Below are positions 1 through 64,000 of a stretch of DNA of 64,000 nt, piece by piece. Made by a program: the position numbers and the translations under genes. The notes beneath the pieces were generated by a model. It made no database searches. It was not told where the DNA came from and saw only the letters and a list, made by a program, of their open reading frames with translations. This DNA comes from Sulfuricystis thermophila. GTDB taxonomy: Bacteria; Pseudomonadota; Gammaproteobacteria; Burkholderiales; Rhodocyclaceae. The number at the start of each line of letters is the position of its first letter. Within the stretch, counting starts at the first letter, position 1. Where the stretch lies: contig NZ_AP019373.1 in the NCBI RefSeq assembly GCF_004323595.1, forward strand, positions 1,798,001-1,862,000. Direction: 5' to 3'.

Positions 1-340
1 GGCGGCTTCGACCTCAAACAGGCCGAATCGCTCAGAGCTTGTGAAAAATTCTTGCGCTATCTGCTGGCTGCGTTGCGCGGTGCTCGCTCCCTCGCCTAAC
101 TCCATGTTATGTCTCGGTCGCTGCGCTCCGGGCGCCTTGCCATCAGCCCGCTCGCGACGAATTTTTTTACAAGCTCTCCGTGAAGCCTTGCGCGCTGCCA
201 TCGACGAATCAGAGCTCGTCACGAAAAAGGACTTGCAAATCGAGCTGGCGCCCATCAAGGCCGACTTGATGCTGCTCAAATGGATGGTCGGCGCCCTGCT
301 CGGCCTGGCCATCGCCAACTTCGCCAAGCAGTTTTTCTGA
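1..340 (+). pseudogene. DUF1640-like coiled-coil/membrane protein gene, interrupted by a small element
   Basis: Two parts of one reading frame flank an inserted element. The left part (1-33) encodes GGFDLKQAESL. The right part (176-340) encodes LREALRAAIDESELVTKKDL, a coiled coil, and ends in one hydrophobic helix (WMVGALLGLAIANFA). Joining the two at the duplicated CTC codon gives a continuous product, QAESLREALRAAID, typical of small DUF1640/CCDC90-like proteins with a coiled coil and a C-terminal membrane anchor. The start lies left of the window. In the present sequence the left frame stops inside the insert (TAA near 97), so the full protein cannot be made. The molecular role of the family in bacteria is not known to me. 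Confidence 0.6.
34..175. mobile_element. MITE/REP-like element of about 142 bp with imperfect terminal inverted repeats
   Basis: The left end AGAGCTTGTGAAAAATTC (34-51) matches the reverse complement of the right end, AGAGCTTGTAAAAAAATTC (177-159), with one gap. The trinucleotide CTC occurs on both sides (31-33 and 176-178), and removing the insert plus one CTC restores the host reading frame exactly. No transposase is encoded, so movement in trans is inferred. Confidence 0.6.
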
Positions 341-356
341 ACTTCTGGGCAAGACG

Positions 357-383
357 AAGCCGCCGCCGGGCGGCCGTTTTTTT
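357..383 (+). terminator. Rho-independent terminator after the DUF1640-like gene
   Basis: A GC hairpin (GCCGCC ... GGGCGGC) followed by a run of seven T lies 17 bases after the TGA at 338-340. The rest of 384-734 holds one copy of a terminator-bearing repeat and no supported gene. Confidence 0.7.
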
Positions 384-559
384 GCCTCGCTGCCTGCCGA
401 TGCCAAAGCTAGGAAAAGGCCGGGGCGAACGCAGCACGCCGACCTCACCATCCACCCGTCGATCAAACCCAGAGGATCGCGCTCGGCAGGTAAGGCGTTT
501 CACGCCACACAAAAAATCGGCGCTGCCGGGACGGCACCCGTGCCCGGCCAACACTCGTG

Positions 560-617
560 GCGGGCAGACGTGAAAAAGCCCGAAACGGGTTCGGGCTTTT
601 GGAATTGGTGGTGCAGT
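560..617. repeat. Terminator-bearing repeat, copy A
   Basis: The sequence shares its core (GCGGGCAGACGTGAAAAAGCCC, hairpin, GGTTCGGGCTTTT, then AATTGGTGGTGCAGT) with copies at 1486-1540 and 3038-3095. The core forms an AAAAGCCCGAA/TTCGGGCTTTT hairpin with A and T runs on its two sides, so it can terminate in both directions. Copies A and C share the tail GGAATTGGTGGTGCAGT; copy B diverges there. Confidence 0.75.
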
Positions 618-734
618 CAACCACTCATTTTCCAAACCCCTGCGCAATCCTTCGGGCCAGTGCGGAAAGTTTCGGGCATTTGTCCGTTTCACGCTGCCCC
701 GCAGGAGCACGCTATAGCCCCGCTACTCACGGTC

Positions 735-1085
735 TCACTGTATTGCAGCGTCATCGTTCGGCCAATGCCTCGATAGATCCATACTGTCGTGAAGCAGGCG
801 GAGCACCTCGATGACTCGCTCCGGAGCAACCCGGAACACGACGAAGTGACGGCCCTTTCTACCCTGCCGCGCCACATGCAGGGTGCGAATGCCGGGCGTG
901 ATGTCGTCCCTCGCTTTGGCCCCCAGGATGTCGGGCCCCTCGTGCAAGGCCTCGATGGCTTCTGTCACGGTGTCGACATAGTACGCAGCCTGTCGAGCAC
1001 CGAAGTGCTCCGCCGTCCATGCCGCGATGTCGAGCAGATCGGCCTCGGCACTGGCGGCCAGGCGAACACGCCACGGCTCGCTCAT
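735..1085 (-). CDS. parE: ParE/RelE-superfamily toxin
   Basis: The 116-residue protein has the ParE layout: an N-terminal alpha-helical hairpin (ASAEADLLDIAAWTAEHFGA) followed by a beta sheet ending in FVVFRVAPERVIEVLRLLH. ParE toxins of this family typically block DNA gyrase; RelE relatives cut mRNA. The start at 1085 is chosen because its ATG overlaps the TGA of the antitoxin as ATGA, giving translational coupling. The arrangement of antitoxin first, toxin second is standard for parDE. The C-terminal DSMDLSRHW matches the usual ParE tail. The target is inferred from the family only. Confidence 0.88.
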   Translation of the reverse strand: MSEPWRVRLAASAEADLLDIAAWTAEHFGARQAAYYVDTVTEAIEALHEGPDILGAKARDDITPGIRTLHVARQGRKGRHFVVFRVAPERVIEVLRLLHDSMDLSRHWPNDDAAIQ

Positions 1086-1363
1086 GCCTGGGCGAGCGTT
1101 TGGTCGGTCACGGTCTTCAGGTGGGCGCGCAAGGATTCCCGGGTATCGAACGTCTTGTAGCGCCCCGCCTCGATATCGGCGATGCCCGCCTTGGCGGCGG
1201 CGCGCAGCGCTTCGAGGCGAATGGCATCCTCGGCCTCGCGTTGTTCGACCAGACGCAAGCCCTCGCGCAGCACTTCGCTGGCGTTCTGGTAGCGGCCGCT
1301 GGCGACCAAATGCTCTACCAGCGCGGCCTGGTGATCGGTGAGGACAACATTGCGCGTCGGCAT
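1082..1363 (-). CDS. parD: ParD-type antitoxin (ribbon-helix-helix)
   Basis: The 93-residue protein opens with an RHH DNA-binding domain: MPTRNVVLTD is the beta strand and HQAALVEHLVASGRYQNASE the helices, a standard CopG/ParD signature with the conserved GRY-NASEV turn. The C-terminal half is charged and probably wraps the toxin. The start at 1363 has an AAGGAG ribosome site just upstream, and the stop overlaps the parE start. RHH antitoxins repress their own operon. A perfect palindrome lies over the -10 region 22 bases upstream and is the likely operator. Confidence 0.9.
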   Translation of the reverse strand: MPTRNVVLTDHQAALVEHLVASGRYQNASEVLREGLRLVEQREAEDAIRLEALRAAAKAGIADIEAGRYKTFDTRESLRAHLKTVTDQTLAQA

Positions 1364-1384
1364 GACGATCTCCTTGCAGGAAAG

Positions 1385-1421
1385 ATTGGCATAATATGCC
1401 AATTCCACGCTCCAAGTGCAA
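1385..1421 (-). promoter_or_regulatory. parDE promoter with overlapping operator palindrome
   Basis: On the minus strand TTGCAC (1421-1416) and CATATT (1398-1393) are 17 bases apart, a good sigma-70 spacing. The 19-base palindrome ATTGGCATAATATGCCAAT (1385-1403) has nine-base perfect arms around one central base and covers the -10 box, as expected for an autorepressing RHH antitoxin. Binding is inferred. Confidence 0.65.
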
Positions 1422-1438
1422 TCCCGATGGCCATGATA

Positions 1439-1540
1439 GTGACGCTCGCGAGGCAAATCCGCGAAGCCCTGCCAGAACTGGCGTTGCGGGCAGACGTGAA
1501 AAAGCCCAAATGGGTTCGGGCTTTTGTATTTGGTGGCAGC
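1439..1540. repeat. Terminator-bearing repeat, copy B (long form)
   Basis: This copy shares about 100 bases with 2991-3095, starting with GTGAC-CTCGCGAGG-AAA and continuing through CCAGAACTGGCG into the terminator core also present at 560-617. The hairpin loop differs (CCCAAATGGG instead of CCCGAAACGGG). It lies between the parDE promoter and the HigA gene, and can serve as the terminator of the minus-strand higBA transcript. Confidence 0.75.
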
Positions 1541-1583
1541 CTGAAATATGAAGCGCTGCCATAAAGGCAATCTCGAAACGATG

Positions 1584-1943
1584 TCAGGCCGCCACCCGCC
1601 TCCCTCGCCTTGCACTTGAAGCCTTGCGCTGGGGCTTGGACTCTCCCCCCAGGTGCTCGATCACCACCGGGGGCCGGTTCGGGAATTGCGCGACGAGTTC
1701 CAGCCTGCCGCCCATGCTCTCCACATAGTGCCGCAGCGTGGAGAGCAGCATGTCGCTGCGCTTTTCCAGACGGGAGATGGTGTCCTGTCCAACACCGAGC
1801 GTCTCGGCCAGTTGTTCCTGCGTCTTCTTGGCCGCCAGGCGCAGATCCTTGAGCGTCGCCAGTTCCATGGCGCGCGCTTCGATGCGCTGCCGCCGCGCCT
1901 TGGGCAATGCAGCCATTACATCATCGAGTTTTCTTGCCATCAT
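1584..1943 (-). CDS. higA: HigA-type XRE-family antitoxin
   Basis: The 119-residue protein carries an XRE helix-turn-helix (KKTQEQLAETLGVGQDTISR, about residues 39-58), followed by a conserved C-terminal segment (STLRHYVESMGGRLELVAQFPNRPPV) typical of antitoxins paired with HigB/Gp49-like toxins. It starts inside the end of the toxin gene (overlap 1921-1943), so the order is toxin first, antitoxin second, as in higBA. It probably neutralises the toxin and represses the operon. The basic C-terminal tail after about residue 100 is variable in the family. Confidence 0.88.
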   Translation of the reverse strand: MMARKLDDVMAALPKARRQRIEARAMELATLKDLRLAAKKTQEQLAETLGVGQDTISRLEKRSDMLLSTLRHYVESMGGRLELVAQFPNRPPVVIEHLGGESKPQRKASSARRGRRVAA

Positions 1944-2310
1944 CGGACTCCTTGCTCTTTCGCTTCACGGTGGACAGATGTTCGTCGAAACGCTCATCGG
2001 CCACCCTGATCAGATATTTGTAGAACCGTCGCTGATCCGCGCCCGCTTTGTCGCCGCCGACCAGCAGGATCGCCTGGCGCTTGGGATCGAAGGCGAAGGC
2101 CACCCGCCACACCTCGCCCTGCCAGGAGAACCGCAACTCCTTCATGTTCGTGTGGCGCGAGCCCTTGAGTGTATCCACCGTCGGGCGCCCCAGGTTGGGG
2201 CCGAACTCTGCCAGCAGTCGGGCGTGCGCCAGTAACTCGTCCTGCAAGCCCTCTGCCAGATCGGCGAACTCCGCGTCAAAGGCTTCGTGGAAGAGGACGG
2301 CCCAATTCAT
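1921..2310 (-). CDS. higB: HigB/Gp49-like RelE-superfamily toxin
   Basis: The 129-residue protein matches phage Gp49/HigB-like toxins: a helical start (MNWAVLFHEAFDAEFADLAE), LLAEFGPNLGRPTVDTLKGS, the strongly conserved NMKELRF segment, and VWRVAFAFDPKRQAILLVGG in the central sheet. Family members are ribosome-dependent mRNA interferases. The start at 2310 is supported by family alignment, yet no ribosome-binding site precedes it and the -10 box ends only six bases upstream, so the mRNA may be leaderless. The lysine-rich tail KRKSKESDDGKK is not part of the fold. Confidence 0.88.
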   Translation of the reverse strand: MNWAVLFHEAFDAEFADLAEGLQDELLAHARLLAEFGPNLGRPTVDTLKGSRHTNMKELRFSWQGEVWRVAFAFDPKRQAILLVGGDKAGADQRRFYKYLIRVADERFDEHLSTVKRKSKESDDGKKTR

Positions 2311-2316
2311 GAGCAG

Positions 2317-2345
2317 ATTATGTATTCAATACCATATGTCGTCAA
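2317..2345 (-). promoter_or_regulatory. higBA sigma-70 promoter
   Basis: On the minus strand TTGACG (2345-2340) and CATAAT (2322-2317) are separated by exactly 17 bases, each one base from consensus. The predicted transcription start falls at or next to the higB ATG (2310-2308). Confidence 0.65.
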
Positions 2346-2401
2346 GGCCATTGTTCGACTGTGCTTTTGTGAGCGTGAAGGAATCTGGGATCATACTGGT
2401 C

Positions 2402-2818
2402 ATGCTCGAAGATGCTCCGCCATCCGCTGCCGCAACGCAGCGCCCTATACGCTGCGCCATCTATGCGCGCGTCTCAGTCGCTGATTCCGAGCGGCGCGAG
2501 CTGACCTCGATCGCCGCGCAGGTCGAGGCTTGTGAGCAGTTCATCATCAGTCGGCGTGGCATGGGCTGGATCGTCTCAGCCGCAGCCTGTTCGATCTGGC
2601 CGATCTGCTGTCGCTGTTTGCCGTACATCGATGCCGCATGGAACCTATTCACCGAATGGACGCAGGCCGACACACTCTTTCGCCTGATCTCGCGGGTCAC
2701 CGTCTATCCGGATCGAGCCGGAATCCAGATCGACCTGCCTGCCCTCGCGCAGTTGATTAATGGGATTGCGCAGGACAGGCAGTGCGCCAAGGGAAAAACC
2801 CGTCCCAAACGAACCTGA
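2402..2818 (+). pseudogene. Serine recombinase remnant with large internal deletion
   Basis: The 138-codon frame starts like a large serine recombinase (RCAIYARVSVADSERRELTS then AAQVEACEQFI), with YARVS holding the expected catalytic serine. After GMGWI it jumps directly to what looks like a recombinase C-terminal end (FRLISRVTVYPDRAGIQIDL). The catalytic core, zinc ribbon and coiled coil, normally 350-450 residues, are missing, and the junction (about 2575-2640) encodes unrelated residues. It differs from the intact recombinase at 60242-61672. It is probably the relic of another integrated element. Confidence 0.6.
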
Positions 2819-2903
2819 GTGGCGGCATTTCATATTTCAGTTCCACGTAGAGTAGCAGTTGTCAGCTACAACCGACCGCCCCGAAACCCGCATGGTTACG
2901 AGG

Positions 2904-2933
2904 GGTTGCCTCGCGCACGCTCGCGAGGCAACC
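2904..2933. repeat. Perfect 12-bp inverted repeat (REP-like hairpin)
   Basis: GGTTGCCTCGCG and CGCGAGGCAACC flank a six-base loop. The CTCGCGAGG-AA motif recurs at 1444 and 2996 inside repeat copies B and C, suggesting a family of palindromic extragenic elements in this flank. Confidence 0.6.
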
Positions 2934-2990
2934 AGATAAAATCGGAGAACAGAGAGGCCTGAGAGGGCCAAAAACGCGGAAATTGGAGAG

Positions 2991-3095
2991 GTGACCCTCG
3001 CGAGGTAAACTCGCGAAGGCGCACCAGAACTGGCGCTGCGGGCAGACGTGAAAAAGCCCGAAACGGGTTCGGGCTTTTGGAATTGGTGGTGCAGT
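2991..3095. repeat. Terminator-bearing repeat, copy C; terminator for the DISARM operon
   Basis: This is the third copy of the repeat, matching copy B over its full length and copy A over the core. Its hairpin (3051-3078, AAAAGCCCGAA/TTCGGGCTTTT) ends in TTTTT on the minus strand, 130 bases after the drmC stop, and is the likely terminator of the DISARM transcript. A second perfect hairpin (CCCGTCTG/CAGACGGG, 3112-3128) lies just before it. No gene is supported in 2819-3208. Confidence 0.7.
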
Positions 3096-3208
3096 TTCCC
3101 ACCATAGGAAACCCGTCTGCCAGACGGGAGAGGCCGCCGTAGGAGTGATTCTTCACTGGGAGCGCATCCGAGGATGAACCAGACGCCCCCGAGCACTTCC
3201 TCGCAAGT

Positions 3209-3970
3209 TCAGACGGGAGACACCGTTTTCGTGTCGACCAACGCCTGCAAGTGTTCGTGCAGCAACCTCGGGATTTGGCCGCCCGTAAGGAGTACGCCAG
3301 CCTCCATGTTCCGGTCCATGGCATGACCAGTCAGGTTGGCGCTGGTGATGAAGCAGACGGCGCCGTCGGCGACGGCGACCTTGGCGTGGACACGCCCATC
3401 CGCGAACGGGGCCGCTCGCTCACGCCAGGCGTAGAGCTTCGCGGAAGGAACCAGTGTCCTCATCTTGCCGATCACGTCCAAGGTGATGCTGCCCCCGTGA
3501 TCCTGTGACGACTCGAGGAGCATCGATATGCTCACCCCCCGCGTGCTCGCATCGTTCAATGCCTTCACGATGGTCGAGACGTCGTAGGCCACGAAACTGG
3601 TGACGAACAAGGTTTGCCTGGCCGCACCGATGACCTGCAACAGCGCCTGTTCGGTTCGGCGCGCGGAGACGAATGGCGTCGTCGGACCCGTCCACACGAG
3701 CTCGATCGACTGCTGCTTCGATACGCTCTCGAATGCATGACCGGCGGCGAGGAGCATCGAAGCCAACTCGCCGGAACCGACCGACGTGCTCCGCCAAGCA
3801 TCGACGAGACGATCGACGACGGCTTTGGCCGTAGCCGTGCCGACGGCATCCGACAGGGCGGCGTTTGCCTTCGCGTCCTCGATCTTCCGAATCGCGCCCG
3901 CCAGCGCCCGCACTTTCTCCGGCGAAACGAGACAGACCACGGCTGTGACGGCTTCCAGGAGTCTATCCAT
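3209..3970 (-). CDS. drmC: DISARM protein DrmC, phospholipase D-like
   Basis: The 253-residue protein belongs to the phospholipase D superfamily. One HKD motif is clear (HAKVAVADGAVCFITSANLT, about residue 198 on), with the following SANLT segment that is standard in PLD nucleases. The first half holds helices and a Rossmann-like strand pattern (LFVTSFVAYD) but no second HKD, so catalysis would need dimerisation. DrmC is the last gene of DISARM operons and is reported as dispensable for protection in tested systems. The start at 3970 is chosen because it follows the drmB stop by one base; a longer frame reaching 4129 only overlaps drmB. Confidence 0.88.
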   Translation of the reverse strand: MDRLLEAVTAVVCLVSPEKVRALAGAIRKIEDAKANAALSDAVGTATAKAVVDRLVDAWRSTSVGSGELASMLLAAGHAFESVSKQQSIELVWTGPTTPFVSARRTEQALLQVIGAARQTLFVTSFVAYDVSTIVKALNDASTRGVSISMLLESSQDHGGSITLDVIGKMRTLVPSAKLYAWRERAAPFADGRVHAKVAVADGAVCFITSANLTGHAMDRNMEAGVLLTGGQIPRLLHEHLQALVDTKTVSPV

Positions 3971-3971
3971 G

Positions 3972-5819
3972 TCACAGCTCGGCGAAGAATGCGGCGCTCC
4001 CTCGTTCGAGGGTCGGCACCAGCAAAGACCTATCGAGATAACGGTTGCCCCGCTCGCAGGAGGTCTCCGCGACCAGACTGCACGCATGGCACGCGGCGGC
4101 GTGGAGGGAGCGATCCTTGCCTGGGTCATGCTCCGAGCAGAGCGGGTCGGACGAACAGACCTTCGCTCGGGTCAGGGCCTGCCGCAGCAGTCGGCCGAGG
4201 TTCTCGGGTTTGCCCAGGTCGACGAGGCCACCCAGCGTCCCGTCCGAATCGGGCGCCGCCGTGTAGATGAGGATGCCCGCACGTCGATTCTCGGCATCGG
4301 CATAGATCCGTTCACGGATGCTCGCCGCGTTGTAGCCGCATTCGAGTGCCAGCTCGCGGATGAGCAAGTGCGACAGCGTGTGGAGCATGGCATAGCGGAT
4401 ACCCGGATAGCCCTCGTTCGGATCGAGGTGGCGCGAGTTCCGCCAACCCTGATGCCCGGCCACGAGCATCCGATCGACCTGCTGGACACCCGCGAGCGCC
4501 TCCCACGCCCGTAGTGCCTCCTCGCTGAACTGGATGAAGATACCCTCGCCATGCACCTGATTCGCCGGCACCCAATCGGGCTTGTGGCGGGCGAGAGCCG
4601 CCATCCGAGGGCGCTCGTCCCGATCGCTCGACTCCTCGGGCGCTTCCACGCGGGTGAAGCCCAACAGGGCATTGACCTCTCGGAGCCTCTCCAGCAGCAA
4701 CACTCTGCGGATGTACCTCTCGAAGCCGGCAGGCGTGTCCACTTTTTTGCTCATGAAGTGTGGGTAGTCGGCCGGCGGATCGGCTGCCGTCAGGACGTCC
4801 CACTCCGGGCCTTTGATATCGGCTTGGCCGACGGTGTCCTGCCCGCCGCCGTGGCGATGCGCTTCGATGGCCGCCCAGATGGCGGAGGCCGAATGCTTGT
4901 CGATGCCCGGTAGGACTCCGGTCTTCTTCAGCGTCTTCACCGTCACGGCGACGGCGGCCTCCGAGTCCAGATCGTCGAAGAACTCCCAACCATCCAGGAT
5001 CAGTTGGCCGAGCGGGTCATTGGCCTGGGGGATGGCGAGCGCGGACAGGGTGATCGGAAACCAACCGTTCGTCGAGCCCAAGAGGATGGCCCGCGCTTCT
5101 TCGTCACAGTCGTCGTCGAAATGGTCCAGGTGGGGATGCCTGCCTCGACAGCTCGGCAGGTTCTCCTTCCCCGCCTTGCCGAAGGCTTGCGCCATGCTGC
5201 GCGATGCCCCACAGGCATCGCACTTCACCCACAGGTTCTCGGTCTGCAACGAGGCACCGCTCTCGAAGAAGCGCAGCGTCCCCTTGCAGGCGCTGTTGCC
5301 ACCGTGGACGAAGTAGTGCCAGGGGAAGTCGTCGAGGTGGCCATTGCGGCAGGCCAACAGGAAACGCGCAGGAACCGCGTCGGCATCCTTGGCCGGCTGA
5401 TCGCCCTTGGAGCCGCGACAGCCCTTGTGGACGAAGCGGGTGCGCTCCGGACGGAAGCGGTGCTCCTTGATATCGAACAGGCCGGTATCGAAAGGAGACA
5501 ACAAGCCGCACTTCACGCAGCGCATCCAGCGCGGGAACGGGCGCACGGGAACGCCGATGTTCGCCTCCGCCGACCACGGATCGACGAGCTCGCTCTTCTG
5601 GAATGGGGGCACGCGCAGGTTCTCCACCTGCGGTCCGAGGACCCTGCGGACGGCGGCGAGCAGGCGCGGCTCCTGGATCGGCTGGCACCGGTCCTTCTCC
5701 CACTGGTCTATGCCCAGCGTCACCACCGACAGGTTCGGTAGGTCGATCAGCGCGCCTGGGCCATACGTCCACAGCAATTGGCTCGGGCGCACCTCGCCGA
5801 CGGGGGTTCGATCGGTCAT
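3972..5819 (-). CDS. drmB: DISARM protein DrmB, DUF1998 domain
   Basis: The 615-residue protein opens with the typical DrmB start (VGEVRPSQLLWTYGPGALID). It has a zinc-type cysteine pair near residue 100 (RCVKCG) and ends in a DUF1998 domain (GIRYAMLHTLSHLLIRELAL, then ILIYTAAPDSDGTLGGLV) with a cysteine cluster (SDPLC, AACHACSL, SCERGN). In DISARM, DrmB binds the DrmA helicase, and the DrmAB complex senses DNA with free or unmethylated ends. The gene follows drmA by two bases and precedes drmC by one, so the three are co-translated. Length and domain order are normal. Confidence 0.94.
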   Translation of the reverse strand: MTDRTPVGEVRPSQLLWTYGPGALIDLPNLSVVTLGIDQWEKDRCQPIQEPRLLAAVRRVLGPQVENLRVPPFQKSELVDPWSAEANIGVPVRPFPRWMRCVKCGLLSPFDTGLFDIKEHRFRPERTRFVHKGCRGSKGDQPAKDADAVPARFLLACRNGHLDDFPWHYFVHGGNSACKGTLRFFESGASLQTENLWVKCDACGASRSMAQAFGKAGKENLPSCRGRHPHLDHFDDDCDEEARAILLGSTNGWFPITLSALAIPQANDPLGQLILDGWEFFDDLDSEAAVAVTVKTLKKTGVLPGIDKHSASAIWAAIEAHRHGGGQDTVGQADIKGPEWDVLTAADPPADYPHFMSKKVDTPAGFERYIRRVLLLERLREVNALLGFTRVEAPEESSDRDERPRMAALARHKPDWVPANQVHGEGIFIQFSEEALRAWEALAGVQQVDRMLVAGHQGWRNSRHLDPNEGYPGIRYAMLHTLSHLLIRELALECGYNAASIRERIYADAENRRAGILIYTAAPDSDGTLGGLVDLGKPENLGRLLRQALTRAKVCSSDPLCSEHDPGKDRSLHAAACHACSLVAETSCERGNRYLDRSLLVPTLERGSAAFFAEL

Positions 5820-5821
5820 TT

Positions 5822-8800
5822 TCAGTCCTCGTCACTCGACACCGGGCGGGGCCTCCAGCCGTGACCGTCCGATAGGCGCCCCGTGTTCATGATCAGCCGC
5901 ACGCCAGGCTCGACCTCGCGCATCGACATCGGGACCGTCCAGTTGTCCCACGCGTGGATGCCGGGCGACTTGATCAGCGGAACCATCGTCGCCGCACGTT
6001 CGCCGCGTTTCTCGTAGGCCAAGGTACGTCCCGGGACGCTCGCCTGCTTGGCCCACTCGTCGGCTCGTTCCTTCAGTTCACGTTCGGCCAGTGCCTCGAT
6101 GACCCGGTTCTCACTGACATTCCAGGCTCGCCCCACCAGCACGTCAATGGCCTTAAGAACCTCGGGCTTGTCGGGCCGGTCGAGTACGGCCGCTCCCTCG
6201 TTCGGGCTGAAGTCGGCGTACTCCAGCCGCATCAGGCTCAGCAACGCGCCGGTCAGCCCGCGATCCATGGCGCGAGGCGAGAAAGGTGTCACCGACTGCG
6301 CCTCCACGTGCTTGTAGAACGTCGCGTGGTAGTGCTCGAAGGTCTCGTAGTGCGAGAGGTCGCGCGGTCGTGCCCACGTGAGCACAGTGCAGACGAGCCC
6401 GGGGAAGGACCGGCCCACACGGCTGGTCGCCTGGATGTACTCGGCCGTGCCTTTCGGCTGCCCGTTCACCGCCATCAGGCCCAGCCGGTTCACGTCCACG
6501 CCGACCGACAGCATGTTGGTCGCCAGCACCACGTCGATGGCGCGGGGGTCGCCCTCGTTCCATCTCGTCACGTATTTGCCCACACTCGGATCGAACGCGG
6601 CCTTGAACTCGACTTCGAGGGCGTCGAGGTACTTCGGGATGTCCTGGCTGGAGACGCGCGACGTCAGCTCCCGGATGTGGCTGACGCTGCGCTGGGCGAG
6701 CGCGGGCCGCTCGACCATGCTCATCTGCACACGGTACGAACGCGTCTGGACGTCGTCCTCGGCCAGCCGTCGCATCCCCCCCAGCTCGCGCAGTGAATTG
6801 AAGTAGCCGACCATCGTCATGTACGGGTCGGCGGCCTCACCGAAGCGCTCGAACAGGGCTTGTGCCGCGGTGAGGAAGGCGGTGTAGACGCGAATCAGCA
6901 TCGCGGGGCGCGAACTGCCGGGCGAGCACACGCAGAGATAGCGACGCCCAGGCCGCCGATCGATCGGACGCTGGACCGAGAAGTAGTTGTCCTCCACGTC
7001 CAGGCCATGCGGCGGGAACACCGACACGCGCCGCATGAACACGTTGTTCACCTGTTCCTTGGCTTTGCGGACCGTCGCCGTGGACGCGACGATCTTCGGC
7101 TTGATCGTCTTGCCGTCGAGCGTCCACCCGCACAGCTCGTCCACCGCCGATTCGTACAGGCCGACCATCGTGCCCAGCGGGCCGCTGATGAGGTGGAACT
7201 CGTCCTGGATGACCAGATCGGGCGGCCGGATGGGGCTGACGGACCTCACCGCCGCCGCGGGCAGGCCCTTGGATGCGCGATGGCCGGTGTTGCACTCGCA
7301 GCCGGGCCAGAGCAGGCCATGGCGCTCGCATTCCTGGCTCACCCGGCCGAACAGCGTGCGCACCTGGCCACGCCACGCCATCATGGCGAATTTGTCCACG
7401 GTGGCGATCATCATCGTCGGCGGACGGTGGTAGATCTCCTCGTCCACCGTCAGCACCGGGATGCCAGGGTGAGGAAGATTGCTCGATCTGCCACGGGAGA
7501 ACGGGCAGCGGCTCATCGGATCACCGCAGTAGACGATCGTCCGGCCGCGTTCCTTGTCGACGACGACGTCCCGACCCGGGTCTATGGCAGAACCACACCA
7601 TGGGCAACTGGTCAGCTGAAGGGGCGATGGTGTTCCAGCGCGGTGTTTTCCGGGGTTCCTGAAATCTTCGATGGCTCGATGCGCTTCCTCGGTCGTCCCC
7701 GGGGTCACCTTGTTGCCGACCCACAGACCGATGGTGAAAGGCTCCCTGCCCAAGGATTCGTCGCCCTGGACGAGAGCATCCCGACGGAGCTTCTCCATCG
7801 CACAGATCAGCGCCGTGGCGCGCTGGAACTGCTGCAAGGTCAGTAGCCGCAGGGTGTAGCGCATGATCACGGCCAGCCCGCGGGAGCCGTCGTAGCCCCC
7901 CAGCTTGCCCTGCAGCCTCCGGATCGCCATGGTGAATGCCGCCACGCCCAAGTAGGCCTCGGTCTTGCCACCACCGGTGGGGAACCACAAGAGATCGGCA
8001 TAGGCTTCGACCGGTTGCACACGATCCGGGTGCGTCGGGTCGGCCAGCGGCGGGATCGACAGCAACAGGAACGCCAACTGGAACGGGCGCCAGGAAGGCC
8101 TCTCGCTCTTCTCCAGCTCGCCGAGATCGGGATCGTCTCCCCGACGCCGTTTCAGAGCATAGACGCTCCGCACGCGCTGTAATGCCATCGCTCGGTTGGC
8201 GAAGCGGAACGCGGTCAGCGCCTTTTCGTCGTTCTTCAGCGTGTCGATGGCTTGCTGCAGCCGCGCTCGGATCTCCTCGCACCGATCCAACGCCTGGGCG
8301 GCCTGCATGTCGTAGCCGACCACGTCCCGGCCGATGCGGCTGCGCTGCTCCGCGATCCACGCCCCGTAGTCGCGGGTCAGCGTGTTCAGCGCCTCGACCA
8401 ACTCGGCCACGTCCAGGGTGGCGAGGCGCTGCATGTCGAGCAGGCCGCTCGCCACCATCTCTCTCATCGCTGGGCGGTCGGCGGGATCCAGACCCGGCGT
8501 CTCGGTCACCTGTACCTCGTACTGTGGCACGACGGTGGTGCGCACCTCGATGGCCCGCGTCGGGTCGTCCTCGGCCGTCTCCGCATGTACGGCCACGCCA
8601 TGACCGACCGCGAACTCCACACGGTTGCGGTAGATCATCTCCAACGACTCGCGCTCGGGATCCATCCCGTCCGCGTCCAATACCGGGCGGCGGCGAAAGA
8701 TGGCCTGGCCTGTGGTCGCGGGTTCCGCTCGCACGATCAGCTCGGGCTGGAACAGCCAGGCGGTATCACGGTTGGTGTCAGGCTCCTCCTGCGCGTTGAC

Positions 8801-9814
8801 CAGGAACAGAGTCACCAAGCGATCACCCTTGGCGTTCCTGGCGCGGACGGAACCCTGGATCCGTACTGCCGGATGATTCGGGTCGGGTGCCTGGTGGGGG
8901 ATCGCGCCTTCCGCGAGGGGGAGCACCAGCCTTCCACCGCAGGGGACGCGCTGCCAGACTTTGGCTTTGGAACCGTCCTTGCGGACTACCTCGTGCTCGT
9001 CGTTGGGCACGCGCTCGTACCTCCCCCAACGTGCCTCGATTTCGATCCGCTCGACGTCGCCGTCGACACAGAAGGTCATGCCGAAGCTGCTGGGCACCAG
9101 CGATTGATTGCTCGCGGCGTCGATTTCGTCAGAGGCATCCGATTCGGGTTCCACCTGCCCAGTCGCCGTCCCGAACTCGGCACCCGGTTCGTGCTGGCCA
9201 GGTACGATCGGGTCGCTGGGTTCCTCGACTTCTTCCTCCGCCAGCGGCCCCTCCAGACCCTCGATGCCACCTCGAGCCGCTTCGCGCGGAGCCAACTTCC
9301 CGACCAGGTAGCGATCGCGCACGCTCATGTCCACGATGCGCTCGTGCGGGCCGCCGGCAGGGCCGAGCAGGTCGTCCACCACGGCCAGTTGCAGCAGTTC
9401 GCGAACGTAGGCTCGGTCTTCGATCACCGGCACGGTCGCGACGGTGTGACCGAACGCCTTGGACAAAGCCGAGACGAAGGTCTCCCACGAGATACGCCCG
9501 ACGCTGCCAGAGGACGGGGGCGTCAGCGACAGGCTGGCCGCCGGTACCGACGCACCGGCGGCGCACACGCGGTCGAAGAAGATCGTGGTCGTCTCGAGGT
9601 CGGATCGGATGCGCAGCACACGCCCGGCACGCACCACCGCCCCGCTGGCGTCGAGTACCAGCACCCAGTCGTCCTCGGCGACGGCCTGGTACTGGGATCG
9701 GTCACCCTTCAATGTCAGCGTGTAGGGCGCCAGCCTGCGACCGGTGCCGAGGCCGTGGTCGATGGCGATCCAGGCGTTGGGATGGTCGGCCATTCGCTCC
9801 TGATCTCTTGTCAT
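5822..9814 (-). CDS. drmA: DISARM helicase DrmA
   Basis: The 1330-residue SF2 helicase has a Walker A variant FPTGGGKTEAYLG near residue 615, motif II as QDEFHLISG, motif III STATVR, and motifs V-VI in NMLSVGVDVNRLGLM and IQATSRVGRS. An N-terminal region of about 550 residues precedes the motor, as in other DrmA proteins, and a zinc-type CPWCG sits after the Walker A box. DrmA with DrmB forms the core effector of DISARM. The start at 9814 is preferred because its ATG overlaps the upstream TGA as ATGA, matching the other junctions of the operon; ATG at 9793 is an alternative. Confidence 0.94.
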   Translation of the reverse strand: MTRDQERMADHPNAWIAIDHGLGTGRRLAPYTLTLKGDRSQYQAVAEDDWVLVLDASGAVVRAGRVLRIRSDLETTTIFFDRVCAAGASVPAASLSLTPPSSGSVGRISWETFVSALSKAFGHTVATVPVIEDRAYVRELLQLAVVDDLLGPAGGPHERIVDMSVRDRYLVGKLAPREAARGGIEGLEGPLAEEEVEEPSDPIVPGQHEPGAEFGTATGQVEPESDASDEIDAASNQSLVPSSFGMTFCVDGDVERIEIEARWGRYERVPNDEHEVVRKDGSKAKVWQRVPCGGRLVLPLAEGAIPHQAPDPNHPAVRIQGSVRARNAKGDRLVTLFLVNAQEEPDTNRDTAWLFQPELIVRAEPATTGQAIFRRRPVLDADGMDPERESLEMIYRNRVEFAVGHGVAVHAETAEDDPTRAIEVRTTVVPQYEVQVTETPGLDPADRPAMREMVASGLLDMQRLATLDVAELVEALNTLTRDYGAWIAEQRSRIGRDVVGYDMQAAQALDRCEEIRARLQQAIDTLKNDEKALTAFRFANRAMALQRVRSVYALKRRRGDDPDLGELEKSERPSWRPFQLAFLLLSIPPLADPTHPDRVQPVEAYADLLWFPTGGGKTEAYLGVAAFTMAIRRLQGKLGGYDGSRGLAVIMRYTLRLLTLQQFQRATALICAMEKLRRDALVQGDESLGREPFTIGLWVGNKVTPGTTEEAHRAIEDFRNPGKHRAGTPSPLQLTSCPWCGSAIDPGRDVVVDKERGRTIVYCGDPMSRCPFSRGRSSNLPHPGIPVLTVDEEIYHRPPTMMIATVDKFAMMAWRGQVRTLFGRVSQECERHGLLWPGCECNTGHRASKGLPAAAVRSVSPIRPPDLVIQDEFHLISGPLGTMVGLYESAVDELCGWTLDGKTIKPKIVASTATVRKAKEQVNNVFMRRVSVFPPHGLDVEDNYFSVQRPIDRRPGRRYLCVCSPGSSRPAMLIRVYTAFLTAAQALFERFGEAADPYMTMVGYFNSLRELGGMRRLAEDDVQTRSYRVQMSMVERPALAQRSVSHIRELTSRVSSQDIPKYLDALEVEFKAAFDPSVGKYVTRWNEGDPRAIDVVLATNMLSVGVDVNRLGLMAVNGQPKGTAEYIQATSRVGRSFPGLVCTVLTWARPRDLSHYETFEHYHATFYKHVEAQSVTPFSPRAMDRGLTGALLSLMRLEYADFSPNEGAAVLDRPDKPEVLKAIDVLVGRAWNVSENRVIEALAERELKERADEWAKQASVPGRTLAYEKRGERAATMVPLIKSPGIHAWDNWTVPMSMREVEPGVRLIMNTGRLSDGHGWRPRPVSSDED

Positions 9815-10497
9815 AATGCACAAGCCTCATAGGGCACGACCATGTGCATCAGAGCGCTTTCGCTCTTCGTGAGGGTCGCGGCAAAGGTCACAGAGTGCAC
9901 TGACAGGGTACTAACCAAGTCGTGCTTCTCCGTCTGGTAGAAGTTGCGAAGGATGAAATCGATGAACCAGCGCGGAGAGAGAGGGGCGGATACCGGGATC
10001 CGGCATCCCTTGACGTCCCCCAAAGTCAAGTGGCAGAGCGGGTGGACGAGGTCTTGGGCCGCTTCGACGTCGTAATCGAACCGAACTGGGAAAGGGACGA
10101 TGCGTCGCGAGACGATTTCGATGAACAGCTCGTCACGCATGTATGCATCGGGGTCGTCTTGAAACGAACGAAGACTTGGAGACGGATAGAACGCCAAGCG
10201 ATGTTTCACCAGCGAGTCCTTCTTGAACAGGTACAGCAGCTGAAGCAGTCCGCCGTCGATGAGCTTGACGCTGTATGAGCGCTTCTCACCGAGCTCGCGA
10301 TGAAGGTCCTGGTAGTCGATTTCCCCAATCGCGATGGAGACGTGTTCCGCACCGTCGAAAGAGACCTCCCAGGTCTCGTCGGATAGCCGACGCAATACCG
10401 GGAAGTTCTGATCGTCGGCGACACCTCGCTCGATCAGGGACGAGAGTAACCGTGAAAGATCGTCCCTCGTGCGTTGAGCAGTCTGTGGTGCAGTCAC
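9811..10497 (-). CDS. DUF2290-like protein, embedded in the DISARM operon
   Basis: The 228-residue protein resembles DUF2290: LAFYPSPSLRSFQDDPDAYM and RDELFIEIVSRRIVPFPVRF in the middle, then the conserved HPLCHLTLGDVKGCRIPVS and SPRWFIDFILRNFY. No catalytic motif, membrane segment or signal peptide is visible, and its biochemical role is unknown to me. It is coupled on both sides: its start overlaps the helicase stop (10494-10497), and its stop overlaps the drmA start (9811-9814). That placement suggests it works as a partner of the preceding helicase. The family assignment is from memory of its conserved motifs and should be checked. Confidence 0.7.
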   Translation of the reverse strand: MTAPQTAQRTRDDLSRLLSSLIERGVADDQNFPVLRRLSDETWEVSFDGAEHVSIAIGEIDYQDLHRELGEKRSYSVKLIDGGLLQLLYLFKKDSLVKHRLAFYPSPSLRSFQDDPDAYMRDELFIEIVSRRIVPFPVRFDYDVEAAQDLVHPLCHLTLGDVKGCRIPVSAPLSPRWFIDFILRNFYQTEKHDLVSTLSVHSVTFAATLTKSESALMHMVVPYEACAL

Positions 10498-12671
10498 TTA
10501 CGCCCCCCCAGCAACCTCAAGAGCTCTGCTTTCTTTTCCGCGTCGAGCTTTTCCAGAGAACTTGCGACATCGTCGAGGTCGAGCTCGCCAGAGACGATTC
10601 CGTCGATGGCCTGTTCGAATCCCTTGATCTTCCGCTCCAGACGAGCTTTGTCCGCAGGTGAGAGGTCGCGGTGTACGACACGAAGTTTCGACAGGATCTC
10701 GTCGGTCGGGTACGTGAAGTCGAGCCTGAAGTCGTGGCGCTTCAACGAGACGAACTCGTCGAGCAACTTCTCCATGCCGCGACCATGGCCGACTACTCGA
10801 ACCCATGCCTTGCTGCGGGTGATCGCGGTGAACAGCCGATTCCTCAGACTGGCGAGCCCCATGCCCGTGGTGTCGCAGTCCTGGGCGTTGATGATGTACA
10901 CCATGCCGGCTTCGTTACCCTTGGCGCGGAAGATGCCGGTGAAAGTCACGGATGGCGTCTCCGTCTTGAAGAACACGTCCGCGTCGGTGTCCACACCCGC
11001 AAGATGATTCTGAATGCCCAGATCGAAGAGTGCTTTGCGAATGGGGCCCAATCGCTCGCGTGCCGAGATGGGATCGGGATGGATGACGATGATGTCGTCG
11101 TGCCTGAGCTCGTCCTCGGTGAGATTCCTGGAAATTTGCTCGACGAGCCAGGCGTTCTGCTCGGCCTCACTTTCGAACTTCTGGAAATGAACGAGATCGT
11201 CGCTTCCGGAGTGCTCCTCCAGGAATCGAGGACTCGTCTCGTCCGTTCGTTCGAGGACGACACGGGAGCCCTTGCGTAGTTCGCCTTCTCGAACCCTGTA
11301 ACCGATCTCCTCCCACAGGGCCGGCTGATCGAACATCTGCACCAGCCCCGTCTCGGTATTCTTGGTGGGAGCGCGATAGATCCCGAACCCGAGCGAGTGT
11401 GCGGTGACCAGCACGGGACGAGAATTGCGATAGCACTTCTGCAAGATCACATCACGCCGCGAGTCGTTTCCGAGCGTGACGTGAGGCCTCCCGTGCTCAT
11501 CCGCCCCGAAAATCTCTTCGGGCGGCGGAAGCGACGCTCCCGACAGGTTCTGGAGCTCATCGTAGGCGTAGACCAGCCGCTTCGGCTCGCGAAGCATGGA
11601 GTAGCAAAGGCGCAGGAAACTCGGTGCGAAGTCCTGTGCCTCATCGACCAGGATGACGTCGTAGAGGGGTTGCGGCAGTCGCGCTGCGCTCAATGCAGTA
11701 CTGCAGGCGCCATCGAATGCCTTGTCGTTCCCGCCGAAGCGAAGACTGGCGGATCGAAAATCGTGGAAGTCTTGCCCTGACGCCCTGCAGAATTCGTAAT
11801 AGATCCCGTCTCGCTCGTCGCCGCCTGGCGCCCCCCAAGCGTTGACCACTCGAATCCTGGACCAGTCGGGCTCCTCGCCGGACTGCTCGATGCAGAAGTT
11901 GGTGATCAACCGCTTGAATTGCCCTTTCAGCGATCGCGTGTGGAAGGTGACGGCGATTCGCCAATCCGGATGCTGGGTGTGCAGATAGGCGGCCTTGAGC
12001 GCCAGTACGATCGTCTTTCCCGAGCCGGCCAAGCCCCGGATGCGCTGAACGCCGTCGACGGTTTCGATGACCGCCCGGTTTTGGCGATGGTCGAGCGTCG
12101 CGATCGAGTCCTCGAGGCGCTTCAGCTTCGCTCCTCTGGAGTCGGGGCGAGCGACCTCCCGCTTCGAGCGGCTCTTTCGGATGGACGATAGGCTCTCGAT
12201 GGCGGAGAGCGTCTGGCGATACAGCTCTTCGCTCGCCCCTTCCCACGACAGCCTGGCGATGACCTCTGCTAGGCCTTCGGCGCTGGCGATGGGATACCCT
12301 TCTCGAGCAATGCGCCCCACGTCCTCGATGGCTGGGGCGAAGGTGACGACGTGCAAGGCAGGAAGTAGGCGGCGCCCCTTGACGAGCTCTTTGTGCAGCT
12401 TGAGCTTGGCTTCGATCTTGTTCGCGAGGTCATCCTGCCGAGATGCGTATTCACCGACATCGCTGCCCTCGACGAGGTCGAAGAGGATGATGCCTTTCTC
12501 TCGAGTAACGAGTGTTGCGTCGAGAAAGTATTTTCCTTCCGGCGTCGCGATGAGTGGGTAACCGAAGAAGCAATCTCCCGTCAGTCTCTCGATGGACGAT
12601 AGCGCCTTTTCCAGTTCCTCCGACGCTACGGGTTTTCCATTGGTACCTCGAGTGAAATGGAGCCGATTCAT
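10494..12671 (-). CDS. SF1 UvrD-like helicase with degenerate NERD-like N-terminal domain
   Basis: The 725-residue protein has a Walker A GLAGSGKTIV near residue 216, Walker B VDEAQD near 343 and C-terminal SF1 motifs (MVYIINAQDCD, RNRLFTAITRSKAWVRV). The first 130 residues look like a NERD-type nuclease fold (GKYFLDATLVTREKGIILFD), but the expected E-x-K of the active site reads DLVEG, so nuclease activity is doubtful. It sits between drmMI and the DUF2290 gene with four-base overlaps at both ends. It is not a standard DISARM component. Translocation or unwinding of DNA is inferred from the motor alone. Confidence 0.85.
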   Translation of the reverse strand: MNRLHFTRGTNGKPVASEELEKALSSIERLTGDCFFGYPLIATPEGKYFLDATLVTREKGIILFDLVEGSDVGEYASRQDDLANKIEAKLKLHKELVKGRRLLPALHVVTFAPAIEDVGRIAREGYPIASAEGLAEVIARLSWEGASEELYRQTLSAIESLSSIRKSRSKREVARPDSRGAKLKRLEDSIATLDHRQNRAVIETVDGVQRIRGLAGSGKTIVLALKAAYLHTQHPDWRIAVTFHTRSLKGQFKRLITNFCIEQSGEEPDWSRIRVVNAWGAPGGDERDGIYYEFCRASGQDFHDFRSASLRFGGNDKAFDGACSTALSAARLPQPLYDVILVDEAQDFAPSFLRLCYSMLREPKRLVYAYDELQNLSGASLPPPEEIFGADEHGRPHVTLGNDSRRDVILQKCYRNSRPVLVTAHSLGFGIYRAPTKNTETGLVQMFDQPALWEEIGYRVREGELRKGSRVVLERTDETSPRFLEEHSGSDDLVHFQKFESEAEQNAWLVEQISRNLTEDELRHDDIIVIHPDPISARERLGPIRKALFDLGIQNHLAGVDTDADVFFKTETPSVTFTGIFRAKGNEAGMVYIINAQDCDTTGMGLASLRNRLFTAITRSKAWVRVVGHGRGMEKLLDEFVSLKRHDFRLDFTYPTDEILSKLRVVHRDLSPADKARLERKIKGFEQAIDGIVSGELDLDDVASSLEKLDAEKKAELLRLLGGRK

Positions 12672-15600
12672 GAACGTTCTCCGAAATTGTCATTCGCTTG
12701 GACAACCCGATACCGTGCTCCGCGCCGTTCGCCCTGACGTTCGACTTGGCCGCCTTCGAGCAGTCCGGCGATCGCGGCGTTCCATTGGCCGTCCGTGATG
12801 CCGGTGGCGGCGAGGATGTCGGATTTTGGATGCCAACCGGGATGGGTCTTCAGGTATTCGAGGATGGTATGGGCGGGCCCAGCTCGGTAGCCGGCGCCCG
12901 GTTCGGCGGCCTCGAGGTGGCGACCTTCGTTGGCAAGGGGGATGTCGAATCCGAACGAGGCTTGCCGTTCGGGGGTGGTTTCGGTGCGTTGCGTAGGTGC
13001 CCTGCGGGTGGCAGTGCTCGTAGCTCTGCTGCCGTGCAGACCTCGGGCGACTTCCTCCTCGTACCGCTGACGATTCAACTCGGACAGCCGCCGCAGCACT
13101 TCCAGCCGTGCGCGCTCACTGATGGTGAAGCGGACGCGATCGTTCTCTGGCAGGTACGGCACTTCATGGAAGCCGTGTTCGAGGTCGAGGTCGTCCCAGC
13201 CGTAGGCGCGGGCGACGGCGAGGTCGATCTCACGATGCATCGCGCGCATGGAGTCGATCCGGGTACTACTGTCCAATGGATCATGGAAACGGTTGTAGAG
13301 TTGGGTGAGCCCAATCCACTCCTCTTGCATCAGAGACTCGCGATGGGCGTGATAGCGCTCGCCGAGACTTTCGATGTCGTTTTCTCCAAGATCAGGCATC
13401 GGCCACGTTTCCAATGCCTCTGTTGTTGAATACTTCAAAGTAGAAAGCCCCATCATTCCGCAAGTCCAGTACGCCCAAGCAGCATGTATAGATGACTGCA
13501 AACACACGAACTCGCGCCAATCATCAAAGAAATAAAGCTTAGTAGCCTTATTCATGATGATATTGGTTCGTACGCGCCTGAAAGAAAGATGCTTTGACGT
13601 AATGGCAGAGGCCAATATGGTCGTTCTTCGCTCCAATTCTGCAACCAACTGGGGGCGCAGATCCCAAAACTTCCAGAAGCAGTCCTGGTGAATCTGACCC
13701 GTCAGCGACTCGCGATAGGGTTTCACCAATTCTTCTACACGGCGGAATGCAGGTCCGTACTGGCGTGCCCGATCCTCTGGCCAATCGCGAAAGTAGATGG
13801 CCCATCGATAAGGCTCCAACCTCGGCATGGTGTTGAGGTCCTGGCCATTGAACAACGGGAAGATCACCTCGGCACATTTCGGATCCTCGGCGAGTATCGC
13901 ATCGCGCTCTTCCGCCGTGAGCTCGAATCCACGCCCCATGATGTCCTGGCCTTGCGAGAACTTTCCTTTCAGAACCTTGAGCTTTTTCGGTCGCGGGATC
14001 TCGAAGTCACCTTCGAGCGCGCCATTGATGGTCAAGACTTCTCGCTCATTCAGGACCTTCCGTCCTCTCCATGCCGAACGTGTGACCCACACGATGGAGA
14101 CGACCACCGCGGCATTACCTGGCCATGGCATCCGCGATAGCGCCCGATAGATGGTGCCGCCCACGCCGATGATCTGATCCAAGCAGACCACGCGAGAACC
14201 GGTCTCGGCGATGGACTTCGTCGCCAAAAGTCCGAAACAGCCTTTCGAACCCAACAGCGCGAACGCCCTCAAGTAGAAGTAGACGCAAAGATCGGGCGAC
14301 CCAACGACACCATTGCGGACGAACTTCAAATACTCCTGGTAGGCCAGTCCAAAGCGACGCCCGATTAGCCGACCTCCACCGAACGGTGGATTCCCCACCA
14401 TGGCATCGAATCCACCCCTTCCATCGGCAAACACCTCCGGAAACTCCAGCGGCCAATGGAACGGGCGACGTGGCGGCTTGCCCGCCGGGCGATCGGTCGC
14501 GAGTGCGGCGCCGGCTCGCCGATGCATCGCGGCCAGCGTCTCTTGGTCACCCTCGATGGCTCGCCCGGCCTGGACGGCAAGCGAGGCCAGGGCGCTCTCC
14601 AACGCCGCGCCGGTGCCACCCGCGGTGAACACCTCCCCGATGAACGCATCGGCGATGAGCCCGGGCACTTCGAGCCTCTGGCGTGCGTCGGCATCCAGAT
14701 GCGCCATGACCTCCACGTCGTGGATATCGCGGATGGGCGTTTCGCGCAGCCGTTGCCGCAACTCGATGGCCTTGCGCACGGCGGTTTCGATGGTCTGACC
14801 GAACAGTCGCATCTGCCCCTGGCTCGAAGGGTTCATCGCAAGCTGGGTCAGTTGATCCAGTCGATGGATGCCGAGCAGGCTATCGCCGCACCTGAGGTTG
14901 TGGTCGAGGAAGCCGAAGGGCCGCCCCTTGGCGAGCGTCACCAACCATAGAGAAAGCTTGGCCAGCTCCACCGCCAGCGGGTTCAGATCCACGCCGTAGA
15001 GGCAGCGCTCGGCCACCAGCCGACGGGCGACGATGGTGCGCTCTTCATCGTTGCGCGGCAGCGGCTCGACTTCCGAGCCGGACTCCGCCACCCGCCCATC
15101 GATGCCCACCGTGTGGCCCTGGACCTCGGCCCGCGCCCAAGCCTCCACCAGGCGGTCGGCGAGCCAGCGGCAGGCCTGCACGAGGAAGGCGCCCGAACCC
15201 ATTGCCGGGTCGCAGACTTTGAGATCCAGGAGTTCCGCGGGGGACTTGAGTACCCATTCGCTGCGCGGCTTGCCATCCGCCGGGCCGACGTAGGCGACGG
15301 GCGTGAGCGTCTCGGCGACGATGGCCTCGGTGAGGGACTTCGGCGTGTAGTGCGTACCGGTCTCGCGCCGGTCCGAACCAGTGGTGACCACATAGGCCCC
15401 GGCCGGATAGACCAACGGATAGCCCCAAGGATCCATCCTCAGCAAGTGAGCGTAAGGGCGGATCCGTTCGGCGAGGGCGGAATCGCCGTGGCATGCGGTG
15501 AGCACTTTACCCGTGAGCGCCTCGTCTACCGGGCGGGCGAGGTCGTTGCGCACACGGCTCTCCGAGCTGCCCGACCGCTCGCGCAGCAGTGCGACCAGGC

Positions 15601-16990
15601 GCTCGGTGCCGTCGAGCCGGGCGGATTCGAGCTCGGCCAACGTGACCCAGGGCGACTTGGCGCTCTTGGTGGCGTCGAGCTCCAGCGTGACATCGTGGGT
15701 GCGTTTGACGGTGCGCTCGAGCAGACCCTCGTAAACGTAGCCGATCTGCTCCACGTCCAGTGCGCGGTAGGAGAGCGTGCGGCCCTCGAACGTCTGAATG
15801 GCCTCGAGCAGCAGCAGCACGGTGCGGTTGTCGATGGGCAGCGGCTTCGCGGCATCGGTGCGCCAATGTGACCCCTTGGCTCGGCCCTCGAGGAAGGGGA
15901 AACGATCCGGATCGAACAGGGACCCACCGAGTGCGGGCAACCGCAGGTTCTCGTGCTCGATGCCGCCATAGACGGCACGGAACACGGCGAGCAGGCGCGA
16001 CCAAGCGTCCCAGCGGCGTTCGAGGATCTCCTCCGGCTCGGCACGCAGCTGCATGCGCAGGGTGGAGACGGCGTAGTGGGCCTCGTAGCGCGGATCACCC
16101 AGGAGCAGCAGGCCGCGTTCCTCCGCGCAGAGAAGGAACACGAGCCGCATCATCACCGTCAGCGCCGCCTCATAGAGTTCGGCCTCCTTCACGTCGCGCA
16201 GCAGTGTGCGATCGCGGTCCTGATCGGCCTTGTCGAGCGCCTGGACCAACACCTCGACCGCGCGCCGCACCTGCTCGCCCAGGGCGTCGGTGACCTCGTC
16301 CTGGTACTTCAGCGAGCGATCGAGGAGTGCGGGAAGCCGTTCCGACTCGTCCACGAAGAAGCGCCGTAACCCCAGCAAGTGGACGAAGGCCTGGAGGGTG
16401 ACGGGCTCCTGAGCCCAGAGGCGCGCGTACCAACTGGCGAAGGTGGTGACCGCGCCCACCGGGGCATCCACCAGCATCCAGCGCTCGCCGTTGGTCACGA
16501 GCCCCAGGCGGCAGCCGGTGGCGCGGCAGAGCGCCACCATGCGCTCCGCGGGCGTACTGGCCCAGCCGTCGAGCCGTTGGGTGGCTTCGAGATCGACCTC
16601 CGGTCCATGGGTCTGGATCAGCAGCAGCGGCTTGCCATCGTCGCCCACGACGGCGAAGTCCGGCGACAGGCGCACGCCGTGTTCGGGGAGATCGACGACC
16701 AGGTTCGCGGCACACCAGTCACGGCGCTTCAGCACGTCGCCCCGGCCGTCCTCGTCCAGCTCCAACCCACGTGCGAGGACCTCGTCGATCCAGGCGGCGT
16801 GCAGGTCGTCGAAGCGTGGATCGCCCGTCTCCAGCGCCTCCTGCCACTCGTCGTAGGCCTGCCGTAGCCGTTTGCGCTTGGCGACGTCGAGCGCCTCCAG
16901 CCCTTGCGGGAAGGCTTCCTTCAGGACCGGGACGGCGAGGAATGGCCCGGAGATCTCGATGAGCGAGAGCCAGTCGTGGTGCATGGTCAT
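12668..16990 (-). CDS. drmMI: DISARM adenine-specific DNA methyltransferase DrmMI
   Basis: The 1440-residue protein is an Eco57I/PglX-like N6-adenine methyltransferase. SAM-binding motif I reads DPAMGSGAFLVQACR (about residue 593), and the catalytic NPPF lies in VGNPPFGGGR (about 866). The N-terminal 200 residues carry a nuclease-like strand pattern (SPDFAVVGDDGKPLLLIQTH) lacking the usual acidic residue of the active site. The C-terminus adds a winged-helix segment (HPGWHPKSDILAATGITDGQ). In class 1 DISARM this enzyme marks host DNA as self. Its length fits DrmMI; a BREX PglX was considered, but no other BREX genes are present. Both ends overlap neighbouring genes as ATGA. Confidence 0.92.
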   Translation of the reverse strand: MTMHHDWLSLIEISGPFLAVPVLKEAFPQGLEALDVAKRKRLRQAYDEWQEALETGDPRFDDLHAAWIDEVLARGLELDEDGRGDVLKRRDWCAANLVVDLPEHGVRLSPDFAVVGDDGKPLLLIQTHGPEVDLEATQRLDGWASTPAERMVALCRATGCRLGLVTNGERWMLVDAPVGAVTTFASWYARLWAQEPVTLQAFVHLLGLRRFFVDESERLPALLDRSLKYQDEVTDALGEQVRRAVEVLVQALDKADQDRDRTLLRDVKEAELYEAALTVMMRLVFLLCAEERGLLLLGDPRYEAHYAVSTLRMQLRAEPEEILERRWDAWSRLLAVFRAVYGGIEHENLRLPALGGSLFDPDRFPFLEGRAKGSHWRTDAAKPLPIDNRTVLLLLEAIQTFEGRTLSYRALDVEQIGYVYEGLLERTVKRTHDVTLELDATKSAKSPWVTLAELESARLDGTERLVALLRERSGSSESRVRNDLARPVDEALTGKVLTACHGDSALAERIRPYAHLLRMDPWGYPLVYPAGAYVVTTGSDRRETGTHYTPKSLTEAIVAETLTPVAYVGPADGKPRSEWVLKSPAELLDLKVCDPAMGSGAFLVQACRWLADRLVEAWARAEVQGHTVGIDGRVAESGSEVEPLPRNDEERTIVARRLVAERCLYGVDLNPLAVELAKLSLWLVTLAKGRPFGFLDHNLRCGDSLLGIHRLDQLTQLAMNPSSQGQMRLFGQTIETAVRKAIELRQRLRETPIRDIHDVEVMAHLDADARQRLEVPGLIADAFIGEVFTAGGTGAALESALASLAVQAGRAIEGDQETLAAMHRRAGAALATDRPAGKPPRRPFHWPLEFPEVFADGRGGFDAMVGNPPFGGGRLIGRRFGLAYQEYLKFVRNGVVGSPDLCVYFYLRAFALLGSKGCFGLLATKSIAETGSRVVCLDQIIGVGGTIYRALSRMPWPGNAAVVVSIVWVTRSAWRGRKVLNEREVLTINGALEGDFEIPRPKKLKVLKGKFSQGQDIMGRGFELTAEERDAILAEDPKCAEVIFPLFNGQDLNTMPRLEPYRWAIYFRDWPEDRARQYGPAFRRVEELVKPYRESLTGQIHQDCFWKFWDLRPQLVAELERRTTILASAITSKHLSFRRVRTNIIMNKATKLYFFDDWREFVCLQSSIHAAWAYWTCGMMGLSTLKYSTTEALETWPMPDLGENDIESLGERYHAHRESLMQEEWIGLTQLYNRFHDPLDSSTRIDSMRAMHREIDLAVARAYGWDDLDLEHGFHEVPYLPENDRVRFTISERARLEVLRRLSELNRQRYEEEVARGLHGSRATSTATRRAPTQRTETTPERQASFGFDIPLANEGRHLEAAEPGAGYRAGPAHTILEYLKTHPGWHPKSDILAATGITDGQWNAAIAGLLEGGQVERQGERRGARYRVVQANDNFGERS

Positions 16991-19008
16991 GCGGCACCTC
17001 CGGCGGACTCGGGAAGATCCGGAACCCCTGCCGCCAGAAGGAGCCGATGGACTCGATCGAATCTGGCAGGGTCGAGCGTGTCGTCCCCCTTTTTTCCTGG
17101 TGGTACCCAGATCACCATACCCGCTCGAGCCCGTGTGAGGAGTACCCGGTAGCGGTTGCGTATGTATGCCTTCTCGACGTCATCTCGGACCCGTTGCCAG
17201 GAGCTACCGCGAAATTTCCGGTAATCCCATGCACCCTCTTCTGAGAGAGTGAAGTCACCACCCCAACACAAACCAACCCAATCGAGCTCGAGCCCTTGGC
17301 ATTCGAATTCGGATGCAGCCACCTCGAGTGCGTGGCTGGATCGACAGTCATCGGAAGGCATCAAGAACCATTTCTCGAAAGAGAAGCCGAGCATGAACGC
17401 GCTGGATCTCTCGAGGCCATAGGCGCGAAGCCGTTGATCTTCGGAGGTTGCAAGAAGACCGGGCCGCTGATCTCCTCCGGGGAGGCAATGATCGTGCAAC
17501 CACTTGCGCGCTTCGTCCAGGCTGCGCGTGACGTAGAGAGGAAACTCTCGTGTGTCAGGAATCGAGACCCTGGCGCCTTCAAGATCTAACCTCAATACGG
17601 CGTTCACCCACTCGGTGAAGGTCTGAGCGCGATGGCTACGAACACCGACGCTCAGGTGCGCAAGTGGCTCTTCTCGAACCCTCACCCGATCTGGGATACC
17701 ACCATCGAACAAGCGATGCCCAGAGACGCTCTCCCCGCCCGAGATGACCTCGGGGGAGGCAACGACTGTCCAATGAGGACGCTCGGCCACGGCTCGTCCC
17801 CACTCCTCCAAGCCACCTTCTCCGAGGAATATCTCTTGCCCCCCTCCGACGAGAGCGATGACCACCGCCCAGTCGTGGAGGCGGTCCATGACGTCAAGAA
17901 GTTCGGCAGCTTCGGAAGTCGAAACTCCTTGCTTTCGGAGCATTTGGTGCTCGTTCCAAGCCCGCTGAGCTTCGTCGAACACGACGACGTGTTCGTGCGG
18001 TCGTGCACTTGGGTTCTCACGGTGGTATCGAAGGAACTGGTGAACGTTCTGTATGAACGTCGAAACTTCGTGCGCGCAATCCTGCCTTCTACGACCGGCT
18101 CGCTGCCTGTTCAGTACGAGTGCCTCGCGAACGATCTTTACCAGCGGGCCGTTGCCCGAGAGAAAGATGCCGGACCGTTCTCTACTATCACGGAGTGATG
18201 GGTCATGAACAACGTTCAGCCCGGTCAAAGTCTTGCCTGCACCCGGTATGCCAGTGATGAAACAAACATAACGCGTACGGCTGGCACGAGCATCACCAAT
18301 CACCCGGGCCAGCATATCCGTCGTAGCGTTCAGGTTAGTTGCATAGCTGTGGCTTATTTCTCGGACCTCATGGCCGGCATACAAGCGTTCCGCGGCTTCG
18401 ATGATCGAAAGCGTTGGCCGGTACGCCGAGTGAATCCAACGATCCGCGTCTATTAGGGAAGGCGCTGATTGGCTCGCGAACCGCTGGGCCGTGATCAGCA
18501 CATCCGGCAGGTTTTCCTCATTTGCAAATTGAACATCCGCAATGCTTTGGCGTATTTCCGGAGGTCCGTTTACAGTGTTGGGCGCCTTCGTGACACAGAG
18601 AACGGGGACGATCGGGTGACCTCGGCTTTCCGCATGAAAGTCGCGCAAATTCAAACAGTACTCTTCGGCCTGCCAACGAGAAGCGTGGTCATAAACATTC
18701 GCTCCGACCTTGAACTCGATCACGTGGATCACACCGTCGGCCAATAGAACCGCATCTGGACGCTTCTGCCGTCTTGGCAGCTCGTATTCGAGAATCAAAC
18801 TCCACGAGGAGCTCTTTGGATTAAGATCGATTAGCCGTCTCGCGGCCAGCCGCAGTATCTCGATCTGCCGCTTCCAGCTGTCGATCTGCGTGGTCCGGGT
18901 TGCCTGCACCCCAGTGGATGCCACTGCGGCCGTGAGAGCCCCCAACACTGACGCTTCGTCGACGCACAGGAATCCGTCCAATGTGTAGCTGACGCCTCGG
19001 CTCATCAT
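16987..19008 (-). CDS. DUF2075 protein: PD-(D/E)XK-like nuclease fused to P-loop ATPase
   Basis: The 673-residue protein joins an N-terminal PD-(D/E)XK-like domain (RPDAVLLADGVIHVIEFKVG, E-F-K near residue 98, with an upstream E in LEYELPRRQKRPD) to a DUF2075 motor. The motor has Walker A TGIPGAGKT near 256, Walker B VVFDEAQRAWN and a C-terminal SF1-like motif (NRYRVLLTRARAGMVIWVP). Unlike the neighbouring SF1 helicase its nuclease residues look intact. DUF2075 proteins recur in defence islands. Here the gene lies between drmD and drmMI, coupled by overlaps at both ends, so it should be made together with DISARM. The role is inferred. Confidence 0.87.
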   Translation of the reverse strand: MMSRGVSYTLDGFLCVDEASVLGALTAAVASTGVQATRTTQIDSWKRQIEILRLAARRLIDLNPKSSSWSLILEYELPRRQKRPDAVLLADGVIHVIEFKVGANVYDHASRWQAEEYCLNLRDFHAESRGHPIVPVLCVTKAPNTVNGPPEIRQSIADVQFANEENLPDVLITAQRFASQSAPSLIDADRWIHSAYRPTLSIIEAAERLYAGHEVREISHSYATNLNATTDMLARVIGDARASRTRYVCFITGIPGAGKTLTGLNVVHDPSLRDSRERSGIFLSGNGPLVKIVREALVLNRQRAGRRRQDCAHEVSTFIQNVHQFLRYHRENPSARPHEHVVVFDEAQRAWNEHQMLRKQGVSTSEAAELLDVMDRLHDWAVVIALVGGGQEIFLGEGGLEEWGRAVAERPHWTVVASPEVISGGESVSGHRLFDGGIPDRVRVREEPLAHLSVGVRSHRAQTFTEWVNAVLRLDLEGARVSIPDTREFPLYVTRSLDEARKWLHDHCLPGGDQRPGLLATSEDQRLRAYGLERSSAFMLGFSFEKWFLMPSDDCRSSHALEVAASEFECQGLELDWVGLCWGGDFTLSEEGAWDYRKFRGSSWQRVRDDVEKAYIRNRYRVLLTRARAGMVIWVPPGKKGDDTLDPARFDRVHRLLLAAGVPDLPESAGGAA

Positions 19009-22000
19009 CCAACCTCGCCGGGAACGATGAACACCACGGCAACCGGGAAGGTGCGATCGATGAGCTTGGCGTAGCGGGATTCGATGCCTTGGACCTCCAT
19101 CTCACGCTCCTCCGGGATGCGAGCGAGCCGGGCCTGCAGCGCGGCGATGTCACGCCGCAGCTGCATGCGTTCGTCCTCGGTGAAGAGCGATAGCTGTTCG
19201 GGTTGCTCACTTTTCTCCAGTTCAGACCGAATCGCTTGCTCCAGATCGTCGAGCACGGTGCGGATGTCTTCGATCTCCTTACGTTTGCGGCTCTCCAGTG
19301 TGTTGGTCAGATAGCGCAGACGCTCCTTGGAGCGGGCTTCGACGGCTCCAAGGATGGCTTCCTGGTGTCGTTCGAAACGGACGCGAAGTGCATCGAAGAG
19401 GTCGGGCGGCGCGGTGAATGGTTTGCCGTCGTCCAGCCACCGTTGGACGTGGGTGATCCTTTCTTCGCGACGGAAGGACTGATCCCGCAGGTAGCCACCG
19501 GAGACGGTCAGCTCCTCGTGCAACCGGTGATGGTTGCAGCCGGTGATCACGAGCCGCGAGACGATCACCACTGCCGGACCGTCGAGCAGCGCATCGGGCA
19601 CGCTGCGGACGCTGACGCGGTGTAGCTTCTTCACGTCGTCGCGGGCCCAGATCTCGGCACGCAACAGGCGCAGGCACATCTGCACCAGGCGATGGTTCAG
19701 GTGGACGAGCACGACGTCGTCGCGCCCGCGGGCGACGGCGTGGTCGAAGGTGATGGGGCGGATCTTCTGCGTGTGGGGATGGCGCAGTCCTTCCAGGCAG
19801 CGCGCCCAGGATCCAGAGAGCGCAGGCATGCGGAAGACGGTGCCGGGCGGAGCCCCTGGTAGTTCGACGGGCACCAGAGGGGGGCGACCGGCCAGGGCGA
19901 GGCCGGTCTTCACCGCCATCAGGATGTGCTGGGGATCGAGGTGGAAGTCCTGCTGGGTGGCCAGCAGCCGTTCGTGCAGCTTGGCGACGCGTTCCTTCAA
20001 CTCGCGTTCGGCTCGGACGAAGTTCCGGGCCCGGGCGATCCGTGCCTCGGCCATGCGGGTGTCCAGGTCCTTCAGCGAGCCTTCGATGAGGCCGGACATC
20101 TGCGGCGCGATGACCGGATTGACGCTGCCCATGTCGGCGCGCATCGAGTCCAGCTTGCGCAGGGCGCGCAGGATGTCCTCGGCATGGCCGCCGACCGAGG
20201 TGCCCTGAGAGTCACCCCCATCGACCGGGTGCCAGATCAGCACCTCCCTCTCGCGCTGGCCATGGCGGTCGATGCGCCCGTTGCGCTGCTCCATCACGTT
20301 GGGGTTGTAGGGGATCTCCAGGTGGATGAGCATGTTGCAGTGGTTCTGCAAGTCGATGCCCTCGGAGGCCGCGTCAGTGGCGAGCAGGATGCGGACGGGG
20401 GAGTCCTTGGGGGAGGCCTGGAACGCTGCCTTGATGGGTTCGCGCTCCTCCTGGGAGAGACCGCCGTGCAGCAGCGCGAGGCGCTCGCCGCCGAAGCCGT
20501 GGCTGGCGAGGATCCGATGCATCCACTCGTGCGTCGTGCGGTACTCGGTGAACAGGATCACCCGGCGGTCGTTCCATTCGCCGTTCGGCCCTTTGAGGTG
20601 CTTTTCGAGCCAGTCGAGGATGGCGCGGGCCTTGGAATCGACCTGGTTCCTGGCGCGCTGGGCCCACGATCTCAGTTCGTCGAGCATCGCTCGCTGCTCC
20701 GCCGTCAGCGGCGGCGTGCGGCGCGTGGCCTCCTCGATGGCCTCGGCCTGGGCATTCTCGACCTCCCGATCGTCGGCGTAGTCCTCCTCGACCCTCAGGA
20801 TGGCCTTGTGCAGGATGCGCTCGGCCATGGCGTCCCGCTTCTCGGGCCGCGCCTCGGAGAGGGAGTTGGCGTGCTTCTCGAGGGTGGCGGCGAACGCGGC
20901 CGGAGACGAGAGCAAGCGTTTCTTGAGCAGCCGGTTGACGAAGGTCGTGCCGAAGCCGTTGCCGGCCCGTTCGGCGTGCTTCTCGCGGCTGGCACAGTAG
21001 TCGCTCAGCTTGCGGTGGATCTCACGCTCTTCCGGTGTGTAGTGGATCGGCAGCGCCTGCAGGTTGCGCCGCGCGTAGAGGGGGTTGCCCTGCGCATCGA
21101 CGAGATCACTCTTGAGGCGACGGATCATCACCTGGCTCAGGCGCTTCTCGTCGGGGAGGATGTTGCGTGCGAAACGCTGGTCGTCCAGCAACTCCAGAAG
21201 CGAGGTGAACGACTCGGTGTACCCGTTGTGGGGTGTGGCGGTCAGGAACAGGCGGTGCTGGAAGTGCGGGGCGATGGTCCGGATGAAGCGCGTGCGCTGG
21301 CTCTCCAGCGCGTAGTGCGCGCCCGCGGCGGGCGCGACGTTGTGCGCCTCGTCCACGACCAGCAGATCGAACTTGCGCGGATGGCCGACATGGGGCGGGA
21401 GCACGTCGCGCATGGCACGCAGCCCCTCGCCGCCCTTGGCCCAATCCATCGACGTGATGAGACGCGGATGCGACGTCCACGGGTTGGCGTGGATGCCGCG
21501 CTCGCGCCGCAACCGTTTGATGTACTCGGTGTCCACCACCCGGAAGTCGAGGCCGAACTTCTCCAGCATCTCGACGCGCCACTTCTCCTGCAGCGAGGCG
21601 GGGCAGACGATGAGGACGGTGCGGGCGCGGTGCCGCAACAGGAGCTCCTGGATGACCAGCCCGGCCTCGATGGTCTTGCCGAGACCGACGTCGTCGGCGA
21701 TGAGCAGGTTGACGCGGGCCATGTCGATGGCTCGCACCAATGGATCGAGCTGGAAGTCCTCGATGCTGACGCCGCTGCGGAACGGTGCCTGGAGGAACCC
21801 GCGGTCGGCGTTGGTGGCTGCGCCCCAGCGCACGGCGTCGAGGAAGGCGTCGAGCGTGGTCGCGTCGTCCTGTCCGGTGATGGATGGCAGGCCCGCCCGC
21901 TCGATGACTTTGGCTCCTGGCTCGATCTCCCAGACGACCTCCAGTTCCTCGCCGAGGCCATCCTCGTCGATCGACGAGAGTGTCACGCAGTTCTGTGGTG

Positions 22001-22130
22001 CCCCCTCCAAATTCGACGAAACGACGTCGGCGACGACCCACTGCCGCCGGCGCACCCCGACCAGCTGGCCGGGCTCTGGGGTCGTCGAATGGACGAAGCG
22101 AGCGTGAGTGGATCGTTGCGTGACGCTCAT
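19005..22130 (-). CDS. drmD: DISARM SNF2-family helicase DrmD
   Basis: The 1041-residue SF2/SNF2 protein has Walker A DDVGLGKTIEAG near residue 150, motif II VVDEAHN, TATPHN as motif III, and C-terminal motifs LLATDAASEGIDLQ and QRNGRIDRHGQ. DrmD is the signature of class 1 DISARM. A frame open to 22241 exists, but the start at 22130 is chosen because its ATG overlaps the vsr stop (22127-22130) and gives the MSVTQRSTHARF N-terminus. Coiled-coil-rich residues from about 930 on (RSKERLRYLTNTLESRKRKE) form the tail. Length is normal for the family. Confidence 0.93.
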   Translation of the reverse strand: MSVTQRSTHARFVHSTTPEPGQLVGVRRRQWVVADVVSSNLEGAPQNCVTLSSIDEDGLGEELEVVWEIEPGAKVIERAGLPSITGQDDATTLDAFLDAVRWGAATNADRGFLQAPFRSGVSIEDFQLDPLVRAIDMARVNLLIADDVGLGKTIEAGLVIQELLLRHRARTVLIVCPASLQEKWRVEMLEKFGLDFRVVDTEYIKRLRRERGIHANPWTSHPRLITSMDWAKGGEGLRAMRDVLPPHVGHPRKFDLLVVDEAHNVAPAAGAHYALESQRTRFIRTIAPHFQHRLFLTATPHNGYTESFTSLLELLDDQRFARNILPDEKRLSQVMIRRLKSDLVDAQGNPLYARRNLQALPIHYTPEEREIHRKLSDYCASREKHAERAGNGFGTTFVNRLLKKRLLSSPAAFAATLEKHANSLSEARPEKRDAMAERILHKAILRVEEDYADDREVENAQAEAIEEATRRTPPLTAEQRAMLDELRSWAQRARNQVDSKARAILDWLEKHLKGPNGEWNDRRVILFTEYRTTHEWMHRILASHGFGGERLALLHGGLSQEEREPIKAAFQASPKDSPVRILLATDAASEGIDLQNHCNMLIHLEIPYNPNVMEQRNGRIDRHGQREREVLIWHPVDGGDSQGTSVGGHAEDILRALRKLDSMRADMGSVNPVIAPQMSGLIEGSLKDLDTRMAEARIARARNFVRAERELKERVAKLHERLLATQQDFHLDPQHILMAVKTGLALAGRPPLVPVELPGAPPGTVFRMPALSGSWARCLEGLRHPHTQKIRPITFDHAVARGRDDVVLVHLNHRLVQMCLRLLRAEIWARDDVKKLHRVSVRSVPDALLDGPAVVIVSRLVITGCNHHRLHEELTVSGGYLRDQSFRREERITHVQRWLDDGKPFTAPPDLFDALRVRFERHQEAILGAVEARSKERLRYLTNTLESRKRKEIEDIRTVLDDLEQAIRSELEKSEQPEQLSLFTEDERMQLRRDIAALQARLARIPEEREMEVQGIESRYAKLIDRTFPVAVVFIVPGEVG

Positions 22131-22555
22131 GAGGCCCTTCCCTTCCGTTCCATCACCCGGTCGTAGATGAGACGGGCGGCCTCGACCGGATCTTCGTGAG
22201 ACCAGACGCGAATCACTTCCCAACCGAGTTCTCGCAAGCACCGGGTGGTATCGGCATCACGGGTGCGATTGGCTTCGATCTTCGCTCGCCAGAATCCGGC
22301 GTTCTCCTTTGGCCAGGTGGCATGGAGTGGACACCCGTGCCAGAAACACCCATCGACGAAAACCGCCACGCGCGCACCGATGAACACGATGTCGGCGACC
22401 CGTCGCGGCTTTCTGGACAGTGGCACTTGCAAGCGGTAGCGAAGGCCCAGGGCATGCAGGGCCCGCCGCAGTTCGATCTCGACGTCCGTTCCTCGCTGGC
22501 GCACGCGCGCCATGCGGCGGCTGGCTTCAGGCGACGAGGGGCTCACGCTTGGCAT
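22127..22555 (-). CDS. vsr: Very short patch repair endonuclease Vsr
   Basis: The 142-residue protein has the Vsr fold: a conserved start (ASRRMARVRQRGTDVEIELR), the catalytic aspartate in VADIVFIG, the histidine and zinc-site block VFVDGCFWHGCPLH, then RDADTTRCLRELGWEVIRVW. Vsr nicks 5' of the T in T:G mismatches that arise when 5-methylcytosine deaminates. The gene overlaps the cytosine methyltransferase gene by 29 bases, mirroring dcm-vsr pairs, so its job is probably to limit mutations at DrmMII sites. It is not an invariable DISARM gene. Confidence 0.93.
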   Translation of the reverse strand: MPSVSPSSPEASRRMARVRQRGTDVEIELRRALHALGLRYRLQVPLSRKPRRVADIVFIGARVAVFVDGCFWHGCPLHATWPKENAGFWRAKIEANRTRDADTTRCLRELGWEVIRVWSHEDPVEAARLIYDRVMERKGRAS

Positions 22556-23642
22556 TTCGCTCCCTCTCGGCGACGGACCGGGCGGTCTCGTCGACCATCT
22601 TCGTCTCGGGCACGACGGCGAGATGCCGCAGGATGCTCCGGCCGATGATCCTTCCCAAAGTGACCGGCACCGCGTTGCCGATCATGCGTCCCAAGCTTTT
22701 GAAGTGGATCGGACTACCCGCCGGGACGAAGGAATAGTCTTCCGGGAAACCTTGCAGGATCGCTCCCTCACGCAGCGATATCGCCCGATCCTGCTCGGGG
22801 TGTCCGAAGCGACCGTTGCCGAAACCGTAGAACTGGGTGGTGAGGGTCGGGGCGGGTTCGTCCCAAACCATGCGGCCATAGACACCCGGATATGTCCGGC
22901 CGCTATCACGGCGGTGGCATTCCGCGATCAAACGTTTGGGCCAATCCCTCCAAGTCCCGCCGGGACGGGATGCGCGGATGCGTTGGAGGTTGAGCTTGGA
23001 AAGCTTGGACGCCGTGTGTAGCGGATCGGAAGGCAGAGTGCTGCCCGCCGGTATCGGCGGAAGCTTTCCGATCGCGTCGCGCACGGTTTGGGGTCGCTCG
23101 TGGGTGCGCTCTATCAACTCGATCGGCCCGATGCGCGAGGCGAGCAGCACCATCCTGCGTCGGCGTTGTGGCAAACCGTAGTCGGAGCAATCGACGACAC
23201 CGTGCCAGAGTCCCAGATAGCCGCACTTCCTCAGGGTGGTGACGAAGTCGTGATACACCGCGTGTTTCTCCACCGTCGGCACGTTCTCCATGGTGACGAG
23301 ATCGGGGCGAACGGCTTCGACCAGATGTGCGAACTCGTACAGCAGTGCCCATCGTGGACTTCCCACCGTGTCGTAGCGTTGGGCATAGGTCGAGAAGGGC
23401 TGACAAGGGGCGCATCCGGCGAGGATACGGACGTCCGCGTCACCGAAGAGATCCTTCAGAAACGCTGGTTTCGTCCTCGAAACGTCTCCCTCGATGAACC
23501 GCGCGCCATTGTTCGTTTCGAACGGGTAGCGGCAAGCCGGATCGACGTCGATGCCGGCCACGACCGGCACGCCTTCCGAGATCAAGCCGTGCGTGAGCCC
23601 TCCCGCCCCACAGAACAAATCGATGCAGGCCAACTTGGTCAT
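22527..23642 (-). CDS. drmMII: DNA (cytosine-5) methyltransferase DrmMII-like
   Basis: The 371-residue enzyme has all main C5-methyltransferase motifs: ACIDLFCGAGGLTHGL (I), the catalytic cysteine in GCAPCQPFS near residue 79 (IV), MENVP near 118 (VI), DYGLPQRRRRMVLLA (VIII), and GNAVPVTLGRIIG (X). It would methylate cytosines of a short sequence set by the region around residues 180-290. In class 2 DISARM an enzyme of this type (DrmMII) protects self DNA. Here it heads the enzyme genes of an otherwise class 1 operon and is paired with vsr. The recognition sequence cannot be read from the protein. Confidence 0.9.
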   Translation of the reverse strand: MTKLACIDLFCGAGGLTHGLISEGVPVVAGIDVDPACRYPFETNNGARFIEGDVSRTKPAFLKDLFGDADVRILAGCAPCQPFSTYAQRYDTVGSPRWALLYEFAHLVEAVRPDLVTMENVPTVEKHAVYHDFVTTLRKCGYLGLWHGVVDCSDYGLPQRRRRMVLLASRIGPIELIERTHERPQTVRDAIGKLPPIPAGSTLPSDPLHTASKLSKLNLQRIRASRPGGTWRDWPKRLIAECHRRDSGRTYPGVYGRMVWDEPAPTLTTQFYGFGNGRFGHPEQDRAISLREGAILQGFPEDYSFVPAGSPIHFKSLGRMIGNAVPVTLGRIIGRSILRHLAVVPETKMVDETARSVAERERNAKREPLVA

Positions 23643-23700
23643 TCTTCCTCTCCTCGCGAAGTCGGTCCTGGCGAACTGGGCACGCCGATCCCCAGGGCAG

Positions 23701-23901
23701 TCAATGGCCTGCCGCCGAATCGGATTCCTCCGACGCCTTGCCGGAGCGCACCCACTCGTCGACCTCGTCGGCCTTGAACTTCCAAAACCTCCCCACCTTG
23801 TGGGCCGGCATGTCCTTTTTCGCGATCCACGCGTAGACGGTGTCCCTGCTCACGCCGAGGTATTCGGCTATTTCCTCGACGGATAACCAACGATCGGCCA
23901 T
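23701..23901 (-). CDS. Helix-turn-helix (excisionase/MerR-like) protein heading the DISARM operon
   Basis: The 66-residue protein is a single HTH_17-type domain: WLSVEEIAEYLGVSRDTVYA, then the wing HKVGRFWKFKADEVDEWVRS. Such domains occur in Xis-type excisionases and in small transcription regulators. The start at 23901 has GGAAAG eight bases upstream; ATG codons further up (23913, 23934) have poorer sites. It is the first gene of the operon, 58 bases before the methyltransferase, so it may regulate the system. Whether it acts as a regulator or as a leftover recombination directionality factor cannot be told from sequence. Confidence 0.8.
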   Translation of the reverse strand: MADRWLSVEEIAEYLGVSRDTVYAWIAKKDMPAHKVGRFWKFKADEVDEWVRSGKASEESDSAAGH

Positions 23902-23932
23902 GGCGCTTTCCATCGCATGGATTCCAGGACGC

Positions 23933-23961
23933 ATATTGTCACAGGATTTGGGCCGGGTAAA
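23933..23961 (-). promoter_or_regulatory. Putative promoter of the DISARM operon
   Basis: On the minus strand TTTACC (23961-23956) and CAATAT (23938-23933) are 17 bases apart, and the predicted start leaves a short leader before the HTH gene at 23901. Both hexamers are imperfect, which fits a weak or activated promoter. Confidence 0.4.
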
Positions 23962-23963
23962 TG

Positions 23964-23999
23964 CGATTCATGCCGGTTCAGGCCGGTTCATGCCGATTC
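23964..23999. repeat. Three to four 10-bp direct repeats upstream of the DISARM promoter
   Basis: The plus strand reads CGATTCATGC, CGGTTCAGGC, CGGTTCATGC, then CGATTC, each unit starting ten bases after the last. The units sit next to the -35 box of the DISARM promoter and overlap the lysozyme stop, so they also mark the left prophage junction. A helical period of ten suggests a protein binding array. Confidence 0.55.
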
Positions 24000-24467
24000 G
24001 TTGGTCGTCGATCGGTCGACCAACAGCTCGATTTCGGCTTCTCGGCGCATCACGAGTCCCGGCAGCACCTTGCCGCCACCGTAGACCCAGCGGCGTAGCT
24101 CCGTTGCGGCGGCAGCCCAATCCCGCTGGTTCACCCGCCGTCGCAGCGTCGACATCTGCAGCCGCCCCGCCCCCAGGTTGAAGGTGAAGTCGACAATGGC
24201 GGCGAGCCGCCCCTCCGGCTCGGTCGCCAGCACCGGGCAGTAGCTCAACGTCGCAGCCAGCGCGATCCTGAGGTCTTCCGCCAGGTAGCGCTCCGCCTCG
24301 GCCTCCGTGATCGGCGGATGCTTCGGATCGCAGAGATGGCCGTAACCAATCGTCCAGTATCCCGCCGGACAGACGTAAGGATGCGCGCGCCCGGGGTCGT
24401 GCTTGGGCACGCGGTGGAAGCCCTCGAAGCGCTTGGCCAGCTCGATGGCTTGTGGAGGAATACGCAT
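23988..24467 (-). CDS. Phage lysozyme (glycoside hydrolase 24-like endolysin)
   Basis: The 159-residue protein carries the T4/P22-type lysozyme signature: catalytic glutamate in AKRFEGFHRV near residue 12, the GYWTIGYGHLCD block, and LAAIVDFTFNLGAGRL further on, ending with the PGLVMRREAEIELL motif. It cuts peptidoglycan at the end of infection. No signal peptide or SAR helix is visible at the start, so release should depend on the holin. The start at 24467 gives the conserved N-terminus; a GTG at 24494 would add nine residues. It is the last gene of the late transcript. Confidence 0.9.
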   Translation of the reverse strand: MRIPPQAIELAKRFEGFHRVPKHDPGRAHPYVCPAGYWTIGYGHLCDPKHPPITEAEAERYLAEDLRIALAATLSYCPVLATEPEGRLAAIVDFTFNLGAGRLQMSTLRRRVNQRDWAAAATELRRWVYGGGKVLPGLVMRREAEIELLVDRSTTNESA

Positions 24468-24494
24468 CTCTGGCTCTGAACTTGTAAGCAACAC

Positions 24495-24980
24495 TTACCA
24501 GTTCGTGGGTCGCACCCGTTCGAACACCCGGCCCAAGAACCAGAAATTCAGCACGCCGGCCCATAGCGCTTGGTCCGCCTCGGTCCAGGCGGCCTGGATG
24601 GCCGGAATCCAATCCGCACCGGCCTCGACGGCGCCCACGAACGCCGCGGTCTTGGCGGCGCAGTACAGGGCCATGAACCAGTAGGTGATCACCGGCCTCA
24701 CGCTGCTGGAGAGCGCATCGGCCCACTTCACGCCAGATGGCCGGCCCTGCGCCGCCACCGCCTCGCGCAGGGTCTCGAGGGCGCCCACGTTCCATGCGGC
24801 ATCGGCCCCGGCACCGATCTCGGCCATGCGCTGGGCGCCGCGCAGCTTCTCGAACTCCAGCGCCTTGTCCTGCATCGCCAGTTCGTGGCCACGCTCGCCT
24901 TTACGGTCGAGCCACTTGAGAATTTCAGGGGCGAGACGGAAGGCCCCGCCGAGAAGGCCACCGAGCAAGGTCTCGATCAT
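24495..24980 (-). CDS. 3TM holin-like phage protein
   Basis: The 161-residue protein matches the family annotated as a holin of three transmembrane segments. The start MIETLLGGLLGGAFRLAPEI is followed by a charged linker (KWLDRKGERGHELAMQDKAL), then hydrophobic segments around VRPVITYWFMALYCAAKTAA and AGVLNFWFLGRVFE. It would permeabilise the inner membrane for the lysozyme encoded 27 bases downstream. The start at 24980 has an AGGTGG ribosome site. Its function is known by family and location, not by a diagnostic motif. Confidence 0.75.
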   Translation of the reverse strand: MIETLLGGLLGGAFRLAPEILKWLDRKGERGHELAMQDKALEFEKLRGAQRMAEIGAGADAAWNVGALETLREAVAAQGRPSGVKWADALSSSVRPVITYWFMALYCAAKTAAFVGAVEAGADWIPAIQAAWTEADQALWAGVLNFWFLGRVFERVRPTNW

Positions 24981-25279
24981 TGGCCACCTCCCATCAGCTT
25001 GAGCTTGATGGCAGCGCCGACCAACAGCGCGGCCAGGATGCCGGTGGTGATGACCTTGACGGCGGTTCGCCACGCCGTGCGGCGGGCATCGCGCCACGCT
25101 TCGAGCAGGTCGCGCAGCTCGCGGATGTCCTTGGCGGCGCTGCCGTTCTCCAGCCCGAGATGGGCAAGGCAACGCTCGGCTCCGCGTTCGGCGGCACGGT
25201 CGAGCAGTTCGTCGAAGTCCTCGCGGCGCAGAAGCAGCATGTTCTCGACGAGCGCGGGCGGTTGTGCGGGTTCGGTCAT
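24977..25279 (-). CDS. DUF6127-like phage membrane protein
   Basis: The 100-residue protein has an N-terminal soluble part (LVENMLLLRREDFDELLDRA, then ERGAERCLAHLGL), a coiled region and one C-terminal membrane helix (ITTGILAALLVGAAIKLKLM). It overlaps the holin gene by four bases and has GGGAG upstream. Its place in the lysis module suggests a role in lysis timing or as an antiholin; that is inference. The DUF6127 name is from recalled family resemblance. Confidence 0.65.
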   Translation of the reverse strand: MTEPAQPPALVENMLLLRREDFDELLDRAAERGAERCLAHLGLENGSAAKDIRELRDLLEAWRDARRTAWRTAVKVITTGILAALLVGAAIKLKLMGGGQ

Positions 25280-25304
25280 GGCAGGTCTCCCAAAAATGCG
25301 ACCA

Positions 25305-25400
25305 ATCCGCTAGGAGCGGATTGGCGCGTTAGCCCCGAAGGGGTGAGTTCCAGGGATGGAACGAACAAACCCGCCTGATGCTCGTCGCACCAAGGCGGGT
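25305..25400 (-). terminator. Two hairpins between tail and lysis genes
   Basis: ACCCGCC/GGCGGGT (25369-25400) is followed on the minus strand by TTTGTTCG, a likely partial terminator after the DUF2793 gene. AATCCGCT/AGCGGATT (25305-25323) follows, with ATTTTTGG a few bases on. The first hairpin type recurs at 39095 and 51094 in the prophage. Confidence 0.55.
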
Positions 25401-25426
25401 CCAGGGGTGACGGATCGGTGTGAGGG

Positions 25427-25777
25427 TCAGATGGCGATGCCAGCGCTCCAGCCGGTGGGCTTGAAGACCGTGAGCTTGGCCTCGTCCTCGATGTAGCAAA
25501 GCCAGCCCACCTGCGGGGCGTAGTACTCCCAGGCGCCGTCGATCCGCACGGCGATCTGGTCGGCCTTGCCGGCCCAGTCGCCGGTGGCTCCTGGCGGGAT
25601 GATGTAGCGGTCGCCATCGGCCGGACTGGCGGGTGGCGCGGTCAGGCCGCGGTCTTTGACGGACAGGCCGACGATGGCGCCCAGGCGCTTCAAGTTTGCG
25701 TCCATCTCGGTGTGCCAGCCGGATTCGCCCAGCGTCCAGCCGTAGGCAAGGCCCAGGTTCGGGTCGGTGAATGCCAT
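25427..25777 (-). CDS. DUF2793 phage protein
   Basis: The 116-residue protein has a clear DUF2793 signature: LGLAYGWTLGESGWHTEMD, LTAPPASPADGDRYIIPPGA, then GDWAGKADQIAVRIDGAWEY and a hydrophobic beta-rich end. These proteins are encoded next to distal tail genes and are thought to be part of, or attached to, the tail fibre or baseplate. The start at 25777 has AAGGAG seven bases upstream. A longer open frame exists but reads antisense-like residues through the next gene. Confidence 0.85.
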   Translation of the reverse strand: MAFTDPNLGLAYGWTLGESGWHTEMDANLKRLGAIVGLSVKDRGLTAPPASPADGDRYIIPPGATGDWAGKADQIAVRIDGAWEYYAPQVGWLCYIEDEAKLTVFKPTGWSAGIAI

Positions 25778-25821
25778 GACAGATCTCCTTGCGGTGCGTT
25801 CAAACGGGATTTCCGACGGGT

Positions 25822-28095
25822 TCACACCCCGCCCCAGTGCTGCCCCCAGCGCAGGCCGTAGCCGGTGCGGTCGGTGGTGCGCACCTGCGCCTGCCAGCTC
25901 GTGAGCCCGTCGCGCTCGGCCTCGATCTCGATGGTGACGGTATCGCCGGCGTTGCCCGCATCTGCCGCAGCGCTGGCCACGTCCCAGGTCCAGGTGTTGC
26001 CGGTAATGCCCGTTTCGCTGCGCACGAGGGTGCCGTTGCGGTCGCGGATGCGCACGGTGTAGGTGGTGCCGGGCTCGGGGCCGATGTCGCCCTCGTCCTG
26101 GCGCACGAGGTAGGCGGTCTGCTGGATGCGGTCGCGGTGCGCCCAGGTGAGGGTCAGGTCGCCGGCGACCACGGCGGGCTCGCGCTGGCCGTTGAGCCGG
26201 ATGCGCCCGGGTGGGTACGGCCGCGCCTGGCGGCCGGTCAGCACCAGCGGCTGGCCGTTGGCGGCCAGCACGGCATCGCCCTGGTCGGTGGAAGTGCGCG
26301 GGATGGCGGCGACGAACACCGACTCGCCCGGGGCGCGTTCGGTGGTCTCGGCGGCCAGCCATTCGCCCACGCCGATGAGCCGCGTGCCTGGCGCATGTGA
26401 TTGCGGCGTGGTGTCGAGCACGCCGCGGGCGAGATTGACCGTGCCGGCGGTGGCATCGAAGGCGAGGATGGCCACCGCCTCGCGGATCTGGCCTGCGGCA
26501 TCGACCAGATAGGCGTAGTCGCCGATGCTCAGGCGCTCGGGCTGGGACAGCGCCGTCACCGGCACGGCCAGCGCATCGGCCTCGCTCGCCGACAGTGCCG
26601 CATCAAGCGTGAGCAGCGGCGCGTAGTCCTCGCCCGTCACGGGCGCGAGATCGCCGCTGGAGGCGCCGGTGGCCAGTTGCCAGTTGAGCTGCCCTTGGCC
26701 ACCGGCGGCCGCCAGCGCGCCGACGTAGGTGTCGGTGTCGGTGACCTGGGCCAGATCGGCCCGGCTCAGGTTGCGCGCCAGTTCCCAGTACGGCACTTCC
26801 ACCGCCAGCACCAGGGCTGGCGGCAGCGCCTCCAGCGGCGGCTCCTCGACGTGCGGCGGCGGCGGCGAGAGCACGGTATCGCTCATTCCGAACACGTCTT
26901 CCACCGCCTCGATGCGCCACTCGGCCGCGCCCAGGGTGCCGGTGTCGATGCCGGTGACGCGCACGACCATGCGCTCGATGCCCAGGCGTGGCCAGTGCAG
27001 CAGGAACACATCGCCCGGCAAGGGCGGGCGGTCCAGCGCAGTGGGGGCAATGGTGAACGTCATGCGCGCCAGCGGCGAGCCCAGGGCGCGCAGGTCGCGC
27101 AGCGCCAGTTGCGACGCCAGCGGACCAAAGCTCACGCCCGGGTAGTCGCGGCGCTGGTTGATCACGCCGCCTTGCAGCTGGATGGCGGCCAGGTTCTGCG
27201 CCGAGACGGTGGCTTCCTTGCCGGTGGCCCAGTCGGTATAGACCACGGTGATCTCGTTGGGCAGCTCGCCCCACTGCGCGCGCTCGAAGCGCTCCAGCCG
27301 CACGATCTCATCCGGCCCCAACTGCGGCAGGCTGTCGATCCAATAGTCGTCGCGCAGCAGTTTCAGCTCGAACGTGCCTTGCTCCGGGTCGGTGTAGAGG
27401 ATGCCGCCGATGTGGTCGAGCACCTGGGCGATGAAGCTCTCGATGGGCTGCTGGCGCGTCCAGATGAGGTTCAGACCGAAGCCTTCGCTCGACAGGGCCC
27501 ACGCCGCGTTCCAGAAACTCCAGCCGATGCTGCTCTGCGGATAGCCCATGCCCCAGTGCGGGTCGGTCAGGCACTGCACCAGGATGTGGGCTGGATTCAT
27601 GCCGATGGTCTGCCAGCGGTGCGCCGTCTCATCCCAGGCGCGGATTTCGGCATCAAGCGCGCCCCAGACCTCCCCATGCCAGCCCGCCGTGAAGCGCCGC
27701 ACGCGCACGGCCCACGGTTTGATGTAGGGGTTGTTGGCCGCGAACAGGATCTTGCGCGCCACGATCGACAGCACCCCGCGGAACGCCGGGATGGATGCCC
27801 CCAGGCGGCTCATCAGGTAGTCGTTGCGGCCCTGGGTGGCCGCGCCGTCCAGCACGTCGAGATCGCCCACCACCCCGCCTTCGCGCTCGTCGCCGCCGAA
27901 CAGCATGGGCGCGTGGATGTGGAGGCGCCCCAGCCCATGCCCGCGCGGCAGGACCGCGCGGCTGGCATCGCCCCAGGCGGTGCGCTCGCCGACCTGGATT
28001 TCCTGCACGGCGTCCACCGGCCCCTGGCACAGCACCAGATGCAGGCCCATGCGGTAGCGGTAGCCGACCGTCTGCTTCTTGCTTTTGCCACCCAT
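25822..28095 (-). CDS. Distal tail/host-specificity protein (gpJ-like phage tail protein)
   Basis: The 757-residue protein has the layout of tail proteins that form the tip baseplate: an N-terminal segment (VGYRYRMGLHLVLCQGPVDA), a central domain (SFWNAAWALSSEGFGLNLIW, IESFIAQVLDHIGGILY), and C-terminal beta-sandwich repeats ending with a fibronectin-like part (TLTWAHRDRIQQTAYLVRQD). It should contact the host surface or hold fibres. Its start overlaps the stop of the preceding small gene as TGATG. At 757 residues it is shorter than lambda J; no separate long fibre gene follows. Confidence 0.8.
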   Translation of the reverse strand: MGGKSKKQTVGYRYRMGLHLVLCQGPVDAVQEIQVGERTAWGDASRAVLPRGHGLGRLHIHAPMLFGGDEREGGVVGDLDVLDGAATQGRNDYLMSRLGASIPAFRGVLSIVARKILFAANNPYIKPWAVRVRRFTAGWHGEVWGALDAEIRAWDETAHRWQTIGMNPAHILVQCLTDPHWGMGYPQSSIGWSFWNAAWALSSEGFGLNLIWTRQQPIESFIAQVLDHIGGILYTDPEQGTFELKLLRDDYWIDSLPQLGPDEIVRLERFERAQWGELPNEITVVYTDWATGKEATVSAQNLAAIQLQGGVINQRRDYPGVSFGPLASQLALRDLRALGSPLARMTFTIAPTALDRPPLPGDVFLLHWPRLGIERMVVRVTGIDTGTLGAAEWRIEAVEDVFGMSDTVLSPPPPHVEEPPLEALPPALVLAVEVPYWELARNLSRADLAQVTDTDTYVGALAAAGGQGQLNWQLATGASSGDLAPVTGEDYAPLLTLDAALSASEADALAVPVTALSQPERLSIGDYAYLVDAAGQIREAVAILAFDATAGTVNLARGVLDTTPQSHAPGTRLIGVGEWLAAETTERAPGESVFVAAIPRTSTDQGDAVLAANGQPLVLTGRQARPYPPGRIRLNGQREPAVVAGDLTLTWAHRDRIQQTAYLVRQDEGDIGPEPGTTYTVRIRDRNGTLVRSETGITGNTWTWDVASAAADAGNAGDTVTIEIEAERDGLTSWQAQVRTTDRTGYGLRWGQHWGGV

Positions 28096-28301
28096 CAGCG
28101 CGGCTCCTGCTGGCGCTGGCGGGCGATTTCGACCACGCGCAGCGCCATCGCATCCCCGGTGGCCAGCATCGTCTCGGCGGCGATGCCCTCACGCAGGAAG
28201 GCGCGGAAGTCCAGACCCTGCCGAGCAAACCACGCGCGCGCGCCGTGCACGCACATCCCCGCGGCGCGCACGTGATCGATGGTGACGGTCGGCTCGCTCA
28301 C
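28095..28301 (-). CDS. Small phage tail-region protein of unknown function
   Basis: The 68-residue protein starts with GTG, overlapping the previous stop as GTGA, and ends overlapping the next ATG. The sequence has VTIDHVRAAGMCVHGARAWF, then DFRAFLREGIAAETMLATGD and a charged helical end. I recognise no named domain. Tight overlaps on both sides and placement between tail genes support that it is real. A role in tail tip assembly is only a guess. Confidence 0.7.
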   Translation of the reverse strand: MSEPTVTIDHVRAAGMCVHGARAWFARQGLDFRAFLREGIAAETMLATGDAMALRVVEIARQRQQEPR

Positions 28302-28528
28302 TTCTTGCCTCCGCTCTTCTTCTTGATCGGCTCGGCGGAAAGATCGCCGTACCAGACGACGTTGGCCCCGCGGATCAGCACCGCGCCGAACACGACGGGA
28401 ATGGGCCGGCCCTCCTCGGCCGTGGGCGCATCGAAATCCTCCAGCGCCGCCGGCTTCGGCGCGGGCGGCTTGGGCTGGAGCGCGATCGAGATCAGCGCGG
28501 TGACGACGATGGCGACGATGTACCACAT
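28298..28528 (-). CDS. Small membrane-anchored tail-region protein
   Basis: The 76-residue protein begins with one hydrophobic helix (MWYIVAIVVTALISIALQPK), then a proline-rich linker and RPIPVVFGAVLIRGANVVWY, a segment common to short phage tail proteins encoded beside gpJ-like genes. It ends in a lysine-rich tail. It is coupled by GTGA to the next gene and follows the BR0599-like gene by two bases. The membrane helix could be a signal for tail-tip insertion; this is inferred. Confidence 0.7.
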   Translation of the reverse strand: MWYIVAIVVTALISIALQPKPPAPKPAALEDFDAPTAEEGRPIPVVFGAVLIRGANVVWYGDLSAEPIKKKSGGKK

Positions 28529-28530
28529 GC

Positions 28531-29286
28531 TCAAAACACTCCGGTCGCAAACGGGTTCTTCGACGGGATGAAGGGGAAGCCGCCGAAGTTGTCGAGGTTG
28601 GAAAAGCGCGCCGCGCACGTGGCGGTGGTGTGATCGCAGCCGGCGGCCAGCGTGACACCCTCCCCGGGCGCCAGCGGCACCGGATACAGCAGCTCCACGC
28701 CTGCGGCGGATTCGCGCACGATCATGTGGCGCGCGCCGGCGGCGGTTTCCAGCCAGCCGCCGGCGAGCGTGCCGGCCACCGCGGCGGGCACGCCGCCCGC
28801 GAGATCGACGTTGCGCCCCGTGCTGCTGCTCACGCTGGCGCTGGCCGTGATCGGCGTCGCCCCGCACGCCGCCGAATACAGCACGTGGGAACACGCGCGG
28901 CTGTAGAGCCGCCGCAGGCCGATGCGCTTGAGGCTCACCTGGGCGGACTCGCAGCGGATGCGGGCGGCGTCACCGGCCACCTCCACCCCGAGCACCCGGC
29001 CCATCCAGCGCGTGCCCGTGATCCCGCCATCGACGGTGGCCACGCGCAGCGTCACCGCCGTGGACTCGCCGGTGATCGCGCTCGCCAGCAGATGCCGCAC
29101 CAGAGCGCACTCCGGCGGCACGGTCAGGTCCAGCGCGGACTTGGCGGCCTCGGCCCCCAGCGCAAGCTCGGTGCGTCCGATCGGCAGGCTCGCATACCGA
29201 TCCCCGTCCAGCACGACCTCGGGCTCGTGCGGGGTGAGGCGGAACGTGGCGCTGCTGCCCGCGAAGGTGTACAGCTCGATCTCCAT
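28531..29286 (-). CDS. Phage BR0599/DUF2163-like minor tail protein
   Basis: The 251-residue protein fits the BR0599/DUF2163 family: EIELYTFAGSSATFRLTPHE, then LRRLYSRACSHVLYSAACGA and a C-terminal TLAAGCDHTTATCAARFSNL with NFGGFPFIPSKNPF. Family members lie between the tape measure and the distal tail protein and are presumed tail-hub components like gpL. Cysteines in the SRACSHVLYSAACG and GCDHTTATCAARF parts recall the Fe-S or metal site of lambda gpL. The start at 29286 overlaps the previous stop as TGATG. Confidence 0.82.
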   Translation of the reverse strand: MEIELYTFAGSSATFRLTPHEPEVVLDGDRYASLPIGRTELALGAEAAKSALDLTVPPECALVRHLLASAITGESTAVTLRVATVDGGITGTRWMGRVLGVEVAGDAARIRCESAQVSLKRIGLRRLYSRACSHVLYSAACGATPITASASVSSSTGRNVDLAGGVPAAVAGTLAGGWLETAAGARHMIVRESAAGVELLYPVPLAPGEGVTLAAGCDHTTATCAARFSNLDNFGGFPFIPSKNPFATGVF

Positions 29287-30797
29287 CAATATTCCTCCCG
29301 GGGCGGCGCCTCCTGCCCGCGCGGCTCGGGCAGCTGACGCGCGGTGATGGGCATCTCGACCAGCGTGGGCGTGTGCCAGTACAGCTCGACGGCGTCGTGG
29401 TCGAGGCGGCAGCGCGCAAGCCGCACCACGCGGCTGCCGGCGGGCACCGGCACGTCCAGCCCCGAGCGCAGCACCAGCACGCCGCCCGCGTCGCGATGGG
29501 CCGTGGCGGTGAGCACGTGCTGGCGCTGGCCGTCCGGGTGCAGGATCAGGCAAGCGGCCGGGCGGTGCCAGAAGGCCGAAACCTCCTCGCCCGTCACCCG
29601 CAGGAAGCCGTCTTCGGCATCGGCCTCCGCAGTGACCCGCAGCACCGGCGCCAGGCCATCGGGCAGCCAGAAGGCTTCAAGGCGGCCCTGCGTGCGCCAC
29701 AGCCGCGCGCGCCAGCGCTCGATCTCCTCTGCGCCGGCCGCCAGATAGCGCCGCTGGAACGTCGTCGTCGGCCACGGGTCATCGCGGCGCGCCCACGGCT
29801 CGGCGGGCGAGAGGTCTTGCCGGGTGAGCGCGCCCTGCGCCGTGACGGAAGGGTCGTCGCGCCAGTTGCCGTCGGGCCAGACCGGCAGGCCGTCGAGCAT
29901 GGGATCGCCCGGCAGGTCCATGTCCGGCATCGCCGGCAGCGTGAGGCTGGCTGTCACGCTGCCGCCCGCCACGCCGGGCACCCACTGCGCCAGATCGGCC
30001 GCCTCCAGCGCCCGGCCCCACACCAGCGGCATGACTGCCGCGCCTGCCGGCACCGCGCGCGTCAGCGGCACGTCCAGCCAGAGCAGGTCCGGCTCCACTT
30101 CGGAGATTGCCACCACCTGCCAGCCATCGGCGGCGATCACCAGCGCCTGCGGCATGGCGGTGTCCACGCGCGCAAGGCCGAAGTCCGTCAGGCGCAGCTC
30201 TGCCGTCGGCGGCTCCCACCAGGTCGCGTCGAACGCCGTCACGGCCAGCGCCTCATCCCCCGCCTGCGCCGGCTGCACGAGCGCGCACGCCCGCTGCGGC
30301 AGCGGCCACAGCGCCAGTTGCCCCAGATGGTCGGCCAGCCAGTCGGCCACCAGCGCATCGCTCGCGCGCCCGTGGCCCACGTGGTAGGTCAGCGTGCGGC
30401 GCGGCACCAGGCGCAGCGCCTGCCGCGCCTCGTTGCCGCTGGCCAGCCGCGCGACGGCCGTCTGCCACTGCAAGCGTTCGATCAGCGGCTCGGCCCAGTC
30501 GTGGCGGAAGGCGAACACGCCGCGCTGAGCATCCGGCCACGGTGCATCGCCGAAGGCGTCCATGCCGGTGGCGACGATGGCGGCCGCGGCGGTGTCGCGG
30601 CGCAGCACCTCGACCACCAGCGCGGCCAGGGCGTTGCCGCTCTCCGGCGCGGCGAGCGCCTCGGCATGCAGAGCGCTCGCCGCCGTACCCGGCATCGGGG
30701 CCGCCATCGTCTCGGCGCGCAGCGCGGCCAGCGCCGCGCCCGGCGACGGCACGGTCGCGGTCTCGGTCAGCCCGGTGGCGATGCGCCGCTGCGTCAT
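29286..30797 (-). CDS. Large tail-region protein of unknown function
   Basis: The 503-residue protein has an alanine-rich start (AALAALRAETMAAPMPGTAA), a middle with many tryptophans (DATWWEPPTAELRLTDFGLA, WDGNWRDD-like stretches) and a C-terminal part with GRLEAFWLPDGLAPVLRVTA. The spacing FQRRYLAAGAEEIERWRARL then EAFWLP is seen in phage tail assembly proteins next to BR0599-type genes. No catalytic motif is visible. It overlaps both neighbours by a few bases, so it is in the tail operon. A tail-tip structural role is inferred from position. Confidence 0.72.
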   Translation of the reverse strand: MTQRRIATGLTETATVPSPGAALAALRAETMAAPMPGTAASALHAEALAAPESGNALAALVVEVLRRDTAAAAIVATGMDAFGDAPWPDAQRGVFAFRHDWAEPLIERLQWQTAVARLASGNEARQALRLVPRRTLTYHVGHGRASDALVADWLADHLGQLALWPLPQRACALVQPAQAGDEALAVTAFDATWWEPPTAELRLTDFGLARVDTAMPQALVIAADGWQVVAISEVEPDLLWLDVPLTRAVPAGAAVMPLVWGRALEAADLAQWVPGVAGGSVTASLTLPAMPDMDLPGDPMLDGLPVWPDGNWRDDPSVTAQGALTRQDLSPAEPWARRDDPWPTTTFQRRYLAAGAEEIERWRARLWRTQGRLEAFWLPDGLAPVLRVTAEADAEDGFLRVTGEEVSAFWHRPAACLILHPDGQRQHVLTATAHRDAGGVLVLRSGLDVPVPAGSRVVRLARCRLDHDAVELYWHTPTLVEMPITARQLPEPRGQEAPPREEY

Positions 30798-31849
30798 CCC
30801 GCTTCCACCCCGAACTCGGCCGCATTCAAGGCGGCTTCACTCCACGCCGAACCGGCATTCGGATCGGCTTCGAACAGCGCCGTGTGCCAGGCCAGCTGCT
30901 CTTGCAGGACGAGGTCCGCACTCACGGCGGTCTGCGACCCGCTGACCGCCAGACCCCGCACCTGGCCCGGCCCCGCATCGGTCTTGCGCGCGAGCAAGGT
31001 CACCTGCACGCCGTGGATGGCGGGCGTGGCCATCGCCGGCAGCGGCGCGATGTCGAAGCTCTGGCGCAGGCCGGCCGCATCCGCGCGGATGCCGCTGGCC
31101 TCATCGCCGTCGCTCACCGCAGCCCAAGCGCTGGATGCGCCTTCGACCGTCCACTGGTTGAGCGCACCGTCGGCCTGGGGTTGGAGCGCATCGACCCGCA
31201 CATCGCCCAGGAAGGTGGTGTTGAGCGTGCCGCTGGTGTCGGCGAGGTACAGATCGTCCACATCGACCGTCACCGGGCACGGCTCACCCGGCACCGCGCC
31301 CACGAAGGCCGTCAGCAGTTGTCCGCCGCCTTGCAGCGTGTCCTGCCCGCTGAGCTGGATGGCAAGCATCCCGTTGACGCGCACATCGAGCGTGCCGCTG
31401 CCGGTTCCCTGCACGACTTTCAGCTCGATGTAATGCCAGCCGCGCGCAGGGGCGGTCGTGACCGAGGTCGAGAGCAGCTGGTCGTAGCCGGATTGCCAAC
31501 GGTAGAGCTTGAGCCGCCCGTCCTCGCCGATCTTGACCAGATGCGCAACACCGGCCGTCGTATCGCGCACGCCGAGCAGCACCGGCTCCCCACCGGTGTT
31601 CTCGAACGGCGCCACCCGCAGGGCCGCGCCGACGATCAGGCTGGGCGTGCCGGCATCGAGGTTCTTCACATACCCGCCGCCGGAGCCTTCCGGCAGGCGC
31701 AAGGCATAGGACGACGGCCGCCGGCCGGGGATGCGCGTGGCCTGCGGCGAGAGATACGCCGCCTTGCCGCGTGCCAGCCACGGCTGGCCGAAGTCGTCCA
31801 GCTGCTGCGGGTCGTAATGGTCGAAACCGTCGATGAAGAGCAGGGCCAT
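30794..31849 (-). CDS. Tail-associated protein with lectin-like beta-sandwich
   Basis: The 351-residue protein starts LLFIDGFDHYDPQQLDDFGQ and contains a concanavalin/laminin-G-like strand pattern (YIELKVVQGTGSGTLDVRVN, then VTVDVDDLYLADTSGTLNTT). A second region, MATPAIHGVQVTLLARKTDA, ends the protein. Such proteins sit just after the tape measure gene in some siphoviruses and may decorate the tail or bind carbohydrate; this is inferred. The start at 31849 has AAGGA at the right distance; it is followed by a stop overlap with the next gene. Confidence 0.72.
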   Translation of the reverse strand: MALLFIDGFDHYDPQQLDDFGQPWLARGKAAYLSPQATRIPGRRPSSYALRLPEGSGGGYVKNLDAGTPSLIVGAALRVAPFENTGGEPVLLGVRDTTAGVAHLVKIGEDGRLKLYRWQSGYDQLLSTSVTTAPARGWHYIELKVVQGTGSGTLDVRVNGMLAIQLSGQDTLQGGGQLLTAFVGAVPGEPCPVTVDVDDLYLADTSGTLNTTFLGDVRVDALQPQADGALNQWTVEGASSAWAAVSDGDEASGIRADAAGLRQSFDIAPLPAMATPAIHGVQVTLLARKTDAGPGQVRGLAVSGSQTAVSADLVLQEQLAWHTALFEADPNAGSAWSEAALNAAEFGVEAG

Positions 31850-31853
31850 GGGG

Positions 31854-34547
31854 TCATCCTTGCAAGGCGGCACGGACCGCGCGGGCGTTGCGGCCGATGA
31901 TGTTGAGGATCACCCGCTCGCCGGCGGGCGTTTGCAGATGGTCGTGGGTTATGCCCGGGTCGATGGCGTTGACGATGCGCACGGCCTGCTGCACCGGCGG
32001 CGGCGCGGGCGGCGCGCTCACCGGCGGCACCAGCCCGCCGGCGGCGAAGGCCAGGCGCTGCCCGTCCCACACGGGCGGGGTGCGCAGGCCATTGATCGCA
32101 TCCAGGAACGCCACGCCCACGCGCTGCACGGCCGCCGCGCGCACCACGTACTCGCCGGCGGACAGCCGCGCGGGGATGGAATCGGAGGTGCCGGTCCCCG
32201 GGCCGGTGACGTAGCCGCCGGTGGCGAACTTCTTGATGTTGCCCAGCAGCGCCATGACGGCCGCGACCATCGCCACCATCGCGGCAATCGCCAGCCCCGG
32301 GCCCACGACGGGGATCGCGGCCTGCGAGGCGGCCGCCCCGGCGCCGGCTTCGGCGGCATTGGCGCTGACCTTGGCCGCCGCCTCGGCCTGCTTGGTCGCC
32401 ACCGACTGCGCGGCCGCGGCGGTCTCGGCGGCCTGTTCCTGCTGGAGCAAGCCCAGCTTGACGGCGAGCATGCGCGCCTGCATCGCCACCCACTGCTGGA
32501 AGGGCTTGAGCACCATCTCTTGCAGGAAGGCGTCCGCGATGCTGCGGAAGATGTTGGAAAGCGCCTCGCGCAGGGATTGCGCGCCGCTGACGATCCCCTG
32601 CACCGCCTGCCCGAAGGCCTCGCCGATGCGGTTCCACACCGGGGCGAGTTCATCGGTGACCAGCCGCGTGCGCGCAAGCTCGTTGCGCCATGCCGCCACG
32701 CGCAGCACAGCCTCCGGGCCGATGGCCTGCGCGGCCTGCTCCAGCGCGGGCAAGAGCCGCTGCATCTCGGCCGCCGAGTCGCGCTGCAAGGCCACGATCT
32801 GCTGCCGCGCCTGGGCTTCGGTGAGCAGTCCGGCCTGCTGCTGGATCTGGATGCCCTCCTGCGCGTTGCGCAGCCGCTCGGTGACCTGCCGCCACTGCGC
32901 TTCGAGCGCCTCGAGATTGGCCTGCGCGGCCTTGACGTCGATCAGCCGGTCGATGATCGAAACGCCATCGGCATCGCTCTCGGCCAGCAGGCGCGCGCGC
33001 AGGTCACGATAACTGCGCTCGATCGCGGCCCTGCGGTCCTGCGCCGTGTCGGTGCCGGTGAGCCTGGCCAGTTCCTCGCGCGCGGCGGCCAGCGCATCGG
33101 CCAGTTCGCGCTCGGCCTTGGCCGCGGCGCGGGCGTTGCTCTGCTCGACGTCGGCGCGCTTGTTGTTGAGCGCGATCAGCTCGGCCTCGAGCCTGGCGAC
33201 CTCGGCCTTGCCGCGCAGGCGCTCCTCCTCGCTTTTGCCGCCGGCTGCCACCTGCCGGCTGCGTGCCAGCGCCTGCTGCGTGCGGGCGATCTCGGCGTCG
33301 AGCTCCTGCTGCTCCAGCGCGGTTTTGCGGGCGTAGTAGTCGCGCAGGGAAACGAGCCGGTCTTCGAGCGCGGCGTCGAGCGCGGTTTGTTGGCGGCGCA
33401 AGCCGTCTTTGAGCAGGGTGAACTCGGCGTCGAGCCGGGCCTGCATCCACGCAGCCTGAGCGCTCGCGGTGTCGCGGGTCTTGCCCGGCGTCGTGAGCCG
33501 CTGCAACAGCGCCGGGTCGGCCTGCACCTTGGGCGCCTGCACCTCGATGGGCTTGGGGTCGAAGAGGCTGTCCCGGAACTCGGCCAGTTCGTCCAGCCGC
33601 CGCACGAGGCTGCCCTTGAGTTCGGCGATGATGGCCTTGGCCCCGGCGGTGTTGCCGCGCAGCGCTTCGACCGCCGCCGCGACACCGGCGCCAATGGCTT
33701 CGCCCAGCGCGACGAAGGCCTTGCCGACCGTGGCCGCGCCCAGCGCCAGGGTCTTGAGCACCAGCACGATGCCGTCCAGGATCGCGCGCAAGGCGCCGCC
33801 CTGCTTGGCCGACTCGACCATGCCGCCCGCCATCGCGTTCATCGCCGGCAGGAAGGCCTCGATCACCCGGTTGGCGATGCTGGTGGTGGCGAGCTTGACC
33901 TTGGCCAAGGCGTCGTTGAACGCCTCGGCCTGCGCAGCCGTTTGCCCGCCGATCTGCACGCCCAGCGCTTGCATCTCGCCGGTCAGGGCCGCGATGCCTT
34001 CGCGCCCCTGGTTCAGGAAGGGGATGAGCTCGGCGCCGCTCTTGCCGAACAGCTGCACCGCCAGCGCCGACTTCTGCGCCCCGTCGGGCATGGCCTGGAA
34101 GCGATCGGCCAGATCGAGCAGCACCGCGTCGGTCGCGCGAAGCCGGCCGTCCTGGTCCTGGAACGCCACGCCGAGTGCCGCAAAGCGCCGGGCGGACTCC
34201 TCCGAGCCCGTGGCCGCCTCGAGCATCGCGGTGGCGAGCTTCTTGAGCCCGGTCTCGAAGGTCTGCGCCGAGACACCGGAGAGTTCCGCCGCCGGCACCA
34301 GGGTGGAGAGCGCCTCCACCGTGATGCCCACGCGCTGCGAGAGCTTGTTGAGGGCATCGGCCGACTCCAGCGCCGACTTGACCATGGCCCCGAGGCCCGC
34401 GGCCGACAGGGCTACCCCGAGCCCGGCGAGCACGCCGTTGACGCTGCGGGCGGCATCGGCCAGCCCTCCCAGGCCCCGCTTGACCGAGTCGAAGGCACCG
34501 CGCGTCTCGTCGACGGCGCGGATGAGGATTTGGGCGCGGGCGGTCAT
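31854..34547 (-). CDS. Tail tape measure protein
   Basis: The 897-residue protein is a tape measure: long helical and coiled-coil regions (TLLKDGLRRQQTALDAALED, RGKAEVARLEAELIALNNKR), an N-terminal domain (GLGGLADAARSVNGVLAGLG), and a hydrophobic part near residue 740-770 (IPVVGPGLAIAAMVAMVAAV). At about 1.5 angstrom per residue it implies a tail near 130 nm; that figure is the usual rule, not a measurement. It is the largest tail gene and lies after the chaperone genes, as in lambda. Confidence 0.9.
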   Translation of the reverse strand: MTARAQILIRAVDETRGAFDSVKRGLGGLADAARSVNGVLAGLGVALSAAGLGAMVKSALESADALNKLSQRVGITVEALSTLVPAAELSGVSAQTFETGLKKLATAMLEAATGSEESARRFAALGVAFQDQDGRLRATDAVLLDLADRFQAMPDGAQKSALAVQLFGKSGAELIPFLNQGREGIAALTGEMQALGVQIGGQTAAQAEAFNDALAKVKLATTSIANRVIEAFLPAMNAMAGGMVESAKQGGALRAILDGIVLVLKTLALGAATVGKAFVALGEAIGAGVAAAVEALRGNTAGAKAIIAELKGSLVRRLDELAEFRDSLFDPKPIEVQAPKVQADPALLQRLTTPGKTRDTASAQAAWMQARLDAEFTLLKDGLRRQQTALDAALEDRLVSLRDYYARKTALEQQELDAEIARTQQALARSRQVAAGGKSEEERLRGKAEVARLEAELIALNNKRADVEQSNARAAAKAERELADALAAAREELARLTGTDTAQDRRAAIERSYRDLRARLLAESDADGVSIIDRLIDVKAAQANLEALEAQWRQVTERLRNAQEGIQIQQQAGLLTEAQARQQIVALQRDSAAEMQRLLPALEQAAQAIGPEAVLRVAAWRNELARTRLVTDELAPVWNRIGEAFGQAVQGIVSGAQSLREALSNIFRSIADAFLQEMVLKPFQQWVAMQARMLAVKLGLLQQEQAAETAAAAQSVATKQAEAAAKVSANAAEAGAGAAASQAAIPVVGPGLAIAAMVAMVAAVMALLGNIKKFATGGYVTGPGTGTSDSIPARLSAGEYVVRAAAVQRVGVAFLDAINGLRTPPVWDGQRLAFAAGGLVPPVSAPPAPPPVQQAVRIVNAIDPGITHDHLQTPAGERVILNIIGRNARAVRAALQG

Positions 34548-34635
34548 GGTGCTGAACCGGTGGCTGGATCAAGTCCGCGGGCCGAGAAGCCCCGGGCGTT
34601 CGCTGTCATGGCGACTGGCGTAGGGATGTGGTGCA

Positions 34636-34896
34636 ATGCTTCTCATGCCTGTGCTGAGGATTGACGATCTGTCTGATGCCGTGCTCGACGCCCTGCGCCA
34701 GCGCGCGGTGCGGCACGGGCGCAGCCTCGACGCCGAGGTGCGCGCGATCCTGGAAGCGGCTGTCCGGAACGGAAGCCCTTCTAACCTGGGCTCGCTCTTG
34801 GCCAACGTCGCCCGCGAAGTGCAGCTCACCGATGAGGATGTGGCGCTGCTCCGTCAGCGGGATCGATCCCTTCCGCGCGAGGTCGATTTGGAATGA
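34636..34896 (+). CDS. FitA-like ribbon-helix-helix antitoxin, orphan
   Basis: The 86-residue protein is an Arc/FitA-like antitoxin: VLRIDDLSDAVLDALRQRAV, RHGRSLDAEVRAILEAAVRN, then a C-terminal toxin-binding tail. FitA proteins normally precede a PIN-domain FitB ribonuclease, but none follows here. It is on the plus strand in a gap between minus-strand tail genes, so it is a moron with its own promoter. The start could be 34636 or the ATG twelve bases later (MPVLRIDD). Its ATGA overlap with the next frame suggests a former operon. Confidence 0.75.
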   Translation: MLLMPVLRIDDLSDAVLDALRQRAVRHGRSLDAEVRAILEAAVRNGSPSNLGSLLANVAREVQLTDEDVALLRQRDRSLPREVDLE

Positions 34897-35117
34897 AGAT
34901 CACCCGCCCCCGCAACCAGAACCAGCATCCCGACCGATCGGAAGAAGCGCCGATGGCATCGCGGGCGAATCATCTTCCTGATCAGCCCGATGACATGCGG
35001 CCATCGGCACGCGATCAGCTGTGTATCGCGCACGCCCTGTCATCACCGCCTGCGCCCAACGCAGCGCTGCGACGCGCCTTCGAGCGCCATCGCACGTTGA
35101 CGCAAACGGGATCCTGA
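34893..35117 (+). pseudogene. Remnant of a DUF1778/TacA-like antitoxin
   Basis: The 74-codon frame overlaps the FitA-like gene as ATGA. Its last half (ALSSPPAPNAALRRAFERHR) matches the conserved end of DUF1778 antitoxins, but the N-terminal RHH domain is replaced by unrelated residues (RPRNQNQHPDRSEEAPMASR), and no acetyltransferase toxin follows. It looks like the end of an antitoxin gene brought next to another by deletion. A functional small protein cannot be excluded. Confidence 0.5.
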
Positions 35118-35120
35118 CCC

Positions 35121-35762
35121 TCAAACCCTTCCCAACTCCTGCTCGATCGCCCGCGCCAGTGCCGGCAAGGCGCCTTGCACGCCTGCCGCGAGATCGAACC
35201 GGCGCTTGAGATCCACCCGCCGCACCAGCACGGCGATCGGAATCTCCTGGCCGCGCTGCAGGCGCTTGACGCCGGATCGCTGCCGCTCGGCGCGCTTGAA
35301 GCGGTTGAGCTGCGCGGCGTTTTCCTGGAGGTTTTCGGCCATCAGCAGCACGCGGCCGTCCTTCTCGACGAAGAAGGCGTTGCCCGAGCGCATCAGGCCG
35401 TCGATGACCTGACGGAAGCGCTTGGGGCCGATCCGTCCCGGCAGCAGCGGGATCAGCATGTGGCCCGCCACTGTGCCACCGTGCGTGTGGATGCCCAGCC
35501 ACGGGATGCGGCTGCCCACCCACAGCGCGGGCAGGCGCTCGGGCTTGCGGTCGAACACCTTGGTCTGCATCGACGAGACGAAGCTCGCGCGCCGCACCTG
35601 GAAGGCGCTGCGCATCTGGGCGCGGGCGGCCTCGCGCACCTCGCGGCCGCCTACCGCCATCCCCTTGGCCACCGCCGCGTGGATCGCCCGTCGCCGCTGC
35701 GCGCTCCAGGCCGAGAGCTTCCTTGGATCGAGCAGTCCGGAGGTGGTCAGCGTCAGTTTCAT
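35121..35762 (-). CDS. DUF6441-like minor tail protein (gpZ-like)
   Basis: The 213-residue protein has MKLTLTTSGLLDPRKLSAWS at the start, then KGMAVGGREVREAARAQMRS and LPALWVGSRIPWLGIHTHGG, features of the phage family now called DUF6441. Basic, helical proteins at this place (after U, before or near the tape measure) act like gpZ at the tail end. The start at 35762 overlaps the preceding stop as ATGA. The function is by position and family resemblance. Confidence 0.78.
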   Translation of the reverse strand: MKLTLTTSGLLDPRKLSAWSAQRRRAIHAAVAKGMAVGGREVREAARAQMRSAFQVRRASFVSSMQTKVFDRKPERLPALWVGSRIPWLGIHTHGGTVAGHMLIPLLPGRIGPKRFRQVIDGLMRSGNAFFVEKDGRVLLMAENLQENAAQLNRFKRAERQRSGVKRLQRGQEIPIAVLVRRVDLKRRFDLAAGVQGALPALARAIEQELGRV

Positions 35763-35980
35763 GGCCGCACGTCCTCCCACAACTCACGCTGCAGCCGCTC
35801 GATCGCAGCCCGGTCGCCCTGCGCCGCCACGGCGTGGACAGCGAGCCGCAGGGCGAGGTGCTGCCGCTCGATCCGTGCATCGGCCTCCAGCAAGGCCCGC
35901 GCCTGCGGCAGCGTGTAGCGCATCACGTCATCGAGCCGGTGCCCGGCGCGGATCAGGCGGGCAACCGCCTGGTCCCAGCC
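35759..35980 (-). CDS. Tail assembly chaperone, T-like C-terminal part (probable frameshift product)
   Basis: In the frame one base behind the G-like gene, this open segment encodes GWDQAVARLIRAGHRLDDVM, then RYTLPQARALLEADARIERQ. That sequence is typical of small chaperone extensions encoded after gpG-type genes. It has no good start codon near the conserved WDQAV; GTG/ATG at 35926/35923 would lose it. A -1 shift in the overlap 35953-35980 would fuse it to the G-like protein, as gpG-T in lambda. No canonical slippery heptamer is seen. Coordinates cover only the conserved part. Confidence 0.5.
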   Translation of the reverse strand, partial: GWDQAVARLIRAGHRLDDVMRYTLPQARALLEADARIERQHLALRLAVHAVAAQGDRAAIERLQRELWEDVRP

Positions 35981-36360
35981 TGCATCTGCTCCAGGATCGG
36001 CGCCAGATGCTGCGCCGCGCCCTGGATCGCCGGCACCACCCGCCCCACGAAAAAATCCGCGTTCACCTCGAACACGGCTGCCGCGAGCGTCACGGCATCC
36101 TCCAGCGACAGATCGTTCACCCACGCCCGCTCGCGCCGGGTGGTGATGGCCAGCAGCTCCAGCACGGCCTCGCCATGCCGCGCCAGGAGGTCGAACCAGT
36201 CCGGCTCGGCCGAGAGATCGGCGGCGAGGGGCCGCACCGCCGCGAGGAGGCGCGGCAACTCGCCCAGCCGGATCGGCGTCAGTTCCAGCGCGGTGCCGGC
36301 CACCGTCACCACCCTGGGCGCGGGCGGGAAAGTCTGGAAGTCGGCCTTGCCATCGGTCAT
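35953..36360 (-). CDS. Tail assembly chaperone, G-like
   Basis: The 135-residue protein (FPPAPRVVTVAGTALELTPI, RLGELPRLLAAVRPLAADLS, then VNADFFVGRVVPAIQGAAQH) lies between the tail tube and tape measure genes and has the size and helical content of tail assembly chaperones that coat the tape measure. The start at 36360 is ten bases after the tail tube stop at 36371. It overlaps the next frame by about 170 bases in total open frame, consistent with a G/GT arrangement. Confidence 0.72.
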   Translation of the reverse strand: MTDGKADFQTFPPAPRVVTVAGTALELTPIRLGELPRLLAAVRPLAADLSAEPDWFDLLARHGEAVLELLAITTRRERAWVNDLSLEDAVTLAAAVFEVNADFFVGRVVPAIQGAAQHLAPILEQMQAGTRRLPA

Positions 36361-36370
36361 CGCCGTCCCC

Positions 36371-37123
36371 TTACAGGAGCACCAGGCGGCCGAACTGGCC
36401 CAGATCGCCGCCGGCCGGCTTGGTGAGGTCCGCCAGCACCTGGCCGGAGAGTTCGAACTTGAGCAGCTCGTCGGTGATGATCGAGAGTTCCTTGGCCGGG
36501 TTGATGGCCACGCGGTACAGGTCGATCACCACCTCGCGGTTGCCGTCGGCGGTGTTGAGGCCCTCGAAGCGGATCCAGCGCTCGGGCAAGGCTTGCGTGA
36601 ACATGGCCGTGTGACTGGCCGCCCCGAACGCGTAGTCCACCGTGAAGGGCTCGGTGTACGGGCCGCCGGTGGTGGCATCCAGGATCACCAGCGACCCGTG
36701 CTTGGCGTTGACGGTGTACTGGCTGGCCGGCAGCGTCTTGGGCGGGCTGTCCGAGTCCTGGACCTGCACCGCCGAGACGTTTTGCATCGCGAGCGGATAG
36801 AGGTGCCCCGGCGTGACCGGGTTGGGCAAGGCTTCGCCGGTGACCGTACCCGGCGTGACTTGAGTGCTGTGCCCGTAGAGCGCCAGCGCCAGGTTGGTCG
36901 GGATGAGTTCTTCCAGCGTGCAGGCGAACTCGCCCTTCTTGGTCTTGATGAGCTGCAGGTCGGTCAGGCGCTGGCCGGACTGCGCCTCCTGGTGCTCGAT
37001 GGTGTCCACCGACAGCGACACCTTCAGTTCCGGCACGTTGCCGACGAAGGTCAGCCCCGCCGGATTGCCGGCCGAGTCGCGCGCGCCGATGTAGACGCGG
37101 CCTTGTCCGGAGAAGTAGGCCAT
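36371..37123 (-). CDS. Major tail tube protein
   Basis: The 250-residue protein has a tail tube pattern: GRVYIGARDSAGNPAGLTFV, a central EHQEAQSGQRLTDLQLIKTK, and a C-terminal domain (FTVDYAFGAASHTAMFTQAL, REVVIDLYRVAINPAKELSI). It forms the tail tube as gpV does in lambda and ends with SGQVLADLTKP. Position between U-like and G-like genes agrees. Homologues are often annotated as phage tail tube protein. Confidence 0.85.
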   Translation of the reverse strand: MAYFSGQGRVYIGARDSAGNPAGLTFVGNVPELKVSLSVDTIEHQEAQSGQRLTDLQLIKTKKGEFACTLEELIPTNLALALYGHSTQVTPGTVTGEALPNPVTPGHLYPLAMQNVSAVQVQDSDSPPKTLPASQYTVNAKHGSLVILDATTGGPYTEPFTVDYAFGAASHTAMFTQALPERWIRFEGLNTADGNREVVIDLYRVAINPAKELSIITDELLKFELSGQVLADLTKPAGGDLGQFGRLVLL

Positions 37124-37125
37124 GG

Positions 37126-37350
37126 TCAGTCTCCCGTGGGGGTGTGCGTGGATGGGGTCCCGACGGCGGAACCGTCACGGCGCGAGGGTTTGAGGGATGG
37201 GGTCGAGGACTCCGGCGTGACGAGCCGGGCCACGCCCTGGGCGATCAGCCAGCGGGCGCTGGCCTCGTGGATGTCGAGGCGCTCACCCACAGCGAGGCGC
37301 TTGCCTGCGTGGGTATGGGGTTTCAGTAGCTCGATGGAGAGATTTGGCAT
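37126..37350 (-). CDS. DUF7210-like small tail-region protein
   Basis: The 74-residue protein has the motif LLKPHTHAGKRLAVGERLDI, then EASARWLIAQGVARLV, as in short phage proteins placed between neck/tail terminator and tail tube genes. It is likely structural in the neck or head-tail joint. A longer frame to 37386 adds twelve residues outside the conserved part. The ribosome site of the chosen ATG (37350) is weak. Confidence 0.65.
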   Translation of the reverse strand: MPNLSIELLKPHTHAGKRLAVGERLDIHEASARWLIAQGVARLVTPESSTPSLKPSRRDGSAVGTPSTHTPTGD

Positions 37351-37357
37351 AAGGGGT

Positions 37358-37783
37358 TCATCCTGTTTGGGTGAGATCGAGGGCATGGGTGCGGTAGCGG
37401 ATTTCGTAGCGCGCCGGCAGCATCACCGTGCCGGCATCGAGGTCGTCGGCGTCCCACTCGGCGTCGAGCTCGCGCACCGCAAGCGCCAGGCCGCCCAGGT
37501 TCGGGTCGGCGAGCACGGCGGCGTGGGCGGCGACGATCAGCCGATCGGCCGCGTCGAAGGCGTCCATGCCGCGCGCGAGCGCGACCAGGCGCACGGTGAG
37601 CGCGCGCTCCACCAGCCGGTTGGCATGCGCGGTGAGCGCGTCGCCCTCGACGAAGACGAGCAACGCAGGGCCGGCCTCGCGCGGCAGCGGTGTGGCCGGC
37701 TGGCGCAGCACCGCCGCCGGGGCCAGGGCAGCAAGGAGGCGATCGACCAGGATGCGCAGCAGGCGCTCGCGCACCGAGTTCAT
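37358..37783 (-). CDS. Tail terminator-like protein (gpU-like)
   Basis: The 141-residue protein begins MNSVRERLLRILVDRLLAAL and ends with TVMLPARYEIRYRTHALDLT, a pattern of gpU-type tail terminators, which cap the growing tail tube. The start at 37783 overlaps the FII-like stop (ATGA). A run of alanine-rich helices in the middle is normal. Function is inferred from size and gene order. Confidence 0.7.
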   Translation of the reverse strand: MNSVRERLLRILVDRLLAALAPAAVLRQPATPLPREAGPALLVFVEGDALTAHANRLVERALTVRLVALARGMDAFDAADRLIVAAHAAVLADPNLGGLALAVRELDAEWDADDLDAGTVMLPARYEIRYRTHALDLTQTG

Positions 37784-38064
37784 GGCAGCCTCGCGAGCCT
37801 CGCCCGGCACTCGCGGCCGTCGCCGAAGGCGCTGACCTCGCGCACGCGGTAGGACTGGCCGACGATGGTGACCACGTCGCCCGGCGCGAGCGCGAGGCGC
37901 GAGGCCGCGTACTCGATCTCGAAGTCGCGCGCGAGCGCCAAGCCCTCGAGCACCGTCTCGTCCGGCGCACGGAACGCGCAGTGCACGGTGGTGGTGCCCA
38001 CCACGACGGGCGTCAAGAGTCCCGCGCGCTCGGCGGCGTCATACAGATCCTCCACACGCACCAT
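37780..38064 (-). CDS. Head-tail joining protein (gpFII-like)
   Basis: The 94-residue protein (VHCAFRAPDETVLEGLALAR, LALAPGDVVTIVGQSYRVRE) resembles FII-type joining proteins: a small beta barrel following the capsid gene. It lies ten bases after the capsid gene and overlaps the U-like gene by four bases. The conserved DVVTIVGQSYRVRE piece is common in this family. It should sit between the portal/neck and tail. Confidence 0.75.
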   Translation of the reverse strand: MVRVEDLYDAAERAGLLTPVVVGTTTVHCAFRAPDETVLEGLALARDFEIEYAASRLALAPGDVVTIVGQSYRVREVSAFGDGRECRARLARLP

Positions 38065-38074
38065 CGCTGCGGCA

Positions 38075-39076
38075 TCACACCGTGAGCTTGACCAGCACGC
38101 CCGGCCGGTGACACATCGGCAGCGGGTTGGACTGGGTGTGCAGATCGGTGCCGCGGTCGAACTTGCGCGGCTCCTGCTTGGCGTACAGCGGCTGGCCCAG
38201 GGTGTTCACGGTCTCGTTGAAGTCGGCCGGCGCGAAGTAGGTGGCGAAGGTGTCCACCGTGCCCAGCGGGAAGGCATGGGCCTCGCCCGCGGCGATGAAG
38301 CGGCGCACCGTGCCATCCGGGCTGCTGGCCTGACCGCGGTACTCCTCGAAGGTGATGCCGGCGAAGACGAAGCCGGCGCGCACGTCGTTGATCAGGATCG
38401 CCCCCTGCTGCCACTGCGCGTAGGCCTCCTTGACCGCCTTGTGGCCGGTGAGCTGACGGAAGAACTCGGGCGAGCACAGGACGTGCACGCCGGTCATGAA
38501 CTCGCCCTTCAGGTTCTCCTCGATGTGGGCCAGCACCTCATAGCAGTGGCCTTTGACGTCGCTGTTGGCATTGGTCAGGTCGAAAGCGATGACCGCCTGG
38601 CTCAGGTCGAACTCGTCGAAAAGGTCGTAGATCGTGCTGCCGTCGGCGTCCAGGATCTGACCTTTCAGCGCGCCCATGCGCAGGTGTTCGAGGGTGATCG
38701 CGTGCTTGTTGCGCATGGTCTCCAGATGCCGCGCGAGCACGCCGGCGATGGCTTCCATCTCGGTTTCCGAGCCGAAGGCGCGGATGCCCTGCACTTCCTC
38801 GGGCAGCACCACGTCGTCGTGCGGGATGTGCGGGACGACGAAGGAACGAAGCCGACGCTGACCGCGCTCGCCCACCGTGCCCGGCGCGCCCGGAGGCCGC
38901 GTGGGCAAGAGGTTGAGGCGCCCGGCGTATTCCTCGATCACGACCTGGCGCGTGCGCACGGGCTTCGGGGGGAACAGGTTCAAGGCTTCCAGCCGCCCGT
39001 AGCGGTTGGGGATGAGGTTGATGGCCGCCGTGAGGCTGGCCATCGAGAAGCCGGGGGCATCGAAGGGGTTGAGCAT
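38075..39076 (-). CDS. Major capsid protein (gpE-like)
   Basis: The 333-residue protein is a lambda-type major capsid protein: LTAAINLIPNRYGRLEALNL, GIRAFGSETEMEAIAGVLAR, then KGEFMTGVHVLCSPEFFRQL and GEAHAFPLGTVDTFATYFAP. Length is close to lambda gpE (341). The start at 39076 with GGAG upstream yields MLNPFDAPGF. It follows the decoration protein, with a hairpin between the two genes that may adjust their ratio. Confidence 0.92.
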   Translation of the reverse strand: MLNPFDAPGFSMASLTAAINLIPNRYGRLEALNLFPPKPVRTRQVVIEEYAGRLNLLPTRPPGAPGTVGERGQRRLRSFVVPHIPHDDVVLPEEVQGIRAFGSETEMEAIAGVLARHLETMRNKHAITLEHLRMGALKGQILDADGSTIYDLFDEFDLSQAVIAFDLTNANSDVKGHCYEVLAHIEENLKGEFMTGVHVLCSPEFFRQLTGHKAVKEAYAQWQQGAILINDVRAGFVFAGITFEEYRGQASSPDGTVRRFIAAGEAHAFPLGTVDTFATYFAPADFNETVNTLGQPLYAKQEPRKFDRGTDLHTQSNPLPMCHRPGVLVKLTV

Positions 39077-39094
39077 GGAGGTCTCCAGATATGA

Positions 39095-39115
39095 CAAACC
39101 CGCCAGGCGGCGGGT
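39095..39115 (-). terminator. Hairpin between decoration and capsid genes
   Basis: ACCCGCC/GGCGGGT with a four-base loop is followed on the minus strand by TTTGTC. The T run is short, so it may attenuate rather than stop transcription from D into E. The same stem occurs at 25369-25400 and 51104-51130. Confidence 0.5.
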
Positions 39116-39143
39116 CGCTCGAAGGGTCGGGATCGGGTGTCGG

Positions 39144-39521
39144 TCAGGCGCTGTCGCGCACCAGGATGCCGCGCGCTTCCAGCTGGGCGATGGCGGCGGC
39201 CTTCTGCGCAGCCGTGATGCCCGCGGGCCAGACGAGCGCGCCTCGCGCGACGATGGCATGGCGGGCGATCAGGATCGCGTCCTCACGGTCGATCAGCGTC
39301 GCATCGACCGCATTGCCCAGGACGCCTGCGGCCACTTCCGTGCCGTCGGTCGCGCTGGGGTCGAGGGCCTTGAGCTTGCCCGTGGCCGCCTCCAGGCCGA
39401 CCACGGCGCCCAGCGGCAGGTGCTGCCCCGCGGCCACGGTCGAGCGCTCGCGCGAGTAGAGATTCGGCGCCTCGTATTTCAAGAGGTCGCCGAGGTTGAG
39501 GGCTTGGGTGAGCGTGGGCAT
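39144..39521 (-). CDS. Head decoration protein (gpD-like)
   Basis: The 125-residue protein has the gpD pattern: LYSRERSTVAAGQHLPLGAV, GLEAATGKLKALDPSATDGT, then GVLGNAVDATLIDREDAILI. Decoration proteins bind as trimers to the expanded capsid and stabilise it. It lies between the protease/scaffold gene and the capsid gene as in lambda. The last part (AAIAQLEARGILVRDS) is also typical. Confidence 0.9.
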   Translation of the reverse strand: MPTLTQALNLGDLLKYEAPNLYSRERSTVAAGQHLPLGAVVGLEAATGKLKALDPSATDGTEVAAGVLGNAVDATLIDREDAILIARHAIVARGALVWPAGITAAQKAAAIAQLEARGILVRDSA

Positions 39522-39524
39522 GGC

Positions 39525-39860
39525 TTACTCCCGGGTCACGAGTTTCTTGACGGCGGCGACCACGGGCGAAGAGGCCGGATCGGCGCCGGGGGCGGCCCAA
39601 TCCTGGGGCACGTGGGTCGAGCGCACGGCGGACGCCATGCTGTGGGCGGCGCGCGCCTCGAGCAGGAGACGGCGCACCTCATCTTCGGTGCGGCCGGCGG
39701 CGATGAACTCGGCGGCACGCTCGGGGCAGCCGGCGATCAGGCACAGCTCGGCAATGGCTTGCGCGGACTGCGCCACTTCGCGGCGGGCCTCGGCCACCAG
39801 GGCGGCGGCCGCATCCGCGCCGAGGGGCTCGGGCGCGGCATCGGAGGGGGAATCGGTCAT
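39525..39860 (-). CDS. Nested scaffold protein (Nu3-like) inside the protease gene
   Basis: An in-frame ATG at 39860 (MTDSPSDAAPEPLGAD) would give a 111-residue product consisting of the protease C-terminus: PLGADAAAALVAEARREVAQ, then LCLIAGCPERAAEFIAAGRT. In lambda, Nu3 scaffold is made in this way from gene C. AGGAAC lies ten bases upstream. The segment looks like phage scaffolds (acidic, helical). Independent translation is inferred. Confidence 0.5.
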   Translation of the reverse strand: MTDSPSDAAPEPLGADAAAALVAEARREVAQSAQAIAELCLIAGCPERAAEFIAAGRTEDEVRRLLLEARAAHSMASAVRSTHVPQDWAAPGADPASSPVVAAVKKLVTRE

Positions 39861-40760
39861 GGTGGGGGTTCCTCGCGGTAAGGTCGCCTTCCCGGTCGTG
39901 ATCTGGCGCGGCGGGGAAGACGGACGCCGCGCGGCAGCAAGATGTCGGTCGAACTCGGCGAGCACCGCGGGCAGCGTGGCCACGCCATCGGCCAGATGCG
40001 CTTCGACGGCCTGCGGGCCGAAGAACAGCGCCGCTTCGGTCGCACGCACCGCGTCTTCGGCCAGGCCACGCATCGCCGCCACGTGCGCGACGAAGAGCGC
40101 GTGGAGCCGGTCCACTTCGGCCTGCAGCGCCGCGCGGGCGGCATCGGCCAGCGGCGCGTGCGGCGAGTAGTCGTTCTTGCGCGCGCCCGCGGTGATCGCG
40201 GTGTAGCGCAAGCCCTCTTGGGCGTCCTTGACCGACTGATCGACATGCAGCGCGATCACGCCGATCGAGCCCACGCCGCCGGTCTCGGTGACGAAGAGCC
40301 GCTCGGCGGCGCAGCCAATGGCGTAGGCCGCGGAGAAGGCGGCGTCGTTGGCCACCGCCCAGATGGGCTTCACGGCCGCCGCCTCGCGCACGCGGCGGGC
40401 AAGCTCGAAGCAGCCGCCGGTCTCGCCGCCGGGCGAGTCGATGTCGAGCACGATGCCGGCGACCAGAGGGTCGGCCAGCGCCGCTTCCAGCCGCGCGCCG
40501 ATCTCGGAATAGCTCACCAGCCCCGAGGCGGCTTCCAGCCCCAGCGTGCGCTTGACCAGCGTGCCGTGGATCGGGATCACGGCGATCGAACGTTCCGGAA
40601 ATGCCGCAGGGTTGGAAGCCTTCGGCAGCGGCGGCGCGAGTTCGACGTCCGGCGCGGCGAGATTCAGGCGGTCGGAGAGCACGGCCAGGATCAGGTCGAG
40701 CTTGGCGCGCTGCACGAGCAAGGGCGTGCCGAACAGGCGGGCGGCGAGATGAGGCAGCAT
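39525..40760 (-). CDS. Capsid maturation protease, S49 family (gpC-like)
   Basis: The 411-residue protein is a peptidase S49/ClpP-like head protease: IAVIPIHGTLVKRT, GIVLDIDSPGGETGGCFELA, the catalytic serine in NDAAFSAAYAIGC, and the lysine in ITAGARKNDYSP. The C-terminal third is scaffold-like (charged, alanine-rich) and has its own start (see nested entry). The start at 40760 follows the portal stop by five bases. A frame continuing upstream to 42395 is only read-through in a frame overlapping the portal gene. Confidence 0.9.
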   Translation of the reverse strand: MLPHLAARLFGTPLLVQRAKLDLILAVLSDRLNLAAPDVELAPPLPKASNPAAFPERSIAVIPIHGTLVKRTLGLEAASGLVSYSEIGARLEAALADPLVAGIVLDIDSPGGETGGCFELARRVREAAAVKPIWAVANDAAFSAAYAIGCAAERLFVTETGGVGSIGVIALHVDQSVKDAQEGLRYTAITAGARKNDYSPHAPLADAARAALQAEVDRLHALFVAHVAAMRGLAEDAVRATEAALFFGPQAVEAHLADGVATLPAVLAEFDRHLAAARRPSSPPRQITTGKATLPRGTPTMTDSPSDAAPEPLGADAAAALVAEARREVAQSAQAIAELCLIAGCPERAAEFIAAGRTEDEVRRLLLEARAAHSMASAVRSTHVPQDWAAPGADPASSPVVAAVKKLVTRE

Positions 40761-40765
40761 CGGTG

Positions 40766-42244
40766 TCAGTCCTGAAGGTCGGTGTCGGGCGCAGGTGTCG
40801 GCACCGGCCTCAATGGTTGGTCGTGGCGCGGATCCGAGTCGAAGACCAGCCCGAGGTCGTCCGCTCGTGCGTTGTCCGCAGCAATCTCGCGGTCGATGTC
40901 CTCGGCGTCGTAGCCGTAGGCCGAGATCGCCTCCGAGCGGCTCATCAGCCCGGCGCGTATCGCGAGCTTCAAGGCGTTGAACTCCTTGAGCGGATCGACC
41001 CACTGCCAGCCCTGCGGGATCCACTTGGCAGCGAGGAACTCCCGGCGCCGGCGCGCAAAGCCCGGCAGCGACAGGGCGCCTTCCAGCACCGCCTGCTCCA
41101 TCCAGGCCCGCCACACCGGGCGGCACAGCTGGTGCACGATCACCCCGTGCTGGATGGCCTCGCAGCGGCGGCGGAACTCCAAGAGCCCCGCGCGGATGCT
41201 GGAGTAGTTCACCTGGGTGAGGTCCCCGGTGAGCATCTCGTAGGTGATGCCCATGGCGGCAGCCACCGCCCGGAACTGCTGGCGCATGAACTCGCCGTAG
41301 CTCGCGCCCACGTCGGCCGGCTGACTGAACTTGATGTCCTCGCCCGGCTCCAGGATCTGCAAGGTGCCGGGCTCGAGCCCCGCGAGCGCCACTCCCTGGG
41401 CATCGGGCAGCCCCTCGCCCATCAGGTTGTCCTCGGGGGCAAGCCGCGTGATGAAGCCGGCGAACATCGCCGCGGTTTTCTTGCGCACGAGCTCGGCGTC
41501 GTCGTACTGGTCCAGCTCGTTGAGCTTGACCAGCGCGCGCGCGAGCCACGGCTCGCCGCGGATCTGCCCCGGGCGCAAGGGCCGGAACAGGTGGATCACC
41601 TCGTCGGCTGGTACCCGGACGGTCTCCATGCCGCCCGTGCCCGACATCGGCGCAAGACTGCCGTCGCCCGGGTGCGAGCGCGTGAGGTGGTAGGCCACCC
41701 GCCGCCCGAGCCGGTCGAACTCGATGCCGGCGCGGATCACGTTCCCCGAGGGCAGGTCCCGGTGCAGGGTGGTTGGCAGGTGCTCGGGCTCGAGCACCTG
41801 CAGCTGCAGACCCACCGGCAGACCGTCCTCGCCGCGGCGCCAGCGCAGGCGCACCAGCGCCTCGCCGCCTTCGAGCATGGCCCGGCAGGCCAGCGCCTGC
41901 AGGCCGTAGAAGTCGGTCAGGCCCGCCGCGTCGGCCTCCCCCACCCAGTCCCACCACAACGCGTGGATGGCTTCGCGCAGACGAGCGTCGGCCACCATGC
42001 TCTGCGGCTTGATGCCGGTGCCGATGGCATTCGCCACGAAGGCTTCGATGCCGGCAGCCGCCCAGGCGTTGCGCCGGGCAAGATCGCGGCTCTTGGCGCG
42101 CAGTTCGTGTTGCGTGTAGGCCAGCGCCGCGACCGCCCCGGGGTTGCCGACCTGCCAGGCCACAGCCCGGCGGCCGCCGCCCACGCCGTCGTAAGTGGGG
42201 CTCGCGCCGAGCAGCCGTCGCTTGAGGGTGTGCCACCAGCCCAT
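40766..42244 (-). CDS. Portal protein (lambda gpB family)
   Basis: The 492-residue protein has the gpB signature: RDLARRNAWAAAGIEAFVAN, ALACRAMLEGGEALVRLRWR, the AGIEFDRLGRRVAYHL block, and YEMLTGDLTQVNYSSIRAGL. The portal ring is the entry for DNA and joins head to tail. The start at 42244 overlaps the W-like stop (TGATG). Length is normal (lambda B 533). Confidence 0.94.
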   Translation of the reverse strand: MGWWHTLKRRLLGASPTYDGVGGGRRAVAWQVGNPGAVAALAYTQHELRAKSRDLARRNAWAAAGIEAFVANAIGTGIKPQSMVADARLREAIHALWWDWVGEADAAGLTDFYGLQALACRAMLEGGEALVRLRWRRGEDGLPVGLQLQVLEPEHLPTTLHRDLPSGNVIRAGIEFDRLGRRVAYHLTRSHPGDGSLAPMSGTGGMETVRVPADEVIHLFRPLRPGQIRGEPWLARALVKLNELDQYDDAELVRKKTAAMFAGFITRLAPEDNLMGEGLPDAQGVALAGLEPGTLQILEPGEDIKFSQPADVGASYGEFMRQQFRAVAAAMGITYEMLTGDLTQVNYSSIRAGLLEFRRRCEAIQHGVIVHQLCRPVWRAWMEQAVLEGALSLPGFARRRREFLAAKWIPQGWQWVDPLKEFNALKLAIRAGLMSRSEAISAYGYDAEDIDREIAADNARADDLGLVFDSDPRHDQPLRPVPTPAPDTDLQD

Positions 42245-42465
42245 CACGTCCCCTTGGCGGTGGTGATGCGGATCTGCCGCGGCGCACCCGGCCACAGCCC
42301 GGTGGCCACGGCCTGCTCGAACAGGTCGCGCTTGACCGCCGCGATCGCAGCCTGCAGTTCCTCGACACTGCGGTACTCGACCGTCTTGTCGCCAAAGCTC
42401 ACGCGCTTCTCGCCCTTGGCGAGCGCGGCTTGCAGGGACTCGAGGTCGGCTTGGGTATAGGCCAT
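42244..42465 (-). CDS. Head-tail joining protein W
   Basis: The 73-residue protein has the gpW pattern: MAYTQADLESLQAALAKGEK, then VEYRSVEELQAAIAAVKRDL and a basic tail. gpW binds under the portal and is needed before FII attaches. It overlaps both neighbours by single bases (TGATG). Confidence 0.88.
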   Translation of the reverse strand: MAYTQADLESLQAALAKGEKRVSFGDKTVEYRSVEELQAAIAAVKRDLFEQAVATGLWPGAPRQIRITTAKGT

Positions 42466-42857
42466 CAGCGGTAGACCACGAGGTTGATTTCGGTGGAGTC
42501 GGCGAAGGACGCCGCGGTGGTCGCGCAGCCCACATCGACGTGCGTCGGCGTCTTCTCATCCAAGGTCGAGCGCACGATCAGCAGCCGCTGCGTGCCCGTG
42601 TTGGTGTTGCTGCGTGCGACGCCCACCCAGCAGTAGTTCGCGTCCGGCATCGGTGTGGCAAAGCTCACGCGGTAGCGGCCGGGCGCGGTGCGGGTGACAC
42701 CGGCCACGTTGTGCGCGGCGCGCACGACGATCTGGTTGCCGACCCAACCGAAGCACACCCAGGCCCGGGCCAGCCCCGGATGGCCGGCATCGATCTTGGT
42801 ACGGACCTCGATCCCGATGCGGCTGGCCAAGGCGGCGATGCGCGCGGCCAGGCTCAT
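42465..42857 (-). CDS. Tail-fibre-tip-like protein encoded in the head module
   Basis: The 130-residue protein begins like its neighbour (MSLAARIAALASRIGIEVRT) and continues with WVCFGWVGNQIVVRAAHNVA, GVTRTAPGRYRVSFATPMPD, then ANYCWVGVARSNTNTGTQRL, a pattern familiar from the C-terminal beta domain of phage tail fibres. It is unusual to find it between terminase and gpW. It may form a head fibre or an accessory receptor protein together with the preceding gene. Overlaps on both sides show it is in the operon. Confidence 0.68.
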   Translation of the reverse strand: MSLAARIAALASRIGIEVRTKIDAGHPGLARAWVCFGWVGNQIVVRAAHNVAGVTRTAPGRYRVSFATPMPDANYCWVGVARSNTNTGTQRLLIVRSTLDEKTPTHVDVGCATTAASFADSTEINLVVYR

Positions 42858-43348
42858 CAGAGCAGCGCCCCTTCGAAGATCGCGACGAAGTCGGTGTCGG
42901 TGTCGCCCACATCGCTGGCGGCCACCGCGCCGATGTTGCTGCGCGCCTGCGCGGCTTCGGCCGCGGTGAGCGTCTGCGCCGCATCGAAGCGCACGCGGTT
43001 GTTGACGGCCGCCAGCAAGGCATCCAGGCCGCTGGTGCCGTTTTGCAGCAGTTGCTGGATTTCCAGCAGGGTGTCATAGGCGGCGTCCGCCCCGCCCAGG
43101 ATCTCGGCTTTGAGCGCATCGAGCAGCGTGACGATCTTGCTGGACGAATAGGTGCTGGTGGTGGCGACCTGGCTGTCGTCGATCGCGCCCGATGCCAGCA
43201 CCGCGGCCTTCAGTTCGTTGATGGCCGCCACCAGGCTGGACTTGTCGGTGGTGGTGAGGTTGGCGAGATTCCCGGCCTTGGCGCGGACGTCGTTGAACTC
43301 CTGCGCGACGCGGATGACCAGGCTTTCGAGGCGGGTGGCCAGACTCAT
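42857..43348 (-). CDS. Fibre-shaft-like repeat protein encoded in the head module
   Basis: The 163-residue protein has a helical start shared with the next gene (MSLATRLESLVIRVAQEFND) and then segments typical of tail-fibre shafts: NLTTTDKSSLVAAINELKAA, AAYDTLLEIQQLLQNGTSGL and FDAAQTLTAAEAAQARSNIG. The last of these is the common phage fibre motif that ends in ARSNIGA. Together with the 130-residue protein it looks like a split fibre. It follows the terminase stop by 36 bases. Confidence 0.7.
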   Translation of the reverse strand: MSLATRLESLVIRVAQEFNDVRAKAGNLANLTTTDKSSLVAAINELKAAVLASGAIDDSQVATTSTYSSSKIVTLLDALKAEILGGADAAYDTLLEIQQLLQNGTSGLDALLAAVNNRVRFDAAQTLTAAEAAQARSNIGAVAASDVGDTDTDFVAIFEGALL

Positions 43349-43384
43349 GGGTTCTCCTTGCGGCGTCAGATCGGCCAGGAGGGA

Positions 43385-45334
43385 TCAGCGCAGCCAGGGG
43401 CTGCGGATCACACGCCGGCCGGTGTTTCGGGTTGCAGAAACAGCGAGGCCACCCCGATGGGTAGCCTCGTTGATGGATTCGGTGGTTGTTTCAAGGGTTG
43501 GCGGGCTGGCCAGACCCAGTTGTCGCTCCAACTCGCGCCAGTGGCGCTCCTCGAAGCGGTCCAGCCCGGCGGCACTGGCCGCCGCGCGGGCATACACGTA
43601 GCAGTCCAAGGCTTCGTTGCGCTCGCGCATCTTCTGCCACTCGCGCACCGGGTAGCCGTTGCGGTCGCGGCGGGTGATCAGTTGCTCGGCGCAGAGTTGC
43701 TGGATGAACTCGGCGTCGATCTTGGGCAGGTGGACGTATCCGGCCGGGTACGTGACCGTCACGCCGTCCTCATCGATGTCCGCGCTTTTGCGCAGGTTGT
43801 TGTAGAGCTCCAGCTTGGCCAGCCCTACCGCCACCGAATACACCTTGATGCCCCGGCGCAGCTTTTTGCCGGCGAGCGAGACGTCCACCGCGGTGGGCGT
43901 GCCGATGAGCGCTGCTCCGCGCGACACGCCTTTGACCGCCATCACGCGTGCGTCGCGGCAGGCGCGCACGAAGGCATAGGCCTCCTGGGTCGCAAAGCCG
44001 GTATCCAGCGCGAAGCGGGCCAGCGGCATCGCGGCGCCCGAGGCGTGGGTCCAGGTCTCGGCGACCAGCTCGGCCAGGCGCTGCCACACCGCATCGCGGG
44101 CCGTATCGCCCATCAGCACCCGGTGCTCGACGAGCCAGCATTCCTTGCCGCGCCCGAAGGCCCAGATCGAGGCCTCGATGCGATCCTTCTGCACGTCGGC
44201 GCCGCCGACCAGCAGCAGGCCGCCTGCCGGCACCGTGCCGATGCGGTAATCCTCGCGCCGTTCCAGCAGGCGCTGCCAGTCGGGTGCCTCGCCTTCCTCG
44301 ACCCAGGTCTCACCCAGCTCGGTGTTCTTGAAGGTCTTGATCGCGGCGCTCGATCCGGTTTCCTTGCTCACGGCGGCTTCCCATGCGGCGGCAATCTCGC
44401 GCCATGAGCGCCAGCCCACCGGGCTGTACAGCGACGAGAGGTGAAAGCCCGCCGTCTTGCCCTGCGCCGTCGCGCGCCACTGGCCGTGCTCGAGCATCCA
44501 GGTCTTGTGGTGCTCGGCAATGGGCGCCTCGCAGGATTCGCAGACGTAGGCCGCCGTCTCCGGGCGGCCCTTCTCCCAGCGCAGCCGATCGAAACGCAGC
44601 CATTGCCGGTGGCCGCAGTGCGGACAGGGCACGAAGTAGCGGCGCTGGTCGGATGCCTCGTACTCGCGTTCGATGGCCGAGGCCCCGGCAATCGTCGGGG
44701 TCGAGACGATGAAGATCTTGCGCCGCGCAAAGGTGCGGGTGCGCGCCTCGGCGAGCGAGATCGCATCGCCTTCACCCTCGACATCGAGCGGATAGCCGTC
44801 CACCTCGTCGAGGAACAGATACCGCACCGGCATCGAGCGCAGGCCCACCGCGCTGTTGGCGCCGGTCATCACCAGCACGCCGCCGCGAAACTCCTTGGCG
44901 AGGATCGTGTTGCCCGAATCCCGGCTCCTCGCCGGGGCGATGAGTTCGGAGAGCACCGGCGACTCCTCGATCAGCGGGTCGATGCGCTGCTTGGAGGCGC
45001 GCTTGGCCATCTCCACCGTGGGCCACACCGCCATCATCGGCCCCGGCGCATGGTGGATCACATAGCCGATCCAGTTGCTGCCCATTTCGGTGGCGCCCAG
45101 CTGCGCGGCCTTCATGAACACCACCCGCTCGATGGGCGAGCTGGGCGACAGGCAATCCATGATCTCGCGCAAGTAAGGCGTGCGGCTCGTGCGCCAGCGC
45201 CCCGGCTCGCTCGAGGCTTTGCTGGAGAGCACCCGGTGGCGGTCGGCCCACTCGGAGACCGTCAGCGGCGGATCGGGCGTGAGCCCTTCGCGCCAGGCGC
45301 GCTCGATCGCGTCGGCGCCGTCGTAGTCGATCAT
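43385..45334 (-). CDS. Terminase large subunit (gpA family)
   Basis: The 649-residue protein is a GpA-type terminase: LTVSEWADRHRVLSSKASSE, the ATPase region KAAQLGATEMGSNWIGYVIH, Walker B-like LFLDEVDGYP, a zinc-ribbon (FVPCPHCGHRQWLRFD with CESCEAPI), and nuclease acidic residues in GGADVQKDRIEASIWAFGRG and ALDTGFATQEAYAF. It cuts concatemers at cos and powers packaging. The start at 45334 fits the gap of two bases after the small subunit; a longer frame to 45478 overlaps that gene. Confidence 0.94.
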   Translation of the reverse strand: MIDYDGADAIERAWREGLTPDPPLTVSEWADRHRVLSSKASSEPGRWRTSRTPYLREIMDCLSPSSPIERVVFMKAAQLGATEMGSNWIGYVIHHAPGPMMAVWPTVEMAKRASKQRIDPLIEESPVLSELIAPARSRDSGNTILAKEFRGGVLVMTGANSAVGLRSMPVRYLFLDEVDGYPLDVEGEGDAISLAEARTRTFARRKIFIVSTPTIAGASAIEREYEASDQRRYFVPCPHCGHRQWLRFDRLRWEKGRPETAAYVCESCEAPIAEHHKTWMLEHGQWRATAQGKTAGFHLSSLYSPVGWRSWREIAAAWEAAVSKETGSSAAIKTFKNTELGETWVEEGEAPDWQRLLERREDYRIGTVPAGGLLLVGGADVQKDRIEASIWAFGRGKECWLVEHRVLMGDTARDAVWQRLAELVAETWTHASGAAMPLARFALDTGFATQEAYAFVRACRDARVMAVKGVSRGAALIGTPTAVDVSLAGKKLRRGIKVYSVAVGLAKLELYNNLRKSADIDEDGVTVTYPAGYVHLPKIDAEFIQQLCAEQLITRRDRNGYPVREWQKMRERNEALDCYVYARAAASAAGLDRFEERHWRELERQLGLASPPTLETTTESINEATHRGGLAVSATRNTGRRVIRSPWLR

Positions 45335-45336
45335 CG

Positions 45337-45882
45337 TCAGTCCACGCGTGGCCGCAGTTCGCCCAGTTCCTGCAGGTGCTCGCGCACGGCCGTATCGAGT
45401 GCCACGTGCAGCGCGTGGGGATCGACGCCAAGCCGTGCGGCCATCTGCGCCGAGATGCGCGCCGGCCAGTTCAGCCACGCGTCGCGCTCGGTGCGCGCGA
45501 GCTTGAACACATGCGCCACCGCCTGCGCGCGGTCGACGAGCTCGCCCTTGCGCTGCGCCAGCTCGACCTTGTGGAGCTGGGCCTTGAGCACCTCGTTGAC
45601 GGTGCGCGCCTGCAGCAGCGACGTGCTCCCGCTGGGCAGCGGCGGGGGGACGGGGGCGGGGATCTCGCGCTCGGGCCGGGCCTGCCCTCTCGGAGAGGTC
45701 GGGATGTTTTGCTCAGGGGCGCGGCGCGGCTGCACGGTGTTGCGCGCCCACTGCGCGTCGGCCGTCTCGGGGTCGATCGTGCCGTCGGCAAGCGTCGTGA
45801 TGCGCCCGGTGTCGATGGCCTTCTTCACGGCCACGTGCGACACGCCCCGGTGGCGCGCGTAGGCGCGAATGGAAAGACCCAT
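45337..45882 (-). CDS. Terminase small subunit (Nu1-like)
   Basis: The 181-residue protein starts with a winged-helix/HTH DNA-binding domain (LSIRAYARHRGVSHVAVKKA) that would bind the cos region, followed by a proline-rich linker and a helical oligomerisation part (LLQARTVNEVLKAQLHKVEL, RKGELVDRAQAVAHVFKLAR). The start at 45882 has GAAGAAGGTG as ribosome site; a TTG fifteen bases upstream is less likely. It is the first gene of the packaging operon. The cos site should lie upstream but is not recognisable. Confidence 0.9.
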   Translation of the reverse strand: MGLSIRAYARHRGVSHVAVKKAIDTGRITTLADGTIDPETADAQWARNTVQPRRAPEQNIPTSPRGQARPEREIPAPVPPPLPSGSTSLLQARTVNEVLKAQLHKVELAQRKGELVDRAQAVAHVFKLARTERDAWLNWPARISAQMAARLGVDPHALHVALDTAVREHLQELGELRPRVD

Positions 45883-45925
45883 CGTCACCTTCTTCAATCA
45901 TTTGTTCGTCATTCCTGAAGATCGA

Positions 45926-45970
45926 GCTTGGCTTCCATCGGGAACAGCGCGTTCATCACGGCACGCCAAC
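45926..45970 (+). repeat. Leader repeat R1
   Basis: GCTTGGCTTC is followed by GAACAGCGCGTTCATCACG and GCACGCCAAC, 30 bases before the gene at 46000. The same block occurs before the next two plus-strand genes. The left hairpin arm is mostly lost in this copy. Confidence 0.65.
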
Positions 45971-45999
45971 CCACCATCGAACCATCGAAAGGACCCCCG

Positions 46000-46266
46000 A
46001 TGAACGCCAACACTCTCGATACCCTGGCCACGAAGCTGGCCGAAGCGGCGCTGACCATCCTGGTGCGCAGCTGCCGCACCGAGGTGGCAGCCGCCAGCCG
46101 CGACGACCTGGAGGCCGCCTGCGCGGCGATGCGCGCCAAGGCCAGGCCGGTCATCGACCAGTTGCTCGACGACGCCCGCGCCGCCCCCTGGGTCGGCGAG
46201 ATGGCGTTCCATGCCGCGGCCTTGGAACTCGCGCAAGCCGGCATCGCGGTGCTGCGCAAGGCCTGA
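46000..46266 (+). CDS. Small helical phage protein of unknown function
   Basis: The 88-residue protein (TLDTLATKLAEAALTILVRS, EAACAAMRAKARPVIDQLLD, then ALELAQAGIAVLRKA) is entirely helical and has no family I can name. It is the first of three plus-strand genes, each behind a copy of the leader repeat, divergent from the terminase genes. GAAAGGA upstream is a good ribosome site. It may be part of an early or lysogenic accessory transcript. Confidence 0.62.
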   Translation: MNANTLDTLATKLAEAALTILVRSCRTEVAAASRDDLEAACAAMRAKARPVIDQLLDDARAAPWVGEMAFHAAALELAQAGIAVLRKA

Positions 46267-46276
46267 CTCATCGCGT

Positions 46277-46338
46277 GAAGCCAAGCAGAAAGCGCTTGGC
46301 TTCACTGCCGAACAGCGCGTTCATCACGTCACGCCAAC
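46277..46338 (+). repeat. Leader repeat R2 with perfect hairpin
   Basis: GAAGCCAAGC (46277-46286) and GCTTGGCTTC (46294-46303) form a ten-base stem, directly followed by GAACAGCGCGTTCATCACG and TCACGCCAACC. It ends 20 bases before the start of the DUF6900 gene. No T run follows, so it is not a simple terminator. Confidence 0.7.
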
Positions 46339-46358
46339 CACACCGAGAGGAACCCGCC

Positions 46359-46556
46359 ATGCGCCCCATCGACGCCCTCCTCACCCAGATCGCCCAGCAG
46401 CATCTCGGCATCGAGACCTTGCAAACCCGCCACTCGGACAGCCTGGATTTCCACGACCTGGCGGTGTGGAACATCCGCGCCGCGCTGGAAGCGGCCTTCA
46501 ACGCGGGACTCGAACAAGGTCGCCGTGCCAAGTCGCCGGATGAGGCCAACCGCTGA
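46359..46556 (+). CDS. DUF6900-like small protein
   Basis: The 65-residue protein (IDALLTQIAQQHLGIETLQT, RHSDSLDFHDLAVWNIRAAL, then EAAFNAGLEQGRRA) matches the DUF6900 pattern, whose SDSLDFHDLAVW motif is characteristic. The family is found in proteobacterial prophages and plasmids; its function is unknown. AGAGGAA precedes the ATG at 46359. A frame open further upstream reads the leader repeat and is not likely coding. Confidence 0.75.
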   Translation: MRPIDALLTQIAQQHLGIETLQTRHSDSLDFHDLAVWNIRAALEAAFNAGLEQGRRAKSPDEANR

Positions 46557-46571
46557 TTGCGAAAGGCCCAT

Positions 46572-46629
46572 GCCAAGCCGAAACGCTTGGCTTGGGCCCC
46601 GAACAGCGCGTTCATCCCGTCACCCGATC
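46572..46629 (+). repeat. Leader repeat R3
   Basis: GCCAAGC (46572-46578) and GCTTGGC (46585-46591) form a seven-base stem, followed by CGAACAGCGCGTTCATCCCGT and CACCCGATCC, 23 bases before the DUF3489 gene. It is the third copy, with more changes than R2. Confidence 0.65.
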
Positions 46630-46652
46630 CACCCCTGCAAAGGAGCAAGCCC

Positions 46653-47231
46653 ATGACCACCATCGCCCTGACCCCGACCCAGCACGCCATCCTGGCCTAC
46701 GCCATCGAGCACAGCGGCGGCAAGATCGACTGGTTCCCCGAGCACATCAAGGGCGGAGCGCGCCAGAAGGTGCTGGAAGGCCTTACCAACCGTGCCCTGA
46801 TCGCCCCCGCGGGGACCGACTGGTTGGTCGCCGCCGAGGGCTACGCCGTCCTGGGGCTGCCATGCCCGGGCGCGAAGACACCGCGCGTGGGCTCGTTCGA
46901 AGCCCAGCTCGATCGGATCATCGCCAACGCGGAGCAGGCAAACGCCGCGAGCGATCCCGAGTTGGAGGCCGCCATCACCGCGGCGGAGGCCACGTGGACG
47001 CAGGCGAAGGACGATGCGCCGCGTCGCACCCGTGCCGACAGCAAGCAGGCGCAGATGATCGCGATGCTGCGTCGTCCTGAGGGCGCCACGATCCACCAGA
47101 TCATGGACGTCACCGGCTGGCAGGCGCACACCGTGCGCGGCGCCCTGGCCGGAGCGCTGAAGAAGAAACTGGGCCTGAGCATCGTGTCGGACAAGCCGCA
47201 GGGCGGCGAGCGCGTTTACCGGCTCGCGTGA
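46653..47231 (+). CDS. DUF3489 domain protein
   Basis: The 192-residue protein has an N-terminal winged-helix-like part (LTPTQHAILAYAIEHSGGKI, KGGARQKVLEGLTNRALIAP) and a C-terminal DUF3489 domain (SKQAQMIAMLRRPEGATIHQ, MDVTGWQAHTVRGALAGALK). The latter resembles a DNA-binding wHTH. The start at 46653 has AAAGGAG. Family members are common in prophages beside DUF6900 genes, probably as transcription regulators. It is the last gene of the leader-repeat group. Confidence 0.85.
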   Translation: MTTIALTPTQHAILAYAIEHSGGKIDWFPEHIKGGARQKVLEGLTNRALIAPAGTDWLVAAEGYAVLGLPCPGAKTPRVGSFEAQLDRIIANAEQANAASDPELEAAITAAEATWTQAKDDAPRRTRADSKQAQMIAMLRRPEGATIHQIMDVTGWQAHTVRGALAGALKKKLGLSIVSDKPQGGERVYRLA

Positions 47232-47343
47232 GTTGCAACGAGGCAGCGCCTCCCGTACGGCGAGATGCCGCAACCGACGGCTTCGTGATTCACTGCGTGA
47301 GCGTCGAGGCGTCTGTGGCCGCCCGGCGGCAAGGCTCCTTTTT

Positions 47344-47368
47344 GGACCATTACGGACTAAAATGATCC
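47344..47368 (+). promoter_or_regulatory. Putative operator of the parD-relE pair
   Basis: GGACCATT and AATGATCC form an imperfect inverted repeat (seven of eight bases) around ACGGACTAA. TAAAAT inside it could serve as a -10 box, 30 bases before the antitoxin start at 47387, which has AAAGGAGG as ribosome site. Confidence 0.4.
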
Positions 47369-47386
47369 ATCGCAAAGGAGGTTCGT

Positions 47387-47596
47387 ATGGCCGTCAATGT
47401 CAAACTGCCTGAAGCCTTGGTCGAGACCGCCAAGCGTTACGGCGCCATCGAACATCGCTCGGTGCCCAAGCAGATCGAATACTGGTCGCAGATCGGCAAG
47501 ATCGCCGCAGAGAACCCCGACCTGCCCTTTTCCGTCATCCGCGACATTCTGATCGCCGACCAGGAAGAGGCTGTTGGCGAGTACCGGTTCGGCTGA
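47387..47596 (+). CDS. ParD-like antitoxin (TA_anti family)
   Basis: The 69-residue protein has MAVNVKLPEALVETAKRYGA, then EHRSVPKQIEYWSQIGKIAA, an RHH-type antitoxin with the SVPKQIEYW motif usual in the ParD-like family. The C-terminal part (DILIADQEEAVGEYRFG) would bind the toxin. Its stop overlaps the toxin start by one base (TGATG). Confidence 0.85.
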   Translation: MAVNVKLPEALVETAKRYGAIEHRSVPKQIEYWSQIGKIAAENPDLPFSVIRDILIADQEEAVGEYRFG

Positions 47597-47874
47597 TGCG
47601 CCTGCTCGTCACCCCGACCTTCGAGCGCGCCGTCAAGAAACTGCACAAGCAGCAGAAGGCGACACTCGACGAGGCGGTGCGTACCATCGCCAGTCAGCCC
47701 GAAGCGGGCGAAGCCAAAGTCGGCGACCTGGCCGGCGTGCGGGTTTACAAGTTCCGCATGGGCAGTCTGCTGTGCCTGCTGGCCTACCGAGTCCTCGACG
47801 AGAGCACGCTCAAGCTGCTGATGGTCGGTCCGCACGAGAATTTCTATCGCGACCTCAAACGCATCGAACCCTGA
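47596..47874 (+). CDS. RelE/ParE-superfamily toxin
   Basis: The 92-residue protein starts LLVTPTFERAVKKLHKQQKA and ends LKLLMVGPHENFYRDLKRIE, as in RelE-type toxins whose last strand carries the conserved H-E-FYRDLK end. The middle YKFRMGSLLCLLAYRVLDES is the core sheet. It is a likely mRNA interferase. Its 3' end overlaps the convergent methyltransferase gene by 31 bases. Confidence 0.86.
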   Translation: MRLLVTPTFERAVKKLHKQQKATLDEAVRTIASQPEAGEAKVGDLAGVRVYKFRMGSLLCLLAYRVLDESTLKLLMVGPHENFYRDLKRIEP

Positions 47875-49118
47875 CCCGCCAGATCATTGAACGGGACTGC
47901 ATCGACTTGCCGGCAGGCGTCCTGGCCGGTGAAGTCCTGCCAGCGGCGCACGATCACATCCACGTACTTCGGGTCCAGCTCGATCAGCCGCGCGATGCGG
48001 CCTGACTTTTCCGCGGCGATCAGCGTCGTGCCCGAGCCGCCGAAGGGGTCGAGCACGACATTCCCCGGGCGGCTGGAGTTGCGGATCGCGCGCTCGACCA
48101 ACTCCACCGGCTTCATGGTCGGGTGCAGGTCGTTCTTCTGCGGCTTCTTGATCTGCCAGACGTCGCCCTGGTCGCGGTCGCCGCACCAGTGGCGCTGCGC
48201 GCCTTCGGGCCAGCCGTAGAGGATCGGCTCGTACTGGCGTTGGTAGTCGGAGCGGCCCAGCGTGAAGGTGTGCTTGGCCCAGATGATGAAGGTGGACCAG
48301 TGGCCGCCGGCAGCCCGGAAGGCCGATTGCAGCACGTCCAGCTCGCTGGAGGACATGGCCACGTAGATCGCCCCTCGACAGTGGGCGATGGTGGGCCTCA
48401 AGGCCGCCAGCAGGAAGTCGCGGAAGCCATCTCCCAGGTTGTCGTTGAGGATCGCGCGGTCCTTGCCGCGCAGCTTGTCTTTCGCTGAGTTCGCGTAGTT
48501 GACGTTGTATGGCGGATCGGTGAACACCATGTCCGCGATCTCGTCGCCCAGCACCGTGGCGTAGGCTTGCGGCTCGGTGGCATCACCGCAGAGCACCCGA
48601 TGATGCCCACAGACCCAAACGTCGCCAGGGCGGGACACCGGGGTGTCCGGCACCTCGGGTGCCGCGTCCTCGTCGGTCTGGCCATCAAAGTCTGGCTCGT
48701 CGCCCGCGAGCAGTTCGGCCAGCGCGTCGGCGTCGAAGCCGGTCAGGTCCAGATCGAAGCCCTCGGCCTGCAGGTCTTGCAGCTCGATGCGCAGCAGTTG
48801 CTCGTCCCAGCCGGCGTTCTCCGCGATGCGGTTGTCGGCTACACCCAACGCCCGGCGCTGGGTGGGCGTGAGATGGTCGAGCACGACCACCGGCACCCGC
48901 TCCAGCCCGAGCTTGCGGGCGGCCGCCAGCCGCCCGTGTCCGGCGACGATCACCCCGTCGCTGCCGACCAGGATCGGGTTGGTGAAGCCGAACTCGGCGA
49001 TGCTGGCGGCGATCTGCGCCACCTGCTCCTCGGAGTGGGTGCGGGCGTTGCGGACGTAGGGAATGAGCTGGGCGATCGGCCAGTGCTCGATCCGCTCGGC
49101 CAGCCACGACGCGCTCAT
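47844..49118 (-). CDS. ParB-domain DNA methyltransferase 1 (N4/N6 type)
   Basis: The 424-residue protein fuses a ParB/Srx-like nuclease domain (IPYVRNARTHSEEQVAQIAA, then SDGVIVAGHGRLAAARKLGL) to a beta-class methyltransferase. The catalytic motif is DPPYN (FTDPPYNVNYAN), and SAM motif I is LDPFGGSGTTLIAAEKSGR near residue 360. Such proteins are common in prophages and may protect phage DNA from restriction. The start at 49118 (MSASWLAERIEHWPIAQLIP) is chosen because the longer frame lies over the divergent yefM promoter. Confidence 0.9.
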   Translation of the reverse strand: MSASWLAERIEHWPIAQLIPYVRNARTHSEEQVAQIAASIAEFGFTNPILVGSDGVIVAGHGRLAAARKLGLERVPVVVLDHLTPTQRRALGVADNRIAENAGWDEQLLRIELQDLQAEGFDLDLTGFDADALAELLAGDEPDFDGQTDEDAAPEVPDTPVSRPGDVWVCGHHRVLCGDATEPQAYATVLGDEIADMVFTDPPYNVNYANSAKDKLRGKDRAILNDNLGDGFRDFLLAALRPTIAHCRGAIYVAMSSSELDVLQSAFRAAGGHWSTFIIWAKHTFTLGRSDYQRQYEPILYGWPEGAQRHWCGDRDQGDVWQIKKPQKNDLHPTMKPVELVERAIRNSSRPGNVVLDPFGGSGTTLIAAEKSGRIARLIELDPKYVDVIVRRWQDFTGQDACRQVDAVPFNDLAGQGSMRLRSR

Positions 49119-49122
49119 TTTC

Positions 49123-49130
49123 TGTACAAT
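49123..49130. promoter_or_regulatory. yefM-yoeB operator/-10 region (TGTACA)
   Basis: The palindrome TGTACA (49123-49128) overlaps TACAAT (49125-49130), a plausible -10 box for yefM. TGTACA hexamers are the known binding sites of E. coli YefM. The site lies in the 40-base gap between the divergent methyltransferase and yefM starts, so it may affect both genes. Confidence 0.5.
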
Positions 49131-49158
49131 GTTCCTGTCCAATTCTGGAGTCGCGGCC

Positions 49159-49440
49159 ATGACCATCGAAACCACCTACAGCCAGGCGCGTGAGCAGCTC
49201 AAGGCGCTGATGGACCGCGCCGTGGACGATCGCGAGGTCATCGTCGTGCGTCGTCGCTCAGGGGACGCCGTGGCGATGATCGCGGCCGACGAACTCGAGG
49301 GCCTGCTGGAGACAGCGCATCTGCTGCGTTCCTCGAAGAACGCCGAACGCTTATTGACGGCCCTCACTCGAGCGCGCACGACCCGTTTGAAACCCACGAC
49401 GCCAGCCAAGCTCAAAAAGGACCTCGGCCTTGAAGCGTGA
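49159..49440 (+). CDS. yefM: YefM/Phd-type antitoxin
   Basis: The 93-residue protein has the Phd/YefM fold: TTYSQAREQLKALMDRAVDD, then EVIVVRRRSGDAVAMIAADE and LEGLLETAHLLRSSKNAERL. The last residues (LKPTTPAKLKKDLGLEA) would bind the toxin. The TGA overlaps the yoeB frame by eleven bases. It represses its own operon, probably through the TGTACA site. Confidence 0.92.
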   Translation: MTIETTYSQAREQLKALMDRAVDDREVIVVRRRSGDAVAMIAADELEGLLETAHLLRSSKNAERLLTALTRARTTRLKPTTPAKLKKDLGLEA

Positions 49441-49702
49441 GGCTGCGCGGCTTGCCGTCTGCCATCCGGAGTTTCTCGAAGACCTGCGCCATTGGGTCGA
49501 GACCGACCGGCGCACCGCCAAGCGGTTGCTCGATCTGGTCGAGGCGGTGCTGCGTGATCCCTTCGATGGCATCGGCAAACCCGAGCCGCTGAAATATCTC
49601 GGCCCCGACGTCTGGTCGCGGCGCATCACCCAGGAGCATCGCTGCGTCTATCTGGTCAAGGCCGATCGCATCGAGTTTCTGCAGGGGCGCTACCACTACT
49701 GA
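49430..49702 (+). CDS. yoeB: YoeB-type mRNA interferase toxin
   Basis: The 90-residue protein matches E. coli YoeB closely in its catalytic half: WVETDRRTAKRLLDLVEAVL, then PFDGIGKPEPLKYL, WSRRITQEHRCVYLV and the terminal GRYHY. These contain the arginine and histidine of the active site. YoeB cuts mRNA at the ribosomal A site. The N-terminus (KREAARLAVCHPEFL) is longer than usual. Its end overlaps the convergent methyltransferase gene by 47 bases. Confidence 0.93.
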   Translation: MKREAARLAVCHPEFLEDLRHWVETDRRTAKRLLDLVEAVLRDPFDGIGKPEPLKYLGPDVWSRRITQEHRCVYLVKADRIEFLQGRYHY

Positions 49703-51083
49703 CGGCGCGCTCGGCCGCCACCTCCTCGAAGGACTGGCCGGTGGCGGCCAGCGTCACCGGCACCTCCGGATGGTTCTGCCGGAAGCGCTCGATGGCCACG
49801 TCCACGTACTCGGGCGCGATCTCCACGCTGCGGCAGACGCGGCCGGTGCGCTCGGCGGCCAGCATGGTCGTGCCGCTGCCGCCGAAGGGTTCGAACACGA
49901 GGTCACCGGGGTCCGTGTAGGCCTCGATCACGAACTGCGGCAGCGCCACCGGGAACACGGCCGGGTGGTCGATGCCCTGGCCGATCTTGCCCTTGTGGCG
50001 CATCACCCGAATCACCGAGTCGGGGATGCGAGTGTCCTGCGTGGGCTGCCCGGCATGGGTCCAGCCGCCCACTTCGCCGTCCTTGCCGCGCATCGCCGTC
50101 GATGACCCATCGGCGCGCAGGTGGGTCTCCTGCCCGGCGAACTTGCACGGCACGATCTTGTTCGGTTTGCGGCTTTCTCGGTTGAAGTGAAAGACGAACT
50201 CGAAGGCAGGCGCCAGCCGCCCCTGCCAGTCGCCGGGCATCCCCGGACCTTGATCCCAGACGTACCACGCGAAGCGCCGCCAGCCCTGCTGGCGCATCCA
50301 GGCCATCCACCCATCCCAGTACGGGATCACTTCGTTGTCGCGGTGGATCAGCCCGAGATTGACCAGCACCTGGCTATCCTGAGCCATCGGCAGGTGGGCG
50401 AAGACGCCGCGCATCAGGCCGTCCCAGTCTTTGATCCCGCCGGTGGTGTAGTCGCGCTGGTTGCCGTAGGGCGGCGAGGTGAAGCACAAGGCAGCCGTTT
50501 CGCCCTGCATCAGCGCAGCCACCACGCTCCGGTCGGTGGCATCGCCGCAGATGAGGCGGTGCTGGCCGAGCACCCAGAGGTCGCCGGTGCGGGCAACCGG
50601 CATGGACGGGGCCTCGGGCACGTCGTCGGCGGTGTCCGTCTCCTCGGTCGCAGGTTCCCGCGCGGCATCGACTGCCGCCTCGGCGAGCATCGCTTCGATC
50701 TCGGATCCGTCGAACCCGGTGAGCGCCAGGTCGTAGCCGGCCTCGGCGAGTTCGGCCAGTTCCAGCGCCAGCAGTTCCTCATCCCAGCCCGCATCGAGCG
50801 CCAGGCGGTTGTCCGCCAAGACGAGGGCGCGCTTTTGCGCCGGCGTGAGGTGCGCGAGTTCGATCACCGGCACCTGCTCGAGCCCGAGCCGGCGCGCCGC
50901 GGCCAAGCGCCCATGCCCGGCGATGATGCCGTTTGCGCCATCGACCAGGATCGGGTTGGTGAAGCCGAACTCCGCGATGGAAGCGGCGATCTTGGCGATC
51001 TGCGCATCGCTATGCGTGCGCGGGTTGCGCGCGTAGGGGATCAGCGCCTCGACCTGGCGGTACTCGACGTGCAGCGTGTTCAA
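49656..51083 (-). CDS. ParB-domain DNA methyltransferase 2
   Basis: The 475-residue protein has the same architecture as the gene at 47844: a ParB-like domain (LIPYARNPRTHSDAQIAKIA, GANGIIAGHGRLAAARRLGL) followed by a methyltransferase with catalytic SPPY (CFTSPPYGNQRDY) and motif I FEPFGGSGTTMLAAERTGR. SPPY suggests N4-cytosine specificity, against DPPY (N6-adenine or N4-cytosine) in the first. The start is taken at the TTG (51083), just after a terminator hairpin; an ATG at 51134 would translate that hairpin. The two genes are paralogues. Confidence 0.87.
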   Translation of the reverse strand: MNTLHVEYRQVEALIPYARNPRTHSDAQIAKIAASIAEFGFTNPILVDGANGIIAGHGRLAAARRLGLEQVPVIELAHLTPAQKRALVLADNRLALDAGWDEELLALELAELAEAGYDLALTGFDGSEIEAMLAEAAVDAAREPATEETDTADDVPEAPSMPVARTGDLWVLGQHRLICGDATDRSVVAALMQGETAALCFTSPPYGNQRDYTTGGIKDWDGLMRGVFAHLPMAQDSQVLVNLGLIHRDNEVIPYWDGWMAWMRQQGWRRFAWYVWDQGPGMPGDWQGRLAPAFEFVFHFNRESRKPNKIVPCKFAGQETHLRADGSSTAMRGKDGEVGGWTHAGQPTQDTRIPDSVIRVMRHKGKIGQGIDHPAVFPVALPQFVIEAYTDPGDLVFEPFGGSGTTMLAAERTGRVCRSVEIAPEYVDVAIERFRQNHPEVPVTLAATGQSFEEVAAERAVSSGSAPAETRCDRP

Positions 51084-51093
51084 GGGAGAAGTC

Positions 51094-51131
51094 CAAAAGC
51101 AAAACCCGCCGGGCCTTGCCGCCGGGCGGGT
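51094..51131 (-). terminator. Rho-independent terminator before methyltransferase 2
   Basis: On the minus strand ACCCGCC...GGCGGGT is followed by TTTGCTTTT. It would end transcripts coming from the parDE/DUF6362 side and is the reason to prefer the downstream TTG as start of the methyltransferase. Confidence 0.6.
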
Positions 51132-51176
51132 CATGTGAGTTCGGGTTCGGGTGAGGCGGTGACCGTTCTGCGGGGT

Positions 51177-51212
51177 GGTAACCGGGACCGGTAACCTGGC
51201 CGGGTGGTAACC
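51177..51212. repeat. Three GGTAACC palindromic heptamers
   Basis: GGTAACC occurs at 51177-51183, 51190-51196 and 51206-51212, spaced 13 and 16 bases. Each is palindromic apart from its centre. They lie in the 340-base gap upstream of methyltransferase 2 and look like binding sites for a regulator. Nothing else is supported in 51213-51427. Confidence 0.55.
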
Positions 51213-51427
51213 TGCTTGGCGCCCTGACGCTAGGGCGATGCCGCGCTCGCGCCCCCCGCATCGCGCTTGCGCAAGGAAGGACCCGTCGCTGCTCGGGCGG
51301 CTTCGTCGGGCGTCACCGCTGTCCAGAAGTTAGCCGAAATCCTACCCCCGAAACGGCGGATCTGTTGCAGCGGCCAAAGCCGCGTTTGCCCGCGGGCGCA
51401 CGCAGATGCGCGATCCGATCCGCCAAA

Positions 51428-51607
51428 TCACGCCAAAACACGCGGACGGGAAGCGTTTGGCGAGGACGTGCGGTCGCGCTTGGCTGCCAGGCGCAGCGCG
51501 TCGTACTGGCGCATCATGCGCGCGTCGATGAAGCCCAGGCGATGCAGGTCACGCGCCGTCTCATGGACGGCTTCGAGGATCCGGTCGTTGCGCTTCTTCA
51601 TGGCCAT
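51428..51607 (-). pseudogene. Truncated HigA/XRE-antitoxin-like small ORF
   Basis: The 59-codon frame reads KKRNDRILEAVHETARDLHR, then LGFIDARMMRQYDALRLAAK. This is the N-terminal lead-in of HigA-type antitoxins (ILEAVHETA, MRQYDALCL), which is normally followed by an XRE helix-turn-helix. Here the HTH is absent and the frame ends with unrelated RPRVLA. It lies 23 bases after the ParE toxin gene on the same strand. It is probably a decayed third component or an old neighbouring antitoxin. Confidence 0.55.
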
Positions 51608-51630
51608 TCGAGGCGCCTACTCGGCCGATG

Positions 51631-51924
51631 TCAGCCACCGAACTGGGCGCCGATGTCCCGTGCGCCGTGCAGGACGCGCACGATGCTCACTTCATCGTCG
51701 GACGCACAGAAGAAGATCACGTAGTTGCCGTGGGCGCAGGATCGAATGCCCTCGCCGAGCTCGGGGCGGAGCCGGTACGCCTGGGGCGCCCCGGCGATCT
51801 TCCTGCACTGCATGCGAAGTTCTGCCATGAAGCTGACGGCTCGGCCCGGGTTGTCCTGGGCGATGTAGTCGCCGATTTCCTCGATGTCGGTTGCCGCCAG
51901 CGGGCTGATGACGAGCCGGGTCAT
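51631..51924 (-). CDS. parE: ParE-family toxin, second copy
   Basis: The 97-residue protein has the ParE pattern: VISPLAATDIEEIGDYIAQD, then PGRAVSFMAELRMQCRKIAG, YRLRPELGEGIRSCAHGNYV and VSIVRVLHGARDIGAQFGG at the end, all standard. It likely attacks gyrase. The start overlaps the antitoxin stop as ATGA. It is not close in sequence to the ParE at 735. Confidence 0.92.
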   Translation of the reverse strand: MTRLVISPLAATDIEEIGDYIAQDNPGRAVSFMAELRMQCRKIAGAPQAYRLRPELGEGIRSCAHGNYVIFFCASDDEVSIVRVLHGARDIGAQFGG

Positions 51925-52187
51925 TTCGTCCGGCGCTTGCCCTGATCCCGATACTTTGCTTCCAGACGATCAAACACCTCTTCGGCCGGCTGCCCCGGGC
52001 CACTGGATCGACCGGCTGTGATGGCCGCACGCAGCTCTTCCAGCTGCAGGGCGTGGCGCTGGGCTTGCTCTTCCAGCAATCGCAGGCCTGCGCGAACCAC
52101 CTCGCTGGCGTTGTTGTAGCGACCGGAGGCGACCTGCTCCTTGATGAAGGCCTCGAAATGGGGGCTGAGGGCGACGCTCGTCGGCAT
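51921..52187 (-). CDS. parD: ParD-family antitoxin, second copy
   Basis: The 88-residue RHH antitoxin reads SVALSPHFEAFIKEQVASGR, then YNNASEVVRAGLRLLEEQAQ; the GRY-NASEV core is as in the copy at 1082. It precedes its toxin gene with a four-base overlap. A palindrome 21 bases upstream is the likely operator. It belongs to the accessory region of the prophage, between the methyltransferases and the replication genes. Confidence 0.92.
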   Translation of the reverse strand: MPTSVALSPHFEAFIKEQVASGRYNNASEVVRAGLRLLEEQAQRHALQLEELRAAITAGRSSGPGQPAEEVFDRLEAKYRDQGKRRTK

Positions 52188-52207
52188 GGGCTTGACTCAC
52201 AACTATT

Positions 52208-52220
52208 AATAACAGTTATT
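52208..52220 (-). promoter_or_regulatory. Putative ParD operator palindrome
   Basis: AATAACAGTTATT has six-base perfect arms around one base and lies in an AT-rich stretch 21 bases before the parD start, where the promoter is expected. Repression by ParD is inferred from the family. Confidence 0.4.
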
Positions 52221-52242
52221 GAATCCGTGCAGCCTCGTCCTG

Positions 52243-52680
52243 TCAAGCGAACGGCCGGGCGGGCGGTTCGCTCACCCCGCTGCGCATCGAAGGGCCGGCG
52301 TCTTGCCGCTTGCCGTTGAGCGTCTCGGCCACGATCGAGAGCGCCCGCTGCCAGCGCCTCCAGGCCGTGGTGCGGTCGCAGCCGAAGCGCGCGCAGATAT
52401 CGCGCCAGCGGTGGCGCTCGGCGCGCATCCACACGAGGTGCCGTTCCTCCTCCTGCAGCCACTGCACCCAGCGCATGGCCTCGAGCATGCGCTCGATGGC
52501 CTCTGGCGCGGGGGGATAGCGCCGGATCGTCGGTTCGGCGCCGAGCGTCTCCCACGGCAGGCGCCGGATCGCCGGCCAGGTGTTGAAATAGCCCTGCACC
52601 CGCACGGGTGGCAGGCGGTGCGCGGTGATGGCCGCCTCGCGGAAGCGCTCGGCCACCTGCTCGACGGTCCACTCAGCCAT
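52243..52680 (-). CDS. DUF6362-like phage protein with HTH
   Basis: The 145-residue protein has MAEWTVEQVAERFREAAITA, then LPPVRVQGYFNTWPAIRRLP, and an HTH near the end (RWRDICARFGCDRTTAWRRW). The pattern fits the DUF6362 family of phage proteins, which resemble small-terminase or sigma-like DNA-binding proteins. It may regulate late genes; that is inferred. The start at 52680 overlaps the stop of the previous gene by eight bases. Confidence 0.7.
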   Translation of the reverse strand: MAEWTVEQVAERFREAAITAHRLPPVRVQGYFNTWPAIRRLPWETLGAEPTIRRYPPAPEAIERMLEAMRWVQWLQEEERHLVWMRAERHRWRDICARFGCDRTTAWRRWQRALSIVAETLNGKRQDAGPSMRSGVSEPPARPFA

Positions 52681-52894
52681 GGCGCGCCTCCCGGGTTTCA
52701 TTGCGTGATCCGTACAGCCGCTCGCCGATGCGGCGGATCAGTTCGCGCTCCGTCCAGTCCAGCCGGGCATCGTCTTGACTGACAACGAGCACGCGCTGCT
52801 CGCGCCAGCCCTGGCGCTTGACGGCTTCCACGTCCATCGGCTCGGGCTGCAGCCGAGCGAGCGGGCAGCGGTAGCGAGGCGTCGGGATGTGCAT
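52673..52894 (-). CDS. Small phage protein of unknown function
   Basis: The 73-residue protein (PTPRYRCPLARLQPEPMDVE, AVKRQGWREQRVLVVSQDDA, RLDWTERELIRRIGERLYGS) has no domain I recognise. It sits between the RuvC-like gene (one base gap) and the DUF6362 gene (overlap), so it is part of the replication operon. Similar short proteins beside RuvC genes occur in other prophages. Confidence 0.68.
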   Translation of the reverse strand: MHIPTPRYRCPLARLQPEPMDVEAVKRQGWREQRVLVVSQDDARLDWTERELIRRIGERLYGSRNETREARHG

Positions 52895-52895
52895 C

Positions 52896-53372
52896 TCAAC
52901 CCTCCTGCGCCGCGTCGTGGCGCTCGATGGCCCAGTGCAGCAAGGCCAGCGCATCGGCCTCGTTGTCGTCGGCGGGGGTATGACCGCGGGCGCGGGCGGC
53001 AGCCAGCATCGCGTCTTTGCGGGCATTGCCACGGCCTGTGGCGTGCTTCTTGATCGTGCCCACCGGCACGCCCTGGTAGGGGATGCCATGGTGCTCGCAC
53101 CAGGCCGTGAGCGTGGCGAGGAAGCCGCCGTAGGCGTGGGCGGCGTCGACACCGGCGTGTCGCCGCACCTCCTCGAAGTACAAAAACTGAATTTCAGAAA
53201 CCGATTGCTGAATTTCAGCAATCCAGCGGCGGAAGCGCAGGAAGCGCATGCCGCCGCCTTCGAAGCGCTGCGGCCGAAAGCAGACGGCGCCGCTGGTGAT
53301 GTGGCCGGAGCCGTCGCGCAGCGCCCAGCCGGTGGTGGTGCCCAGGTCCAGGGCCAGGATCGTGGAGATCAT
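52896..53372 (-). CDS. RuvC-like Holliday junction resolvase
   Basis: The 158-residue protein has the RuvC/RNase H acidic pattern: ILALDLGTTTGWAL, LYFEEVRRH and DDNEADALALLHWAI, supplying D, E and D-type catalytic residues. Phages use such enzymes to trim branched DNA before packaging. Its neighbours are the primase-helicase and small operon genes. The length is normal. Confidence 0.88.
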   Translation of the reverse strand: MISTILALDLGTTTGWALRDGSGHITSGAVCFRPQRFEGGGMRFLRFRRWIAEIQQSVSEIQFLYFEEVRRHAGVDAAHAYGGFLATLTAWCEHHGIPYQGVPVGTIKKHATGRGNARKDAMLAAARARGHTPADDNEADALALLHWAIERHDAAQEG

Positions 53373-53501
53373 CGGTTCATCCTTTCATCGGTGTCCGGTG
53401 ACCGAAGGTGGCCGACGTGCCGTTAATCGGCTCTCACGTGCGCGCGCGCACGTGTAGAGGAATTACCGGCAGGCCAGTCACCTTCGGTCACCCTTGGGGT
53501 T

Positions 53502-55778
53502 TTAGTCGTCGCGGTATGGGAGCCGTGCGCCGTAGTCCTTGGGTTTGAGGGACAGCCCCGCCAGCCCCTTGGTGCCCCCGTGCAGCCGCGTGCGTTCGAA
53601 GCCGCGGTTGGCCAGTTGCTGTGCGAGCCAGCGGCTCGTGCCGACGTACTCGCCCCTGCGGCCGGCCCACTCTTGCCAGCGCTGGAACACGTCGGCCACG
53701 GCCACGCGGGCCTGCGGGTGGCGCTGCGCCTCCTCGTCAAGGAAGTCGCCGATCGCGTCCTCCTCCTCGAAATACTCGGCGGTGGCCGACATCACGCTGG
53801 CCGGGGGCTGTAACCCTTCGCGCTGCCAGGTCAGACACCCCTCGACCGCCCAGGCCATGATGCCGTCGCGCTCGGCCTGGAGCTTTTCGGTGAGCCGGCC
53901 ATCGCGCTTGTCGGGCGGAATCGTCACCGTGAACGGGATCAGGTGCAGCCGCCGCTTCATCGCCTCATCGATGTTGCGGATCGCAGGTTTGTGGTTGCCG
54001 ACGATGACGGGCTTGAACTGGGGGGTGTAGGTGAAGAAGTCTTTGTGCATGAAGCGCGCGGCGATGCGGTCTCCGCCAGTGATGGCCTTGACCTTGGATT
54101 CGGCCCAGCGCCGCCCCTGCTCGGTCTCGATGGCGGAGACGAAGCGCGCCCCGCGCAGGCCCGCGAGGTCCGTGGGATGGCGCTCATGGCGTGTCTCGAC
54201 GAACGTCTCCATCGAGGCGGTGGCCGCGTAGTCGCCCAGGATCGTGGCCACGGTGTTGACGAACACGCTCTTGCCGTTGGCCCCGGTGCCGTAGAGGAAG
54301 AACAGCGCATGCGCTGCCGTCGAGCCGGTGAGGCAGTAGCCGACCATGCGTTGCAGATACGCTTGGAGTTCGGCGTCGCCGCCGGTCACGTCGGCCAAGA
54401 AGGCCCGCCAACGCGGACAGTCGCCGCGAGGCGTGGCGGTGGCGAGCTTGGTCATCCGATCGGCGCGCGCGTGCGGGCGCAGCCGCCCAGTGCGCAGATC
54501 GACCACGCCGCCCGGGGTGTTGAGCAGCCAGGGATCGGCATCCCACTCGTCGGCCGTCGAGGCATGCCGCCGGTCGGTGCGCGCCAGCCGCTCCACGCCG
54601 CCCACCGTGCTGCTCGCGGCGAGCTTGGCCGCGAGCCGATGCGAGTCGGCCTTGAGCGCGGCCTCGCGGCAGATCGCGCGGATGAGGTGGTGCACCAGCA
54701 GCGTCTCGTCCACCTGCCAGCGCCGGCCGTCCCACACCAGCCACTTGCCCCAGGCTGAGCAGTAGCGCCAGTCCTCGGCGTAACGCGCGGTGAAGGTGAG
54801 CGCCAGGGCGTCGTCGGTGGCCCAGACGGAGGGCTCTTGTGTGGACTGTCCGCTGGCGGGCTTGATGCTCATTCGTGGGCCCGCGGCGATGAAGGCGGCG
54901 ACGTCGAAGCCTTCGGCCGCGGCGTCGGCCACATCCCACCCTTCGGGCTTGTCCTCGGGCGGCAGCAGCACGTCGCAGGTGGCGGCGCCGGCGGCGAGTG
55001 CGGCCTGCGCGGCGGCCATCGCATAGTCCCAGCCCGGCTTGTCGCGGTCGGGCCAGATCAGCACGGCCTTGTCTTTGAGCGGCGACCAGTCGGTCTTGTC
55101 CACCGGGGCGTTGGCCCCGTGCATCGCGGTGGTGGCACACACCCCTGTGTCGATCAGGGCCTGCGCGCACTTCTCGCCCTCGACCAGCACCACCTGTGCG
55201 GCGTTGATCATCCCTGGCTGGTTGTACAGCGGCCTCGGCTCGGGCGGCGTCATCTTGCGGCGCTTGGCATCCCACGGTCTGAACTCCTTCTTGCGTCCCG
55301 GTGGGTCGTAGCGGTAGACGACGGCGATGAGCCGCCCCTGCGCGTCGAGGTAGTCCCACTTGGCGGTGGCGGGGCCCAGATCGTCGGTCGGGATTTCCTT
55401 CTTGCGGCGCTTGCGCACCGCTGCGGTGGGGGCGCGGCCGACGAGGTCTTCGGCCAGATCGAGGATGCGGGCAAAGTCTCGCTCGGCATCGAGGCCGTGA
55501 TGGGCGGCGATGAGGTCGAAGACGTCGCCGCCCTCGCCGGTGGCGCGGTCGGTCCACAGGCCCGCCTTCTCGCCCGCGAGCACCACTTCCAGGCTGTCGC
55601 CGGGGCTGCCCAGCACGTCGCCGATGAGGAACTTGCCGCGGCGCGTCCGACCGGCGGGAAACAGCATGGACAGCACCGATTCCAACCGCGAGAGCAGCGC
55701 GGCGCGCAGGGCTTCGCGGCGCTCGGACGCCGGGATCTCGGGCGCGGGCGCGGGTGCGGTGTCATTGAAGTCCAACAT
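53502..55778 (-). CDS. Phage primase-helicase (TOPRIM/D5/P4-alpha type)
   Basis: The 758-residue protein joins a primase-like part with a TOPRIM-type segment (QVVLVEGEKCAQALIDTGVC, LIWPDRDKPGWDYAMAA) to a D5/SF3 helicase. Walker A is YGTGANGKSVFVNT near residue 500, with EFVETRHERHPTDLAGLRG-type motifs after it. The C-terminal NGFER-type end (LANRGFERTRLHGGTKGL) matches P4-alpha-like proteins. It should start and drive phage DNA replication. It overlaps the HTH gene by 17 bases. Confidence 0.92.
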   Translation of the reverse strand: MLDFNDTAPAPAPEIPASERREALRAALLSRLESVLSMLFPAGRTRRGKFLIGDVLGSPGDSLEVVLAGEKAGLWTDRATGEGGDVFDLIAAHHGLDAERDFARILDLAEDLVGRAPTAAVRKRRKKEIPTDDLGPATAKWDYLDAQGRLIAVVYRYDPPGRKKEFRPWDAKRRKMTPPEPRPLYNQPGMINAAQVVLVEGEKCAQALIDTGVCATTAMHGANAPVDKTDWSPLKDKAVLIWPDRDKPGWDYAMAAAQAALAAGAATCDVLLPPEDKPEGWDVADAAAEGFDVAAFIAAGPRMSIKPASGQSTQEPSVWATDDALALTFTARYAEDWRYCSAWGKWLVWDGRRWQVDETLLVHHLIRAICREAALKADSHRLAAKLAASSTVGGVERLARTDRRHASTADEWDADPWLLNTPGGVVDLRTGRLRPHARADRMTKLATATPRGDCPRWRAFLADVTGGDAELQAYLQRMVGYCLTGSTAAHALFFLYGTGANGKSVFVNTVATILGDYAATASMETFVETRHERHPTDLAGLRGARFVSAIETEQGRRWAESKVKAITGGDRIAARFMHKDFFTYTPQFKPVIVGNHKPAIRNIDEAMKRRLHLIPFTVTIPPDKRDGRLTEKLQAERDGIMAWAVEGCLTWQREGLQPPASVMSATAEYFEEEDAIGDFLDEEAQRHPQARVAVADVFQRWQEWAGRRGEYVGTSRWLAQQLANRGFERTRLHGGTKGLAGLSLKPKDYGARLPYRDD

Positions 55779-56016
55779 CCGCCGCCTCCTTCAGTGCTGC
55801 GTCGGCCGGGCGCAGGGCCTGGCGCTCCTTCATCCACGCGCTCAGTTCGGAAAGCTTGAAGCGCAGCAGTTTGCCGACCCGGTAGTGCGGCAGGTGCAGG
55901 CGCCGGCGCTCCTTGGCATGGGTGAGCCAGTACAGCGGCAGATTCAGCGCAAGCGCCGCCTCGCGTGCATCGATCAGGCGCTCTCCGAGCACCTGCGTCA
56001 GCGGTGTGTCGTTCAT
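55762..56016 (-). CDS. Small HTH protein (excisionase-like)
   Basis: The 84-residue protein reads VLGERLIDAREAALALNLPL, then YWLTHAKERRRLHLPHYRVG and KLLRFKLSELSAWMKERQAL, an HTH_17-type domain with the Y-V-GKLLRF wing. It may be an excisionase or a replication-origin binding protein encoded next to the primase. It overlaps both the nuclease stop (ATGA) and the primase start. Confidence 0.78.
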   Translation of the reverse strand: MNDTPLTQVLGERLIDAREAALALNLPLYWLTHAKERRRLHLPHYRVGKLLRFKLSELSAWMKERQALRPADAALKEAADVGLQ

Positions 56017-56759
56017 GTCGCAGTCCTCCAACACCGGTCCTGCCAGGGGCACATCCGGCATTCGACGTGGGTGGGGTCGGCAAAGCCGCGCGGCAGCAGT
56101 TCGCCGGCGTCGGTGGCCGAGATCACTTTGACGGCGCGATCCGACATGCGCTGCGCAAGCAGCGCATCGAAGGGCACCCGCTCGGCGTAGAGCTCCATCG
56201 TGTCGGCGTTGACCGCGGTGAACAGCGCCGGGTGTTCGTGCAGGCCCAGATAAGCCTGGTAGACGGCCACCTGCGCGGCGTAGATGGGCTTGGCCACGGC
56301 CAGGCGGTGCTTTTCGAGCTCGCGCCAGGACTTCGCGCTCAAGCACTTGTTCTCCCACAGCGCGGGGTAGCCAAAGCCCGGGCCGAGATCCGGCCCGGCG
56401 ACGAGGACGCCATCGACATGCCCCTGCAAGCGGCCGTCCAGCGCCGAGAAACCGAAGGGCTCGCCGGCGTCGTCGCGCGTGCGCAGGTCGAAGCCTGCGG
56501 CGCGCAGCCAGGCGGCCATGCAGTCCTCGATCACATGACCGCGCTCGAACACGCGCAGCAGACGTCCGTCGGTCTCGCGGCCCGGATCGACCGGCGCGTC
56601 CGCGAACTCGTACTGCAACGCGCGCTCGCACGTGGCCCCCAGGCGTGAGGCGCCGAGGTAGGTGCGACGCGGCTGCGCCGCGCGAGCTTGCTGCATGGCC
56701 GCGTCGATCCGCGCCGTGAGCTGACCCGAGAAGCTCCTGGAGGCGTTGAAGTCCATCAT
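56013..56759 (-). CDS. PD-(D/E)XK exonuclease with Cas4-like Fe-S cysteines
   Basis: The 248-residue protein has nuclease motifs (HVDGVLVAGPDLGPGFGYPA, LWENKCLSAKSWRELEKH: D and E-x-K) and a conserved AQVAVYQAYLGL helix. One cysteine near the start (GATCERALQYEF) and three at the end (CRMCPWQDRCW) match the Fe-S cluster arrangement of Cas4/AddB-type nucleases. In phages such enzymes pair with annealing or RecA-like proteins; here the Sak4-like ATPase is two genes upstream. The start at 56759 overlaps the next stop. Confidence 0.83.
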   Translation of the reverse strand: MMDFNASRSFSGQLTARIDAAMQQARAAQPRRTYLGASRLGATCERALQYEFADAPVDPGRETDGRLLRVFERGHVIEDCMAAWLRAAGFDLRTRDDAGEPFGFSALDGRLQGHVDGVLVAGPDLGPGFGYPALWENKCLSAKSWRELEKHRLAVAKPIYAAQVAVYQAYLGLHEHPALFTAVNADTMELYAERVPFDALLAQRMSDRAVKVISATDAGELLPRGFADPTHVECRMCPWQDRCWRTAT

Positions 56760-57259
56760 CGCCGCGCCTCCTTCCGTGGCGCTTTGGAGGCCGACTTCGG
56801 CTCCTCCCACGGCAGGTCGTCTTCCAGATCCGCGAAGGGGTCGGACACGGGGTCTTTGAGTCCCCGCACCGGTGGGTACTTGCTCGCCTCGTGGTGCGCG
56901 ACCATCGCCTCGGTGTAGCCGGTGACGATGGCGTCGATGACCTGCAGCGCCTCGGCCTCGGAATACGCGCCCAGCGGCTTGTCGAAGCCGATGGCCTCGG
57001 CTGCTTCTCCGAAGGCCTTGAGGCAAGCCCGCATCGCGGCCCGTTCGACCTCAGACGGATCGATCATCGCGACCTCCCGCTTGTCGATGTGACCCTCCTG
57101 CACGCGCCGCCACTGGCCGTAGAGCGCGTGAAACGCCTGCTGGCAGCGCCGCGAGCAAAACACCCAGTCCATCGGATAACGCCGGGCGTCGCCCACCGGA
57201 TGCCGAAGGTCCGCGTGGCCGTAGCCGCGCGCCTGTCGTTTGCAAATCCAGCATTTCAT
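56756..57259 (-). CDS. DUF6511-like zinc-binding phage protein
   Basis: The 167-residue protein begins with a zinc-finger-type motif (MKCWICKRQARGYGH ... WVFCSRRCQQAFHALY), followed by helices (AMRACLKAFGEAAEAIGFDK, EAEALQVIDAIVTGYTEAMV). The pattern is that of the DUF6511 family in prophages. It probably binds DNA or a replication protein. It overlaps the exonuclease gene by four bases. Confidence 0.75.
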   Translation of the reverse strand: MKCWICKRQARGYGHADLRHPVGDARRYPMDWVFCSRRCQQAFHALYGQWRRVQEGHIDKREVAMIDPSEVERAAMRACLKAFGEAAEAIGFDKPLGAYSEAEALQVIDAIVTGYTEAMVAHHEASKYPPVRGLKDPVSDPFADLEDDLPWEEPKSASKAPRKEARR

Positions 57260-57277
57260 TCACGCCGCGGCCTCCTC

Positions 57278-57904
57278 TCACTGCGCCCAGGCCGGCTTGC
57301 CCGGCACGGCGGGGCGTTGCGGGGCGGCCGGCGGCATCGCATGGGGCGGAACCACCGTCGCCGGCGCACCGGAGGAGCCGTTGCCCGGGGTCTTGGGCGG
57401 CAGGCCCATGAGCCGCGCGTAGTCCGGGTGGTCGGGCTCGACGGCGCTCTTGACGACGTTCTTCAGTTCCCCGCGGCCGTCCTTCTCGATGTCGATGCGG
57501 GCCGCAAACTCGATGCCGTCGAGCTCATGGAAACCCTGGATGCGCCGCGCGGCGGCGGCCTGCGGGCTCATGTCCTGCGGATGGACGTGGCGGGCGCTGT
57601 TGAGGATGGCGCGCACGAAGCTGCGGCCCATCTGGCCCCAGCCCGGGCCCTTCGGGGAATGCAGGCCGATGTTGCTCCAGAGCTTGCGCCGGGCGTACTC
57701 GCCCTCCAGCACCACGAACTCGGCGGCCAGATACACCGCGCCGGTCTCAAAGCTCTGCGTGGCCCAGCCGCCCGTCCAGCCCTGGGCGGGGTCGTCGAAG
57801 CCCCCGGGCTTGAGGGTCATGCGTACCTTGGCGAGCGTGCCTTTGGGGATGAGGTCGAAGCTTTGCTGCTGCTGCGCGTCGTTGAAATCGTTCCAAGCGG
57901 TCAT
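57278..57904 (-). CDS. Probable phage single-strand DNA-binding-type protein
   Basis: The 208-residue protein has an OB-like N-terminal region (DLIPKGTLAKVRMTLKPGGF, TGAVYLAAEFVVLEGEYARR), a GQMGRSFVRAILNSARH segment and a disordered proline-rich tail (GNGSSGAPATVVPPHAMPPA). The order of strands and the acidic-free tail recall DUF669-type proteins encoded next to Sak4-like ATPases, which are thought to bind single-strand DNA. The identification is by context and general pattern. Confidence 0.6.
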   Translation of the reverse strand: MTAWNDFNDAQQQQSFDLIPKGTLAKVRMTLKPGGFDDPAQGWTGGWATQSFETGAVYLAAEFVVLEGEYARRKLWSNIGLHSPKGPGWGQMGRSFVRAILNSARHVHPQDMSPQAAAARRIQGFHELDGIEFAARIDIEKDGRGELKNVVKSAVEPDHPDYARLMGLPPKTPGNGSSGAPATVVPPHAMPPAAPQRPAVPGKPAWAQ

Positions 57905-57907
57905 GGC

Positions 57908-58738
57908 TTACTCCTTGAAGGCGGTGGGGGATGGCGGGATTTGGGTGGCGGCGGCGCACTTGGCGATGAGCGCGGCCAGGTTCGGCGGCTCCAGCAGTTC
58001 GAGCTGGCCGCTTCGGTCCTTGGCGGGAACGCCATAGGGGTTGACGGTGTGGCAGACGAAGGCGCGGTAGCTCGATCCGTCCTCGGCCTTGATCTCGGCC
58101 AAGGTGATGACCTCATCGACGATGCCGGGGAGTTCCGCCGCGGTCTTGGCGCCCTCGATCTGCGGCACGAAGACGCGGCGGTTGAAGTCGTCCAGGCGCT
58201 CGTCGAGGATGGCCACGAACACCACGTGCTTGCCGCGCGCGTGCTGCAGGTGGGTCAGCGCCCCGATGAGCTCGGCGCCGAGCAGCCCATAGGCGCCGCG
58301 GGTGTCGGGCTTGCCGGTGCGCTCGCTGTAGGCCTGCGGCTGGGTCTTGGCCCAGATGAGCGCGAGCCGCGCGAGCACGGTGATCGAGTCGACGAAGTAG
58401 GTGTCGTACTTGGCCAGTTGCCGGGGATCGCCGTACCGGTCGCAAACCGCGCGGTAGTGCGCCTCGGAGTACGGGGCGTCCGCAGGCAGCGCCGGGTTCG
58501 GGCCGGCGAGGAATACCACGAGATCGCGGAACTCCGGCCAGGTGGCCGGCCGCACGCAGTCGCCGCGCCAGTCCTTGACGGCCAGATCCCCGGCCTCCAG
58601 GTCGACGAACAGGGTCGAGGCTTGCGGCAGCGTCTTGAGTTGGCTGGTCTTGCCGATGCCGCTCTTGCCCAGCAGCACGAGCTTCACACCCTGCTTCTCG
58701 GCGAGGCGCTGGTCGGCGGTGATGATGGGAAGGGCCAT
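57908..58738 (-). CDS. Sak4-like RecA-fold ATPase
   Basis: The 276-residue protein has Walker A LLGKSGIGKTSQL near residue 25, FVDLEAGDLAV, Walker B-type DTYFVDSITVLARLAL and HVVFVAILDERLDDFNRRVF. This is the phage AAA/RecA-core family (Sak4-type) that promotes single-strand annealing with a partner binding protein. It lies between the likely ssDNA-binding gene and a tiny ORF. The start at 58738 overlaps the preceding stop as TGATG. Confidence 0.82.
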   Translation of the reverse strand: MALPIITADQRLAEKQGVKLVLLGKSGIGKTSQLKTLPQASTLFVDLEAGDLAVKDWRGDCVRPATWPEFRDLVVFLAGPNPALPADAPYSEAHYRAVCDRYGDPRQLAKYDTYFVDSITVLARLALIWAKTQPQAYSERTGKPDTRGAYGLLGAELIGALTHLQHARGKHVVFVAILDERLDDFNRRVFVPQIEGAKTAAELPGIVDEVITLAEIKAEDGSSYRAFVCHTVNPYGVPAKDRSGQLELLEPPNLAALIAKCAAATQIPPSPTAFKE

Positions 58739-58815
58739 CACGCCACCTCCTTCAGCTGCTTGGCGACAGGGGTCGGAATTGAATTCCGAGCCTTTTCCTT
58801 CGGTTCGGTGCGCAT
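58738..58815 (-). CDS. Possible 25-residue micro-protein
   Basis: An ATG at 58815 with GGAG seven bases upstream opens a frame MRTEPKEKARNSIPTPVAKQ-LKEVA that stops exactly on the Sak4-like start (TGATGG). It begins four bases after the previous gene, so the fit in the operon is perfect. It could be a real micro-protein or a coupling leader for the ATPase. No homologue is recalled. Confidence 0.4.
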   Translation of the reverse strand: MRTEPKEKARNSIPTPVAKQLKEVA

Positions 58816-58818
58816 GGA

Positions 58819-59298
58819 TCACTCCTCCGAGACGAGGGCCAGCCGAAACGTCGGCTTGCCGGGCTTGACGGTGCGGGCAGCCTCGAACCCGGCCCGCAAG
58901 GCGGGCGGCCAGTGGTTGAAGCGGGACTCGGATACCGAGTACTCGACGTCGAGGTAGTCCTCGACGCGCTCGCCGGCGGCGGCGATGCGCCGGGCCATCT
59001 CCGACAGTCGCGCCTGATCCCAGGCCACGCGCTTGGGGAGATCGACGGTCACGCGCAGCGGCCCCTCGTTCAGATGCACGACGCCGAAGTCCTTGCCGGC
59101 TTGCAGGCGTGCGGCGCGGGCCTGCTCGCCGTAGGCGGCGTCCAGCGCAGCGTCGAACTTGGCGCGGGCCTGCTTGAGCCAGGCGAGCGCTTCGTCCAGG
59201 TGGCGGCTGATCTCGGCCTTTTGCTCGGGCGGCAAGGCCGCGAGCTGGCCGATGGACATCGCGGCGATGTCGGCGGGGTAGAGAGTCAAATCGCTCAT
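58819..59298 (-). CDS. Phage protein of unknown function in the recombination module
   Basis: The 159-residue protein reads LTLYPADIAAMSIGQLAALP, then EALAWLKQARAKFDAALDAA, VHLNEGPLRVTVDLPKRVAW and EYSVSESRFNHWPPALRAGF. It is found upstream of Sak4-like genes in related prophages, in my recollection, but has no known activity. AAGGAGGG precedes the ATG at 59298. A DNA-end or ssDNA-related role is inferred from context only. Confidence 0.72.
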   Translation of the reverse strand: MSDLTLYPADIAAMSIGQLAALPPEQKAEISRHLDEALAWLKQARAKFDAALDAAYGEQARAARLQAGKDFGVVHLNEGPLRVTVDLPKRVAWDQARLSEMARRIAAAGERVEDYLDVEYSVSESRFNHWPPALRAGFEAARTVKPGKPTFRLALVSEE

Positions 59299-59309
59299 CG
59301 CACCCTCCT

Positions 59310-59573
59310 TCACCGCGCCGCGCGCTCGGAGGTCGAGTCGTGCAGGGCGCTGCGCTCGAACTCGATGACCGACTCCAGCGGGTAGCTCACGCGCTTGGAC
59401 AGCTTCAGGTAGCGCGGGCCACGCCCTTCGCTGCGCCAGCGCTGAAGCGTCTTGGGGCTCAGGCCCCAGCGCTGCGCGAGCTCGTTCTCGTTGAGGACCC
59501 GGCGGTCGCCGGGGTTCAGGCCGTTGATCGCCTCGAGTGGCGACCGGGGGATGGTGCTTGCCGATGTCGGCAT
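59310..59573 (-). CDS. AlpA/HTH_17-type DNA-binding protein
   Basis: The 87-residue protein has an AlpA-like helix-turn-helix: VLNENELAQRWGLSPKTLQR, then WRSEGRGPRYLKLSKRVSYP and LESVIEFERSA. Such proteins act as excisionases or activators. It is the first gene of the recombination-replication operon, so it may regulate it or assist excision with the serine recombinase. An alternative start at a later ATG is not available. Confidence 0.82.
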   Translation of the reverse strand: MPTSASTIPRSPLEAINGLNPGDRRVLNENELAQRWGLSPKTLQRWRSEGRGPRYLKLSKRVSYPLESVIEFERSALHDSTSERAAR

Positions 59574-59648
59574 GGAAGCCTCCTATGACGCTGTTGAGGA
59601 ACAGGTGTCATTGCAGGCTTCGGGTGGCGAACTTTGGAGGGACGCAAT

Positions 59649-59678
59649 GGCGAACCCGCGAGGAACTTCGGGTTCGCC
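59649..59678. repeat. Ten-base inverted repeat in the promoter region of the early operon
   Basis: GGCGAACCCG and CGGGTTCGCC form a perfect stem with a ten-base loop. It lies between the recombinase operon terminator and the AlpA-like gene. It could be an operator, or a hairpin in the leader of the AlpA-like operon. Confidence 0.45.
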
Positions 59679-59697
59679 AATCCGCGTGCAGCCATGC

Positions 59698-59726
59698 CAA
59701 AACGGCGAGCACACGGCTCGCCGTTC
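59698..59726 (-). terminator. Terminator of the recombinase operon
   Basis: On the minus strand ACGGCGAGC/GCTCGCCGT is followed by TTTTGG, 30 bases after the stop of the last cassette gene (59757). Confidence 0.65.
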
Positions 59727-59756
59727 TTGGGGACAGGGGGGATGATCGGCAGCCGA

Positions 59757-60245
59757 TTACCGTGCTGCTGGCGTAAAACCCAGCATCTTGCGCTGCTCGG
59801 CCCAATCGCGGGGCAGCAGCTCATGCCGCCCGCGCAGTGTTTGCAGATTCAGATGCCGCGGCTGGCGGCCGTCCAGGATGGCCTCGACGATGTCGGGGGC
59901 CAGCAGGGTCAAGCGCAGCACCTCGGCCACCCAGCCGGGCTCCAGCTTCAGAGCAAGGGCCAGGTCGGTCGCCGTGGCATAGCGCCCCTCCTCGAGCAGC
60001 CGCTTCCAGTAGAAGGCCTTGCCCAGCGTCTTGATCATCGGCGCATCCAGGCCGCCCGCGGTCGCAGCGGCGGACTCGGGCGTCGGCGGGATCAGGAGCT
60101 TGCGGTTGTGTCGCCGCTTGATCGTCAGCGGCACCACGGTCACCCGCTGGCTGCCGCTGACGTAGCTGCGGGCATCGGCGCCGACTTCGACCCGGATCAC
60201 GCGGCGGCGGGAGTTCGGCACGGGATCGGAAGACGCCTGGGTCAT
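59757..60245 (-). CDS. HTH accessory protein of the recombinase cassette
   Basis: The 162-residue protein has a basic N-terminus (RRRVIRVEVGADARSYVSGS, VPLTIKRRHNRKLLIPP) and a central HTH-like part (FYWKRLLEEGRYATATDLAL, KLEPGWVAEVLRLTLLAPDI), with VEAILDGRQPRHLNLQTLRG near the end. The same type of protein, often only called hypothetical, accompanies serine recombinases with DUF2924 in proteobacterial prophages. It may control excision or direction of recombination; this is inferred. ATGA overlap with the recombinase. Confidence 0.76.
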   Translation of the reverse strand: MTQASSDPVPNSRRRVIRVEVGADARSYVSGSQRVTVVPLTIKRRHNRKLLIPPTPESAAATAGGLDAPMIKTLGKAFYWKRLLEEGRYATATDLALALKLEPGWVAEVLRLTLLAPDIVEAILDGRQPRHLNLQTLRGRHELLPRDWAEQRKMLGFTPAAR

Positions 60246-61672
60246 GCCAAGGCCTCCTCGGCACTCGCGCGGCACTCCTCGACCAAGGGATGCGCGCCGA
60301 TCTCGGGCCCCAGTCCCAGCCAGCCGTCCTCGCGCCAGAGGATGTCGAGCCCGTGCTCATGCAGTTGCACCCGCTCGATCAGCAGCCGCGCGATGCGTTG
60401 CTGCTCGGCCGGGAACAACTGTGACCACACCTCCCCGATGCGGCGCATCGCCACCACCACCTGCGCTTCGTCGAGGGCGGCACCCGCCGGGTGGCGCTGG
60501 CACGCCCGCCAGGTGCCGATCAGCACTTCCGGTGCCGACAGTGCTGCGTGGATCTGCGCGAGGACCGCGTTTTCGATCTCGGCGGCGGGCAGATGACCGA
60601 CGTCCACAGCGCCCGGCGCCAGGCTCGCGCCTGCGTTGCGGCGCTTGTGCAGATAGGGGACGTAGTAGCGATAGAGGCGTCCGCTCTTCTTCTTGACGAA
60701 GGTGTGCAGCATGCGCTGCCCGTCGGGCGCGAACAGCAGCCCTGCCAGCAGCGCCGGATGCTTGGCCCGGTGCTCGCGCGGCGCCTGTTTGCGGCGCTCG
60801 ATGAACGCGTGCGCGGCGTCCCATAGATCTCGCGGCACGATGGCGTCGTGCTGGCCGGGATACCAGGTGCCGTGGTTGCGGATCTCACCCAGGTAGATCC
60901 GGTTGCGCAACAAGGCGAAGATGTATTGCTGGTCGATCGGCCGGCCCGTGCGCTGGCGTCCGCCCTGGGTCACCCAGGCCTTGGTCCTGTGGCCTTCGAT
61001 GGCCATCTCCCGCACCAGCCGTGCCGCCGAGCCATGCTCGGCATAGCGCCGGAAGATGTCGCGCACCAGCGCCGCTTCGCGCTCGTTGACGACGAGCTTG
61101 CGCTCGACGACGTCATAGCCCAGCGGCGGCATGCCGCCCATCCACATGCCCTTCGCCTTGGAGGCGGCGATCTTGTCGCGGATGCGCTCGCCGGTGACCT
61201 CGCGCTCGAACTGCGCAAAGGACAGCAGGATGTTGAGCGTGAGCCGCCCCATCGAGGTCGTGGTGTTGAACTGCTGCGTGACCGCCACGAAAGAGACGCC
61301 GTTGCGGTCGAACACCTCCACCAGTTTGGCGAAGTCGGCCAGGCTGCGCGTGAGGCGGTCGATCTTGTAGACGACCACGATGTCGATGCGGCCGGCCTCG
61401 ATGTCGGCCAGCAGGCGCTTGAGCGCCGGGCGATCGAGGTTGCCGCCGGAGTAGCCGCCGTCGTCATAGCCGTCTTCGACGGCGATCCAGCCCTCGTGGC
61501 GCTGACTGGCAATGTAGGCCAGCCCGGCGTCGCGTTGGGCCTCCAGGCTGTTGTATTCCTGGTCCAGTCCTTCGTCGCTGGACTTGCGCGTGTAGACCGC
61601 GCAGCGTCGTTTCGGTGTCACGGGATGGGGGGCCTGGATAGCCGAAGTGGACACAGGCCGTGGCGATCTCAT
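60242..61672 (-). CDS. Large serine recombinase (prophage integrase)
   Basis: The 476-residue protein has a resolvase catalytic domain: CAVYTRKSSDEGLDQEYNSL with the nucleophilic serine near residue 31, IVVVYKIDRLTRSLADFAKL, and FAQFEREVTGERIRDKIAAS. The recombinase domain (LGYDVVERKLVVNEREAALV) and a zinc-ribbon-like region (LAGLLFAPDGQRMLHTFVKK) follow, but the typical cysteines are not seen. The start at 61672 overlaps the DUF2924 stop. It should integrate the phage at an att site near the right end. Confidence 0.92.
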   Translation of the reverse strand: MRSPRPVSTSAIQAPHPVTPKRRCAVYTRKSSDEGLDQEYNSLEAQRDAGLAYIASQRHEGWIAVEDGYDDGGYSGGNLDRPALKRLLADIEAGRIDIVVVYKIDRLTRSLADFAKLVEVFDRNGVSFVAVTQQFNTTTSMGRLTLNILLSFAQFEREVTGERIRDKIAASKAKGMWMGGMPPLGYDVVERKLVVNEREAALVRDIFRRYAEHGSAARLVREMAIEGHRTKAWVTQGGRQRTGRPIDQQYIFALLRNRIYLGEIRNHGTWYPGQHDAIVPRDLWDAAHAFIERRKQAPREHRAKHPALLAGLLFAPDGQRMLHTFVKKKSGRLYRYYVPYLHKRRNAGASLAPGAVDVGHLPAAEIENAVLAQIHAALSAPEVLIGTWRACQRHPAGAALDEAQVVVAMRRIGEVWSQLFPAEQQRIARLLIERVQLHEHGLDILWREDGWLGLGPEIGAHPLVEECRASAEEALA

Positions 61673-62142
61673 GCCATCTCCTTCTGGCCATCCTTGGCCT
61701 TCAAGCCGAAGAACGCGGGTCCCGACCACGGCGTGCCGGTGATGTGACGGGCAATCGCCGTCAGGCTCTTGAAGCGCTGCCCTTGGTACTCGAAATCGTT
61801 GGATCCGCGCACCAGCACGCGGTGCTCGACGTCGTCGAAGATGCGCGTGAGCACCGTGCCCGGCAGCAGCCGATGCGCGTCGCGGCGCAGCCCGCGCGGC
61901 AGCAGGCCTGTTTCACCGATCTGCTCGAGCTTGCGACGCGTCGCGGGCCTCAGTCCGCCGAAGGCGCGCTCCTGGATCCTGTAGGCGAGCCGGCTCTCCA
62001 GCCAGGTGCGATGGTGATGCTTCGGGCGCTCATCGAAATACTCGTCCCATAACGCCCAGAGGTCTTCCATGGACAAATCGGGTAGCTGGGCGATACGGGC
62101 GGCGACGGTGGCCGCGTCTGCGGGGCGTGCGTGTGCCGTCAT
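61669..62142 (-). CDS. DUF2924 protein
   Basis: The 157-residue protein is a typical DUF2924 member: LPDLSMEDLWALWDEYFDER, RTWLESRLAYRIQERAFGGL, LPGTVLTRIFDDVEHRVLV and KSLTAIARHITGTPWSGPAF. The family is nearly always encoded beside a serine recombinase and is thought to bind DNA through its RAMA-like end. It is coupled on both sides by ATGA overlaps. Its exact role in recombination is unknown. Confidence 0.92.
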   Translation of the reverse strand: MTAHARPADAATVAARIAQLPDLSMEDLWALWDEYFDERPKHHHRTWLESRLAYRIQERAFGGLRPATRRKLEQIGETGLLPRGLRRDAHRLLPGTVLTRIFDDVEHRVLVRGSNDFEYQGQRFKSLTAIARHITGTPWSGPAFFGLKAKDGQKEMA

Positions 62143-62354
62143 GGGCGAACTCCTTGGTGGTCATCGGGGTTCGCATTCACGCGCTCCTGGCCGACGAAGC
62201 CAAGGTCAACTTCATCTCTGGTGCCCAGGGCAGGAACTGCGCCGCGGGCGCGCAGCCGCAGCAGGCCGCAGGCCAGCAGATCGACGATCTCTTGGTGCGC
62301 GTGCCGAGGCCGGTCAGCCCCATGGAGCGAGAAGAAGGGTTCGTGTTCGAGCAT
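62139..62354 (-). CDS. Small protein upstream of DUF2924
   Basis: The 71-residue protein includes HAHQEIVDLLACGLLRLRAR, then VDLGFVGQERVNANPDDHQG. I recall similar short proteins in front of DUF2924-recombinase pairs. The stop overlaps the DUF2924 start as ATGA, which supports translation. It is the outermost phage gene on the right and might be conserved for excision or regulation. Confidence 0.7.
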   Translation of the reverse strand: MLEHEPFFSLHGADRPRHAHQEIVDLLACGLLRLRARGAVPALGTRDEVDLGFVGQERVNANPDDHQGVRP

Positions 62355-62454
62355 GGCAGGCGTTTCGATGGAAAACGCTCCTCATGCTAGGAACCCATGG
62401 CACTTGGCGTAACGGGTTTGGGCGGGAATGTGCTCGCAAGAGCGGGTTTGGGAG
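62355..62454. other. Right prophage junction region
   Basis: This 100-base gap lies between the last phage gene and the stop of the helicase gene. It should hold the promoter of the cassette and attR or attL. It includes GTTTCGATGGAAAACGCTCC and two GGGTTTGGG runs (62414 and 62445). No clear direct repeat of the left junction (23935-23990) was found by eye. Confidence 0.5.
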
Positions 62455-64000
62455 TCACAGTCCCGCAGTGCTGGAATTTCCTCCACCTGCGGTCATCGCG
62501 CCGACGATCGAAACGTCGGCATCATCGGCAATCGATTCTCTTTCGCCAGAGTCACCTGTATCAGCGCTTGGCATCGACCAAACACGACTCTCGACAACCG
62601 ACGGTACGCGCTCCAGAGCCCCAAGCGGCTCGATGCCCATTGCATGTAGCCGTGCCTTGAGTTCGGCTAGCACCTCGTCCTTTCGCAGCGACCACGTCGA
62701 TGCAAAGCACCGCCAGAACACCCAACCGGCGCGCTCGAGTATGCGCTGGCGCTGCATGTCTGTCGGCCAGCGGTCCGGGCCATGAAACTCGTCGCCGTCA
62801 CATTCGATAGCAAGGCGCGTGTCGTTCGCTCCCTCCACCACCATGTCGATGCGGTAGGCACCAACCTTGACCTGAGGCGTGACGCGATAGCCGAGATTAA
62901 CGAGCGACGAATACATGTCGCGCTCGAAGCCAGACTCACACAGGTCGACGAGGCTCCTTTCCTCCTCGCCGCCATCCAACGGCATGGTGAAGTGTTCGAC
63001 GAGCGTGCGCCGGACGTCCGTCATCGACAGCTCACCGAGCTTGACTGAGCGTACCAGGTACATACGGTCGCGGGCACGGCTGGCGGCGACGTTGAATCGC
63101 TGCTCGAAGATCTGTCCGGAGAGCGCGTGATGGCGGGTGGCGTCGGCCACCATGCTCAGGAACATGATGTCGCGCTCGCTGCCCTGGAACACGTAGGCGT
63201 CGCCGCAGGCGAACTTGCGGCGCTCGAGTTCGGCCAGGTCCACCCGGCTGACCACCAAGTTGTAGATGAACTTGGCCTGCTCTGGCCCCAAGAGCGACAC
63301 GACCCCGATCGTGCGATTGCGCAGCTTGGGGTTACGCAGGATGGCCTCGATCTCAGCTGCGATGAACTCGGCCTCCATCCGGTTGACGTCCCGGTTGTCC
63401 CGCACCCCATGCTCAATGAATACGTCCACGAGCGGTGGGTCGATGCGCTCAGAGGCCTTGGGCACGCGAAGGGGTCGAATCTGGTTCTTGTAGAAGGTCT
63501 TGTTGCTGTAGGCGATGATGGGCTGCACGCAACGGAAGTGCTCCGCGAGCATCACGCGCTCGGCCGCAAAGACGGTGGACGCGATGTCGTACAGCGACTT
63601 CTCGGGAGTCAGGTCCCGCCCGTAAGGTTGGTCAGAGAGGAAGCGCTCTCGGAGCGCTGCGATCTTGGCTGCCGAGATGAAGCCACCGCTCGGTGATACT
63701 TGCTTGTCGTCGCCCACCACCAGGATCTTCTTGCCACGTAGCACCGCTGGCAATGCCCAGAGGTCGGACTGGCTGGCTTCGTCCACGATGACCAGGTCAA
63801 AGACACCGAACTGGGCCGGCATGCTCTCGGAGACCTTGGCATGACTCATGATCCAGCAGGGAATGGCGCCTTGAGCGTCGAGCATCGCCTTTTGTGCGTC
63901 GCGTCGATAGCGGGTGGCGTTGGGCCCGGTGCCTTGGCCGATCCTCCGGATGGCCACACGGTAGCTCTCCAGGGCCGATAGCACCCTGGCTGATGCCTGG
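62455..64000 (-). CDS. Large SF1 helicase with C-terminal Vsr/DUF559-like nuclease (partial)
   Basis: The visible 514 residues are the C-terminal part of an AAA_11/AAA_12-type SF1 helicase: Walker B VIVDEASQSD, motif III VVGDDKQVSPSG, motif IV AEHFRCVQPIIAYS, motif V FQGSERDIMFLSMV and VI FNVAASRARDRMYLV. A Vsr-like/MTES_1575 nuclease domain follows (YRIDMVVEGANDTRLAIECD, then MQRQRILERAGWVFWRCF). Walker A and the start are outside the window. Such proteins occur in defence islands. It is on the same strand as DISARM and upstream of it, separated by the prophage. Confidence 0.87.
   Translation of the reverse strand, partial: QASARVLSALESYRVAIRRIGQGTGPNATRYRRDAQKAMLDAQGAIPCWIMSHAKVSESMPAQFGVFDLVIVDEASQSDLWALPAVLRGKKILVVGDDKQVSPSGGFISAAKIAALRERFLSDQPYGRDLTPEKSLYDIASTVFAAERVMLAEHFRCVQPIIAYSNKTFYKNQIRPLRVPKASERIDPPLVDVFIEHGVRDNRDVNRMEAEFIAAEIEAILRNPKLRNRTIGVVSLLGPEQAKFIYNLVVSRVDLAELERRKFACGDAYVFQGSERDIMFLSMVADATRHHALSGQIFEQRFNVAASRARDRMYLVRSVKLGELSMTDVRRTLVEHFTMPLDGGEEERSLVDLCESGFERDMYSSLVNLGYRVTPQVKVGAYRIDMVVEGANDTRLAIECDGDEFHGPDRWPTDMQRQRILERAGWVFWRCFASTWSLRKDEVLAELKARLHAMGIEPLGALERVPSVVESRVWSMPSADTGDSGERESIADDADVSIVGAMTAGGGNSSTAGL

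What the first reader, a model, noticed from the sequence alone, without database searches (positions are those of the whole stretch)
23933..23999. Helically phased direct repeats at the DISARM promoter and prophage border
Units starting CGATTC/CGGTTC repeat every ten bases directly upstream of a 17-base-spaced promoter for the DISARM operon, whose first gene is an HTH protein. The same DNA ends the phage lysozyme gene, so integration may have replaced or brought in the control region.
Basis: seen in the sequence. Interest (0 to 1): 0.55.

Follow-up and report, generated by a model that had tools for sequence, protein, structure and literature searches.

The report
Phased operator of defence-island regulators
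The ten-base repeats in front of this DISARM antiviral operon are real, and look like the docking strip of a tiny DNA-binding switch protein that sits at the head of many different bacterial defence systems, usually with its own strip of ten-base-spaced repeats.

Summary
The repeats are real and not chance: on the minus strand six in-register 10-bp units (23942-24001), unmatched elsewhere in the window at a 10-bp shift. The first gene behind them encodes a 66-aa HTH protein of the MAD1/excisionase family. Among 72 non-redundant promoters of its orthologs (many phyla; MADS, DISARM, BREX, Druantia-like, Hma-like and restriction genes) the same 10-bp-phased direct repeats recur (consensus TTAAACCCGA; z=20 at shift 10; 51 of 72 at 15 bits or more). 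Held-out loci agree (upstream region best in 9 of 15). Six related methylase loci in which no HTH gene was seen lack them, and a sister HTH clade has phased repeats of another sequence. Best reading: an operator on which the protein assembles head-to-tail, like BldC and Xis, most likely to autorepress. The 'prophage border' is wrong: Caldimonas manganoxidans has the same lysozyme-array-HTH-DISARM arrangement, and homology runs past DrmC to window 3078, at an att-like core. DISARM is cargo in a ~59-kb prophage, the repeats ~21 kb from its nearer end. Binding and sign are inferred. My searches found no earlier description.

The parts
23942..24001 (-). six-unit, 10-bp-phased direct-repeat array (proposed operator)
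   Evidence: sequence and register; best array hit of the 64 kb window with a motif trained on 63 loci that include no DISARM-type locus
23933..23961 (-). weak sigma70-like promoter TTTACC-17-CAATAT, overlapping units 5 and 6
   Evidence: sequence; -35-like hexamers sit in the same phase of the array in 15 of 44 ortholog promoters
23701..23901 (-). 66-aa HTH protein (HTH_17; MAD1 / excisionase family), first gene of the operon, proposed ligand of the array
   Evidence: Pfam HTH_17 70 bits; NCBIfam NF047737 85.2 over cut-off 80, TIGR01764 73.9 over 28.8; winged-helix model
22527..23642 (-). DrmMII C5-cytosine methylase
   Evidence: PADLOC
22127..22555 (-). Vsr-type endonuclease
   Evidence: PADLOC and Pfam
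19005..22241 (-). DrmD SNF2-family helicase
   Evidence: PADLOC DrmD models up to 1538 bits; the top model is labelled DrmA, 1723 bits
16987..19008 (-). Schlafen-group-3-type helicase (PDC-S41); absent from this place in the Caldimonas copy
12668..16990 (-). DrmMI adenine methylase (best model: type IIG enzyme)
   Evidence: PADLOC
10494..12671 (-). helicase of the operon
   Evidence: PADLOC 'Helicase'
9811..10497 (-). 228-aa ORF of the operon
   Evidence: ORF only
5822..9823 (-). DrmA
   Evidence: PADLOC
3972..5819 (-). DrmB
   Evidence: PADLOC
3209..4129 (-). DrmC
   Evidence: PADLOC
23988..24494 (-). phage lysozyme; its stop codon lies in the array
   Evidence: Pfam; relatives
60242..61729 (-). 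large serine recombinase of the prophage, next to a DUF2924 gene (61669-62142)
   Evidence: Pfam; 93% identical in genome G132
3059..3078 (.). proposed far end of the prophage (att-like core in a terminator-like hairpin)
   Evidence: Caldimonas homology stops at 3078; 14 of 16 match to the other end, though a copy at 581-596 matches as well and one unrelated place scores slightly higher
62408..62431 (.). proposed recombinase-side end of the prophage
   Evidence: homology with G132 starts at about 62426

Best explanation
The repeats are the operator of the 66-aa HTH protein encoded by the operon's own first gene. One protein monomer binds each 10-bp unit, always on the same face of the helix and in the same direction, and neighbours clasp head-to-tail into a short filament. 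This is how BldC and the Xis/Apl excisionases bind. In this window the filament would cover the -35 region and spacer of the DISARM promoter and shut it down once enough protein is made. The operon would fire fully when it enters a new cell, making methylases early, and then be held at a set level. Shown here: the array, its conservation, its link to this HTH family across unrelated defence systems, and the family of the protein. Inferred: binding, cooperativity, repression rather than activation, and the timing role. The array lies inside a ~59-kb prophage that carries DISARM as cargo. The confidence given is for an operator bound by this HTH protein; within that I put repression at about 0.6.
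For: Period scan of 72 non-redundant 150-bp upstream regions: mean best self-match at shift 10 is 19.58 against 14.69 in shuffles (z=20); z=14 at shift 20 and 11.2 at shift 30; 165 control segments from the same loci give 14.28. A tied four-unit motif gives 16.57 bits at spacing 10, 9.08 at 9 and 9.78 at 11, against 7.05 +/- 0.16 in 12 shuffled sets; consensus TTAAACCCGA; 51 of 72 reach 15 bits. Out of sample, 15 new loci: 12.0 bits at spacing 10, 1.9-4.2 at spacings 7-9 and 11-13; the upstream region is the best site of its 2-3-kb locus in 9 of 15, 0.56 expected; 8 of 15 reach 11 bits upstream, 2 of 15 anywhere else. A motif trained on 63 loci with no DISARM-type locus puts its top hits in the window on this array and ranks the upstream region first in 10 of 10 loci kept out (nine with DrmMII/Vsr genes, one whose contig ends behind the HTH; some are near-duplicates). 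Six DrmMII-related loci in which my pattern found no HTH gene score at most 9.9 anywhere in the 2.6-4.1 kb held; the one with it 26.8. Arrays at 15 bits or more in non-redundant loci: MADS 20/20, DISARM-type 7/7, BREX 4/6, Druantia-like 2/3, DUF499 2/3, HmaA-like 2/2. A sister HTH clade has phased repeats of a different motif (18 loci, z=9.2 at shift 10), so operator sequence changes with the protein. Family and fold. Precedents: BldC PMC5859096 (passages), Apl PMC7498355 (passages). Some orthologs have near-consensus promoters abutting or overlapping the array (TTGACT-17-TATAAA, TTGAAA-17-TATAAT), which favours repression.
Against: No binding data. All loci were collected through the HTH gene, so arrays without it were looked for only in the six methylase loci. 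21 of 72 ortholog promoters fall below 15 bits, 16 of them in operons I could not classify (11 of 27 of those pass). 17 of 72 arrays are called in the reverse direction, odd for a polar filament at a promoter. The window's own array is in the lower half (19.5 bits with the full motif, 16.0 with the held-out motif) and its promoter is poor. The unit TTAAAC resembles a -35 hexamer, so the phase agreement of promoter and array is partly built in. In 9 of the 16 ortholog promoters that score 8 or more, the -35 begins just where the four-unit array ends, which would also suit an activator. Weaker periodicity shows at shifts 5, 9, 11 and 21 as well (z 4 to 7).
Confidence: 0.75

Rival explanations
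1. Same operator and same protein, but the filament activates: it ends at the -35 hexamer and helps RNA polymerase bind a weak promoter. (Shares the operator part of the best explanation; the odds overlap with it.)
For: In 9 of 16 of the better ortholog promoters the -35 starts right where the four-unit array ends (offset 37-41). The window's promoter is weak and would need help. BldC-type filaments distort DNA (passages).
Against: Several orthologs have near-consensus promoters that need no activator. In the window, units 5 and 6 overlap the -35 and the spacer.
Confidence: 0.3
2. The repeats belong to the phage: they are excision or integration sites at the end of the prophage, and the HTH protein is its excisionase.
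For: The protein belongs to the excisionase family and lies in a prophage. A weaker array-like match (11.9-14.2 bits) sits on the recombinase-side end at 62412.
Against: The array is about 21 kb from the nearer prophage end. The same arrays stand before MADS, BREX and other operons in many bacterial genomes; whether phage genes lie nearby there was not tested.
Confidence: 0.06
3. The array binds some other regulator, and the HTH gene is linked to it only by descent.
For: No binding was tested, and the loci were collected by the HTH gene.
Against: The operons behind the arrays are otherwise unrelated (MADS, DISARM, BREX and others). Six of six DrmMII-related loci with no HTH gene seen lack arrays. 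The repeat sequence differs in the sister HTH clade while the spacing stays.
Confidence: 0.12
4. The repeats are a chance or slippage product without function.
For: Short tandem repeats arise by slippage (general knowledge; no call).
Against: Not reached in 2000 shuffles; 10-bp phasing recurs in dozens of promoters with otherwise different sequence.
Confidence: 0.02

Closest known systems
BldC of Streptomyces (PMC5859096; passages read)
   Same: Small MerR-like winged-HTH regulator without other domains; binds a variable number of direct repeats head-to-tail; among the closer solved structures to the model (6amk, 6ama, Z 7.0).
   Different: BldC sites are AT-rich (AATTXXXX(C)) and serve a developmental regulon; here the unit is TTAAACCCGA and the gene heads a defence operon.
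Xis/Apl-type recombination directionality factors (Apl of phage 186, PMC7498355, passages read; Pukovnik Xis 4j2n; RdfS PMC11963761, passages read)
   Same: Excisionase-family fold; operators are direct repeats one helix turn apart; Apl also acts as a transcriptional repressor.
   Different: Those act at attachment sites with tyrosine recombinases. This prophage has a serine recombinase, and the arrays stand at promoters of defence operons.
MAD1 of the MADS defence system (NCBIfam NF047737, PADLOC mad1)
   Same: The window protein passes the family cut-off (85.2 against 80); MADS operons carry the same arrays (20 of 20 non-redundant loci).
   Different: Here it heads a DISARM operon. The MADS paper is not held, so what it says of MAD1 is unknown to me.
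RptR (PMC12255303; abstract and passages read)
   Same: Small repressor at the head of a defence island that binds three tandem direct repeats cooperatively at its own promoter.
   Different: Different repeat (9 bp around the palindrome TAGCTA), dimeric, reported without close structural relatives.

Membership tests
MAD1 / excisionase-family HTH (NF047737, TIGR01764, PF12728) | scores over the curated cut-offs | tested here: met
   85.2 over 80 and 73.9 over 28.8; HTH_17 70 over 27
BldC/Xis-type direct-repeat regulators | winged-HTH fold of this group | tested here: inconclusive
   pLDDT 82.5; Foldseek first hit RdfS excisionase, E 0.015, none at 0.001 or better; by Z the top are phage DNA-packaging HTH domains (7lwr 7.7), then RdfS 7.1, BldC 7.0, Pukovnik Xis 6.4; sequence profile hits 8vd6 (E 2e-6, 23 residues) and Pukovnik Xis (E 0.0015)
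BldC/Xis-type direct-repeat regulators | sites are direct repeats about one helix turn apart | tested here: met
   at sequence level:
BldC/Xis-type direct-repeat regulators | cooperative head-to-tail assembly on DNA | not testable with these tools
   needs binding assays or a structure with DNA
DISARM class 1 | DrmD, DrmMI, DrmA, DrmB and DrmC in one operon (definition recalled) | tested here: met
   DrmMII is present as well
RptR-type operator | 9-bp repeats with TAGCTA | tested here: not met
   units are 10 bp and hold no TAGCTA
Prophage end (attL/attR) | junction of phage and host DNA at 23.9 kb | tested here: not met
   phage-plus-DISARM arrangement shared with Caldimonas; homology reaches window 3078

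The most novel reading that the evidence does not exclude
A shared regulatory code for bacterial immunity. One family of tiny BldC/Xis-like proteins, each with a 10-bp-phased operator, sits at the head of MADS, DISARM, BREX, Druantia-like, Hma-like and restriction operons across phyla. The operators are similar enough that systems in one cell can cross-regulate, and autorepression gives a timed burst when the island enters a new host.
Probability: 0.35. Interest if true: 0.85.

Novelty: new variant of a known kind. Interest (0 to 1): 0.68.

Why it matters
How defence islands are switched is little known; a few regulators (C proteins, BrxR/CapW, CapR, RptR) are described (passage). A recognisable operator shared by MADS, DISARM, BREX and other operons would give one testable switch for many systems, a way to predict regulons from sequence, and a reason why a MAD1-type gene comes first in these operons. 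It also places this DISARM system on a mobile prophage with a slot for defence cargo.

Tried and rejected
Prophage border at 23.95 kb: a 7-bp match (GCCCAAA) between 23.95 kb and the recombinase-side end looked like an att core at first; rejected after the Caldimonas comparison. The att-like match at 3059-3074 is not unique: a copy at 581-596 scores the same and an unrelated place at -1691 slightly more, so the far end rests on the Caldimonas break. The middle of the Caldimonas operon (between L212 and L292, about 12.7 kb) was not fetched or compared. Unoccupied site: the left host flank maps to all 19 genomes searched in the genus, but of the first 6 kb right of the window only a part has a strong match (G012), so no clean empty site was found. 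Second lysozyme copy in the same genome (L002): flank unrelated, and a pattern of two repeat units with up to 3 mismatches did not hit it. Transposable-phage ends were considered and dropped once the serine recombinase was seen.

Failed or superseded: searches were meant as out-of-sample tests but were wrong (loci from the genome search on the minus strand are not turned round; a faulty pattern); replace them. One search used 29 loci, 1 not located; of 28 scored, 3 were dropped (2 sharing sequence with the training set, 1 duplicate), leaving 6 of the window's clade (upstream best in 4, 0.24 expected) and 19 of the sister clade (3, 0.71 expected). One search was given 32 loci (6 of them reused): 13 were not located by my pattern and dropped, 4 more were dropped for sharing sequence with the training set, leaving 15. 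Two weak viral HTH relatives (L210, L211, 40% identity) were left out from then on; one search returned the best 80 of 148. Promoter phase: 15 of 44 at phase 0 (binomial 1e-5), but the unit itself resembles a -35, so I give it little weight.

Literature: searches listed no paper that by title or abstract start describes this operator or a DISARM HTH regulator; the lists are capped, only open-licence PubMed Central papers are held, and the MADS paper is not. PMC12458937 and PMC12839542: passages only, nothing on these operators among those shown.

Full report
WHAT WAS CLAIMED AND WHAT IS THERE. The repeats are there. Read on the minus strand, the direction of the operon, they form six units in one register from 24001 down to 23942. 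At a 10-bp shift 23 of 30 columns match; no other place in the 64 kb window reaches that, and none of 2000 dinucleotide shuffles of the local 400 bp does. The promoter TTTACC-17-CAATAT can be read as stated but is weak, and units 5 and 6 overlap its -35 and spacer. The lysozyme stop codon lies in the array.

THE OPERON. Leftward from 23901 come a 66-aa HTH protein, DrmMII, Vsr, DrmD, a Schlafen-group-3-type helicase, DrmMI, another helicase, a 228-aa ORF, DrmA, DrmB and DrmC. The HTH protein passes the NCBIfam cut-offs for MAD1 (85.2 against 80) and for the excisionase family (73.9 against 28.8), and Pfam HTH_17. Its model has pLDDT 82.5. Foldseek's first hit is the RdfS excisionase (E 0.015; none at 0.001 or better). 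By Z the first rows are phage DNA-packaging HTH domains (7lwr, 7.7), followed by RdfS (7.1), BldC (7.0), MerR-type domains and Pukovnik Xis (6.4). The fold match alone is only suggestive.

THE REPEATS ARE A CONSERVED FEATURE OF THIS HTH FAMILY. I collected HTH relatives from viral contigs (12 loci, 10 used) and species genomes (the best 80 of 148). Of 90 upstream regions, 72 are non-redundant. Their mean best self-match at shift 10 is 19.58 against 14.69 in shuffles (z=20), with z=14 at shift 20 and 11.2 at shift 30 and weaker values at 5, 9, 11 and 21 (z 4 to 7); 165 segments from elsewhere in the same loci show nothing at shift 10 (14.28). A model of four tied units gives 16.57 bits at spacing 10 and 7.75 to 11.17 at the other spacings from 8 to 15, against 7.05 +/- 0.16 in 12 shuffled sets at spacing 10. 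The unit consensus is TTAAACCCGA; 51 of 72 reach 15 bits; 55 arrays are called in the direction of the gene and 17 against it.

OUT-OF-SAMPLE TESTS. With 15 independent new loci from order, class and phylum searches, the mean is 11.99 bits at spacing 10 and 1.88 to 4.24 at spacings 7, 8, 9, 11, 12 and 13. The upstream region is the best site of its locus in 9 of 15, 0.56 expected; 8 of 15 reach 11 bits there and 2 of 15 anywhere else (dropped rows are listed under Tried and rejected). A motif trained on 63 loci with no DISARM-type locus puts its top hits in the whole window on this array (16.0 and 15.5 bits) and ranks the upstream region first in 10 of 10 loci kept out of training: nine with DrmMII/Vsr genes and L201, whose contig ends behind the HTH; some are near-duplicates. 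Six DrmMII-related loci in which my pattern found no HTH gene reach at most 9.9 bits in the 2.6-4.1 kb held; the one with it reaches 26.8. In-sample, the upstream region is the best site of its locus in 57 of 72.

WHICH SYSTEMS. By similarity of downstream genes, arrays of 15 bits or more stand before MADS (20 of 20 non-redundant loci), DISARM-type (7 of 7, judged by DrmMII, DrmD or DrmMI hits), BREX (4 of 6), DUF499 (2 of 3), Druantia-like (2 of 3), HmaA-like (2 of 2), a type IIG enzyme, an E1-E2 system and a C5 methylase (1 of 1 each); a type I methylase locus has none (0 of 1), and 11 of 27 unassigned loci pass. All loci were collected through the HTH gene, so this says where the HTH-plus-array pair occurs, not how often arrays occur without it.

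WHO BINDS. A sister clade of the HTH family (ILTLKEVAEYLK... in place of RWLSVDEIAEYLG...) was caught by the family search. It scores poorly with the window clade's motif (upstream best in 3 of 19, 0.71 expected), yet 18 of its upstream regions have a strong 10-bp period (z=9.2) with a different unit, GAAAATAGGG, mostly read in the other direction. That the repeat sequence changes with the protein while the spacing stays is the best evidence here that the HTH protein is the ligand. Binding itself was not tested.

HOW IT LIKELY WORKS. Excisionase-type proteins bind tandem repeats one DNA turn apart head-to-tail with high cooperativity, and Apl also represses promoters (PMC7498355, passages). 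BldC, a MerR-like regulator, binds variable numbers of direct repeats head-to-tail (PMC5859096, passages). The simplest reading is the same mode here, with autorepression more likely than activation: some ortholog promoters are near consensus and need no activator (TTGACT-17-TATAAA in L207; TTGAAA-17-TATAAT in L282), and in the window two units lie on the promoter. Against this, in 9 of the 16 better ortholog promoters the -35 begins just where the four-unit array ends, which would also suit an activator, and reverse-oriented arrays exist. A role in timing after entry into a new cell is inference.

NOT A PROPHAGE BORDER. The recombinase-side end is near 62426, where homology with G132 starts. 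Caldimonas manganoxidans carries the same lysozyme-array-HTH-DrmMII-Vsr-DrmD run at 93% DNA identity, with DrmMI following directly and no Schlafen-type helicase gene between. On the same contig, homology at the far side of the operon (DrmB end, DrmC) is 96.7% and stops at window 3078, where GCCCGAACCCGTTTCG matches the other end's GCCCAAACCCGTTACG at 14 of 16; that match alone is not unique. The stretch between was not compared. Other phage contigs have lysozyme followed by the same HTH gene, and at least two (L203, L204) continue with C5-methylase and Vsr before diverging. The DISARM operon is therefore best read as cargo of a ~59-kb prophage. AcaML1, a 59-kb phage with a 60% identical recombinase and an 83% identical lysozyme, carries Dcm-McrB-McrC behind the lysozyme. 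In 10 of 10 lysozyme relatives chosen from 28 for having a large ORF behind the lysozyme, the ORF tested is a defence-type protein by PADLOC (type I and III restriction, methylases, PglZ, helicases). That choice biases the count upward.

NOVELTY. The binding mode is known from BldC and the excisionases, and another direct-repeat repressor of a defence island, RptR, is published (PMC12255303, abstract and passages). I found no description of this operator in my searches of the held open-licence papers; the lists are capped and the MADS paper is not held, so prior mention cannot be excluded.

Noticed in passing
window 24494 leftward; loci L104, L105, L106, L124, L134, L135, L140, L146, L149, L156; AcaML1 49572-54267: The stretch behind this lysozyme gene looks like a defence-cargo slot in related phages: type I and III restriction, methylases, BREX PglZ, helicases, McrBC, DISARM (10 loci picked from 28 for a large ORF).
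   Followed up: partly
window 3059-3078 and 62408-62431: The prophage end at 3.07 kb lies in a terminator-like hairpin, as by eye does the corresponding place in Caldimonas; the serine recombinase may use intrinsic terminators as target sites.
   Followed up: partly
window 62412-62451, minus strand: Second-best place in the window for the array motif (14.2 and 11.9 bits), on the recombinase-side prophage end; possibly chance.
   Followed up: no
window 2403-2818: What looks like a truncated serine recombinase just outside the prophage end, in a stretch with repeated terminator-like units near 580, 1510 and 3060.
   Followed up: no
L293-L321: A sister clade of the excisionase-family HTH has its own 10-bp-phased arrays with a GAAAATNNGR-type unit (18 loci); what its genes control was not examined.
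   Followed up: partly
window 16987-19008: The Schlafen-type helicase gene is missing from this place in the otherwise near-identical DISARM operon of Caldimonas, so it may be an optional member.
   Followed up: no
own genome 1896105-1896548: A second related lysozyme gene about 74 kb away, with an unrelated flank and no decamer pattern.
   Followed up: partly
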